Positions 1 to 64,000 of a DNA stretch of 64,000 nucleotides are shown in pieces. Positions within the stretch are counted from its first letter, which is position 1. Each line of letters opens with the position of its first letter. The notes under the pieces were generated by a model, which worked only from the letters and a program-made list of their open reading frames with translations, was not told the DNA's origin and made no database searches. The stretch is taken from positions 1 to 64,000 of the forward strand of contig BDSL01000006.1 of NCBI GenBank assembly GCA_003116995.1, in the 5' to 3' direction. The translations under genes were made by a program, and so were the position numbers. This DNA comes from Yamagishiella unicocca (Eukaryota; Chlorophyta; Chlorophyceae; Chlamydomonadales; Volvocaceae).

Positions 1-3000
1 TTAGCTAACCACCATGGCCATTTCCTGGTACCTCTGCGGTTCTGCTGGCCCCAAATCTTTCGGTATTGATTATAAATATCATTGAAAGATCAAAGCGCAA
101 GTTTGGTGCCATTTGGTCAAGGCACTGCACCTGCAGGACAAGGCAAACCTGGGCAGTTAGCTCATTGCTCTGTGCTTTGCTAACCACCATGGCCATTTTC
201 AGGTACCTTGCGGTCTGCTGCCGGCCCCAAATCTTTCGGTTGATTATAAATATCATTGAAAGATCAAAGCGCAAGTTTGGTGCCATTTGTCAAGGCACTG
301 CACCTGCAGGACAAGGCAAACCTGGGCAGTTAGCTCATTGCTCTGTGCTTTGCTAACCACCATGGCCATTTTCAGGTACCTCTTGCGGTCTGCTGCCGGC
401 CCCAAATCTTTCGGTATTGATTATAAATATCATTGAAAGATCAAAGCGCAAGTTTGGTGCCATTTGGTCAAGGCACTGCACCTGCAGGACAAGGCAAACC
501 TGGGCAGTTAGCTCATTGCTCTGTGCTTTGCTAACCACCATGGCCATTTTCAGGTACCTCTTGCGGTCTGCTGCCGGCCCCAAATCTTTCGGTATTGATT
601 ATAAATATCATTGAAAGATCAAAGCGCAAGTTTGGTGCCATTTGGTCAAGGCACTGCACCTGCAGGACAAGGCAAACCTGGGCAGTTAGCTCGTTGCTCT
701 GTGCTTTGCTAACCACCATGGCCATTTTCAGGTACCTCTTGCGGTCTGCTGCCGGCCCCAAATCTTTCGGTATTGATTATAAATATCATTGAAAGATCAA
801 AGCGCAAGTTTGGTGCCATTTGGTCAAGGCACTGCACCTGCAGGACAAGGCAAACCTGGGCAGTTAGCCCGTTGCTCTGTGCTTGCTAACCACCATGGCC
901 ATTTTCAGGTACCTCTTGCGGTTTGTTGCTGGCCCCAAATCTTTCGGTATTGATTATAAATATCATTGAAAGATCAAAGCGCAAGTTTGGTGCCATTTGG
1001 TCAAGGCACTGCACCTGCAGGACAAGGCAAACCTGGGCAGTTAGCCGTTGCTCTGTGCTTGCTAACCACCATGGCCATTTCGGTACCTCTTGCGGTTTGT
1101 GCTGGCCCCAAATCTTTCGGTATTGATTATAAATATCATTGAAAGATCAAAGCGCAAGTTTGGTGCCATTTGGTCAAGGCACTGCACCTGCAGGACAAGG
1201 CAAACCTGGGCAGTTAGCTCATTGCTCTGTGCTTGCTAACCACCATGGCCATTTTCAGGTACCTCTTGCGGTCTGCTGCCGGCCCCAAATCTTTCGGTAT
1301 TGATTATAAATATCATTGAAAGATCAAAGCGCAAGTTTGGTGCCATTTGGTCAAGGCACTGCACCTGTAGGACAAGGCAAACCTGGGCAGTTAGCTCGTT
1401 GCTCTGTGCTTTGCTAACCACCATGGCCATTTTCAGGTACCTCTTGCGGTTGCTGCCGGCCCCAAATCTTTCGGTATTGATTATAAATATCATTGAAAGA
1501 TCAAAGCGCAAGTTTGGTGCCATTTGGTCAAGGCACTGCACCTGCAGGACAAGGCAAACCTGGGCAGTTAGCTCATTGCTCTGTGCTTTGCTAACCACCA
1601 TGGCCATTTTCAGGTACCTCTTGCGGTCTGCTGCCGGCCCCAAATCTTTCGGTATTGATTATAAATATCATTGAAAGATCAAAGCGCAAGTTTGGTGCCA
1701 TTTGGTCAAGGCACTGCACCTGCAGGACAAGGCAAACCTGGGCAGTTAGCCGTTGCTCTGTGCTTGCTAACCACCATGGCCATTTCAGGTACCTCTTGCG
1801 GTTTGCTGCTGGCCCCAAATCTTTCGGTATTGATTATAAATATCATTGAAAGATCAAAGCGCAAGTTTGGTGCCATTTGGTCAAGGCACTGCACCTGCAG
1901 GACAAGGCAAACCTGGGCAGTTTGGCTCATTGCTGTGCTTTGCTAACCACCATGGCCATTTTCAGGTACCTCTTGCGGTCTGCTGCCGGCCCCAAATCTT
2001 TCGGTATTGATTATAAATATCATTGAAAGATCAAAGCGCAAGTTTGGTGCCATTTGGTCAAGGCACTGCACCTGCAGGACAAGGCAAACCTGGGCAGTTG
2101 GCTCATTGCTCTGTGCTTGCTAACCACCATGGCCATTTTCAGGTACCTCTTGCGGTTTTGCTGCCGGCCCCAAATCTTTCGGTATTGATTATAAATATCA
2201 TTGAAAGATCAAAGCGCAAGTTTGGTGCCATTTGGTCAAGGCACTGCACCTGCAGGACAAGGCAAACCTGGGCAGTTAGCTCATTGCTCTGTGCTTTGCT
2301 AACCACCATGGCCATTTTCAGGTACCTCTTGCGGTTTGCTGCCGGCCCCAAATCTTTCGGTATTGATTATAAATATCATTGAAAGATCAAAGCGCGCAAG
2401 TTTGGTGCCATTTGGTCAAGGCACTGCACCTGCAGGACAAGGCAAACCTGGGCAGTTAGCCGTTGCTCTGTGCTTTGCTAACCACCATGGCCATTTCAGG
2501 TACCTCTTGCGGTCTGCTGGGCCCCAAATCTTTCGGTATTGATTATAAATATCATTGAAAGATCAAAGCGCAAGTTTGGTGCCATTTGGTCAAGGCACTG
2601 CACCTGCAGGACAAGGCAAACCTGGGCAGTTAGCTCATTGCTCTGTGCTTTGCTAACCACCATGGCCATTTTCAGGTACCTTGCGGTCTGCTGCCGGCCC
2701 CAAATCTTTCGGTATTGATTATAAATATCATTGAAAGATCAAAGCGCAAGTTTGGTGCCATTTGGTCAAGGCACTGCACCTGCAGGACAAGGCAAACCTG
2801 GGCAGTTAGCTCATTGCTCTGTGCTTTGCTAACCACCATGGCCATTTTCAGGTACCTCTTGCGGTCTGCTGCCGGCCCCAAATCTTTCGGTATTGATTAT
2901 AAATATCATTGAAAGATCAAAGCGCAAGTTTGGTGCCATTTGGTCAAGGCACTGCACCTGCAGGACAAGGCAAACCTGGGCAGTTAGCCGTTGCTCTGTG

Positions 3001-6000
3001 CTTTGCTAACCACCATGGCCATTTTCAGGTACCTCTTGCGGTTTGCTGCTGGCCCCAAATCTTTCGGTATTGATTATAAATATCATTGAAAGATCAAAGC
3101 GCAAGTTTGGTGCCATTTGGTCAAGGCACTGCACCTGCAGGACAAGGCAAACCTGGGCAGTTAGTTGCTCTGTGCTTTGCTAACCACCATGGCCATTTTC
3201 AGGTACCTCTTGCGGTCTGCTGCCGGCCCCAAATCTTTCGGTATTGATTATAAATATCATTGAAAGATCAAAGCGCAAGTTTGGTGCCATTTGGTCAAGG
3301 CACTGCACCTGCAGGACAAGGCAAACCTGGGCAGTTAGTTGCTCTGTGCTTTGCTAACCACCATGGCCATTTTCAGGTACCTCTTGCGGTCTGCTGCCGG
3401 CCCCAAATCTTTCGGTATTGATTATAAATATCATTGAAAGATCAAAGCGCAAGTTTGGTGCCATTTGGTCAAGGCACTGCACCTGCAGGACAAGGCAAAC
3501 CTGGGCAGTTAGCCCGTTGCTCTGTGCTTAGCTAACCACCATGGCCATTTTCAGGTACCTCTTGCGGTTTGCTGCTGGCCCCAAATCTTTCGGTATTGAT
3601 TATAAATATCATTGAAAGATCAAAGCGCAAGTTTGGTGCCATTTGGTCAAGGCACTGCACCTGCAGGACAAGGCAAACCTGGGCAGTTAGCTCGTTGCTC
3701 TGTGCTTTGCTAACCACCATGGCCATTTTCAGGTACCTCTTGCGGTTTGCTGCGGCCCCAAATCTTTCGGTATTGATTATAAATATCATTGAAAGATCAA
3801 AGCGCAAGTTTGGTGCCATTTGGTCAAGGCACTGCACCTGCAGGACAAGGCAAACCTGGGCAGTTAGCTTGTTGCTCTGTGCTTTGCTAACCACCATGGC
3901 CATTTTCAGGTACCTCTTGCGGTCTGCTGCCGGCCCCAAATCTTTCGGTATTGATTATAAATATCATTGAAAGATCAAAGCGCAAGTTTGGTGCCATTTG
4001 GTCAAGGCACTGCACCTGCAGGACAAGGCAAACCTGGGCAGTTAGCTTGTTGCTCTGTGCTTAGCTAACCACCATGGCCATTTTCAGGTACCTCTTGCGG
4101 TCTGCTGCCGGCCCCAAATCTTTCGGTATTGATTATAAATATCATTGAAAGATCAAAGCGCAAGTTTGGTGCCATTTGGTCAAGGCACTGCACCTGCAGG
4201 ACAAGGCAAACCTGGGCAGTTAGCTTGTTGCTCTGTGCTTAGCTAACCACCATGGCCATTTTCAGGTACCTCTTGCGGTATGTTGCTGGCCCCAAATCTT
4301 TCGGTATTGATTATAAATATCATTGAAAGATCAAAGCGCAAGTTTGGTGCCATTTGGTCAAGGCACTGCACCTGCAGGACAAGGCAAACCTGGGCAGTTA
4401 GCTTGTTGCTCTGTGCTTGCTAACCACCATGGCCATTTTCAGGTACCTCTTGCGGTTGTTGCTGGCCCCAAATCTTTCGGTATTGATTATAAATATCATT
4501 GAAAGATCAAAGCGCAAGTTTGGTGCCATTTGGTCAAGGCACTGCACCTGCAGGACAAGGCAAACCTGGGCAGTTAGCTCGTTGCTCTGTGCTTAGCTAA
4601 CCACCATGGCCATTTTCAGGTACCTCTTGCGGTCTGCTGCCGGCCCCAAATCTTTCGGTATTGATTATAAATATCATTGAAAGATCAAAGCGCAATTTTG
4701 GTGCCATTTGGTCAAGGCACTGCACCTGCAGGACAAGGCAAACCTGGGCAGTTAGGTTGCTCTGTGCTTTGCTAACCACCATGGCCATTTTCAGGTACCT
4801 CTGCGGTTTGTTGCTGGCCCCAAATCTTTCGGTATTGATTATAAATATCATTGAAAGATCAAAGCGCAAGTTTGGTGCCATTTGGTCAAGGCACTGCACC
4901 TGCAGGACAAGGCAAACCTGGGCAGTTAGCTCATTGCTCTGTGCTTTGCTAACCACCATGGCCATTTTCAGGTACCTCCTGCGGTTTGTTGCTGGCCCCA
5001 AATCTTTCGGTATTGATTATAAATATCATTGAAAGATCAAAGCGGCCATTTGGTCAAGGCACTGCACCTGCAGGACAAGGCAAACCTGGGCAGTTTCGGT
5101 ATGGCCATTTTCAGGTATCTAAATCTTTCGGTATTGATTATAAATATCATTGAAAGATCAAAGCGCAAGTTTGGTGCCATTTGGTCAAGGCACTGCACCT
5201 GCAGGACAAGGCAAACCTGGGCAGTTAGCCATTGCTCTGTGCTTTGCTAACCACCATGGCCATTTCCTGGTACCTCTTGCGGTTTGTTGCTGGCCCCAAA
5301 TCTTTCGGTATTGATTATAAATATCATTGAAAGATCAAAGCGCAAGTTTGGTGCCATTTGGTCAAGGCACTGCACCTGCAGGACAAGGCAAACCTGGGCA
5401 GTTAGCTCATTGCTCTGTGCTTGCTAACCACCATGGCCATTTTCAGGTACCTCTTGCGGTAAATCTTTCGGTATTGATTATAAATATCATTGAAAGATCA
5501 AAGCGCAAGTTTGGTGCCATTTGGTCAAGGCACTGCACCTGCAGGACAAGGCAAACCTGGGCAGTTAGCTTGCTCTGTGCTTTGCTAACCACCATGGCCA
5601 TTTTCAGGTACCTCTTGCGGTAAATCTTTCGGTTGATTATAAATATCATTGAAAGATCAAAGCGCAAGTTTGGTGCCATTTGGTCAAGGCACTGCACCTG
5701 CAGGACAAGGCAAACCTGGGCAGTTGCTCATTGCTCTGTGCTTTGCTAACCACCATGGCCATTTTCAGGTACCTCCTGCGGTTTGTTGCTGGCCCCAAAT
5801 CTTTCGGTATTGATTATAAATATCATTGAAAGATCAAAGCGCAAGTTTGGTGCCATTTGGTCAAGGCACTGCACCTGCAGGACAAGGCAAACCTGGGCAG
5901 TTAGCTTTGCTCTGTGCTTTGCTAACCACCATGGCCATTTTCAGGTACCTCTTGCGGTCTGCTGCCGGCCCCAAATCTTTCGGTATTGATTATAAATATC

Positions 6001-9000
6001 ATTGAAAGATCAAAGCGCAAGTTTGGTGCCATTTGGTCAAGGCACTGCACCTGCAGGACAAGGCAAACCTGGGCAGTTAGCTCATTGCTCTGTGCTTTGC
6101 TAACCACCATGGCCATTTTCAGGTACCTCTTGCGGTCTGCTGCCGGCCCCAAATCTTTCGGTATTGATTATAAATATCATTGAAAGATCAAAGCGCAAGT
6201 TTGGTGCCATTTGGTCAAGGCACTGCACCTGCAGGACAAGGCAAACCTGGGCAGTTAGCCGTTGCTAACCACCATGTGCTTGCTAACCACCATGGCCATT
6301 TCAGGTACCTCTGCGGTTGTTGTGCTGGCCCCAAATCTTTCGGTATTGATTATAAATATCATTGAAAGATCAAAGCGCAAGTTTGGTGCCATTTGGTCAA
6401 GGCACTGCACCTGCAGGACAAGGCAAACCTGGGCAGTTAGCATTGCTCTGTGCTTTGCTAACCACCATGGCCATTTTCAGGTGCTTTGCTAACCTCTTGC
6501 GGTCTGCTGCCGGCCCCAAATCTTTCGGTATTGATTATAAATATCATTGAAAGATCAAAGCGCAAGTTTGGTGCCATTTGGTCAAGGCACTGCACCTGCA
6601 GGACAAGGCAAACCTGGGCAGTTAGGTTGCTCTGTGCTTGCTAACCACCATGGCCATTTTCAGGTACCTCTTGCGGTTCTGCTGGCCCCAAATCTTTCGG
6701 TATTGATTATAAATATCATTGAAAGATCAAAGCGCAAGTTTGGTGCCATTTGGTCAAGGCACTGCACCTGCAGGACAAGGCAAACCTGGGCAGTTAGCCG
6801 TTGCTCTGTGCTTGCTAACCACCATGGCCATTTTCAGGTACCTCTTGCGGTTTGCTGCTGGCCCCAAATCTTTCGGTATTGATTATAAATATCATTGAAA
6901 GATCAAAGCGCAAGTTTGGTGCCATTTGGTCAAGGCACTGCACCTGCAGGACAAGGCAAACCTGGGCAGTTGTTGCTCTGTGCTTGCTAACCACCATGGC
7001 CATTTTCAGGTACCTCTTGCGGTCTGCTGCCGGCCCCAAATCTTTCGGTATTGATTATAAATATCATTGAAAGATCAAAGCGCAAGTTTGGTGCCATTTG
7101 GTCAAGGCACTGCACCTGCAGGACAAGGCAAACCTGGGCAGTTAGCTCGTTGCTCTGTGCTTTGCTAACCACCATGGCCATTTTCAGGTACCTCTTGCGG
7201 TTTGCTGCTGGCCCCAAATCTTTCGGTATTGATTATAAATATCATTGAAAGATCAAAGCGCAAGTTTGGTGCCATTTGGTCAAGGCACTGCACCTGCAGG
7301 ACAAGGCAAACCTGGGCAGTTAGCCCGTTGCTCTGTGCTTGCTAACCACCATGGCCATTTTCAGGTACCTCTTGCGGTCTGCTGCCGGCCCCAAATCTTT
7401 CGGTATTGATTATAAATATCATTGAAAGATCAAAGCGCAAGTTTGGTGCCATTTGGTCAAGGCACTGCACCTGCAGGACAAGGCAAACCTGGGCAGTTAG
7501 CTCGTTGCTCTGTGCTTTGCTAACCACCATGGCCATTTTCAGGTACCTCTTGCGGTCTGCTGCCGGCCCCAAATCTTTCGGTTGATTATAAATATCATTG
7601 ATTATTTGGTCAAGGCACTGCACCTGCAGGACAAGGCAAACCTGGGCAGTTAGCTCATTGCTCTGTGCTTTGCTAACCACCATGGCCATTTTCAAAAATC
7701 TTTCGCGCAAGTTTGGTGCCATTTGGTCAAGGCACTGCACCTGCAGGACAAGGCAAACCTGGGCAGTTAGCCCGTTGCTCTGTGCTTGCTAACCACCATG
7801 GCCATTTTCAGGTACCTCTTGCGGTCTGCTGCCGGCCCCAAATCTTTCGGTATTGATTATAAATATCATTGAAAGATCAAAGCGCAAGTTTGGTGCCATT
7901 TGGTCAAGGCACTGCACCTGCAGGACAAGGCAAACCTGGGCAGTTAGCTGTTGCTCTGTGCTTGCTAACCACCATGGCCATTTTCAGGTACCTCCGCTGG
8001 CCCCAAATCTTTCGGTATTGATTATAAATATCATTGAAAGATCAAAGCGCAAGTTTGGTGCCATTTGGTCAAGGCACTGCACCTGCAGGACAAGGCAAAC
8101 CTGGGCAGTTTTTGCTCTGTGCTTTGCTAACCACCATGGCCATTTTCAGGTACCTCTTGCGGTTGCTGCTGGCCCCAAATCTTTCGGTATTGATTATAAA
8201 TATCATTGAAAGATCAAAGCGCAAGTTTGGTGCCATTTGGTCAAGGCACTGCACCTGCAGGACAAGGCAAACCTGGGCAGTTAGCTCATTGCTCTGTGCT
8301 TTGCTAACCACCATGGCCATTTTCAGGTACCTCTTGCGGTCTGCTGCCGGCCCCAAATCTTTCGGTATTGATTATAAATATCATTGAAAGATCAAAGCGC
8401 AAGTTTGGTGCCATTTGGTCAAGGCACTGCACCTGCAGGACAAGGCAAACCTGGGCAGTTAGCTGTTGCTCTGTGCTTTGCTAACCACCATGGCCATTTT
8501 CAGGTACCTCTTGCGGTTGCTGCCGGCCCCAAATCTTTCGGTATTGATTATAAATATCATTGAAAGATCAAAGCGCAAGTTTGGTGCCATTTGGTCAAGG
8601 CACTGCACCTGCAGGACAAGGCAAACCTGGGCAGTTAGCTTGCTCTGTGCTTTGCTAACCACCATGGCCATTTTCAGGTACCTCTTGCGGTCTGCTGCCG
8701 GCCCCAAATCTTTCGGTATTGATTATAAATATCATTGAAAGATCAAAGCGCAAGTTTGGTGCCATTTGGTCAAGGCACTGCACCTGCAGGACAAGGCAAA
8801 CCTGGGCAGTTAGCTCATTGCTCTGTGCTTTGCTAACCACCATGGCCATTTTCAGGTACCTCTTGCGGTCTGCTGCCGGCCCCAAATCTTTCGGTATTGA
8901 TTATAAATATCATTGAAAGATCAAAGCGCAAGTTTGGTGCCATTTGGTCAAGGCACTGCACCTGCAGGACAAGGCAAACCTGGGCAGTTAGCCAGTTGCT

Positions 9001-10739
9001 CTGTGCTTAGCTAACCACCATGGCCATTTTCAGGTACCTCTTGCGGTTTGTTGCTGGCCCCAAATCTTTCGGTATTGATTATAAATATCATTGAAAGATC
9101 AAAGCGCAAGTTTGGTGCCATTTGGTCAAGGCACTGCACCTGCAGGACAAGGCAAACCTGGGCAGTTAGCTCATTGCTCTGTGCTTTGCTAACCACCATG
9201 GCCATTTTCAGGTACCTCTTGCGGTCTGCTGCCGGCCCCAAATCTTTCGGTATTGATTATAAATATCATTGAAAGATCAAAGCGCAAGTTTGGTGCCATT
9301 TGGTCAAGGCACTGCACCTGCAGGACAAGGCAAACCTGGGCAGTTAGCTCATTGCTCTGTGCTTTGCTAACCACCATGGCCATTTTCAGGTACCTCTTGC
9401 GGTCTGCTGCCGGCCCCAAATCTTTCGGTATTGATTATAAATATCATTGAAAGATCAAAGCGCAAGTTTGGTGCCATTTGGTCAAGGCACTGCACCTGCA
9501 GGACAAGGCAAACCTGGGCAGTTAGTTGCTCTGTGCTTGCTAACCACCATGGCCATTTCAGGTACCTCTGCGGTTTGCTGCGGCCCCAAATCTTTCGGTA
9601 TTGATTATAAATATCATTGAAAGATCAAAGCGCAAGTTTGGTGCCATTTGGTCAAGGCACTGCACCTGCAGGACAAGGCAAACCTGGGCAGTTAGCCCGT
9701 TGCTCTGTGCTTTGCTAACCACCATGGCCATTTTCAGGTACCTCTTGCGGTCTGCTGCGGCCCCAAATCTTTCGGTATTGATTATAAATATCATTGAAAG
9801 ATCAAAGCGCAAGTTTGGTGCCATTTGGTCAAGGCACTGCACCTGCAGGACAAGGCAAACCTGGGCAGTTAGCCATTGCTCTGTGCTTTGCTAACCACCA
9901 TGGCCATTTTCAGGTACCTCTTGCGGTCTGCTGCCGGCCCCAAATCTTTCGGTATTGATTATAAATATCATTGAAAGATCAAAGCGCAAGTTTGGTGCCA
10001 TTTGGTCAAGGCACTGCACCTGCAGGACAAGGCAAACCTGGGCAGTTAGCTCATTGCTCTGTGCTTTGCTAACCACCATGGCCATTTTCAGGTACCTCTT
10101 GCGGTCTGCTGCCGGCCCCAAATCTTTCGGTATTGATTATAAATATCATTGAAAGATCAAAGCGCAAGTTTGGTGCCATTTGGTCAAGGCACTGCACCTG
10201 CAGGACAAGGCAAACCTGGGCAGTTAGCTCATTGCTCTGTGCTTTGCTAACCACCATGGCCATTTTCAGGTACCTCTTGCGGTCTGCTGCCGGCCCCAAA
10301 TCTTTCGGTATTGATTATAAATATCATTGAAAGATCAAAGCGCAAGTTTGGTGCCATTTGGTCAAGGCACTGCACCTGCAGGACAAGGCAAACCTGGGCA
10401 GTTAGCTCATTGCTCTGTGCTTTGCTAACCACCATGGCCATTTTCAGGTACCTCTTGCGGTCTGCTGCCGGCCCCAAATCTTTCGGTATTGATTATAAAT
10501 ATCATTGAAAGATCAAAGCGCAAGTTTGGTGCCATTTGGTCAAGGCACTGCACCTGCAGGACAAGGCAAACCTGGGCAGTTAGCTCATTGCTCTGTGCTT
10601 TGCTAACCACCATGGCCATTTTCAGGTACCTCTTGCGGTCTGCTGCCGGCCCCAAATCTTTCGGTATTGATTATAAATATCATTGAAAGATCAAAGCGCA
10701 AGTTTGGTGCCATTTGGTCAAGGCACTGCACCTGCAGGA

Positions 10740-13700
10740 CAAGGCAAACCTGGGCAGTTAGCCATGTGGTGAAATTGCATTGAAAGATCAAAGCGCAAGT
10801 TTGGTGCCATTTGGTCAAGGCACTGCACCTGCAGGACAAGGCAAACCTGGGCAGTTAGCTTGTTGCTCTGTGCCTAACCACCATGGCCATTTTCAGGTAC
10901 CTCTTGCGGTCTGCTGCCGGCCCCAAATCTTTCGGTATTGATTATAAATATCATTGAAAGATCAAAGCGCAAGTTTGGTGCCATTTGGTCAAGGCACTGC
11001 ACCTGCAGGACAAGGCAAACCTGGGCAGTTATTGAAAGATCAAAGCGCACCATGGTCAAGGCACTGCTCTGTAACCACCATGGCCATTGCCTCTTGCGGT
11101 CTGCTGCCGGCCCCAAATCTTTCGGTATTGATTATAAATATCATTGAAAGATCAAAGCGCAAGTTTGGTGCCATTTGGTCAAGGCACTGCACCTGCAGGA
11201 CAAGGCAAACCTGGGCAGTTAGCTTTGCTCTGTGCTTTGCTAACCACCATGGCCATGGTACCTCTTGCGGTCTGCTGCCGGCCCCAAATCTTTCGGTATT
11301 GATTATAAATATCATTGAAAGATCAAAGCGCAAGTTTGGTGCCATTTGGTCAAGGCACTGCACCTGCAGGACAAGGCAAACCTGGGCAGTTAGCTCGTTG
11401 CTCTGTGCTTTGCTAACCACCATGGCCATTTTCAGGTACCTCTTGCGGTCTGCTGCCCCCCAAATCTTTCGGTATTGATTATAAATATCATTGAAAGATC
11501 AAAGCGCAAGTTTGGTGCCATTTGGTCAAGGCACTGCACCTGCAGGACAAGGCAAACCTGGGCAGTTAGCCGTTGCTCTGTGCTTAGCTAACCACCATGG
11601 CCATCGCGGTTTGCTGCTGGCCCCAAATCTTTCGGTATTGATTATAAATATCATTGAAAGATCAAAGCGCAAGTTTGGTGCCATTTGGTCAAGGCACTGC
11701 ACCTGCAGGACAAGGCAAACCTGGGCAGTCTCTGTGCTTTGCTAACCACCATGGCCATTTTCAGGTACCTCTTGCGGTCTGCTGCCGGCCCCAAATCTTT
11801 CGGTATTGATTATAAATATCATTGAAAGATCAAAGCGCAAGTTTGGTGCCATTTGGTCAAGGCACTGCACCTGCAGGACAAGGCAAACCTGGGCAGTTAG
11901 CTCATTGCTCTGTGCTTTGCTAACCACCATGGCCATTTTCAGGTACCTCTTGCGGTCTGCTGCCGGCCCCAAATCTTTCGGTATTGATTATAAATATCAT
12001 TGAAAGATCAAAGCGCAAGTTTGGTGCCATTTGGTCAAGGCACTGCACCTGCAGGACAAGGCAAACCTGGGCAGTTAGCTCATTGCCTCTGTGCTCTTTC
12101 GGTATTGATTATAAATATCATTGAAAGATCAAAGCGCAAGTTTGGTGCCATTTGGTCAAGGCACTGCACCTGCTTCAGGTACCTCTCTTGCTGCTTTGGC
12201 TTTGCTAACCACCATGGCCATCTACCTCTTGCGGTATTGATTATATAATATCATTGAAAGATCAAAGCGCAAGTTTGGTGCCATTTGGTCAAGGCACTGC
12301 ACCTGCAGGACAAGGCAAACCTGGGCAGTTAGCTCATTGCTCTGCTTGCTAACCACCATGGCCATTTTCAGCTTTGCTAAATCTTTCGGTATTGATTATA
12401 AATATCATTGAAAGATCAAAGCGCAAGTTTGGTGCCATTTGGTCAAGGCACTGCACCTGCAGGACAAGGCAAACCTGGGCAGTTAGCTCATTGCTCTGTG
12501 CTTTGCTAACCACCATGGCCATTTTCCAAATCTTTCGGTATTGATTATAAATATCATTGAAAGATCAAAGCGCAAGTTTGGTGCCATTTGGTCAAGGCAC
12601 TGCACCTGCAGGACAAGGCAAACCTGGGCAGTTAGCGATGTGCTCTTGTGCTTGCATTGAAAGATCAAAGCGCAAGTTTGGTGCCATTTGGTCAAGGCAC
12701 TGCACCTGCAGGACAAGGCAAACCTGGGCAGTTAGCATGTGCTTCTGCGGTTTGCCATGGCCATTTTCAGGTACCTCTTGCGGTATTGGCCCCAAATCTT
12801 TCGGTATTGATTATAAATATCATTGAAAGATCAAAGCGCAAGTTTGGTGCCATTTGGTCAAGGCACTGCACCTGCAGGACAAGGCAAACCTGGGCAGTTA
12901 GCTTGCTCTGTGCTTGCTAACCACCATGGCCATGGTACCTCCTGCGGTGCTGGTCTGCCCCAAATCTTTCGGTATTGATTATAAAATCTTTCGGTATTGA
13001 TTATAAATATCATTGAAAGATCAAAGCGCAAGTTTGGTGCCATTTGGTCAAGGCATTGAAAGATCAAAGCGCAAGTTTGGTGCCATTTGGTCAAGGCACT
13101 GCAGGACAAGGCAAACCTGGGCAGTTAGCTCATTGCTCTGTGCTTTGCTAACCACCATGGCCATTTTCAGGTACCTCTTGCGGTCTGCTGCCGGCCCCAA
13201 ATCTTTCGGTATTGATTATAAATATCATTGAAAGATCAAAGCGCAAGTTTGGTGCCATTTGGTCAAGGCACTGCACCTGCAGGACAAGGCAAACCTGGGC
13301 AGTTAGCTTGTTGCTCTGTGCTCTTTCGGTATTGATTATAAATATCATTGAAAGATCAAAGCGCAAGTTTGGTGCCATTTGGTCAAGGCACTGCACCTGC
13401 AGGACAAGGCAAACCTGGGCAGTTAGCAGGCCATACCTCTTGCGGTCTTTCGGTATTGATTATAAATATCATTGAAAGATCAAAGCGCAAGTTTGGTGCC
13501 ATTTGGTCAAGGCACTGCACCTGCAGGACAAGGCAAACCTGGGCAGTTAGCGGTACCACCATGGCCATTTTCAGGTACCTCTTGCGGTCTGCTGCCGGCC
13601 CCAAATCTTTCGGTATTGATTATAAATATCATTGAAAGATCAAAGCGCAAGTTTGGTGCCATTTGGTCAAGGCACTGCACCTGCAGGACAAGGCAAACCT

Positions 13701-16700
13701 GGGCAGTTAGCTTGCTCTGTGCTTTGCTAACCACCATGGCCATTTTCAGGTACCTCTTGCTGGCCAAAGCGCAAGTGGTGCCATTTGGTCAAGGCACTGC
13801 ACCTGCAGGACAAGGCAAACCTCTTGCGGTCTGCGGCCCCAAATCTTTCGGTATTGATTATAAATATCATTGAAAGATCAAAGCGCAAGTTTGGTGCCAT
13901 TTGGTCAAGGCACTGCACCTGCAGGACAAGGCAAACCTGGGCAGTTAGCTTTGCTCTGTGCTCTAACCACCATGGCCATTTTCAGGTACCTCTTGCTAAA
14001 TCTTTCGGTATTGATTATAAATATCATTGAAAGATCATGGTGCCATTTTCAGGCACTGCACCTCTTGCGCTCTGTGCTGCTGCCGGCCCCAAATCTTTCG
14101 GTATTGATTATAAATATCATTGAAAGATCAAAGCGCAAGTTTGGTGCCATTTGGTCAAGGCACTGCACCTGCAGGACAAGGCAAACCTGGGCAGTTAGCT
14201 TGTTGCTTTGCTAACCACCATGTGCTTTGCGGTAAATCTTTCACCATGGCCATTTTCAGGTACCTCTTGCTTTGCTCTGTGCTGCTAACCACCATGGCCA
14301 TTTTCCAAATCTTTCGGTATTGATTATAAATATCATTGAAAGATCAAAGCGCAAGTTTGGTGCCATTTGGTCAAGGCACTGCACCTGCAGGACAAGGCAA
14401 ACCTGGGCAGTTAGCTTGCTCTGTGCTTTGTAACCGGTATTGATTATAAATATCATTGAAAGATCAAAGCGCAAGTTTGGTGCCATTTGGTCAAGGCACT
14501 GCACCTGCAGGACAAGGCAAACCTGGGCAGTTAGCTCATTGCTCTGTGCTTTGCTAACCACCATGGCCATTTTCAGGTACCTCTTGCGGTCTGCTGCCGG
14601 CCCCAAATCTTTCGGTATTGATTATAAATATCATTGAAAGATCAAAGCGCAAGTTTGGTGCCATTTGGTCAAGGCACTGCACCTGCAGGACAAGGCAAAC
14701 CTGGGCAGTTAGCTCATTGCTCTGTGCTTTGCTAACCACCATGGCCATTTTCAGGTACCTCTTGCGGTCTGCTGCCGGCATTGAAAGATCAAAGCGCAAG
14801 TTTGGTGCCATTTGGTCAAGGCACTGCACCTTCAGGTTGCTCTGTGCTTTGCTAACCACCATGGCCCCAAATCTTTCGGTATTGATTATAAATATCATTG
14901 AAAGATCAAAGCGCAAGTTTGGTGCCATTTGGTCAAGGCACTGCACCTGCAGGACAAGGCAAACCTGGGCAGTTAGCTGCTCTGTGCTTTGCTAACCACC
15001 ATGGCCATTTTCAGGTACCTCTTGCGGTCTGCTGCCGGCCCCAAATCTTTCGGTATTGATTATAAATATCATTGAAAGATCAAAGCGCAAGTTTGGTGCC
15101 ATTTGGTCAAGGCACTGCACCTGCAGGACAAGGCAAACCTGGGCAGTTGCTTGCTCTGTGCTTTGCTAACCACCATGGCCATTTTCCAAATCTTTCGGTA
15201 TTGATTATAAATATCATTGAAAGATCAAAGCGCAAGTTTGGTGCCATTTGGTCAAGGCACTGCACCTGCAGGACAAGGCAAACCTGGGCAGTTAGCTTTG
15301 CTCTGCTCTGTGGCTAAATCTTTCACCAAATTTTCAGGTACCTCTTGGGTCTGCTGCCGGCCAAATCTTTCGGTATTGATTATAAATATCATTGAAAGAT
15401 CAAAGCGCAAGTTTGGTGCCATTTGGTCAAGGCACTGCACCTGCAGGACAAGGCAAACCTGGGCAGTTAGCTCATTGCTCTGTGCTTTGCTAACCACCAT
15501 GGCCATTTTCAGGTACCTCTTGCGGTCTGCTGCGGCCCCAAATCTTTCGGTATTGATTATAAATATCATTGAAAGATCAAAGCGCAAGTTTGGTGCCATT
15601 TGGTCAAGGCACTGCACCTGCAGGACAAGGCAAACCTGGGCAGTTAGCTCATTGCTCTGTGCTTTGCTAACCACCATGGCCATTTTCAGGTACCTCTTGC
15701 GGTGCTGTTGCCCGCCCATTAAATCTTTCGGTATTGATAAATCTTTCGGTATTGATTATAAATATCATTGAAAGATCAAAGCGCAAGTTTGGTGCCATTT
15801 GGTCAAGGCACTGCACCTGCAGGACAAGGCAAACCTGGGCAGTTAGCTCATTGCTCTGTGCTTTGCTAACCACCATGGCCATTTTCAGGTACCTCTTGCG
15901 GTCTGCTGCCGGCCCCAAATCTTTCGGTATTGATTATAAATATCATTGAAAGATCAAAGCGCAAGTTTGGTGCCATTTGGTCAAGGCACTGCACCTGCAG
16001 ACAAGGCAAACCTGGCAGTTAGCTGCTCTGTGCTTTGCTGGCCATTTTCAGGTACCTCTTGCGGTCTGCTGCCGGCCCCAAATCTTTCGGTATTGATTAT
16101 AAATATCATTGAAAGATCAAAGCGCAAGTTTGGTGCCATTTGGTCAAGGCACTGCACCTGCAGGACAAGGCAAACCTGGGCAGTTAGCTCTTGCTCTGTG
16201 CTTTGCTAACCACCATGGCCATTTTCAGGTACAAATCTTTCGGTATTGATTATAAATATCATTGAAAGATCAAAGCGCAAGTTTGGTGCCATTTGGTCAA
16301 GGCACTGCACCTGCAGGACAAGGCAAACCTGGGCAGTTAGCTGCTCTGTGCTTTGGCCCCAGGTACATTGAAAGATCAAAGCGCAAGTTTGGTGCCATTT
16401 GGTCAAGGCACTGCACCTGCTGCCGGTATTCTTTCGGTAAATCTTTCGGTATTGATTATAAATATCATTGAAAGATCAAAGCGCAAGTTTGGTGCCATTT
16501 GGTCAAGGCACTGCACCTGCAGGACAAGGCAAACCTGGGCAGTTAGCTTGCTCTGTGCTTTGCTAACCACCATGGCCATTTTCAGGTACCTCTTGCGGTC
16601 TGCTGCCGGCCCCAAATCTTTCGGTATTGATTATAAATATCATTGAAAGATCAAAGCGCAAGTTTGGTGCCATTTGGTCAAGGCACTGCACCTGCAGGAC

Positions 16701-19700
16701 AAGGCAAACCTGGGCAGTTAGCTTTGCTCTGTGCTTTGCTAACCACCATGGCCATTTTCAGGTACCTCTTGCGGTCTGCTGCCGGCCCCAAATCTTTCGG
16801 TATTGATTATAAATATCATTGAAAGATCAAAGCGCAAGTTTGGTGCCATTTGGTCAAGGCACTGCACCTGCAGGACAAGGCAAACCTGGGCAAAAGGCCG
16901 GCAAATCTTTCGGTATTGATTATAAATATCATTGAAAGATCAAAGCGCAAGTTTGGTGCCATTTGGTCAAGGCACTGCACCTGCAGGACAAGGCAAACCT
17001 GGGCAGTTAGCTTGTTGCTCTGTGCTTTCTAACCACCATGGCCATTTTCAGGTACCTCTTGCGGTCTGCTGATCCGGCCCAAGGCAAATCAATTGAAAAT
17101 CTTTCGGTATTGATTATAAATATCATTGAAAGATCAAAGCGCAAGTTTGGTGCCATTTGGTCAAGGCACTGCACCTGCAGGACAAGGCAAACCTGGGCAG
17201 TTAGCTTGCTCTGTGCTCTAACCACCATGGCCATTTTCAGGTACCTCTTGCGGTCTGCTGCCGGCCCCAAATCTTTCGGTATTGATTATAAATATCATTG
17301 AAAGATCAAAGCGCAAGTTTGGTGCCATTTGGTCAAGGCACTGCACCTGCAGGACAAGGCAAACCTGGGCAGTTAGCTTTGCTCTGTGCTTTGCTAACCA
17401 CCATGGCCATTTTCAGGTACCTCTTGCGGTCTGCTGCCGGCCCCAAATCTTTCGGTATTGATTATAAATATCATTGAAAGATCAAAGCGCAAGTTTGGTG
17501 CCATTTGGTCAAGGCACTGCACCTGCAGGACAAGGCAAACCTGGGCAGTTAGCTTGCTCTGTGCTTTGCTAACCACCATGGCCATGCAAATCTTTCGGTA
17601 TTGACATTGAAAGATCAAAGCGCAAGTTTGGTGCCATTTGGTCAAGGCACTGCACCTGCAGGACAAGGCAAACCTGGGCAGTTGCTCATTGCCTCTTGCG
17701 GTCTGCTGCCAAATCTTTCGGTATTGATTATAAATATCATTGAAAGATCAAAGCGCAAGTTTGGTGCCATTTGGTCAAGGCACTGCACCTGCAGGACAAG
17801 GCAAACCTGGGCAGTTAGCTCATAACCACCATGGCCATTTTCAGGTACCTCTTGCGGTCTGCTGCCGGCCCCAAATCTTTCGGTATTGATTATAAATATC
17901 ATTGAAAGATCAAAGCGCAAGTTTGGTGCCATTTGGTCAAGGCACTGCACCTGCAGGACAAGGCAAACCTGGGCAGTTAGCTCTGTGCTTTGCTAACCAC
18001 CATGGCCATTTTCAGGTACCTCTAAATCTTTCGGTATTGATTATAAATATCATTGAAAGATCAAAGCGCAAGTTTGGTGCCATTTGGTCAAGGCACTGCA
18101 CCTGCAGGACAAGGCAAACCTGGGCAGTTAGCTTTGCTCTGTGCTTTGCTAACCACCATGGCCATTTTCAGGTACCTCTTGCGGTCTGCTGCGGCCCCAA
18201 ATCTTTCGGTATTGATTATAAATATCATTGAAAGATCAAAGCGCAAGTTTGGTGCCATTTGGTCAAGGCACTGCACCTGCAGGACAAGGCAAACCTGGGC
18301 AGTTAGCTTTGCTCTGTGCTTTGCTAACCACCATGGCCATTTTCAGGTACCTCTGCGGTCTGCTGCCGGCCCCAAATCTTTCGGTATTGATTATAAATAT
18401 CATTGAAAGATCAAAGCGCAAGTTTGGTGCCATTTGGTCAAGGCACTGCACCTGCAGGACAAGGCAAACCTGGGCAGTTAGGTTGCTCTGTGCTTTGCTA
18501 ACCACCATGGCCATTTTCAGGTACCTCTTGCGGTCTGCTGCCGGCCCCAAATCTTTCGGTATTGATTATAAATATCATTGAAAGATCAAAGCGCAAGTTT
18601 GGTGCCATTTGGTCAAGGCACTGCACCTGCAGGACAAGGCAAACCTGGGCAGTTAGCTTGCTCTGTGCTTTGCTAACCACCATGGCCATTTTCAGGTACC
18701 TCTTGCGGTCTGCTGCCGGCCCCAAATCTTTCGGTATTGATTATAAATATCATTGAAAGATCAAAGCGCAAGTTTGGTGCCATTTGGTCAAGGCACTGCA
18801 CCTGCAGGACAAGGCAAACCTGGGCAGTTAGCTTTGCTCTGTGCTTTGCTAACCACCATGGCCATTTTCAGGTACCTCTTGCGGTCTGCTGCCGGCCCCA
18901 AATCTTTCGGTATTGATTATAAATATCATTGAAAGATCAAAGCGCAAGTTTGGTGCCATTTGGTCAAGGCACTGCACCTGCAGGACAAGGCAAACCTGGG
19001 CAGTTAGCTTTGCTCTGTGCTTTGCTAACCACCATGGCCATTTTCAGGTACCTCTTGCGGTCTGCTGCCGGCCCCAAATCTTTCGGTATTGATTATAAAT
19101 ATCATTGAAAGATCAAAGCGCAAGTTTGGTGCCATTTGGTCAAGGCACTGCACCTGCAGGACAAGGCAAACCTGGGCAGTTAGCTGTTGCTCTGTGCTTA
19201 GCTAACCACCATGGCCATTTTCCCTCTGCGGTTTGCTGGCCCCAAATCTTTCGGTATTGATTATAAATATCATTGAAAGATCAAAGCGCAAGTTTGGTGC
19301 CATTTGGTCAAGGCACTGCACCTGCAGGACAAGGCAAACCTGGGCAGTTAGCTTGTCTGTGCTCTGGCCATGGTAAAATCATTGAAAGATCAAAGCGCAA
19401 GTGGTGCCATTTGGTCAAGGCACTGCACCTGCTTGCGGTCTGTGCTGCCGGCCCCAAATCTTTCGGTATTGATTATAAATATCATTGAAAGATCAAAGCG
19501 CAAGTTTGGTGCCATTTGGTCAAGGCACTGCACCTGCAGGACAAGGCAAACCTGGGCAGTTAGCTTGTTGCTCTGTGCTTTGCTAACCACCATGGCCATT
19601 TTCAGGTACCTCTTGCGGTCTGCTTCTTTCGGCCCGCAAATCTTTTCTATTGGTACCTCTAAATCTTTCGGTATTGATTATAAATATCATTGAAAGATCA

Positions 19701-20000
19701 AAGCGCAAGTTTGGTGCCATTTGGTCAAGGCACTGCACCTGCAGGACAAGGCAAACCTGGGCAGTTAGCTTGTTGCTCTGTGCTTTGCTAACCACCATGG
19801 CCATTTTCAGGTACCTCTTGCGGTCTGCTGCCGGCCCCAAATCTTTCGGTATTGATTATAAATATCATTGAAAGATCAAAGCGCAAGTTTGGTGCCATTT
19901 GGTCAAGGCACTGCACCTGCAGGACAAGGCAAACCTGGGCAGTTAGCTTGTTGCTCTGTGCTTATAACCACCATGGCCATTAAATCTTTCGGTATTGATT
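10740..20000 (+). repeat. Rearranged zone of truncated satellite monomers
   Basis: The 178-bp periodicity breaks down here. Many monomers are shortened and rejoined. New junctions repeatedly fall just before ATTGAAAGATC (about 10780, 11032, 12656, 13054, 14779, 16368, 17606) or just before AAATCTTTCGG (about 13996, 15720, 16234, 16439, 16903, 18023, 19662, 19981). The junction GTGCTCTTTCGGTATTG occurs at least twice (about 12092 and 13318). Either the array has undergone recurrent deletion at preferred points, or a long-read assembler has mis-joined near-identical monomers; the sequence alone cannot decide. Confidence 0.8.
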
Positions 20001-20599
20001 ATAAATATCATTGAAAGATCAAAGCGCAAGTTTGGTGCCATTTGGTCAAGGCACTGCACCTGCAGGACAAGGCAAACCTGGGCAGTTAGCTTGTTGCTCT
20101 GTGCTTTGCTAACCACCATGGCCATTTTCAGGTACCTCTTGCGGTCTGCTGCCCGGCCCCAAATCTTTCGGTTTTGATTATAAATATCATTGAAAGATCA
20201 AAGCGCAAGTTTGGTGCCATTTGGTCAAGGCACTGCACCTGCAGGACAAGGCAAACCTGGGCAGTTAGCTTGTTGCTCTGTGCTTTGCTAACCACCATGG
20301 CCATTTTCAGGTACCTCTTGCGGTCTGCTGCCGGCCCCAAATCTTTCGGTATTGATAATAAATATCATTGAAAGATCAAAGCGCAAGTTTGGTGCCATTT
20401 GGTCAAGGCACTGCACCTGCAGGACAAGGCAAACCTGGGCAGTTAGCTTGTTGCTCTGTGCTTTGCTAACCACCATGGCCATTTTCAGGTACCTCTTGCG
20501 GTCTGCTGCCGGGCCCCAAATCTTTCGGTATTGATTATAAATATCATTGGAAAGATCAAAGCGCAAGTTTGGTGCCATTTGGTCAAGGCACTGCACCTG

Positions 20600-23500
20600 C
20601 AGGACAAGGCAAACCTGGGCAGTTGGCTCATTGCTCTGTGCTTAGCTAACCACCATGCCATTTTCAGGTACCTCTGCGGTCTGCTGCCGGCCCCAAATCT
20701 TTCGGTATTGATTTAAATATCATTGAAGATCAAAGCGCAAGTTTGGTGCCATTTGGTCAAGGCACTGCACCGCAGGCCAAAGCCCTGGCAGTTAGCGTTG
20801 CTCTGTGCTTGCTAACCCATGGCCATTCAGGTCCTCTTGCGTTGCTGCCGCCCAAATCTTGGTATGATATAAATATAAAGATAAAGCGCAAGTTTGGTGC
20901 CATTTGGTCAAGGCACTGCACCTGCAGGACAAGGCAAACCTGGGCAGTTAGCTTTGCTCTGTGCTTGCTAACCACCATGGCCATTTTCAGGTACCTCTTG
21001 CGGTTGTTGCTGGCCCCAAATCTTTCGGTATTGATTAAAATATCATGAAAGATCAAAGCGCAAGTTTGGTGCCATTTGGTCAAGGCACTGCACCGCAGGA
21101 CAAGGCAAACCTGGCAGTTAGCTTTTGCTCTGTGCTTAGCTAACCACCATGGCCATTTTCAGGTACCTCTGCGGTCTGCTGCCGGCCCCAAATCTTTCGG
21201 TATTGATAATAAATATCATTGAAAGATCAAAGCGCAAGTTTGGTGCCATTTGGTCAAGGCACTGCACCTGCAGGACAAGGCAAACCTGGGCAGTTAGCTT
21301 GTTGCTCTGTGCTTAGCTAACCACCATGGCCATTTTCAGGTACCTCCTGCGGTTGTTGCCGGCCCAAATCTTTCGGTATTGATTATAAATATCATTGAAA
21401 GATCAAAGCGCAAGTTTGGTGCCATTTGGTCAAGGCACTGCACCTGCAGGACAAGCAAACCTGGGCAGTTAGCTTGTTGCTCTGTGCTTTGCTAACCACC
21501 ATGGCCATTTTCAGGTACCTCTTGCGGTCTGCTGCCGGCCCCAAATCTTTCGGTATTGATTATAAATATCATTGAAAGATCAAAGCGCAAGTTTGGTGCC
21601 ATTGGTCAGGCACTGCACCTGCAGGACAGGCAACCTGGGCGTTGGCTCATTGCTCTGTGCTTTGTAACCACCATGGCATTTCGTACCTCTGCGTTTGTTG
21701 CTGGCCCAATCTTTCGGATTGATTATAAATATCATTGAAAGATAAACGCAGTTGGTGCCATTGTCAAGGCACTGCACCTGAGGACAAGGCAAACCTGGGC
21801 AGTTGGCTCATTGCTCTGTGCTTTGCTAACCACCATGGCCATTTCCAGGTACCTCTTGCGGTTCTGCTGCCGGCCCCAAATCTTTCGGTATTGATTATAA
21901 ATATCATTGAAAGATCAAAGCGCAAGTTTGGTGCCATTTGGTCAAGGCACTGCACCGCAGGACAAGGCAAACCTGGGCAGTTAGCTTGTTGCTCTGTGCT
22001 TAGCTAACCACCATGGCCATTTTCAGGTACCTCTTGCGGTCTGCTGCCGGCCCCAAATCTTTCGGTACTGATAATAAATATATGAAAGATCAAAGCGCAA
22101 GTTTGGTGCCATTTGGTCAAGGCACTGCACCTGCAGGACAAGGCAAACCTGGGCAGTTAGCTCATTGCTCTGTGCTTTGCTAACCACCATGGCCATTTCA
22201 GGTACCTCTGCGGTCTGCTGCCGGCCCCAAATCTTTCGGTATTGATTATAAATATCATTGAAAGATCAAAGCGCAAGTTTGGTGCCATTTGGTCAAGGCA
22301 CTGCACCTGCAGGACAAGGCAAACCTGGGGCAGTTAGCTTGTTGCTCTGTGCTTAGCTAACCACCATGGCCATTTTCAGGTACCTCCTTGCGGTCTGCTT
22401 GCCGGCCCCAAATCTTTCGGTATTGATTATAAATATCATTGAAAGATCAAAGCGCAAGTTTGGTGCCATTTGGTCAAGGCACTGCACCTGCAGGCAAGGC
22501 AAACCTGGGCAGTTAACTTGTTGCTCTGTGCTTGCTAACCACCATGGCCATTTCAGGTACCTCTGCGGTTTGCGCCCAAATCTTTCGGTATGATTATAAA
22601 ATCATTGAAAATCAAACGCAAGTTGGTGCCATTTGGTAAGGCACTGCACCTGCAGGACAAGCACTGGCAGTTGCCATTGCTCTGTGCTTAGCTAACACCA
22701 TGCCATTTTCGGTACCTCTTGCGGTCTGCTGCCGGCCCCAAATCTTTCGGTATTGATTATAAATATCATTGAAAGATCAAAGCGCAAGTTTGGTGCCATT
22801 TGGTCAAGGCACTGCACCTGCAGGACCAAAGGCAAACCTGGGCAGTTAGCTCGTTGCTCTGTGCTTTGCTAACCACCATGGCCATTTTCAGGTACCTCTT
22901 GCGGTCTGCTGCCGCCCCAAATCTTTCGGTATTGATTATAAAATATCATTGAAAGATCAAAGCGCAAGTTTGGTGCCATTTGGTCAAGGCACTGCACCTG
23001 CAGGACAGGGCAAACCTGGGCAGTTAGCTTGTTGCTCTGTGCTTTGCTAACCACCATGGCCATTTTCAGGTACCTCTTGCGGTTGCTGCGGCCCCAAATC
23101 TTTCGGTATTGATTATAAATATCATTGAAAGATCAAAGCGCAAGTTTGGTGCCATTTGGTCAAGGCACTGCACCTGCAGGACAAGGCAAACCTGGGCAGT
23201 TAGCTCATTGCTCTGTGCTTTGCTAACCACCATGGCCATTTTCAGGTACCTCTTGCGGTCTGCTGCCGGCCCCCAAATCTTTCGGTATTGATTATAAATA
23301 TCATTGAAAGATCAAGCGCAAGTTTGGTGCCATTTGGTCAAGGCACTGCACCTGCAGGACAAGGCAAACCTGGGCAGTTAGGCTCATTGCTCTGTGCTTT
23401 GCTAACCACCATGGCCATTTTCAGGTACCTCTGCGGTTGTTGGCCCAAATCTTTCGGTATTGATTAAAAATATCATGAAAGATCAAAGCGAGTTGGTGCA

Positions 23501-24330
23501 TTTGTCAAGCACTGCACCTGCAGGACAGGCAAACTGGGCATTGGTTGCTCTGTGCTTGCTAACCACCATGGCCATTTTCAGGTACCTCTTGCGGTCTGCT
23601 GCCCCAAATCTTTCGGTATTGATTATAAATATCATTGAAAGATCAAAGCGCAAGTTTGGTGCCATTTGGTCAAGGCACTGCACCTGCAGGACAAGGCAAA
23701 CCTGGGCAGTTAGCTTGTTGCTCTGTGCTTTGCTAACCACCATGGCCATTTTCAGGTACCTCTTGCGGGTCTGCTGCCGGCCCCAAATCTTTCGGTATTG
23801 ATTATAAATATCATTGAAAGATCAAAGCGCAAGTTTGGTGCCATTTGGTCAAGGCACTGCACCTGCAGGACAAGGCAAACCTGGGCAGTTAGCTCGTTGC
23901 TCTGTGCTTTGCTAACCACCATGGCCATTTTCAGGTACCTCTTGCGGTCTGCTGCCGGCCCCAAATCTTTCGGTATTGATTATAAATATCATTGAAAGAT
24001 CAAAGCGCAAGTTTGGTGCCATTTGGTCAAGGCACTGCACCTGCAGGACAAGGCAAACCTGGGCAGTTGCTCTTGCTCTGTGCTTGCTAACCACCATGGC
24101 CATTTTCAGGTACCTCTGCGGTTGCTGCCGGCCCCAAATCTTTCGGGTAATCTGGATTTATAAATATCATTGAAAAGATCAAAGCGGCAAGTTTGGTGCC
24201 ATTTGGTCAAGGCACTGCACCTGCAGGACAAGGCAAACCTGGGCAGTTGGCTCATTGCTCTGTGCTTTAGCTAACACCACCACTGCGCCCATTTTCACTG
24301 GTACCTGCCTTGGACGGTCTGCTGCCGGCC
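20600..24330 (+). other. Satellite stretch dense in small indels
   Basis: Monomers here carry scattered one- and two-base losses and a few gains in otherwise conserved positions, for example around 20710-20890, 21600-21770, 22580-22700 and 23440-23540, with an odd inserted stretch at about 24270-24320. The changes are spread evenly over the monomer and differ between copies, unlike the shared variants of the cleaner array after 24.33 kb. This resembles weakly polished long-read sequence near an assembly seam. Fast decay of an old array segment is the alternative. Confidence 0.6.
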
Positions 24331-24689
24331 CCAAATCTTTCGGTATTGATTATAAATATCATTGAAAGATCAAAGCGCAAGTTTGGTGCCATTTGGTCAA
24401 GGCACTGCACCTGCAGGACAAGGCAAACCTGGGCAGTTGGCTCATTGCTCTGTGCTTTGCTAACCACCATGGCCATTTCCTGGTACCTCTGCGGTTTGTT
24501 GCTGACCCCAAATCTTTCGGTATTGATTATAAATATCATTGAAAGATCAAAGCGCAAGTTTGGTGCCATTTGGTCAAGGCACTGCACCCGCAGGGCAAGG
24601 CAAACCTGGGCAGTTAGCTTGTTGCTCTGTGCTTAGCTAACCACCATGGCCATTTTCAGGTACCTCTTGCGGTCTGCTGCCGGCCCCAA

Positions 24690-27600
24690 ATCTTTCGGTA
24701 CTGATAATAAATATCATCGAAAGATCAAAGCGCAAGTTTGGTGCCATTTGGTCAAGGCACTGCACCTGCAGGACAAAGCAAACCTGGGCAGTTAGCCCGT
24801 TGCTCTGTGCTTAGATAACCACCATGGCCATTTTCAGGTACCTCCTGCGGTATGTTGCTGGCCCCAAATCTTTCGGTATTGATTATAAATATCATTGAAA
24901 GATCAAAGCGCAAGTTTGGTGCCATTTGGTCAAGGCACTGCACCTGCAGGACAAGGCAAACCTGGGCAGTTAGCCCGTTGCTCTGTGCTTAGATAACCAC
25001 CATGGCCATTTTCAGGTACCTCCTGCGGTATGTTGCTGGCCCCAAATCTTTCGGTATTGATTATAAATATCATTGAAAGATCAAAGCGCAAGTTTGGTGC
25101 CATTTGGTCAAGGCACTGCACCTGCAGGACAAGGCAAACCTGGGCAGTTGGCTCATTGCTCTGTGCTTTGCTAACCACCATGGCCATTTTCAGGTACCGC
25201 TTGCGGTCTGCTGCCGGCCCCAAATCTTTCGGTATTGATTATAAATATCATTGAAAGATCAAAGCGCAAGTTTGGTGCCATTTGGTCAAGGCACTGCACC
25301 TGCAGGACAAGGCAAACCTGGGCAGTTAGCTTGTTGCTCTGTGCTTTGCTAACCACCATGGCCATTTTCAGGTACCTCTTGCGGTCTGCTGCCGGCCCCA
25401 AATCTTTCGGTATTGATTAAAAATATCATTGAAAGATCAAAGCGCAAGTTTGGTGCCATTTGGTCAAGGCACTGCACCTGCAGGACAAGGCAAACCTGGG
25501 CAGTTAGCTTGTTGCTCTGTGCTTTGCTAACCACCATGGCCATTTTCAGGTACCTCTTGCGGTCTGCTGCCGGCCCCAAATCTTTCGGTATTGATTATAA
25601 ATATCATCGAAAGATCAAAGCGCAAGTTTGGTGCCATTTGGTCAAGGCACTGCACCTGCAGGACAAGGCAAACCTGGGCAGTTGGCTCATTGCTCTGTGC
25701 TTAGCTAACCACCATGGCCATTTTCAGGTACCTCTTGCGGTCTGCTGCCGGCCCCAAATCTTTCGGTATTGATTATAAATATCATTGAAAGATCAAAGCG
25801 CAAGTTTGGTGCCATTTGGTCAAGGCACTGCACCTGCAGGACAAGGCGAACCTGGGCAGTTGGCTCATTGCTCTGTGCTTTGCTAACCACCATGGCCATT
25901 TCCTGGTACCTCCTGCGGTTTGTTGCTGACCCCAAATCTTTCGGTATTGATTAAAAATATCATTGAAAGATCAAAGCGCAAGTTTGGTGCCATTTGGTCA
26001 AGGCACTGCACCCGCAGGGCAAGGCAAACCTGGGCAGTTAGCTTGTTGCTCTGTGCTTAGCTAACCACCATGGCCATTTTCAGGTACCTCTTGCGGTCTG
26101 CTGCCGGCCCCAAATCTTTCGGTATGATAATAAATATCATCGAAAGATCAAAGCGCAAGTTTGGTGCCATTTGGTCAAGGCACTGCACCTGCAGGACAAA
26201 GCAAACCTGGGCAGTTAGCCGTTGCTCTGTGCTTAGATAACCACCATGGCCATTTTCAGGTACCTCCTGCGGTATGTTGCTGGCCCCAAATCTTTCGGTA
26301 TTGATTATAAATATCATTGAAAGATCAAAGCGCAAGTTTGGTGCCATTTGGTCAAGGCACTGCACCTGCAGGACAAGGCAAACCTGGGCAGTTGGCTCAT
26401 TGCTCTGTGCTTTGCTAACCACCATGGCCATTTTCAGGTACCTCTTGCGGTCTGATGCCGGCCCCAAATCTTTCGGTATTGATTATAAATATCATTGAAA
26501 GATCAAAGCGCAAGTTTGGTGCCATTTGGTCAAGGCACTGCACCTGCAGGACAAGGCAAACCTGGGCAGTTAGCCCGTTGCTCTGTGCTTTGCTAACCAC
26601 CATGGCCATTTTCAGGTACCTCTTGCGGTCTGCTGCCGGCCCCAAATCTTTCGGTATTGATTATAAATATCATTGAAAGATCAAAGCGCAAGTTTGGTGC
26701 CATTTGGTCAAGGCACTGCACCTGTAGGACAAGGCAAACCTGGGCAGTTAGCTTGTTGCTCTGTGCTTAGCTAACCACCATGGCCATTTTCAGGAACCTC
26801 CTGCGGTATGTTGCTGGCCCCAAATCTTTCGGTATTGATTATAAATATCATTGAAAGATCAAAGCGCAAGTTTGGTGCCATTTGGTCAAGGCACTGCACC
26901 TGCAGGACAAGGCAAACCTGGGCAGTTGGCTCATTGCTCTGTGCTTTGCTAACCACCATGGCCATTTTCAGGTACCTCTTGCGGTCTGCTGCCGGCCCCA
27001 AATCTTTCGGTACTGATAATAAATATCATCGAAAGATCAAAGCGCAAGTTTGGTGCCATTTGGTCAAGGCACTGCACCTGCAGGACAAAGCAAACCTGGG
27101 CAGTTAGCCCGTTGCTCTGTGCTTAGATAACCACCATGGCCATTTTCAGGTACCTCCTGCGGTATGTTGCTGGCCCCAAATCTTTCGGTATTGATTATAA
27201 ATATCATTGAAAGATCAAAGCGCAAGTTTGGTGCCATTTGGTCAAGGCACTGCACCTGCAGGACAAGGCAAACCTGGGCAGTTAGCCCGTTGCTCTGTGC
27301 TTAGATAACCACCATGGCCATTTTCAGGTACCTCCTGCGGTATGTTGCTGGCCCCAAATCTTTCGGTATTGATTATAAATATCATTGAAAGATCAAAGCG
27401 CAAGTTTGGTGCCATTTGGTCAAGGCACTGCACCTGCAGGACAAGGCAAACCTGGGCAGTTGGCTCATTGCTCTGTGCTTTGCTAACCACCATGGCCATT
27501 TTCAGGTACCTCTTGCGGTCTGCTGCCGGCCCCAAATCTTTCGGTATTGATTATAAATATCATTGAAAGATCAAAGCGCAAGTTTGGTGCCATTTGGTCA

Positions 27601-29220
27601 AGGCACTGCACCTGCAGGACAAGGCAAACCTGGGCAGTTAGCTTGTTGCTCTGTGCTTTGCTAACCACCATGGCCATTTTCAGGTACCTCTTGCGGTCTG
27701 CTGCCGGCCCCAAATCTTTCGGTATTGATTAAAAATATCATTGAAAGATCAAAGCGCAAGTTTGGTGCCATTTGGTCAAGGCACTGCACCTGCAGGACAA
27801 GGCAAACCTGGGCAGTTAGCTTGTTGCTCTGTGCTTTGCTAACCACCATGGCCATTTTCAGGTACCTCTTGCGGTCTGCTGCCGGCCCCAAATCTTTCGG
27901 TATTGATTATAAATATCATCGAAAGATCAAAGCGCAAGTTTGGTGCCATTTGGTCAAGGCACTGCACCTGCAGGACAAGGCAAACCTGGGCAGTTGGCTC
28001 ATTGCTCTGTGCTTAGCTAACCACCATGGCCATTTTCAGGTACCTCTTGCGGTCTGCTGCCGGCCCCAAATCTTTCGGTATTGATTATAAATATCATTGA
28101 AAGATCAAAGCGCAAGTTTGGTGCCATTTGGTCAAGGCACTGCACCTGCAGGACAAGGCAAACCTGGGCAGTTGGCTCATTGCTCTGTGCTTTGCTAACC
28201 ACCATGGCCATTTCTGGTACCTCCTGCGGTTTGTTGCTGACCCCAAATCTTTCGGTATTGATTAAAATATCATTGAAAGATCAAAGCGCAAGTTTGGTGC
28301 CATTTGGTCAAGGCACTGCACCCGCAGGGCAAGGCAAACCTGGGCAGTTAGCTTGTTGCTCTGTGCTTAGCTAACCACCATGGCCATTTTCAGGTACCTC
28401 TTGCGGTCTGCTGCCGGCCCCAAATCTTTCGGTACTGATAATAAATATCATCGAAAGATCAAAGCGCAAGTTTGGTGCCATTTGGTCAAGGCACTGCACC
28501 TGCAGGACAAAGCAAACCTGGGCAGTTAGCCCGTTGCTCTGTGCTTAGATAACCACCATGGCCATTTTCAGGTACCTCCTGCGGTATGTTGCTGGCCCCA
28601 AATCTTTCGGTATTGATTATAAATATCATTGAAAGATCAAAGCGCAAGTTTGGTGCCATTTGGTCAAGGCACTGCACCTGCAGGACAAGGCAAACCTGGG
28701 CAGTTGGCTCATTGCTCTGTGCTTTGCTAACCACCATGGCCATTTTCAGGTACCTCTTGCGGTCTGATGCCGGCCCCAAATCTTTCGGTATTGATTATAA
28801 ATATCATTGAAAGATCAAAGCGCAAGTTTGGTGCCATTTGGTCAAGGCACTGCACCTGCAGGACAAGGCAAACCTGGGCAGTTAGCCCGTTGCTCTGTGC
28901 TTTGCTAACCACCATGGCCATTTTCAGGTACCTCTTGCGGTCTGCTGCCGGCCCCAAATCTTTCGGTATTGATTATAAATATCATTGAAAGATCAAAGCG
29001 CAAGTTTGGTGCCATTTGGTCAAGGCACTGCACCTGTAGGACAAGGCAAACCTGGGCAGTTAGCTTGTTGCTCTGTGCTTAGCTAACCACCATGGCCATT
29101 TTCAGGAACCTCCTGCGGTATGTTGCTGGCCCCAAATCTTTCGGTATTGATTATAAATATCATTGAAAGATCAAAGCGCAAGTTTGGTGCCATTTGGTCA
29201 AGGCACTGCACCTGCAGGAC
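24690..29220 (+). repeat. 2.31-kb higher-order duplication of satellite monomers
   Basis: A run of 13 monomers is present twice with an offset of about 2312 bp. Diagnostic variants recur at that spacing: TACTGATAATAAATATCATCG at 24699 and 27011, the GATAACCACC variant near 24813 and 27125, the CACCCGCAGGGC variant near 26008 and 28320, and CACCTGTAGGAC near 26720 and 29032. The second copy is cut by the transposon at 29224. The duplication therefore probably predates or accompanied the insertion. Confidence 0.85.
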
Positions 29221-29223
29221 AAG
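29221..29223. other. Target-site duplication, left copy (AAG)
   Basis: AAG immediately precedes the first base of the transposon and is repeated immediately after its last base at 46002-46004. The undisturbed satellite reads GGACAAGGCAAACC at this point, so removing the element and one AAG restores a normal monomer. Three-base target-site duplications are the rule for CACTA transposons. Confidence 0.93.
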
Positions 29224-29249
29224 CACTCGGGGAACGGCCGTCTCTTGAG
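29224..29249 (+). repeat. Left terminal inverted repeat
   Basis: This 26-bp terminus starts CACTCGGGGAACGG and ends CTCTTGAG. It pairs with the right terminus at 45977-46001, with a T/G difference at base 4 and a short variable stretch between GGAACGG and CTCTTGAG. The CACT start is diagnostic of CACTA elements. Confidence 0.92.
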
Positions 29250-29517
29250 GAGGCGTCTTATCTCTTGAACATCCCTTGAGGGGCTGTTGAGGGACTCTCT
29301 AGCAGCCCTTTGCCTGCAGCTCAAGAGACCTGGCGGAATGCTAAAGGGGTTCACCCCAGAGACGACTGAAGGGACGCTCAAGAATACCGTAAGGGAACTG
29401 CTAAAGATGGATAAGCTCAAGGGCAGCCCCTAAGAAGGATTAAAGTTCAAGAGGACAGCTCGAGAACAGTTTTAAGACCGGCTCAAGCAAGGACAGCTAA
29501 AGTGCGCCCTTACATGG
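29250..29517 (+). promoter_or_regulatory. Left subterminal CTCAAG/CTTGAG motif region
   Basis: A non-coding stretch with repeated short motifs in both orientations: CCCTTGAGG near 29273, CTCAAGAG near 29321, CTCAAGAA near 29378, CTCAAGGG near 29414, TTCAAGAGG near 29446 and CTCAAGC near 29482. Subterminal arrays of this kind bind the element-encoded TNPA-type protein in plant CACTA transposons. That role is inferred here from position and repetition. Confidence 0.7.
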
Positions 29518-29739
29518 TTGATACAGATTGAAAGGAAGTTGAAAGCAAAGTTGAAAGCAAGATCGTAGGACGGTCTGAATCCTAATGCTTCCTCTCTAAT
29601 TCCTCTCTAATGCTTGTACGTACAACCCGGCCCCAGGGCCGGGTTGTACGGATCCTCCTCCCGCTTCCTCACATTGACATTGTAATGGATAGTATTATCG
29701 AATAGCACAAGGACTCTTATTTTACATAGCTTTGAGATA
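29518..29739 (+). promoter_or_regulatory. Upstream module A of the transposase gene
   Basis: This stretch is a diverged direct copy of 35702-35964, upstream of gene 2. Shared landmarks in the same order are TTGATACAGATTGAAAG, AGTTGAAAGCAAAGTTGAA, a cGTACAACCCGGCCCC palindrome half, and CGCTTCCTCACATT. The palindrome at 29619-29650 is 32 bp and self-complementary except for the central base pair. Because both copies sit directly in front of a gene start, the module probably holds the promoter or 5' UTR. A transcribed hairpin is equally possible. Confidence 0.65.
29619..29650. repeat. GC-rich 32-bp palindrome, copy A
   Basis: Arms CGTACAACCCGGCCC and GGGCCGGGTTGTACG surround a C/A centre that does not pair. 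It is the counterpart of the perfect palindrome at 35804-35835. It could be a dimeric protein-binding site or an RNA hairpin in the 5' leader. Confidence 0.85.
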
Positions 29740-29802
29740 ATGACGGCGCCTGCAAGCCATTTACTGGAGATGTGCCGACCCACAGGAGAAGAAGAAACTT
29801 AG
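29740..29802 (+). pseudogene. 20-codon upstream ORF, relic of a shared 5' coding exon
   Basis: ATG at 29740 opens a 20-codon frame (MTAPASHLLEM...) that stops at 29800-29802, three bases before the transposase ATG at 29806. It aligns at nucleotide level with the beginning of gene 2 (35965 onward, MAEPAASHFLQL...). Relative to gene 2 it lacks two bases near 29783, which shifts the frame into the TAG. It may now act as an upstream ORF that limits transposase translation. Alternatively it is only a leftover of the duplicated 5' module. Confidence 0.6.
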
Positions 29803-29805
29803 CGG

Positions 29806-32800
29806 ATGGACAGATTTGTTGACAAACCTATAGCCCTAGCTTACCTGTGGCCAAGGCTCCTCGAAAGCCGCGTACTCGTCCAGCACAGTGATGGCGTCTT
29901 CACATGCCTCAAGTGCCATGGGCGTTTTGCAAGGATCGCTGCAACGCTCCATGTCCTTGCATGTGAGGACCAACACACCAGCCCGAATGCAACACCAACC
30001 AGCCCCGAGGACATGGCCGCCAACGCAGAGCTTGTGCGAGAAAGTAACCTCAACAGGCGGACGGCACTCTTCAAGGAACAGGTTCAGAGAGCCACAGTGC
30101 TTAGTGGTGGACATGTCACCAGAGGGAAACGCCTTGCACCAACTTCTCAGCGCCGTGCCTCAGCATCTCTCCTCTTTGATCCTGTCTTGGATGGCCCTGC
30201 ACAAGGTCCTGGAGACGCAGCGCTAGCAATGCCTCTCCTCTGTAATCCTGTCTTGGACGGCCCCACACAAAGAATTGGCAGATGTGGAACCACGCGCCGG
30301 AGCGGTGGTAATGACGATGGAAGCGGTGGTGGAAGCAGTGGTGGAAACGGTGGGGGAGGTGGTGAAAACAATGGTGGAAGTGGGGGAAGTGCGGGCCCCC
30401 CTGCAGATGTTGACAAAAGTCCAGCAGGCGGCCCAACAAAGCGGCCTCGCTTGCGAGATGAAGCAGTAGATGATCCCGCACCCGGTAAGGACAGGTCCAG
30501 GGGAATAGTGTGCAACCTGGGCAAACCCTATAATAAAAGTGACAAGCTAGATTGCCATTTGTTCTGGAATGAGTGTGTAGCTTGTCCAGTGTTTGGGTGT
30601 AGTGCCAACTCTTCTCCTGTCCTCACCACTGCCACCAGGACGCCTGCCTTGCTTCACACTGCCGCCTGGAGGCACCACTGGCGCCGCCGAGGCTCCAAGT
30701 CTAGGTGCTGGCGATGACGGGATATACGGGGAAGGCGAGCTGCTGTACACGCTTTCACCAGCACATGACACCAGCAATGAGGACTGGGTGGATGCACAGG
30801 ATCAGGGGCTCGGCGACCCCGTTCCACAGCAAGGTAATAACGACCCCTGGGTCATAGGGGTATATAAAATGGTAGTTGTCGATATAAGTGCTCATCGATG
30901 TAGATGGGGCTAGCCTGGGGTTTTTATGGCCCATTATCCTATCTTATGGGGGTCGTGTTCCACAGCGATAATGTGGCGTGGGCCTTAGCGATATGAGGTG
31001 GATTGGTACTGGTGGCGCGAGCGTATAGGGTGTACTGATGCCCTCACCGCCCCGCCCCCTTAACAACATGCCAGGCCTAGTGCCGGCGTAATGTAATAAT
31101 AAAAAATAATATGGGGGTACCCTGCTGGGGTTTACATGGCAAAATGGGACCTAAGAAGCCACGGACACCTTGAACCTGGCATTTGATAACGTGCTAAAGG
31201 GTGAACTGTTCATTTTTTGTCTCATAACCCACCCCCATAGTGATCGAGGAAGTACCAGAGGAGCTGTGGCATGAGGTTGATGCCGTGGAGGATTGGTTTG
31301 TCCCTCTCACGTGCGATGACGATGAGGAATGGGGCGACCCGATGGACGACTGGGGCGATGAAGAAGGTAATGCCGAACTTTGTACAGATGTAGCTGATAT
31401 TGGAGTAGACAGGGGGGTAGAAATGCACCAGTGTGGCTGTCTCCTTGGTTGCTGTCTCCTTGGTTGCAGCTTGTCCTCACCCTTATGCATCGGCCTTTTA
31501 TTCTCCCTTCCACCACATTAAGTTCAAGCCCCTTCTACATCGCCTTCCCTTTATGCAGACCCATACCTGGTGCCAGAACCAGAGGCTTGTGTGCCACCAG
31601 CCCCTCTCGACGGCATCAGCGGAACCCGGCGGCATGGTGTGAGGACATGCACGTGTGGGTGTGACATCCCATACATCAACCCGCGCTCACCAGAGTGGCT
31701 AAAAGCCCATCTGGGTGACCCACTCCTTCATGGCAGCAGAGTAACGACACGTGAGATGCTCCTCGCTTTACTGGAGATACATGTTCACCACAACGTCCCC
31801 AAGGGGCTAATGGACAACATCCTTGCCCTTTTCGCTGATGCACTGCCTGGCCCACACTTCCTGCCACGGTCGATCCACATGTTGCGAGAAGTAACAGACA
31901 CTCCGCGCCACACCGAGTTTCATGTGCATGTTTGCTCAGCTGCTGGGTGCCCTGGCCACGAGTACAAGGACATGCCCGATAAAACGAAGTGGCAGGAGCG
32001 CGAGGGAGAGTGCTGCCCGAAGTGCCAGACTTCACGGTTCAAAACCCAGACTATTGCGGGTAAGAAACGTGTTTGTGGAGTAGGTTATGTAGGAGGGCAG
32101 GAAAAGCAACGGCCATAGACACGGATAGATGGCGACACAATGTGACAGGCATATGAGGAACACTCACTGCCGCTGTGCATGGCAGGGAAAACGGTTCTGG
32201 AGCCACGGTTTCCCTACTTCTACTTCGGACTAGAGCGCGTCCTTGGCGAGGTCATATTCGGCCGGCGTTCGGTCGTGGAGAAGCGGGCAAAGCATCGCGT
32301 GCCAGGGGCGCCGGACACAGAAGGTGGATCCAGCATGTACCATGGTAAGCTTTTCACCTGAACCGATAGGTGTGGGATCAGGAGATGGCCCTAGTATGTG
32401 ACAGAATGTGTTTACATCGGCCCTACCTTTATCATAACTAGTTTTTTCCCTTGATCCCTTTGCCAGGAGGAGCCATGGCCGAGCTCACAGAACGGACGGC
32501 GGGCCTTGCAGCAAAGCTTCGCGCCACACACTGCAACCTTCTGTTTGATGAAGTACAGCCGTTCGATGGGAAGGGGACTCATTCCACTGGCGTCCTAGCA
32601 GTCCAGGTCCTAGACGTGGAGGCACGCGACAGGGGAAAATCGGAAACGGTGGCCATTGTCGCAGTGATACCGGGGCCTAAAAAGCCAGCGGTGATGGCAC
32701 CCTACCTTTCCCGTGCCGTTGATGAGCTGCTGATGCTCTATGGCAGGGGCATGTATGTCGAGCAAAGCTGGGCTGACAAGACCATGGATGGCGTCACGGC

Positions 32801-35027
32801 GACCCACGTGTCCTTTAAGCTGCACCCCCTACTGGTTGGGGTCCTGGCAGACACCCCCGCGCGCCTGAAAATGTGTGGGCATGCTGGTGTCGGGGCCTAC
32901 ATTGGCTCCTGCCCCTTCTGCATATTCGAGGGCGTTTATGTCCGCCACCCCAGTGGGCATGGTGGCACGATGCGCTACATTGGCTTCTGGCAGCCGGTCG
33001 TTCAGCGGATCAGGTATGTGGTTAGGGGATGCACAGCGGTTAGTTGGCAGGGTGGAGTGTCACGTTTGTGGTTGTAGCCCGGAGCTCTCAGTGAATCTCG
33101 TTTTGGATCTTGCATGTAGGTTTCCCGATGTACCCATGCTTGTCGGGAACAAACAGCTGCGCCTGACGGATGCACTACAACGTTCACGTGGAGCACGTGT
33201 TGCGGCAGCGAAGGCGAAGGCCCAGGCGTCGGGTGTGGCCTCCGATAGGGCCGAGGCCAAGCGGGTTGAGAAGTTTGAGGGCTGCCATGGGGACAATCCC
33301 TTTGCGCGGCTTCCGTACGTCGACCTGCAGAACTTGTTTGCGGTCCCGGTCGCTCATGCCCTCCTGTACGGTGTTGTCAAGCACTTTGTGGAGGATATAT
33401 GCCGTAACCCCACTAGCGACGAGGAGGTGGCCATTACGCTGTCTGCCGCGCAAAAAAAGCTGGTGAAGAGCCGTGCTGCTGACATCATTGCAACAGCGGA
33501 CTTCGGCCGCGGTTATAAGTGTGTCTTGGACTACAGGTGTGGTTTGGTCGGTGTGTGTTGCGGGCAGGGCGATCTTCCATCTCTGCTATGATCGGACGAC
33601 ACTGTTGCAGCACCACTCGTGAAGTTTCCCCCCTGATCCACATTTTGTATCCCTCAGCGGTCTGTACCTCCTCGAGGACTGGCTTCACTTCTGCGAGACC
33701 TTCTCGGCGTACGTGTTCCATGGCGGTGCTTTGCCGCCACAACTGAAGGAGATGTGGGACTTGCTGTGCTCGGCTGTCCATCACTACTTCCGCCCAACGT
33801 ATTTCGAGACACGTGATGCCTTTCTTGAGGCCTCCAAGAAGGCAGCGGCGGACTTGCGCAAGTTCGCTGTACTCGCTGAAAAGCGAGCATTTCCAATGCA
33901 CACGTTCTCCGTCAACCTTCACCTCTGCATATGCCAGTAAGATTGTTATAGCTAGGGTGCGGAGCAGTGTCACAGGAGGGGGAAGGTGGATGTCGATTTG
34001 CGTGTGTTTGCTTACTGGGAATGGTCCGCCCCCCTTTCCACGCAGGCTGCATGAGCAGGCAAAGGCGCGTGGGGCGGTGGCAGGCAGCCTCGAGTTCGTG
34101 GTGGAGCGAGTGATGCAGCGGTTCAAGCGGATTGCTGGGAGGCATGTGTCGCAGAAGGTCGAGGTTCATTTTTCCAATCAAATGCTACTTGGGCAGTCCC
34201 TGGAAAAGATGCGGCGAGAGCACCCAGAGGCCCGCACGCTGGACGCCCTTTTGGGGCGTAACCGCCGCAAGTATGAGCCACCACTCTACGACCAGGTACA
34301 TGATCGCGTACTGCTTGTAGGGTTCGGCCATGTCGCCAGCACCGTCGGATTTGTGAAGGCCGAGGATGTCTCAAGGGCGCTGCGTGTTGCCCTGGAGTGG
34401 GAGGAGGACGGCGACCTCCGAGAGTGGTCGAAGAAAGCGGGTGGTGAGTTTTTGTGGATTGGTAGTTAGTTGAGATTGGCAGAAACTGGGAATCAGGGGG
34501 CGGTTGATATGTTTGCAATTGCTGTCTAGACAAAACGAGCAATCATACAACTAGCACCGATGCATGCCTTTTGCCTGGCTCTGTGCTTACTGACAACCCA
34601 TGTACCCGTCGACTGCACCCCAGGGGGCTACATCCTGGACGAGGGCTTGCTGAGTCGGGCCATGAGTGCGGCAGTGCACCCGGCGGCCCAGGTCTTCTAC
34701 CGTGCTGAGGTGAACGAGGAGACCTTGTACTGTGAGATGTACGGGAGGGCGCGGACGCGGATATCATACTACGTTCTTGTGTTCTATAACACGGGTGGGA
34801 GCCAGGACCAGCCATATGTGGCAAGGATACGGTACTTCCTCAAACTGCCGAGCATGGTGCGAGAGCAGGGTAACGGTGTGTCAACCACACGCCTCCCTGC
34901 GGTTCGTTTGGCAGTCGTGTCAATGCGGAAGGCATTCGTGGAGGACCGGCGGCTGTATGTGACGGATGAGACGAAGAATGGCCGTGCTGATTTCTGGGAC
35001 TTTTATGCTATTCCCCCACGGCCATGA
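29806..35027 (+). CDS. CACTA transposase, TNP2 type (10 exons)
   Basis: Predicted exons: 29806-30484, 30639-30833, 31241-31366, 31559-32059, 32186-32344, 32467-33013, 33120-33536, 33658-33936, 34046-34443, 34624-35027. Every junction is GT-AG and the frame stays open across all ten, giving 1234 aa; most introns are phase 1. An N-terminal C34-x2-C37-x11-H49-x3-C53 finger is followed by a Gly/Asn-rich linker and a basic KRPRLR stretch. Cysteines at about 459, 464, 485, 486 and 489 form a probable zinc cluster. The TNP2 core follows: LLFDEVQPF (D581), IPGPKKP at 621-627, CPFC at 702-705, and the region matching the family's V-D-P-M-H block at about 811-815, which reads V-P-V-A-H here. SLEFVVERVMQRFKR lies near 982-996. 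The enzyme should bind the element ends and cut and rejoin DNA in the nucleus. The Asp replaced by Pro at about 812 questions catalytic activity. The start just after a small upstream ORF is plausible but not certain. Confidence 0.88.
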
Positions 35028-35280
35028 GGGGTCGGCTCGAGAAGCTTGTCTTGGCTGCCCCAGGCCTGGATTCACGCTTCAAGTACTTCGCTACTTACAA
35101 CCACCTGACAGATCGTTGATGGCCCTTCTAGTGCAGGACGGGGAGTGGACGCGACTGGTGGTGGACCCGCACTGCATGGGGTGGTGACGGGGGGAGGACC
35201 GGCAGCTGTATATGATGGACAAAACGAATAATGGTCGGGCTGATTACTGTGACTGATTACTGTGTATTCTCCCAACTGGT
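35028..35280 (+). pseudogene. Transposase 3' flank with a degraded copy of its last exon
   Basis: About 35192-35262 repeats, with substitutions, the end of the transposase gene (34943-35004). The source reads EDRRLYVTDETKNGRADFWD and the copy reads EDRQLYMMDKTNNGRADYCD before a TGA. The copy lies after the transposase stop at 35025-35027 and is most likely an untranslated relic of a local duplication or of a related element's 3' end. Confidence 0.6.
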
Positions 35281-35701
35281 GCTGCAGCGGGGGCTGAGGG
35301 CAGCATTTGCACTTCGTCTAGAGATTGCTTTCACTGTGCACTCGGGTTTGATTATTGAGCAAAGGGCGTCACCCTATACAACGAGATCTTATGCAGCACC
35401 TGGCTATGCGGCGAGGGCTGTTGCGGTGCCTGGTTCTGTGTATGGTGGGGCTGCTGCTGCACCTGGTTATGTGGAGGGGCCTGCTCTAGCGCCTGGTGCT
35501 ACAGCGGGGGCTGAGGGCAGCGTTCACACATCGCCTAGAGATTTTTTTTATTGCGCACTCACGTTTTATTATTGAGCAAAGGGCGGCGCACTCGACACCA
35601 AGATATTAAGCAGCGCCTGGCTCTGTGGCGGGGCTGCTGCAGCACCTGCTGGTTCTGCGGTGGGGCTGCTCTGGCGCCTGCTTCTGTTATTATGTATTAT
35701 T
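35281..35701 (+). repeat. Imperfect two-copy repeat, period about 217 bp
   Basis: GCGGGGGCTGAGGGCAGC at about 35287 recurs at about 35504. Each copy is followed by a CTAGAGATT segment and then TTTATTATTGAGCAAAGGGC-like sequence (about 35350 and 35565). Short CTGCTGCAGCACCTG-type motifs fill the space between. This is non-coding spacer, probably 3' UTR of gene 1 or junction sequence between modules. No convincing gene is seen. Confidence 0.6.
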
Positions 35702-35964
35702 ATTGATACAGATTGAAAGAAAGTTGAAAGCAAAGTTGAATAGTCGGTCTAAATTGAAATGCTCTCACAATTTGGAAAATGCTCGTACAATTTGGAAAAT
35801 GCTCGTACAACCCGGCCCCGGGGCCGGGTTGTACGGAACCTCCCGGCCCCGGGGCCGGGTTGTACGGAACCTCCTCTCGCTTCCTCACATTTAAAGCTAA
35901 AACTGGAATGTGATCATGTATATTAAACTGGACATTGCAAGGATGCTAACATACATTTGAGAGG
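35702..35964 (+). promoter_or_regulatory. Upstream module B of the oxygenase-like gene
   Basis: Direct repeat of module A at 29518-29739, in the same orientation and the same position relative to a gene start. It contains two extra ATTTGGAAAATGCTCGTACA-like units and, after the full palindrome, a second partial palindrome at about 35842-35866. The similarity continues past the ATG of gene 2 into coding sequence, so the duplication included the 5' end of a coding exon. Shared expression control of the two genes is inferred. Confidence 0.65.
35804..35835. repeat. Perfect 32-bp GC-rich palindrome, copy B
   Basis: The 16-base arms CGTACAACCCGGCCCC and GGGGCCGGGTTGTACG are perfect reverse complements with no loop. 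The duplicate in module A differs at the centre. Perfect conservation of arms in a diverged repeat suggests the symmetry is maintained, for example as a dimer binding site. Confidence 0.9.
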
Positions 35965-38900
35965 ATGGCCGAGCCCGCCGCAAGTCATTTTCTGCAGTTG
36001 AGGCGGCTCCATCTGGAGAAAAAGAAAATTAGCGGCACCCTTTACCAGGAGGCATTCCAATTTGCTTGCGAGCTTTCCGACTGCCATCCTGGCAGTACTT
36101 TCCTCGTCAACATTGAAGGAGTTGAATGGGTTGCTAGAGTGCCCATGCGTTGCAGGCCTGAGGACATTGTATCAATGAGATTCTACTCTCAGACATACGG
36201 ACAAAAGGTATCTAGGCCTGTTCACAAACAGTTTTGGCGCGAATGTTTCTGGACTACTCATGTTGCTTTCTCAGGTGGAGAGGTCGCTGACCGAGATGCT
36301 CGGCAGTGATGCAAAGGCTGAGACCGTGAAGAGGTATATTCGCAAGGGGGTGGCTGCGCAGGCAGAGACCTACAAACGACGGCATCTTGGTGGATTTGAC
36401 AGTGAGGCAGCGTTGCTCTACATAGAGCGTGCAATCAGTGTAATGTCCCCCACTAAGGACCAAATCGGGTGGGCCGACAATATGGCATATCACTGGCCCC
36501 TGAGGCCATGGGTCCAGCTCCGTGAGGTGGGATGTTTGCTGCTGACACGGCTGTGCGGCCAGGCATGCTGACTGTCCAATCACTGCAGGCCCTGGTCGCC
36601 ACAAAGAATGCAACGACTCTGCCTGTACCAGCAGGGTCAGGCGCACCCTCAGCACCACCACACCCTCAGCTCGCGCCAATCGTGCAGGCTGCCACCGCCT
36701 CCATGGCAGTGCTCCAGGCACCAGACATGAGCCAAGCCGGCACCAGCGGGCACCCCACCCAGGTAACGTGTGACGGGCGGGCGGGCATGCCACCTCCGCC
36801 ATGTCGCTGATCAGCTCGCGCCAATCGTGCAGGCTGCCACCGCCTCCATGGCAGTGCTCCAGGCACCAGACATGAGCCAAGCCGGCACCAGCGGGCACCC
36901 CACCCAGGTAACGTGTGACGGGCGGGCGGGCATGCCACCTCCGCCATGTCGCTGATCAGCTCGCGCCAATCGTGCAGGCTGCCACCGCCTCCATGGCAGT
37001 GCTCCAGGCACCAGACATGAGCCAAGCCGGCACCAGCGGGCACCCCACCCAGGTAACGTGTGACGGGCGGGCGGGCATGCCACCTCCGCCATGTCGCTGA
37101 TCAGCTCGCGCCAATCGTGCAGGCTGCCACCGCCTCCACGGCAGTGCTCCAGGCACCAGACATGAGCCAAGCCGGCACCAGCGGGCACCCCACCCAGGTA
37201 ACGTGTGACGGGCGGGCGGGCATGCCACCTCCGCCATGTCGCTGATCAGCTCGCGCCAATCGTGCAGGCTGCCACCGCCTCCACGGCAGTGCTCCAGGCA
37301 CCAGACATGAGCCAAGCCGGCACCAGCGGGCACCCCACCCAGGTAACGTGTGACGGGCGGGCGGGCATGCCACCTCCGCCATGTCGCTGATCAGCTCGCG
37401 CCAATCGTGCAGGCTGCCACCGCCTCCATGGCAGTGCTCCAGGCACCAGACATGAGCCAAGCCGGCACCAGCGGGCACCCCACCCAGGTAACGTGTGACG
37501 GGCGGGCGGGCATGCCACCTCCGCCATGTCGCTGATCAGCTCGCGCCAATCGTGCAGGCTGCCACCGCCTCCACGGCGGTGCTCCAGGCACCAGACACGA
37601 GCCAAGCCGGCGCCAGCGGGCACCCCGCCCAGGTAACGTGTGACGGGCGGGCGGGCATGCCACCTCCGCCATGTCGCTGATCAGCTCGCGCCAATCGTGC
37701 AGGCTGCCACCGCCTCCACGGCGGTGCTCCAGGCACCAGACACGAGCCAAGCCGGCGCCAGCGGGCACCCCGCCCAGGTAACGTGTGACGGGCGGGCGGG
37801 CATGCCACCTCCGCCATGTCGCTGATCAGCTCGCGCCAATCGTGCAGGCTGCCACCGCCTCCACGGCGGTGCTCCAGGCACCAGACACGAGCCAAGCCGG
37901 CGCCAGCGGGCACCCCGCCCAGGTAACGTGTGACGGGCGGGCGGGCATGCCACCTCCGCCGTGTCGCTGATCAGCTCGCGCCAATCGTGCAGGCTGCCAC
38001 CGCCTCCACGGCGGTGCTCCAGGCGTCAGATGGTGGTGAGGAACCGGTGCAAGTCGGGCTGAAGCGGCCACATGCCTTCATCTTCGAGGTAAAAGTCAAC
38101 TGGTGGGATGCCTTGCCACTGCAGCGATTTGATACTACTGCCCCACGCACGATGCACAGGGACGAATGGCCACTGTAGGGGACGAGGCAGCGGGTGACAG
38201 TGTAGACACAGAGACAGACGGCGGACAGGAGCGAGGGGGCCACACTAACGAGGTAAGGATGCTGGCATTCATTGTGGGTTAATTGGTTGCATTTGTTGTT
38301 GGTTCGTTCACTGGTTCCTCGAGTGATAATGCACTCCTGCCTCTTGTATTGCGGATGATTACAGAAGCAGCCAGCACACCTCGATCGGCGCGCCCCGTGG
38401 ATACACCAGAGGAAACTTGCGCTACAATGGACGCAGCCCTGTCAAAGCATCCAGACGGAAGGTCTTGAGGCCGAACCACTTACTGGCTGTACAGGTACCA
38501 CCATTGCAGGTGAAGGACGCCAGCTGGCTGCTGTGCGAGCCCGGAGCAGTGCCAGATATGCTGGGGCTAGTAGGTGTGGCCGTGGTGGCGGACGAAAAGC
38601 TGTCGGGACTCGTTCTCAAGGCAGCACCCGCAGCAACCAAGCTTGTGGAGGAGCAGGGGCGTCCTATCTTCGAACACCTGGTGCGCCAACGAGACGGCTC
38701 TGTCAAGTGGACAGATGACGGAAGGCCCATGCTGAGCGGGGGCAAACAACAGCGGCGACAGGCACAGTTGCCACCTAAGCCTGCACCTGCTCTGCTTGCT
38801 GTGAAGGACCGCCTAGATGGCATCGTCAACCAAGTCCTGGACGCCAGGGGACCGGGTGTACCACCGCTGGTGCTGCAGCAGCCTGTAATCATTGGCAACG

Positions 38901-39676
38901 AGCCTGGTCAAACTCCAGTCGGTGCACAGGAGCTGCACACGGACATGAAGCCTGGCACGCGCCACTGTTTCATTGCAGTGGTGCCCATGGAGAAGGACAC
39001 ATATCTGCAAGTGTCACTGAACAGCCACAACACCATCATGTCGTGGCCCCGGCTCACACAGACTGTGGCCTTCAGCTTTGGCGGCAAGGGTGGTGCCACC
39101 AGTGAGGGTGGTGCCGCAAGCAAGGCTGGTGCTGCCAGCAAGGCTGGTGGTAGCAGGGACGGCGCGGGCAGCAAGGGCCATGATACCAACGAGTTGAGAG
39201 CCAGCAGCGAGCTGGACAACAGCAGCGACGATGACTCGACTGTTAGTGAGGGGGCCAGCAAGGGCGGCGCCACCAGCAGTGTCGGTGCCGCTAGCAAGGG
39301 CTGTGCCAACAACAAGTTCGGATCCAGCAGTGCTGGTGGTGCCACCAGCAAGGGTGGCACCACTAGCAAGGGCAGTGAGGACAGTGGTGGTGAGGATACG
39401 GACATCAGTGACGGGGAAGATGTGCCCGATATCCCACATGATGTTGCAACGGAAGCCGCCAGCATGCTCCCACTCCACAAGGTCATCAGGCTACGCATGC
39501 AGCCAGGGCAGGTCGTCTTTCTGCATGGCAATACCGTGCACGCAGGAGACGCTGGCAAGGTCAACAGCTGGACCCCCCGGATGCACTGCTACGTGCAGGA
39601 GAAAAAGGTTAAGGATGCCACCTTCCCAATTGGGGCACTGGGCTCAGAGCTCGCTGCAAGGTTTGGTGTGACATAG
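35965..39676 (+). CDS. Oxygenase-like protein with tandem-repeat exons
   Basis: Predicted exons: 35965-36207, 36275-36526, 36589-36762, eight 93-nt exons starting every 145 bp from 36815 to 37830, then 37975-38088, 38160-38252 and 38375-39676. All introns are GT-AG and phase 0; the product is 973 aa. Residues 1-165 match no family I recognise. Nine complete 31-aa repeats (LAPIVQAATAS...SGHPTQ) cover about 193-471, and a diverging tenth follows. The C-terminal exon shows the 2-oxoglutarate/Fe(II) oxygenase pattern: H728-x-D730 (ELHTDM), H929 (TVHAGDAG) and R942 (RMHCYV). A Gly/Ala/Ser/Lys-rich insertion of about 130 residues lies between the metal ligands. Such enzymes oxidise nucleic acids, proteins or small molecules; the TET/JBP DNA-modifying branch is one candidate and the substrate is unknown. 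The last two introns are less certain than the rest. Confidence 0.7.
36670..38024 (+). repeat. Tandem exon-intron array, 145-bp unit, nine full copies
   Basis: Units start at 36670, 36815, 36960, 37105, 37250, 37395, 37540, 37685 and 37830, with a partial tenth from 37975. Each unit is 93 nt of open coding sequence followed by 52 nt beginning GTAACG and ending CTGATCAG. Ninety-three is divisible by 3 and 52 is not. Splicing every intron keeps a 31-aa repeat in frame, while reading through any intron reaches a TGA within 16 codons. Units at 37540-37830 share substitutions absent from the first six, so duplication occurred in steps. The antisense strand is also open for about 125 codons per window, which is judged incidental. 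Confidence 0.9.
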
Positions 39677-40840
39677 AGAGTGGTGGGGAGGAGGGTGGCA
39701 ACAGCCAGGAACAAGCATGCATGGCCTTGTCACAGTCCTTTAGTGTCTTGGGCTTTTGCGAATCCACGCCGTGTAGTAGCTGCAGATCATGCACAGCATG
39801 CCATTGGTTATACTTTAAAGGACCACGCATGCATACACATATGCTCTCAAACCTTGTGCATAAATGTCCCACAAATGTGGTCGACGAAACAAAGGGACTT
39901 CAATGGCTAACGGACGCATACACACACGGTGGGCCTGAATAAACGGATTACCAATTGAGGTGTGGTAGAAAGGTGGCACAGTCACCGCCAAGGATGTAAA
40001 TCGCATACACTTCCGTGCCCAAGTCCGTAGTGCCCCAAATTGGTAAGGTTGCATCTTTGGAAGCGAATTTAAGCTGGATATCGGCTATCCAATGTTCTGT
40101 GGGCACAGAGGGCATAACTCACAGGATAGAAAGGGGAAACACAGGACATAAAAATACACTAGTGCCATTGCTTGGCCGAATTTTGCTATGCTCTGGTATG
40201 TTGCCATTACCAGGACACATTGCTTATAGCTAAAACACCACTACGGTTGGCTCAGTGGGCAGAGATATATTAGAGCGCACTACGGACAACTGAATACACA
40301 CATCATAAACACGAGTATCACCAGGCATTTATTGGCATTACAACAGCGTCACCATAGCGTCATCATGACAGCACTGGGTGCAGCTGATGCACAACACATG
40401 ATGCAGTCTGAAGCACTGACAGGAAAGTGAGGCTACTTCACCAGTTGCCTTTTGTGACATGTATGTCTGCGTTTCAACATTTGACGTGCGTACCCCCCCG
40501 ACTTTAAAGCATAACAACACCAAACAATCGCTATGGAGGTCCTATGGTTGAGTTGTGTCAAAAACATGGACAAGCGAGGTGACTACGTTGTATCTAGCCG
40601 CCACCAAGCCCCCGCCCCCCTTTCGTACGACCTTAGGGGGTGCTTTTAATTTGTGCTGTCATTTTGGCGTTTTGAATACGCGCGGAACCAGAAGCTAGCG
40701 CCCCTTACATGTCGTACACTTTGTCCATATATCCCTGCTATTCCATCACTTCTTGCCCGACACAACTACTTATTTACTTTACTTCATAAATCATATCATC
40801 TTGCCAACCAACGGTTTCAATCGAACGCAAACTCCAGGGC
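39677..40840 (+). other. Spacer between genes 2 and 3
   Basis: No convincing coding sequence, tandem repeat or mobile-element end is seen in this AT-richer stretch. It should contain the 3' UTR of gene 2 and the promoter of gene 3. A TGTAA, the usual green-algal polyadenylation signal, occurs at about 39994, some 320 bp after the stop. The palindromic module found before genes 1 and 2 is absent. Confidence 0.5.
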
Positions 40841-43280
40841 ATGGCAGAGCTGGGCGACACTGTCGCCGGTTCATTTCATGGCACCTGTGAAAGATGTATA
40901 GTCGAAGTTACGTACGTGCCAGATCCGGTCATCCGGTCGCTAGGCGGTGGAGACGGTGCGCTCGGGTCAATATTTGTGAACCCGACGAGCCTACGCGACG
41001 AACTCGCAGAAACGTATGGAAACTCGCGTGTGCTCAAGTTCAAGGGCGACCTGCAGAGCTCTGGTAAGTTTGACTGTCGAGAGAGGAAGGAGTTGCAGTC
41101 ACTCTGCTCGGATGTTCCAAGCTTACGGTCGCCAAACAGGTTGACTAAGTGCCCCTCGATCAACGTCGTTGATAGACTTTGTCTATAGATAATACTTTAC
41201 GAATGCAGCTGGCTGGCGTGGTGCTCTTTTGTAGGTGCATTCAACAATAGTCTCTGCCCACTCTGCTCTCCGCTTTCCCATGTGCGGGTAGCGTCCATAC
41301 TACTTGTTCAATAGCAAAGGCCCTGAAGACTGCTCCTTGCTTGTCTGTTGCTCAATGTGCAGCCCCTGCGCAGTCCATGGGTGGCCTGTGCTCCGCCCTG
41401 GAAGCCGTCGCGAATGGTGGCAGCACGGATCGTGGCTATGGATCACCGTTCGCTTGGAAGGAGTCGTCACTGTGCTCAATTACGCTTAAAACAATTATAA
41501 AGCTTGAGGTCCAGGTCGTCGACGGCGGCCCTCGTGTGGCTGATCGACTGCTCCCTGCAGTGCGAGCACTTACAGAGATAACGGGTGTGACCATGAACAC
41601 ACCTGCCACCCAGCCAAGCGCTGCAGGGGTCCAGCCCCCTGGACAGGAGCCAAGCGGACAGCCCTCAGCAGGGGCACCTAGCCAGGGCAGCCAGGGCTCT
41701 GAGAAGATGGAACCTGCAGAGCCAAAGGGTGACATCACCTCTAGCATTCTGCTGCTGCGTGGCTCCCAGCCGGGTTCACTATCCCTTGGCCAGATGGCCA
41801 ACGCATGCCTGTTCCTACGCAAGGCCGATAAATGAACTCATCAGCAATGGTGCGTGTACAGGCTGCAGTTGATCCTGGCACGAAAGACATGCCCCCATAT
41901 GGGCACCTGATAGAGTGGTTGTATGCATAACTGATTATTTTGTTTCTGCACTGACCCGTATCCGCACTGTCCCATATCGAACCTGATGTATGCTATTGCA
42001 GGCATGCAGATATATGCACCGCATGGTACCGACGGCCTTGGCACGCTACGCAAGAAGGATTACGATGGATCTCAGCAGACTGGCAAGGGTGCGGCCGACA
42101 AAGACTCCAATCCCCGGACACTGCTATTGGACGAGGATCGTGCACGGGCCGCCTGCTTTGCTTCCTGCTCTGCTGCTGCTGCAGGTAAATAGGAAGGCTG
42201 GAATGCTTGTACACATGCATGGAATGGGCTTGGATTTGGAATTTGCATGCCTTACTTTGTTGCTTATGGTAGCAATATTGACCACATGTTGCGACCTCAG
42301 GGGCAAACTTCGGTGAACAACTATGTGTATGTGTACATTTTGCTGTCAGGGTTGGCTGTCGAGAACAAGCTGACCTCACCGACGTATCCACACATCCTGG
42401 ACTACCACGTAGTGAAGCACCTTCCATTCTTCAAGGGCCCCAAGAAGCCCATCCCTCCGCTTACGACGCCGTCTGATTACTTAACAAAAGCAAAGGAGTA
42501 AGTCCATAATATTCGGTATCTTGTCGGCAATCCTTTGCATTCCTTGGACAAATGTCTGACCTAGAGAGGGGTTATGTCCTTTGCTTGGGCCCTGACTGGG
42601 GTTGGGTGTTGCTTCTAGGAGACAAGTCCGTACTGTGTCCGGTCACCTCGAATAATTTCTTAAGCTACTTTCGTAACCCTGCAGCAAGCCTGCCTCCGAG
42701 TACGGCTCCCGGACAAAGAAGTCAGTGAAGACGACCACCGTGCAAGTGTGGAAGGACGAAGCACGGCTGCAGCTGGATCAGTGGGACAAAGTCGTTCAGC
42801 CCGTGGTTCAGGTGCTGCAGCCAATCGTCCTTAAGCACAAGGAGTACTCAGCGGCGATGGAGGAGGAGATGAGAGATGCGGTGCAGAACCAAGGCCTTGG
42901 GATGATTGTCGTGTGAGTTGCATTAAGGTTAAGGTTTGTACAGTAACTAAATCGTGTATGAACGTATGGTCTGTTAACACTATGTCGTCGTGCTTTCTAC
43001 TGCAGTCGACACATCTGCCTTGGGCTCTTGCCCAAGCGCCTGGGGTTTAAGGAGGCCATTGTCGTCCTGGAGAGCTTCGGAGGTGGGTTTTGCCTCTTGT
43101 TATTAGCTGACTGCTTTGCCTAAAGTAATATAGGTCTCTGCTGTAAGACATAATAATTTGATATGCTCTATGTTTCCATGATGTTGCAGTGAAGGCATCC
43201 CCTAACGCAAAGAGGCGCTATTGTCAAGGTGGGTATGTATATGTAATATAACATTAACCAGTGCATCATGTGAAGGGCAC

Positions 43281-43309
43281 GTCGTACGCGACAAAGTGTC
43301 GCGTACGAC
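43281..43309. repeat. Perfect inverted repeat in an intron of gene 3
   Basis: Arms GTCGTACGCGACA and TGTCGCGTACGAC, 13 bp each, flank the 3-base loop AAG in the intron between 43229 and 43536. It may be a hairpin, a binding site or a remnant of a small inverted-repeat element; no flanking duplication is obvious. Confidence 0.8.
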
Positions 43310-44519
43310 ATTGTTAGTTACTGCGCCTGTGAGCTGAAAACTTCTTCTACGATGAGCTGTTGTCGCCTTCAGCACTAATAATAACCGTATGCAATATACA
43401 TATAATTTATCGATATTGCCAGGCAATAGCAATGCAGCAGCAGTGTTCGTCAATGTTTGACCAGGTGTCCACGCATCCACTCTGCCACTTTTCCAGGCTT
43501 CTAGTGGAGCAATGCATCTTTATAATTATATTTTAGGCAGGCCTGTTAAGTTCTGGGCGTCGCGCTTCAGCATTTTGCCTGGCGAGCTATGGTCAGCGAG
43601 CGAGGAAGGCGACCATCAGGACCTGCCACAGCTGCTCGCTGCTCGCAGTCAGATGGAAGTTAGGGCCACTGGACTTGTGCTGCCAGCATTATAACAAAGC
43701 TCGAGAGCTGCCGGTGAGCATGAAGACCATTGCTGACCTCAAACCCAAAGCTCTGCTTGCGTGGCTTTATTTCCCTAGTTAATGGATAATTTTCATTATC
43801 TGAAATGATTCATTTTCCTGGAATACATGCAGGTGATCGAATCCTGCCAAGACTGGTTGACATCTATCTTAAGAACCTGGCTGTGCTGTATGCTGCCAAC
43901 TTTGCTGAAGCATTTGGCAAATCACGCTGTGATGGTAAGCATGGGAGTGGCGCTTGTTTTCTGCGTGTGCTGCCTGAGAGTGTTGCAACGAACTCCTTGA
44001 TAGAAAACTACTTCAACTTATGGCACCAACCCTCGATGAAACCCACAGCAGGACGTGCGGGACACACAGCTGGGAGAGGACTTTATGGACGTGGCAGGAT
44101 ATGGAGCAGAGAGCATGGAGCAGCGGCTTGCTGGATTTGGTCGTTGAGGAGCTGCTGCAGCGTGACATGGATTGTGAGCATGGATTGTGAGCATCAGCGG
44201 TGTATGGGCCCTGCAGGGCTCAGCTGAGCAAGTAGCGGCATGGTCTGGATCTACAGCAATAGTGATGGGGTAGGCAACACCAGCAATAGCTAGCAGAGGC
44301 GATATGAACCGTGAAGTGAAGGGAACCGCGAGCGAGGTGAAGGGGCAGGTTGTGAGCTCGAAGTAAGCCTGTAGGTCAGTATTACTTGAGGAAGGCAAGG
44401 GGCATGGAGCACAGCAGCTAGCGCCCCATCAGGTGTGTGGCTAGCTAGTTCGGTGCAACATGCCAGTTTGTAGGGAAGAACAGACTGACCCCTGTGGTGG
44501 AACGTACTGGTTCCTGGGG

Positions 44520-44763
44520 TGAAATGTAACACTTTTTGCAGTGACAATGTCTTTAGTGATGTCGGCTTGAGCCTGGACCTTGAGCCCCGCCTTGAGCTGG
44601 GCTCTTCGGTGTAATGCCTTGAGCAGTTTACTTCACCCGGATCTTCAGCGGGGTCTTAAGCTGGGTTCTTGTGCATTCTCTCAACAAGCCCTCTCAAGAT
44701 GTGGCTTGGAAAATTGATTAAGATAAGCTCAAGAGTGCCTCAAGACCGGCCGTTCCCGGAGTG
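44520..44763 (-). mobile_element. Internal CACTA-type terminus, fragment
   Basis: Read on the minus strand from 44763, the sequence begins CACTCCGGGAACGGCC and continues with TCTTGAG and CTCTTGAG motifs, closely matching the left end of the host element. The 240 bp before it on the + strand are dense in CTTGAG/CTCAAG, like a subterminal region. It lies in the last intron of gene 3. No matching opposite end or target duplication was found within that intron, so it is a partial nested element or a duplicated end. Confidence 0.7.
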
Positions 44764-45273
44764 GTACTCATATGTTTATTGGTTTGTGGGACACGGCTGT
44801 AAATTGCATGATCATTTGTGTACTCATGTGTTGATTGGCACTGACTACTTTTGTGATTCCAATCTATTCCCCCAGGCTCCGACGAAGCCCCGAATGCTGG
44901 CACATTATTGGGGGCGAACAAGGCGCTCAGCCTGCAGGAGCGGCTGGAGCTGTACCGGGTTGAGGAGGGCAACGAGGCTGCTGCGGAGGAGGGCACTGGC
45001 AGCAGTGGCGGGAGCGGGAGAAGCAGCCATGGAGCATCGGGGGATGAAGAGGAAATGGGCAGCGATGGGCCCGGGGGCCTTTTTGCCCTGCCGGTGAACA
45101 CAGGTGCTTATGGTGCAGCGCCCGCGAAACAGCCAAGCAGGCGGCTGCGGAATTCCGCACGGGGCGGGGGGGCTGCTCCGGTCGGGAAGCAACGCCATAA
45201 ATTACCGGTGGCAGGGGGGGGCGTGGAGAAAGCCAAGGCTGTGGATAAGCCGTGCAAGAAGGCGCGTAAGTGA

Positions 45274-45500
45274 GCAGGACGACGTAAGCACATACCTAAT
45301 ATGCAGGACGACTTGTAGGATTACGTAAGCTGGCGGTTGACATGGGCAGGGTGACTTGGGCAGGGTGACTTGAACAAACATTCTTGTGCCAAACATGTGG
45401 CAGATACTTGGTACACCAACACTCAAGCAATTGGTAACGTGCTGTAGGCGTGCGCCAGGTATTTACTGATTTCGATGCGATTTTCATGTTTTGTATGCTT
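45274..45500 (+). other. 3' spacer after gene 3
   Basis: No gene is seen. A short GGGCAGGGTGACTTG duplication sits at about 45343-45371. The stretch leads into the 48-bp minisatellite and is probably the 3' UTR of gene 3. Confidence 0.5.
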
Positions 45501-45762
45501 GTTTGCTTGGAGGTTCATTGAGATGCTTCCTTCTTCTTGTCTTTAGCCGCTTGTTTGGAGGTCCGTTGAGATGTCTCCTTCTTCTTGTCTTTAGCCGCTT
45601 GTTTGGAGGTCCGTTGAGATGTCTCCTTCTTCTTGTCTTTAGCCGCTTGTTTGGAGGTCCGTTGAGATGTCTCCTTCTTCTCGCCTTTAGCTACTTCTTT
45701 GGAGGTCCGTTAAGATGTTTCCTTCTTCTCGCCTTTAGCCGCTTCTTTGGGGGTCCGTTGAG
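45501..45762 (+). repeat. 48-bp minisatellite in the right subterminal region
   Basis: About five and a half copies of a 48-bp unit (GCTTGTTTGGAGGTCCGTTG...CTTTAGCC) begin near 45501, 45549, 45597, 45645, 45693 and 45741. Because 48 is a multiple of 3, it gives an open, Leu/Phe-rich frame of 98 codons. That frame is treated as an artefact of the repeat. Confidence 0.9.
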
Positions 45763-45976
45763 TTTAGTCTCTTGTGCGACTCTTTAGCGGTCAGCCTTTA
45801 GCAGGCTGTTAAGGAGACCCTTGAGGAGGCCTTGAGGGCTGTCCTTTTCTGTAACCCTTTAGGTTTGACCCCTCCACACGAAAGAGAGTGCTCAAGGCCG
45901 TGCCTCAAGGGATACTCAAGGGCCCAACTCAAGAGCAAACTCAAGGCAATAAGGTAAGGAGCGCGCTCAAGGGTAG
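45763..45976 (+). promoter_or_regulatory. Right subterminal CTTGAG/CTCAAG motif region
   Basis: Motifs are dense: CCTTGAGGAGG and CCTTGAGGG near 45812-45837, then CTCAAGG, CCTCAAGGG, ACTCAAGGG, ACTCAAGAGC, ACTCAAGG and GCTCAAGGG between 45890 and 45975. In orientation they mirror the left subterminal region, as expected for recognition sites of a CACTA end-binding protein. A TGTAA at 45850 could serve as a polyadenylation signal for gene 3. Confidence 0.7.
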
Positions 45977-46001
45977 CTCAAGAGGTCCCGTTCCCCGCGT
46001 G
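45977..46001 (-). repeat. Right terminal inverted repeat
   Basis: On the minus strand it reads CACGCGGGGAACGGG and then CTCTTGAG. It matches the left terminus except at base 4 and in the short spacer. It is followed directly by the AAG duplication. Confidence 0.92.
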
Positions 46002-46004
46002 AAG
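46002..46004. other. Target-site duplication, right copy (AAG)
   Basis: AAG directly follows the transposon end and continues into GCAAACCTGGGCAG, the normal satellite sequence that should follow GGAC-AAG on the left side. Confidence 0.93.
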
Positions 46005-46397
46005 GCAAACCTGGGCAGTTGGCTCATTGCTCTGTGCTTTGCTAACCACCATGGCCATTTTCAGGTACCTCTTGCGGTCTGATGCCGGCCCCAAATCTTT
46101 CGGTATTGATTATAAATATCATTGAAAGATCAAAGCGCAAGTTTGGTGCCATTTGGTCAAGGCACTGCACCTGCAGGACAAGGCAAACCTGGGCAGTTAG
46201 CCCGTTGCTCTGTGCTTTGCTAACCACCATGGCCATTTCCTGGTACCTCCTGCGGTTCCTTGCCGGCCCCAAATCTTTCGGTATTGATAATAAATATCAT
46301 TGAAAGATCAAAGCGCAAGTTTGGTGCCATTTGGTCAAGGCACTGCACCTGCAGGACAAGGCAAACCTGGGCAGTTAGCTTGTTGCTCTGTGCTTTG

Positions 46398-48060
46398 CTA
46401 ACCACCATGGCCATTTTCAGGTACCTCTTGCGGTCTGATGCCGGCCCCAAATCTTTCGGTATTGATTATAAATATCATTGAAAGATCAAAGCGCAAGTTT
46501 GGTGCCATTTGGTCAATGCACTGCACCTGCAGGACAAGGCAAACCTGGGCAGTTAGCTTGTTGCTCTGTGCTTTGCTAACCACCATGGCCATTTTCAGGT
46601 ACCTCTTGCGGTCTGCTGCCGGCCCCAAATCTTTCGGTATTGATTATAAATATCATTGAAAGATCAAAGCGCAAGTTTGGTGCCATTTGGTCAAGGCACT
46701 GCACCTGCAGGACAAGGCAAACCTGGGCAGTTAGCTTGTTGCTCTGTGCTTAGCTAACCACCATGGCCATTTTCAGGAACCTCCTGCGGTATGTTGCTGG
46801 CCCCAAATCTTTCGGTATTGATTATAAATATCATTGAAAGATCAAAGCGCAAGTTTGGTGCCATTTGGTCAAGGCACTGCACCTGCAGGACAAGGCAAAC
46901 CTGGGCAGTTGGCTCATTGCTCTGTGCTTTGCTAACCACCATGGCCATTTTCAGGTACCTCTTGCGGTCTGCTGCCGGCCCCAAATCTTTCGGTATTGAT
47001 AATAAATATCATTGAAAGATCAAAGCGCAAGTTTGGTGCCATTTGGTCAATGCACTGCACCTGCAGGACAAGGCAAACCTGGGCAGTTAGCTTGTTGCTC
47101 TGTGCTTTGCTAACCACCATGGCCATTTTCAGGTACCTCTTGCGGTCTGCTGCCGGCCCCAAATCTTTCGGTATTGATAATAAATATCATTGAAAGATCA
47201 AAGCGCAAGTTTGGTGCCATTTGGTCAAGGCACTGCACCTGCAGGACAAGGCAAACCTGGGCAGTTAGCTTGTTGCTCTGTGCTTTGCTAACCACCATGG
47301 CCATTTTCAGGTACCTCTTGCGGTCTGATGCCGGCCCCAAATCTTTCGGTATTGATTATAAATATCATTGAAAGATCAAAGCGCAAGTTTGGTGCCATTT
47401 GGTCAATGCACTGCACCTGCAGGACAAGGCAAACCTGGGCAGTTAGCTTGTTGCTCTGTGCTTTGCTAACCACCATGGCCATTTTCAGGTACCTCTTGCG
47501 GTCTGCTGCCGGCCCCAAATCTTTCGGTATTGATTATAAATATCATTGAAAGATCAAAGCGCAAGTTTGGTGCCATTTGGTCAAGGCACTGCACCTGCAG
47601 GACAAGGCAAACCTGGGCAGTTAGCTTGTTGCTCTGTGCTTAGCTAACCACCATGGCCATTTTCAGGAACCTCCTGCGGTATGTTGCTGGCCCCAAATCT
47701 TTCGGTATTGATTATAAATATCATTGAAAGATCAAAGCGCAAGTTTGGTGCCATTTGGTCAAGGCACTGCACCTGCAGGACAAGGCAAACCTGGGCAGTT
47801 GGCTCATTGCTCTGTGCTTTGCTAACCACCATGGCCATTTTCAGGTACCTCTTGCGGTCTGCTGCCGGCCCCAAATCTTTCGGTATTGATAATAAATATC
47901 ATTGAAAGATCAAAGCGCAAGTTTGGTGCCATTTGGTCAAGGCACTGCACCTGCAGGACAAGGCAAACCTGGGCAGTTAGCTTGTTGCTCTGTGCTTTGC
48001 TAACCACCATGGCCATTTTCAGGTACCTCTTGCGGTCTGCTGCCGGCCCCAAATCTTTCG
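46398..48060 (+). repeat. 890-bp (5-monomer) higher-order repeat
   Basis: Diagnostic variants recur 890 bp apart, including the GGTCAATGCACTGC variant (46512 and 47402) and CAGGAACCTCCTGCGGTATG (about 46776 and 47666). This is a duplicated block of five 178-bp monomers. Confidence 0.8.
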
Positions 48061-48711
48061 GTATTGATTATAAATATCATTGGAAGATCAAAGCGCAAGT
48101 TTGGTGCCATTTGGTCAAGGCACTGCACCTGCAGGACAAGGCAAACCTGGGCAGTTGGCTCATTGCTCTGTGCTTTGCTAACCACCATGGCCATTTCCTG
48201 GTACCTCTTGCGGTCTGTTGCTGGCCCCAAATCTTTCGGTATTGATTATAAATATCATTGAAAGATCAAAGCGCAAGTTTGGTGCCATTTGGTCAAGGCA
48301 CTGCACCTGCAGGACAAGGCAAACCTGGGAAGTTAGCTTGTTGCTCTGTGCTTAGCTAACCACCATGGCCATTTTCAGGAACCTCCTGCGGTATGTTGCT
48401 GGCCCCAAATCTTTCGGTATTGATTATAAATATCATTGAAAGATCAAAGCGCAAGTTTGGTGCCATTTGGTCAAGGCACTGCACCTGCAGGACAAGGCAA
48501 ACCTGGGCAGTTGGCTCATTGCTCTGTGCTTTGCTAACCACCATGGCCATTTTCAGGTACCTCTTGCGGTCTGCTGCCGGCCCCAAATCTTTCGGTATTG
48601 ATAATAAATATCATTGAAAGATCAAAGCGCAAGTTTGGTGCCATTTGGTCAAGGCACTGCACCTGCAGGACAAGGCAAACCTGGGCAGTTGGCTCATTGC
48701 TCTGTGCTTTG

Positions 48712-49780
48712 CTAACCACCATGGCCATTTCCTGGTACCTCTTGCGGTCTGTTGCTGGCCCCAAATCTTTCGGTATTGATTATAAATATCATTGAAAGAA
48801 CAAAGCGCAAGTTTGGTGCCATTTGGTCAAGGCACTGCACCTGTAGGACAAGGCAAACCTGGGCAGTTAGCTTGTTGCTCTGTGCTTTGCTAACCACCAT
48901 GGCCATTTTCAGGTACCTCTTGCGGTCTGATGCCGGCCCCAAATCTTTCGGTATTGATTATAAATATCATTGAAAGATCAAAGCGCAAGTTTGGTGCCAT
49001 TTGGCCAAGGCACTGCACCTGCAGGACAAGGCAAACCTGGGCAGTTGGCTCATTGCTCTGTGCTTTGCTAACCACCATGGCCATTTCCTGGTACCTCTTG
49101 CGGTCTGTTGCTGGCCCCAAATCTTTCGGTATTGATTATAAATATCATTGAAAGAACAAAGCGCAAGTTTGGTGCCATTTGGTCAAGGCACTGCACCTGT
49201 AGGACAAGGCAAACCTGGGCAGTTAGCTTGTTGCTCTGTGCTTTGCTAACCACCATGGCCATTTTCAGGTACCTCTTGCGGTCTGATGCCGGCCCCAAAT
49301 CTTTCGGTATTGATTATAAATATCATTGGAAGATCAAAGCGCAAGTTTGGTGCCATTTGGTCAAGGCACTGCACCTGCAGGACAAGGCAAACCTGGGCAG
49401 TTGGCTCATTGCTCTGTGCTTTGCTAACCACCATGGCCATTTCCTGGTACCTCTTGCGGTCTGTTGCTGGCCCCAAATCTTTCGGTATTGATTATAAATA
49501 TCATTGAAAGAACAAAGCGCAAGTTTGGTGCCATTTGGTCAAGGCACTGCACCTGTAGGACAAGGCAAACCTGGGCAGTTAGCTTGTTGCTCTGTGCTTT
49601 GCTAACCACCATGGCCATTTTCAGGTACCTCTTGCGGTCTGATGCCGGCCCCAAATCTTTCGGTATTGATTATAAATATCATTGAAAGATCAAAGCGCAA
49701 GTTTGGTGCCATTTGGCCAAGGCACTGCACCTGCAGGACAAGGCAAACCTGGGCAGTTAGCCCGTTGCTCTGTGCTTAGC
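48712..49780 (+). repeat. 356-bp satellite dimer repeated three times
   Basis: The GAAAGAACAAAGCGC variant occurs at about 48794, 49150 and 49506, with a GTCTGATGCCGG variant in the alternate monomer, giving an exact 356-bp (two-monomer) period over three turns. Confidence 0.85.
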
Positions 49781-50134
49781 TAACCACCATGGCCATTTCC
49801 TGGTACCTCCTGCGGTTCGTTGTGGCCCCAAATCTTTCGGTATTGATTATAAATATCATTGAAAGATCAAAGCGCAAGTTTGGTGCCATTTGGTCAATGC
49901 ACTGCACCTGCAGGACAAGGCAAACCTGGGCAGTTAGCTTGTTGCTCTGTGCTTTGCTAACCACCATGGCCATTTTCAGGTACCTCTTGCGGTCTGCTGC
50001 CGGCCCCAAATCTTTCGGTATTGATTATAAATATCATTGAAAGATCAAAGCGCAAGTTTGGTGCCATTTGGTCAAGGCACTGCACCTGCAGGACAAAGCA
50101 AACCTGGGCAGTTAGCCCGTTGCTCTGTGCTTTG

Positions 50135-51100
50135 CTAACCACCATGGCAATTTCCTGGTACCTCCTGCGGTTTGTTGCTGGCCCCAAATCTTTCGGTATT
50201 GATTATAAATATCATTGAAAGATCAAAGCGCAAGTTTGGTGCCATTTGGTCAAGGCACTGCACCTGCAGGACAAGGCAAACCTGGGCAGTTAGCTCATTG
50301 CTCTGTGCTTTGCTAACCACCATGGCCATTTTCAGGTACCTCTTGCGGTCTGCTGCCGGCCCCAAATCCTTCGGTATTGATTATAAATATCATTGGAAGA
50401 TCAAAGCGCAAGTTTGGTGCCATTTGGTCAAGGCACTGCACCTGCAGGACAAGGCAAACCTGGGCAGTTAGCTTGTTGCTCTGTGCTTTGCTAACCACCA
50501 TGGCCATTTTCAGGTACCTCTTGCGGTCTGCTGCCGGCCCCAAATCTTTCGGTATTGATTATAAATATCATTGAAAGATCAAAGCGCAAGTTTGGTGCCA
50601 TTTGGTCAAGGCACTGCACCTGCAGGACAAGGCAAACCTGGGCAGTTAGCTCATTGCTCTGTGCTTGGCTAACCACCATGGCCATTTCCTGGTACCTCCT
50701 GCGGTTTGTTGCTGGCCCCAAATCTTTCGGTATTGATTATAAATATCATTGAAAGATCAAAGCGCAAGTTTGGTGCCATTTGGTCAAGGCACTGCACCTG
50801 CAGGACAAGGCAAACCTGGGCAGTTAGCTCATTGCTCTGTGCTTTGCTAACCACCATGGCCATTTTCAGGTACCTCTTGCGGTCTGCTGCCGGCCCCAAA
50901 TCCTTCGGTATTGATTATAAATATCATTGGAAGATCAAAGCGCAAGTTTGGTGCCATTTGGTCAAGGCACTGCACCTGCAGGACAAGGCAAACCTGGGCA
51001 GTTAGCTTGTTGCTCTGTGCTTTGCTAACCACCATGGCCATTTTCAGGTACCTCTTGCGGTCTGCTGCCGGCCCCAAATCTTTCGGTATTGATTAAAAAT
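50135..51100 (+). repeat. 534-bp (3-monomer) higher-order repeat
   Basis: The AAATCCTTCGG variant with adjacent CATTGGAAGATC recurs at about 50366 and 50900, an offset of 534 bp, and the flanking monomers match in the same order. It is a two-copy three-monomer block. Confidence 0.75.
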
Positions 51101-51639
51101 ATCATTGAAAGATCAAAGCGCAAGTTTGGTGCCATTTGGTCAAGGCACTGCACCTGCAGGACAAGGCAAACCTGGGCAGTTAGCTTGTTGCTCTGTGCTT
51201 AGCTAACCACCATGGCCATTTTCAGGAACCTCCTGCGGTATGTTGCTGGCCCCAAATCTTTCGGTATTGATAATAAATATCATTGAAAGATCAAAGCGCA
51301 AGTTTGGTGCCATTTGGTCAAGGCACTGCACCTGCAGGACAAAGCAAACCTGGGCAGTTAGCTCATTGCTCTGTGCTTTGCTAACCACCATGGCCATTTT
51401 CAGGTACCTCTTGCGGTCTGCTGCCGGCCCCAAATCTTTCGGTATTGATTATAAATATCATTGAAAGATCAAAGCGCAAGTTTGGTGCCATTTGGTCAAG
51501 GCACTGCACCTGCAGGACAAGGCAAACCTGGGCAGTTAGCTCATTGCTCTGTGCTTAGCTAACCACCATGGCCATTTTCAGGTACCTCCTGCGGTTTGTT
51601 GCTGGCCCCAAATCTTTCGGTATTGATTATAAATATCAT

Positions 51640-54400
51640 TGAAAGATCAAAGCGCAAGTTTGGTGCCATTTGGTCAAGGCACTGCACCTGCAGGACAAAG
51701 CAAACCTGGGCAGTTAGCTCATTGCTCTGTGCTTAGCTAACCACCATGGCCATTTTCAGGTACCTCTTGCGGTCTGCTGCCGGCCCCAAATCTTTCGGTA
51801 TTGATTATAAATATCATTGAAAGATCAAAGCGCAAGTTTGGTGCCATTTGGTCAAGGCACTGCACCTGCAGGACAAGGCAAACCTGGGCAGTTAGCTCAT
51901 TGCTCTGTGCTTTGCTAACCACCATGGCCATTTTCAGGTACCTCCTGCGGTCTGCTGCCGGCCCCAAATCTTTCGGTATTGATTATAAATATCATTGAAA
52001 GATCAAAGCGCAAGTTTGGTGCCATTTGGTCAAGGCACTGCACCTGCAGGACAGGGCAAACCTGGGCAGTTGGCTCATTGCTCTGTGCTTTGCTAACCAC
52101 CATGGCCATTTTCAGGTACCTCTTGCGGTCTGCTGCCGGCCCCAAATCTTTCGGTATTGATTATAAATATCATTGGAAGATCAAAGCGCAAGTTTGGTGC
52201 CATTTGGTCAGGGCACTGCACCTGCAGGACAAAGCAAACCTGGGCAGTTAGCCCGTTGCTCTGTGCTTAGCTAACCACCATGGCCATTTCCTGGTACCTC
52301 CTGCGGTTTGTTGCTGGCCCCAAATCTTTCGGTATTGATAATAAATATCATTGAAAGATCAAAGCGCAAGTTTGGTGCCATTTGGTCAAGGCACTGCACC
52401 TGCAGGACAAAGCAAACCTGGGCAGTTAGCCCATTGCTCTGTGCTTAGCTAACCACCATGGCCATTTTCTGGTACCTCTTGCGGTCTGCTGCCAGCCCCA
52501 AATCTTTCGGTATTGATTATAAATATCATTGAAAGATCAAAGCACTACTTTGGTAACATTTGGTCAAGGCACTGACATGTTGCTCGTTGCTCTGTGCTTA
52601 GCTAAGCACCATGGCCATTTTTAGGTACCTCTTGCGGTTTGCTGCTGGCCCAAAATCTTTCGGTATTGATTATAAATATCATTGAAAGATCAAAGTGCAA
52701 GTTTGGTGCCATTTGGCCAAGGCACTGCACCTGTAGGACAAGGCAAACATGGACAGTTAGCTTGTTGCTCTGTGCTTTGCTAACCACCATGGCCATTTTC
52801 AGGTACCTCTTGCGGTCTGCTGCCGGCCCCAAATCTTTCGGTATTGATTATAAATATCATTGAAAGATCAAAGCGCAAGTTTGGTGCCATTTGGTCAAGG
52901 CACTGCACCTGCAGGACAAGGCAAACCTGGGCAGTTAGCTCATTGCTCTGTGCTTAGCTAACCACCATGGCCATTTTCAGGTACCTCCTGCGGTTTGTTG
53001 CTGGCCCCAAATCTTTCGGTATTGATAATAAATATCATTGAAAGATCAAAGCGCAAGTTTGGTGCCATTTGGTCAAGGCACTGCACCTGCAGGACAAAGC
53101 AAACCTGGGCAGTTAGCTCATTGCTCTGTGCTTAGCTAACCACCATGGCCATTTTCAGGTACCTCTTGCGGTCTGCTGCCGGCCCCAAATCTTTCGGTAT
53201 TGATTATAAATATCATTGAAAGATCAAAGCGCAAGTTTGGTGCCATTTGGTCAAGGCACTGCACCTGCAGGACAAGGCAAACCTGGGCAGTTAGCTCATT
53301 GCTCTGTGCTTTGCTAACCACCATGGCCATTTTCAGGTACCTCCTGCGGTCTGCTGCCGGCCCCAAATCTTTCGGTATTGATTATAAATATCATTGAAAG
53401 ATCAAAGCGCAAGTTTGGTGCCATTTGGTCAAGGCACTGCACCTGCAGGACAGGGCAAACCTGGGCAGTTGGCTCATTGCTCTGTGCTTTGCTAACCACC
53501 ATGGCCATTTTCAGGTACCTCTTGCGGTCTGCTGCCGGCCCCAAATCTTTCGGTATTGATTATAAATATCATTGGAAGATCAAAGCGCAAGTTTGGTGCC
53601 ATTTGGTCAGGGCACTGCACCTGCAGGACAAAGCAAACCTGGGCAGTTAGCCCGTTGCTCTGTGCTTAGCTAACCACCATGGCCATTTCCTGGTACCTCC
53701 TGCGGTTTGTTGCTGGCCCCAAATCTTTCGGTATTGATAATAAATATCATTGAAAGATCAAAGCGCAAGTTTGGTGCCATTTGGTCAAGGCACTGCACCT
53801 GCAGGACAAAGCAAACCTGGGCAGTTAGCCCATTGCTCTGTGCTTAGCTAACCACCATGGCCATTTTCTGGTACCTCTTGCGGTCTGCTGCCAGCCCCAA
53901 ATCTTTCGGTATTGATTATAAATATCATTGAAAGATCAAAGCACTACTTTGGTAACATTTGGTCAAGGCACTGACATGTTGCTCGTTGCTCTGTGCTTAG
54001 CTAAGCACCATGGCCATTTTTAGGTACCTCTTGCGGTTTGCTGCTGGCCCAAAATCTTTCGGTATTGATTATAAATATCATTGAAAGATCAAAGTGCAAG
54101 TTTGGTGCCATTTGGCCAAGGCACTGCACCTGTAGGACAAGGCAAACATGGGCAGTTAGCTTGTTGCTCTGTGCTTTGCTAACCACCATGGCCATTTTCA
54201 GGTACCTCTTGCGGTCTGCTGCCGGCCCCAAATCTTTCGGTATTGATTATAAATATCATTGAAAGATCAAAGCGCAAGTTTGGTGCCATTTGGTCAAGGC
54301 ACTGCACCTGCAGGACAAAGCAAACCTGGGCAGTTAGCTCATTGCTCTGTGCTTAGCTAACCACCATGGCCATTTTCAGGTACCTCCTGCGGTCTGCTGC
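51640..54400 (+). repeat. 1399-bp higher-order duplication with a short monomer
   Basis: A block repeats with a 1399-bp offset. The ACTACTTTGGTAACATTTGG variant is at about 52545 and 53944, the CAGGACAGGGC variant at 52049 and 53448, and the AAAGTGCAAG variant at about 52692 and 54091. The offset equals seven normal monomers plus one of 153 bp carrying a 25-bp deletion. Confidence 0.85.
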
Positions 54401-57400
54401 CGGCCCCAAATCTTTCGGTATTGATTATAAATATCATTGAAAGATCAAAGCGCAAGTTTGGTGCCATTTGGTCAAGGCACTGCACCTGCAGGACAGGGCA
54501 AACCTGGGCAGTTGGCTCATTGCTCTGTGCTTTGCTAACCACCATGGCCATTTTCAGGTACCTCTTGCGGTCTGCTGCCGGCCCCAAATCTTTCGGTATT
54601 GATTATAAATATCATTGAAAGATCAAAGCGCAAGTTTGGTGCCATTTGGTCAAGGCACTGCACCTGCAGGACAAGGCAAACCTGGGCAGTTAGCTCACTG
54701 CTCTGTGCTTAGCTAACCACCATGGCCATTTTCAGGTACCTCCTGCGGTTTGTTGCTGGCCCCAAATCTTTCGGTATTGATAATAAATATCATTGAAAGA
54801 TCAAAGCGCAAGTTTGGTGCCATTTGGTCAAGGCACTGCACCTGCAGGACAAAGCAAACCTGGGCAGTTAGCTCATTGCTCTGTGCTTAGCTAACCACCA
54901 TGGCCATTTCCTGGTACCTCCTGCAGTTTGTTGCTGGCCCCAAATCTTTCGGTATTGATTATAAATATCATTGAAAGATCAAAGCGCAAGTTTGGTGCCA
55001 TTTGGTCAAGGCACTGCACCTGCAGGACAAGGCAAACCTGGGCAGTTAGCTCATTGCTCTGTGCTTTGCTAACCACCATGGCCATTTTCAGGTACCTCCT
55101 GCGGTCTGCTGCCGGCCCCAAATCTTTCGGTATTGATTATAAATATCATTGAAAGATCAAAGCGCAAGTTTGGTGCCATTTGGCCAAGGCACTGCACCTG
55201 CAGGACAAGGCAAACCTGGGCAGTTAGCTCATTGCTCTGTGCTTAGCTAAGCACCATGGCCATTTTCAGGTACCTCTTGCGGTCTGGTGCCGGCCCCAAA
55301 TCTTTCGGTATTGATTATAAATATCATTGAAAGATCAAAGCGCAAGTTTGGTGCCATTTGGTCAAGGCACTGCACCTGCAGGACAAGGCAAACCTGGGCA
55401 GTTAGCTTGTTGCTCTGCGCTTTGTTAACCACCATGGCCATTTTCAGGTACCTCTTGCGGTCTGCTGCCGACCCCAAATCTTTCGGTATTGATTATAAAT
55501 ATCATTGAAAGATCAAAGCGCAAGTTTGGTGCCATTTGGTCAAGGCACTGCACCTGCAGGACAAGGCAAACCTGGGCAGTTAGCCCGTTGCTCTGTGCTT
55601 TGCTAACCACCATGGCCATTGTCAGGTACCTCTTAGGGTTTGCTGCTGGCCCCAAATCTTTCGGTATTGGTTATTAATATCATTGAAAGATCAAAGCGCA
55701 AGTTTGGTGCCATTTGGTCAAGGCACTGCACCTGTTGCTCGTTGCTCTGTGCTTTGCTAACCATCATGGCCATTTTCAGGTACCTCTTGCGGTTTGATGC
55801 TGGCCCCAAATCGTTCGGTATTGATTATAAATATCATTGAAAGATCAGAGCGCAAGTTTGGTGTCATTTGGTCAAGGCACTGCACCTGTAGGACAAGGCA
55901 AACCTGGGCAGTTAGCCCGTTGCTCTGTGCTTAGCTAACCACCATGGCCATTTCCTGGTACCTCTTGCGGTCTGCTGCCAGCCCCAAATCTTTCGGTATT
56001 GATTATAAATATCATTGAAAGATCAAAGCGCAAGTTTGGTGCCATTTGGTCAAGGCACTGCACCTGCAGGACAAAGCAAACCTGGGCAGTTAGCCTGTTG
56101 CTCTGTGCTTTGCTAACCACCATGGCCATTTTCTGGTACCTCTTGCGGTCTGCTGCCAGCCCCAAATCTTTCGGTATTGATTATAAATATCATTGAAAGA
56201 TCAAAGCACTACTTTGGTAACATTTGGTCAAGGCACTGACATGTTGCTCGTTGCTCTGTGCTTAGCTAAGCACCATGGCCATTTTCAGGTACCTCTTGCG
56301 GTTTGCTGCTGACCCAAAATCTTTCGGTATTGATTATAAATATCATTGAAAGATCAAAGTGCAAGTTTGGTGCCATTTGGCCAAGGCACTGCACCTGTAG
56401 GACAAGGCAAACATGGGCAGTTAGCTTGTTGCTCTGTGCTTTGCTAACCACCATGGCCATTTTCAGGTACCTCTTGCGGTCTGCTGCCGGCCCCAAATCT
56501 TTCGGTATTGATTATAAATATCATTGAAAGATCAAAGCGCAAGTTTGGTGCCATTTGGTCAAGGCACTGCACCTGCAGGACAAGGCAAACCTGGGCAGTT
56601 AGCTCATTGCTCTGTGCTTTGCTAACCACCATGGCCATTTTCAGGTACCTCCTGCGGTCTGCTGCCGGCCCCAAATCTTTCGGTATTGATTATAAATATC
56701 ATTGAAAGATCAAAGCGCAAGTTTGGTGCCATTTGGCCAAGGCACTGCACCTGCAGGACAAGGCAAACCTGGGCAGTTAGCTCATTGCTCTGTGCTTAGC
56801 TAAGCACCATGGCCATTTTCAGGTACCTCTTGCGGTTTGCTGCTGGCCCAAAATCTTTCGGTATTGATTATAAATATCATTGAAAGATCAAAGTGCAAGT
56901 TTGGTGCCATTTGGCCAAGGCACTGCACCTGTAGGACAAGGCAAACATGGGCAGTTAGCTTGTTGCTCTGTGCTTTGCTAACCACCATGGCCATTTTCAG
57001 GTACCTCTTGCGGTCTGCTGCCGGCCCCAAATCTTTCGGTATTGATTATAAATATCATTGAAAGATCAAAGCGCAAGTTTGGTGCCATTTGGTCAAGGCA
57101 CTGCACCTGCAGGACAAGGCAAACCTGGGCAGTTAGCTTGTTGCTCTGTGCTTAGCTAACCACCATGGCCATTTTCAGGTACCTCTTGCGGTCTGCTGCC
57201 GACCCCAAATCTTTCGGTATTGATTATAAATATCATTGAAAGATCAAAGCGCAAGTTTGGTGCCATTTGGTCAAGGCACTGCACCTGCAGGACAAGGCAA
57301 ACCTGGGCAGTTAGCCCGTTGCTCTGTGCTTTGCTAACCACCATGGCCATTGTCAGGTACCTCTTAGGGTTTGCTGCTGGCCCCAAATCTTTCGGTATTG

Positions 57401-60400
57401 GTTATTAATATCATTGAAAGATCAAAGCGCAAGTTTGGTGCCATTTGGTCAAGGCACTGCACCTGTTGCTCGTTGCTCTGTGCTTTGCTAACCATCATGG
57501 CCATTTTCAGGTACCTCTTGCGGTTTGATGCTGGCCCCAAATCGTTCGGTATTGATTATAAATATCATTGAAAGATCAGAGCGCAAGTTTGGTGTCATTT
57601 GGTCAAGGCACTGCACCTGTAGGACAAGGCAAACCTGGGCAGTTAGCCCGTTGCTCTGTGCTTAGCTAACCACCATGGCCATTTCCTGGTACCTCTTGCG
57701 GTCTGCTGCCAGCCCCAAATCTTTCGGTATTGATTATAAATATCATTGAAAGATCAAAGCGCAAGTTTGGTGCCATTTGGTCAAGGCACTGCACCTGCAG
57801 GACAAAGCAAACCTGGGCAGTTAGCCTGTTGCTCTGTGCTTTGCTAACCACCATGGCCATTTTCTGGTACCTCTTGCGGTCTGCTGCCAGCCCCAAATCT
57901 TTCGGTATTGATTATAAATATCATTGAAAGATCAAAGCACTACTTTGGTAACATTTGGTCAAGGCACTGACATGTTGCTCGTTGCTCTGTGCTTAGCTAA
58001 GCACCATGGCCATTTTCAGGTACCTCTTGCGGTTTGCTGCTGGCCCAAAATCTTTCGGTATTGATTATAAATATCATTGAAAGATCAAAGTGCAAGTTTG
58101 GTGCCATTTGGCCAAGGCACTGCACCTGTAGGACAAGGCAAACATGGGCAGTTAGCTTGTTGCTCTGTGCTTTGCTAACCACCATGGCCATTTTCAGGTA
58201 CCTCTTGCGGTCTGCTGCCGGCCCCAAATCTTTCGGTATTGATTATAAATATCATTGAAAGATCAAAGCGCAAGTTTGGTGCCATTTGGTCAAGGCACTG
58301 CACCTGCAGGACAAAGCAAACATGGGCAGTTAGCTTGTTGCTCTGTGCTTTGCTAACCACCATGGCCATTTTCAGGTACCTCTTGCGGTCTGCTGCCGAC
58401 CCCAAATCTTTCGGTATTGATTATAAATATCATTGAAAGATCAAAGCGCAAGTTTGGTGCCATTTGGTCAAGGCACTGCACCTGTAGGACAAGGCAAACC
58501 TGGGCAGTTAGCTCATTGCTCTGTGCTTAGCTAACCACCATGGCCATTGTCAGGTACCTCTTAGGGTTTGCTGCTGGCCCCAAATCTTTCGGTATTGGTT
58601 ATTAATATCATTGAAAGATCAAAGCGCAAGTTTGGTGCCATTTGGTCAAGGCACTGCACCTGCAGGACAAAGCAAACCTGGGCAGTTAGCCCGTTGCTCT
58701 GTGCTTAGCTAACCACCATGGCCATTTTCTGGTACCTCTTGCGGTCTGCTGCCAGCCCCAAATCTTTCGGTATTGATTATAAATATCATTGAAAGATCAA
58801 AGCACTACTTTGGTAACATTTGGTCAAGGCACTGCACCTGTTGCTCGTTGCTCTGTGCTTTGCTAACCATCATGGCCATTTTCAGGTACCTCTTGCGGTT
58901 TGATGCTGGCCCCAAATCGTTCGGTATTGATTATAAATATCATTGAAAGATCAGAGCGCAAGTTTGGTGTCATTTGGTCAAGGCACTGCACCTGTAGGAC
59001 AAGGCAAACCTGGGCAGTTAGCTTGTTGCTCTGTGCTTAGCTAACCACCATGGCCATTACCTGGTACCTCCTGCGGTTTGTTGCTGGCCCCAAATCTTTC
59101 GGTATTGATTATAAATATTATTGAAAGATCAAAGCGCAAGTTTGGTGCCATTTGGTCAAGGCACTGCACCTGCAGGACAAAGCAAACCTGGGCAGTTAGC
59201 CCGTTGCTCTGTGCTTTGCTAACCACCATGGCCATTTTCTGGTACCTCCTGCGGTCTGCTGCCAGCCCCAAATCTTTCGGTATTGATTATAAATATCATT
59301 GAAAGATCAAAGCACTACTTTGGTAACATTTGGTCAAGGCACTGCACCTGTTGCTCGTTGCTCTGTGCTTTGCTAACCATCATGGCCATTTTCAGGTACC
59401 TCTTGCGGTCCGCTGCTGGCCCCAAATCGTTCGGTATTGATTATAAATATCATTGAAAGATCAAAGCGCAAGTTTGGTGTCATTTGGTCAAGGCACTGCA
59501 CCTGTAGGACAAGGCAAACCTGGGCAGTTAGCTTGTTGCTCTGTGCTTAGCTAACCACCATGGCCATTTCCTGGTACCTCCTGCGGTTTGTTGCTGGCCC
59601 CAAATTTTTCGTTATTGATTATAAATATCATTGAAAGATCAAAGCGCAAGTTTGGTGCCATTTGGTCAAGGCACTGCACCTGTAGGACAAGGCAAACCTG
59701 GGCAGTTAGCTCATTGCTCTGTGCTTAGCTAACCACCATGGCCATTGTCAGGTACCTCTTAGGGTTTGCTGCTGGCCCCAAATCTTTCGGTATTGGTTAT
59801 TAATATCATTGAAAGATCAAAGCGCAAGTTTGGTGCCATTTGGTCAAGGCACTGCACCTGCAGGACAAAGCAAACCTGGGCAGTTAGCCCGTTGCTCTGT
59901 GCTTAGCTAACCACCATGGCCATTTTCTGGTACCTCTTGCGGTCTGCTGCCAGCCCCAAATCTTTCGGTATTGATTATAAATATCATTGAAAGATCAAAG
60001 CACTACTTTGGTAACATTTGGTCAAGGCACTGACATGTTGCTCGTTGCTCTGTGCTTAGCTAAGCACCATGGCCATTTTCAGGTACCTCTTGCGGTTTTC
60101 TGCTGGCCCAAAATCTTTCGGTATTGATTATAAATATCATTGAAAGATCAAAGTGCAAGTTTGGTGCCATTTGGCCAAGGCACTGCACCTGTAGGACAAG
60201 GCAAACCTGGGCAGTTTGCTTGTTGCTCTGTGCTTTGCTAACCACCATGGCCATTTTCAGGTACCTCTTGCGGTCTGCTGCCGGCCCCAAATCTTTCGGT
60301 ATTGATTATAAATATCATTGAAAGATCAAAGCGCAACTTTGGTGACATTTGGTCAAGGCACTGCACCTGCAGGACAAAGCAAACCTGGGCAGTTAGCCCG

Positions 60401-61200
60401 TTGCTCTGTGCTTAGCTAACCACCATGGCCATTTTCTGGTATCTCTTGCGGTCTGCTGCCAGCCCCAAATCTTTCGGTATTGATTATAAATATCATTGAA
60501 AGATCAAAGCACTACTTTGGTAACATTTGGTCAAGGCACTGACATGTTGCTCGTTGCTCTGTGCTTTGCTAACCATCATGGCCATTTTCAGGTACCCCTT
60601 GCGGTTTTCTGCTGGCCCCAAATCGTTCGGTATTGATTATAAATATCATTGAAAGATCAAAGCGCAAGTTTGGTGCCATTTGGTCAAGGCACTGCACCTG
60701 TAGGACAAGGCAAACCTGGGCAGTTTGCTTGTTGCTCTGTGCTTTGCTAACCACCATGGCCATTTTCAGGTACCTCTTGCAGTTTTCTGCTGTCCCAAAA
60801 TCGTTCGGTATTGATTATAAATATCATTGAAAGATCAAAGCGCAAGTTTGATGCCATTTGGTCAAGGCACTGCACCTGTAGGACAAGGCAAAACCTGGGC
60901 AGTTAGCTTGTTGCTCTGTGCTTTGCTAACCACCATGGCCATTTTCAGGTACCTCTTGCGGTCTGCTGCCGGCCCCAAATCTTTCGGTATTGATTATAAA
61001 TATCATTGAAAGATCAAAGCGCAACTTTGGTGACATTTGGTCAAGGCACTGCACCTGTAGGACAAGGCAAACCTGGGCAGTTAGCCCGTTGCTCTTGTGC
61101 TTAGCTAACCACGATGGCCATGTGCAGGTACCTCTTACGGTTTGCTGCTGGCCCCAAATCTTTCGGTATTGGTTATTTATATCATTGAAAGATCAAAGCG
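52540..61200 (+). repeat. Short-monomer subfamily (about 153-bp variant)
   Basis: Monomers with the marker ACTACTTTGGTAACATTTGG followed by a shortened GACATGTTGCTCGTTGC junction appear near 52545, 53944, 56210, 57940 and 60003. Related forms with CACCTGTTGCTCG occur near 55730, 57460, 58840 and 59345. They are absent from the left block and from the right block before 52.5 kb, so this subtype is confined to the distal end of the array. Confidence 0.8.
55425..58890 (+). repeat. 1731-bp higher-order duplication
   Basis: Shared variants recur 1731 bp apart, including TTGGTTATTAATATC (about 55666 and 57397), AAATCGTTCGG (about 55807 and 57538) and ACTACTTTGGTAAC (about 56210 and 57941). The block contains two shortened monomers, which is why it is not a multiple of 178. 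Confidence 0.85.
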
Positions 61201-62491
61201 CTACTTTGGTGACATTTGGTCAAGGCACTGCACCTGTTTTCGTTGCTCTGTGCTTAGCTAACCACCATGGCCATTTTCAGGTACCTCTTGCGGTCCGCTG
61301 CTGGCCCCAAATCTTTCGGTATTGGTTATAAATATCATTTAAAGATCAAAGTGCAAGTTTGGTATCATTTGGCCAAGGCACTGCACCTGCAGGACAAAGC
61401 AAACATGGGCAGTTAGCTTGTTGCTCTGTGCTTAGCTAACCACCATGGCCATTTTCAGGTACCTCTTGCAGTTTTCTGCTGTCCCCAAATCTTTCGGAAT
61501 TGATTATAAATATCATTGAAAGATCAAAGCGCAAGTTTGGTGCCCTTTGGCCAAGGCACTGCACCTGCAGGACAAGGCAAACCTGGGCAGTTAGCCCGTT
61601 GCACTGTGCTTTGCTAAGCACCATGGCCATTTTCAGCTACCTCCTGCGGTTTGCTGCTGGCCCCAAATCTTTCGGTATTGATTATTAATATCATTGAAAG
61701 ATCAAAGTGCAAGTTTGGTGCCATTTGGCCAAGGCATTGCACCTGTAGGCCAAGGCAAACCTGAGCGGATTGCTTGTTGCTCTGTGCTTTGCTAACCACC
61801 ATGGCCATTTCAGGTACCTCTCGCGGTTTGCTGCTGATCCCAAATCTTTCGGTATTGATTAAAAAAAATCAAAGCGCAAGTTTGGGTGCCATTTGGTCAA
61901 GGCACTGCACGTGCAGGAAAAGGCAAACCTGGGCAGTTAGCTCATTGCTCTGTGCTTAGCTAACCACCATGGCCATTTTCAGGTACCTCTTGCAGTTTTC
62001 TGCTGTCCCAAAATCTTTCGGTATTGATTATAAATATCATTGAAAGATCAAAGCGCAAGTTTGGTGCCCTTTGGCCAAGGCACTGCACCTGCAGGACAAG
62101 GCAAACCTGGGCAGTTACCCCGTTGCTCTGTGCTTTGCTAACCACCATGGCCATTTTCAGGTACCTCTTGCGGTTTGCTGCTGGCCCTTAATCTTTCGGT
62201 ATTGATTATAAATATCATTGAAAGATCAAAGCGCAAGTTCGTGCCATTTGGCCAAGGCACTGCACCTGTAGGACAAGGCAAACATGGGCAGTTAGCTTAT
62301 TGCGCTTAGCTAACCACCGTGGCCATTTTCAGGTACCTCTTGCGGTTTGCTGCTGGCCCCAAATCTTTCGGTATTGATTATAAATATCATTGAAAGATCA
62401 AAGTGCAAGTTTGGTGCCATTTGGTTAAGGCACTGCACCTGCAGGACAAGGCAAACCTGGGCAGTTAGCTCATTGCTCTGTGCTTTGCTAA

Positions 62492-63718
62492 ATAATAGAC
62501 ACACCCAAATTAGACTCCCGGTGGTGCGGGCATATATGGGCGGAGTCCGCCGCTCAGTTGCCCACCCCCTTCATACACACCAGGCTCCGGCCAGCGTAAT
62601 ACCATTACTAATATTACGAGGCGTGCCGTTGCTATTGCTGCTGCTGTTGCTGGCGACAAATCGAGACTCGGCTACAGCGTCGTTATTTGAGCTGGCACAC
62701 TGTACGGCGAGGTAGGCAGTTGAGTCCGGGCACGGGGGTGGCCACTGGCTGTGTGTTTCGGTTTGGGGCGAGGTACGGCCAAGGCAGGCAGGCCACTTGG
62801 CCGGTGACTGGGAAGGTCAGGTTCGGGAAACCTTTGTTGGAATGCCAGTCACGGTGTTTTAACTACCGTGGTGTATTAATGTTTCCAGGGGGCTAGGCAT
62901 CCCACCCCCGATATTTTATAACATAACATATTCTACTTGTAGACTCCATATAAATTATGATCTCGAGCAATCCAATTTTGCCATTTTGCAGAACTCCGAT
63001 GGCCGTGGTTGGGTGTCACAACCAACATGTACATTTCATATAAATTATCAACTCCAGCCGTTCCACCAGGAAGTACAGTGCAAGGGGATACCGGCAGGAG
63101 CCCGCCGAGCTTTAGTATTTTTATGTCAACTTGAAGCCAACGGCACTTCACAGTGCTGATGCATAGGTTGCAAAGTTGACACGGCATGTCTCGGATTACT
63201 CTAGGCAAGGCACAAGTACCCACCACCAGCTGCTGGCGGGCCCTCGACACCCTCACTGGCAGGGCAGTAATGTACAGCATTATCGTGCTACATTTCTGAA
63301 CTCCCGCATATAAAAATGAATGAGATCTTGGAAAATCGCATCCAACTTCTAATAGATACACATGCAATTGCATCTAAGCATCACTACTGCCACCCCATAC
63401 GGCACCTCAAAAACACCTAAAACCTATATGTAAGAAAACAGTGATCGTACATCACAATAACGCTGTCATGGACACAACTGCACTTATACAACGCCTGCTG
63501 GTTTTAAACGGAGGCATCTTACTCATGAAGATGCCCCCGCATCCGCACTACCGCCCAAGATTGCTGGTGTACCTGAATAGTGCCGCGATAGCCATGTCGC
63601 TCCGACCCACCCGGCAATTCCCCGTGGTGATGATGAATTGCCGTGGATAATACCGTAAACCCCGGCCTTGCCGTTGCGAAACCGATCAGCGCCGTGCTGC
63701 CCCTCGTCTGCTACCCAC
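62492..63718. other. Non-satellite flank, no clear gene
   Basis: The satellite ends abruptly and low-copy-looking sequence begins. The stretch 62550-62625 (CCCACCCCCTTCATACACAC, CCAGGC, GCGTAAT) loosely resembles part of the second intron of the transposase gene (about 31046-31090), hinting at a shared non-coding element tail. CATATAAATTAT occurs twice (about 62946 and 63038). Frames here are short and show no recognisable protein. Confidence 0.5.
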
Positions 63719-64000
63719 CTACTTTCCCTGGGTCGGCGGCTGTGCGGATTGGTACTGTGCCTGTGCCTGGGTCGGCGGAGCAGGTAGGTACTGTGCCTGG
63801 GTGGCTCGGGCGTGGGAGGTCTGTCTCTGGGCCGGCTGTGTAGGTCGCGCAGCAGGGGCAGGGGCCTTGCTTTTGTACTGCAAGCTTATTGCGGTAGTGG
63901 CGCTTTGTCGGTATGCCAACTTGCACTTCTTGTCGTATTCTGCGAAGTACGCCGGGCTCGCCATGGTGCTGGTGGCCACCCGCTGGTGCTTGAGCGCCTG
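63719..64000 (-). CDS. Partial minus-strand coding exon running off the window
   Basis: On the minus strand the frame is open from the window edge to a TAG at 63719, about 93 codons, with no stop upstream inside the window. It includes MASPAYFAEYDKKCKLAYRQ and then a Pro/Ala/Gln/Thr-rich tail with repeated QAQYLPAPPTQ-like units. A possible splice donor (AA|GTAGGT) lies at the end of the open stretch, so the stop may not be used. The charged segment is reminiscent of the end of Gag-like proteins of tyrosine-recombinase retrotransposons, but that is a weak impression. The remaining sequence lies beyond 64000. Confidence 0.35.
   Translation of the reverse strand, partial: QALKHQRVATSTMASPAYFAEYDKKCKLAYRQSATTAISLQYKSKAPAPAARPTQPAQRQTSHARATQAQYLPAPPTQAQAQYQSAQPPTQGK

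Follow-up and report, generated by a model that had tools for sequence, protein, structure and literature searches.

The window, that is, the whole stretch of 64,000 nucleotides that was analysed, contains a transposon embedded in satellite DNA (Table 1). The element has inverted termini that begin with CAC and finish with GTG, and is flanked by a 3-bp target-site duplication, AAG (29221-29223 and 46002-46004), inside a 178-bp satellite; it is a CACTA-like transposon. Arrays of the satellite, with variants and higher-order periods of ~355 bp, flank the transposon on both sides (4-29223 and 46002-62491) and are possibly centromeric. In gene 1 of the element, one exon (32442-33077) matches the Pfam family Transposase_21 with an E-value of 2.9e-6 and 27.1 bits, under the curated cut-off of 28.6, and the translation contains the sequence CPFC; DDE residues together with C(2)C and H(3-4)H motifs characterise such transposases in PMC12730594. 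A protein search with the spliced transposase returned nothing at E <= 1e-3 among the ~8,000 scored candidates that share most words with it. The array described below had been assigned, in the original prediction made from the sequence, to a gene of a transposon, and the termini and the target duplication bear this out, with the sub-threshold Transposase_21 match pointing the same way.

Each of the two genes is preceded by a GC-rich inverted motif, GTACAACCCGGCCCCGGGGCCGGGTTGTAC, together with the sequence 3' of it (29614-29675 and 35804-35891), and related stretches are present at ~20 other places in the genome; the motif is perhaps a shared promoter or hairpin. Downstream of gene 2, exon-like open frames extend over 40842-45273 and perhaps belong to one or two more genes of the element; the open frame at 41251-41835, scanned against Pfam, matched no family.

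Table 1. Features of the transposon and of its two modelled genes in the window.
Feature	Position	Strand	Basis or remark
CACTA-like transposon, 16,778 bp	29224..46001	+	ends CACTCGGGGAACGG / CACGCGGGGAACGG
Gene 1, predicted transposase, 10 predicted exons, 1234 aa	29806..35027	+	in-frame GT-AG model
Gene 2, exon 1, N-terminal region	35965..36207	+	reading frame
Gene 2, exon 2, N-terminal region	36275..36526	+	reading frame
Gene 2, exon 3, ends in array module 1 (36670-36762)	36589..36762	+	reading frame
Minisatellite	36666..38024	+	nine 145-bp units and a partial tenth
Array modules, 93 nt	36670+145n (n = 0 to 8)		
Predicted array introns, 52 nt	36763+145n (n = 0 to 8)		
Exon with the partial tenth module and the right flank	37975..38088	+	reading frame
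Proposed further exon, phase 0	38160..38252	+	open frame between AG and GT; homology gives no support
Predicted dioxygenase exon	38365..39676	+	in the window copy, first part in another frame than the dioxygenase

The predicted product of gene 2 is a 2-oxoglutarate-type dioxygenase. Residues H145, D147, H255 and R268 (H-x-D ... H ... R), which are probably the 2-oxoglutarate/Fe(II) dioxygenase residues, are invariant in all six aligned dioxygenase sequences. The fold is a double-stranded beta-helix, and the fold matches listed are exclusively PhyH-like and related enzymes, for example, OkaE, AsqJ, and SnoN. The dioxygenase exon of the window found no protein at E <= 1e-3 (~8,000 candidates sharing most words scored); a 299-aa relative encoded on contig C810 matched three, the best being Volvox carteri VOLCADRAFT_106950 at 51% (57% in the six-sequence alignment). 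Dioxygenase matches that lack an array (94 of 413 candidates scored) belong in part to an 8.16-kb tandem repeat that carries a truncated copy; a truncated dioxygenase frame lies at C474:1400-9700, in a head-to-tail repeat of ~8.16 kb that is found on several contigs.

Upstream of the dioxygenase exon, TRF detects a tandem array of 1,359 bp with a period of 145, 9.4 copies and 99% matches, and CTCGCGCCAATCG starts ten times at a spacing of exactly 145 bp, from 36670 to 37975. The tandem repetition itself is far beyond chance. These results uphold the originally proposed nine 145-bp units, each read as an exon of 93 nt followed by a GT-AG intron of 52 nt, with coordinates (36670..38024) that were off by no more than four bases. 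All nine full units split into 93 nt of open frame (31 aa) and 52 nt that start with GT and end with AG, and in-frame read-through from the exon into the 52-nt segment is halted by a stop after 15 codons, as had been foreseen for an unspliced unit. Joined to each other, the 93-nt pieces encode LAPIVQAATAS(M/T)AVLQAPD(M/T)SQAG(T/A)SGHP(T/A)Q. The first module is the tail of a longer exon and the partial tenth is the head of another, such that the array totals ten modules and nine predicted introns, with the flanking exons and the modules all in one frame. The left edge of the array is TCAG|CTCGCG and the right edge falls within an exon; the exon-intron border of the unit is AG|GT. The 52-nt intron is the shortest in the gene models (the others are 62 to 407 nt long), its donor is GTAACG, and a pyrimidine tract is not clear by eye; no exact match to a 29-base piece of this intron was found in viral_contigs.

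The units differ at 5 of 93 exon and 1 of 52 intron positions. Four substitutions (unit positions 39, 59, 73, and 88) are common to units 7-9, that is, from 37540 on, and the partial tenth unit carries the substitution at position 39, the sole one of the four within its reach. At position 35, units 1, 2, 3, and 6 have T and the rest have C, so that the array did not grow purely end to end; of the stepwise growth envisaged originally, the shared substitutions stand, and the mosaic at position 35 qualifies it.

Judged from its own sequence, the exon-intron division of the 145-bp unit is a weak case: 294 of 300 dinucleotide shuffles of the unit can be divided in some way into a GT-AG intron and an exon free of stops with a length divisible by three, and 469 of 1000 shuffles can still be so divided with both flanking frames fixed. 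Because shuffled units so often allow the same reading, the introns in the window are unproven by their own sequence, and the case, which the original prediction had built on the sequence of the array, must therefore rest on relatives.

Three further arrays, distinct in sequence from that in the window and from each other, are located in the same genome upstream of the same dioxygenase domain, with units of 259, 220, and 224 bp that divide into exon and intron as 105+154, 72+148, and 87+137, respectively. Across the four arrays, every exon is a multiple of three (93, 105, 72, and 87 nt), and no unit length is. The 259-bp array (10.8 copies) is found on contig C31 and in close copies of this locus. 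C810 contains two arrays in series, of 224 bp (7 exons) and 220 bp (12 exons), and C258 a 224-bp array with 8 exons followed by an intronless coding repeat of 39 bp in 35.9 copies. This purely coding minisatellite, AGTAADTDAAAAS, shares its linker with the 224-bp exon-intron array, with 30.9 copies in C482. The last 220-bp module reads straight through to the dioxygenase without a break in frame, and for the arrays of 259 and 224 bp the link to the dioxygenase is one of position upstream of it. The N-terminal regions encoded in the window and in the C31 gene have weak similarity, at 20% with a single-comparison E-value of 9e-4.

The peptide encoded by the 72-nt exon is similar to that of a neighbouring single exon (0 of 1000 shuffles as good), and therefore older exon duplications seem to be present in the linker, too. 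Both repeat edges of the 224-bp array fall within introns, and its single-unit copies contain the same exon flanked by the same introns. One type of 259-bp unit lacks 6 nt, a loss that is in frame. Variable sites number 9 of 87 in the exon vs 3 of 137 in the intron for the 224-bp array in C810, 5 of 72 vs 5 of 148 for the 220-bp array, and 4 of 105 vs 13 of 154 for the 259-bp array in C31. The exon thus has the higher density of variable sites in the window, 220-bp, and 224-bp arrays, but not in the 259-bp array.

The peptides of the window and 259-bp modules have AVLQAP and PTQLA in common, in the same order. A shared 6-mer with a separate 5-mer arose in 2 of 200,000 peptide shuffles, in a test devised after the match had been noticed. 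Nine of the 11 codons of these two peptides differ, all silently, and nine of the ten base changes are at third positions. PTQ|LA straddles the predicted splice junction in the window and is contiguous within the 259-bp exon. When the window and 259-bp module peptides were aligned by a plain local alignment, the score was unremarkable, being equalled in over 20 of 1000 shuffles. Purifying selection on the exons had been expected and was not clearly seen: within-array changes are near neutral, with 9 of 23 synonymous vs an expected fraction of ~0.26-0.30. By these sequence comparisons, the modules look like a loosely constrained linker. The three analogous arrays and the shared module peptides support the equation of one unit with an exon plus an intron, and removal of the 52-nt introns by splicing appears likely from these comparisons.

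We consider it probable that the array represents serial cassette exons, situated in the linker of a dioxygenase gene that a CACTA-like transposon carries, where gain or loss of a whole unit changes an intron and a protein module together. An unlikely alternative is that the array is transcribed and is excised whole, as a single large intron reaching from its first donor to its last acceptor, or is variably skipped, in which case few modules would enter the protein and the repeat would mostly be a passive intronic minisatellite. All donors and acceptors of the array are alike and every combination of them keeps the frame, so that skipping carries no frame cost, but the module peptides common to two families, with their silent codon changes, speak for translation; furthermore, in EBV IR1, albeit a different system, skipping is rare according to the available part of the report (PMC12451641).

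Contig C365 contains a second insertion of the element, with the right end adjoining another position of the 178-bp satellite. It is 99.93% identical to the window copy over ~11.27 kb, with five difference events, none of which is in the array. One is a 4-nt difference at 38381-38384, within the dioxygenase exon, which under the gene model takes the dioxygenase of the window copy out of frame, that of C365 being in frame; thus, the window-copy dioxygenase may be out of frame downstream of the array, and it is possible that the 4-nt difference is an assembly error. A segment of ~1.5 kb (43240-44763), with GTA on both sides, is present in the window copy and missing in C365. Its right end resembles a CACTA terminus (CACTCCGGGAACGGCC on the other strand), and because its left end lacks the initial CAC, the segment may be a truncated nested element.

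The second insertion bears on the possibility that the array is an untranscribed or decayed repeat in a dead element, with the exon reading arising by chance. The frequency of GT-AG divisions in shuffled units, the location of the element in satellite DNA and the frame of the window copy downstream of the array, out of step under the gene model, all speak for it. Nevertheless, independent insertions at two satellite positions carry an identical array, the dioxygenase frames of the relatives are open, with invariant H, D, H, and R, and analogous arrays occur in three further cases, which together make this explanation very unlikely.

The predicted change of unit number by whole units holds for two of the sister arrays. 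For the 224-bp array, 262 contigs were candidates and the 40 that were scored were all used; by the spacing of its unique flanks, it has 1 unit in 7 of these, 2 in 4, 3 in 3, 7 in 19, and 8 in 7. In the 33 contigs with more than one unit, the spacing is always within 5 bases of a multiple of 224, and in 24 it is exact. The 220-bp array has 10 units in 10, 12 in 6, and 15 in 4 of 20 contigs, with departures of at most 26 bases; here, 22 right-flank matches were listed (40 of 194 candidates scored), 20 of which also had the left flank (40 of 99 scored), and C958 and C490 were left out. All these counts rest on the assembly, where tandem repeats can be misjudged, and some of the contigs may be assembly duplicates of one place. 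In the 259-bp family, unit number is constant in nine of nine complete copies, with nearly the same order of unit types (12 loci were examined, of which C557, C96, and C17 were incomplete in the stretch fetched and were not counted). Variation was expected in the window-type array as well, and there was none between the two insertions compared: unit number is identical in the window and C365.

Among the contigs of this assembly, C155 has no A on one strand in 6,918 bases from five places (one at ~112917) and C228 has a single A on one strand among 5,155 bases sampled at three places. C155 is spanned along its entire 162,270 bp by one open frame, of 54,089 codons. Both matches to the Pfam family RuBisCO_large fall in such adenine-free DNA, which is either a real oddity or an assembly artefact. 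The chlorophyll a/b-binding family of Pfam, by contrast, gives 59 matches, LHCII-like sequence among them, and these together with the Volvox match indicate a green alga. A literature search on adenine-free contigs found nothing.

Intron gain by tandem duplication, as originally suggested, finds no support in that form: an existing exon-intron unit is multiplied, which is not intron creation. The model in which new introns are created by tandem duplication of an AGGT-bearing exon segment (PMC4974935, as presented in the accessible portion of the text) fits the AG|GT border and the visible duplication but predicts an intron about one unit long. Here, by contrast, the unit is split between an exon and an intron, and single-unit 224-bp copies already have both introns; we find the model highly improbable.

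Under the cassette-exon explanation, one unit would equal one 31-codon exon and one short spliceosomal intron, and duplication or loss of whole units, whether by unequal exchange, slippage or gene conversion, would add or remove an intron and a module together. With an exon length divisible by three and the intron removed, the frame would be kept at any unit number and with any skipping pattern; an unspliced 145-bp unit (145 = 3n+1) would shift the frame, and the exon by itself would not. The 224-bp array would have formed by repeated duplication of an exon via its flanking introns. The protein would consist of an N-terminal region, a repetitive low-complexity linker, the length of which might have a role, and the dioxygenase, and transposition would move the set of introns to new places. 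The broader proposition, that a transposon-borne dioxygenase family repeatedly generates exon-intron minisatellites at one linker and that transposition spreads sets of up to ~20 introns, we put at roughly even chances.

If these proposals are valid, this is a recurrent and currently observable multiplication of introns, in which introns and protein modules arise together in many alleles, and phase-0 cassette exons make any unit number and any skipping pattern safe for the frame. Within one gene family, a single genome offers copies with 1, 2, 3, 7, and 8 units of one repeat and copies with 10, 12, or 15 units of a second, besides the other two arrays. This natural comparison of copies makes the splicing of near-identical serial introns, exon skipping, the homogenisation of introns vs exons and the effect of linker length testable.

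Several known systems resemble parts of this picture. Introners are mobile elements that insert into genes as introns and are the source of many introns; the likeness lies in mobile elements as the intron source, and the difference is that here introns multiply within the transposon's own gene. The homogenised introns of spider flagelliform silk are a parallel. In EBV IR1, the unit is ~3 kb. As far as the available part of the report goes, this viral repeat is similar in that its unit includes complete exons and introns, the number of modules in EBNA-LP tracking the number of repeats through the W exons, most of which are included in the reads (PMC12451641); it differs in having two exons per unit and belonging to a viral genome, compared to one exon per unit in a transposon. 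The LPA kringle IV-2 VNTR, in the portion of the source at hand, is likewise a coding tandem repeat with exons and introns inside a unit, here of 5.6 kb with two exons and 1 to ~40 units per allele (PMC11462820), but it resides in a human host gene, whereas the present units have one exon and 145-259 bp and form four arrays in one gene family in a transposon. In Arabidopsis TOUCH3, according to the excerpted text, a pre-existing intron was multiplied by internal tandem duplication, copied along with flanking exon sequence (PMC4974935); that gene underwent two duplications, in contrast to the long homogenised arrays and many alleles seen here. Fungal EnSpm/CACTA and other transposons carry a TET/JBP dioxygenase (PMC12730594), and the algal element shares with these, on the evidence of the partial source, a 2-oxoglutarate-type dioxygenase cargo, CAC...GTG ends and a 3-bp target duplication; the algal fold, however, matches PhyH-like enzymes, and the accessible part of that report does not mention intron arrays for the fungal elements. 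The comparison suggests that a CACTA-like element of an alga may carry a dioxygenase as cargo, much as the fungal elements carry TET/JBP. As far as our searches of the literature reach, exon-intron arrays in a transposon were not found to have been described. Coding repeats with exons and introns inside the unit are known already from LPA KIV-2 and EBV IR1; what is new, to the extent that the literature search reaches, is that the unit is small, that it sits in a transposon and that such arrays recur at one site.
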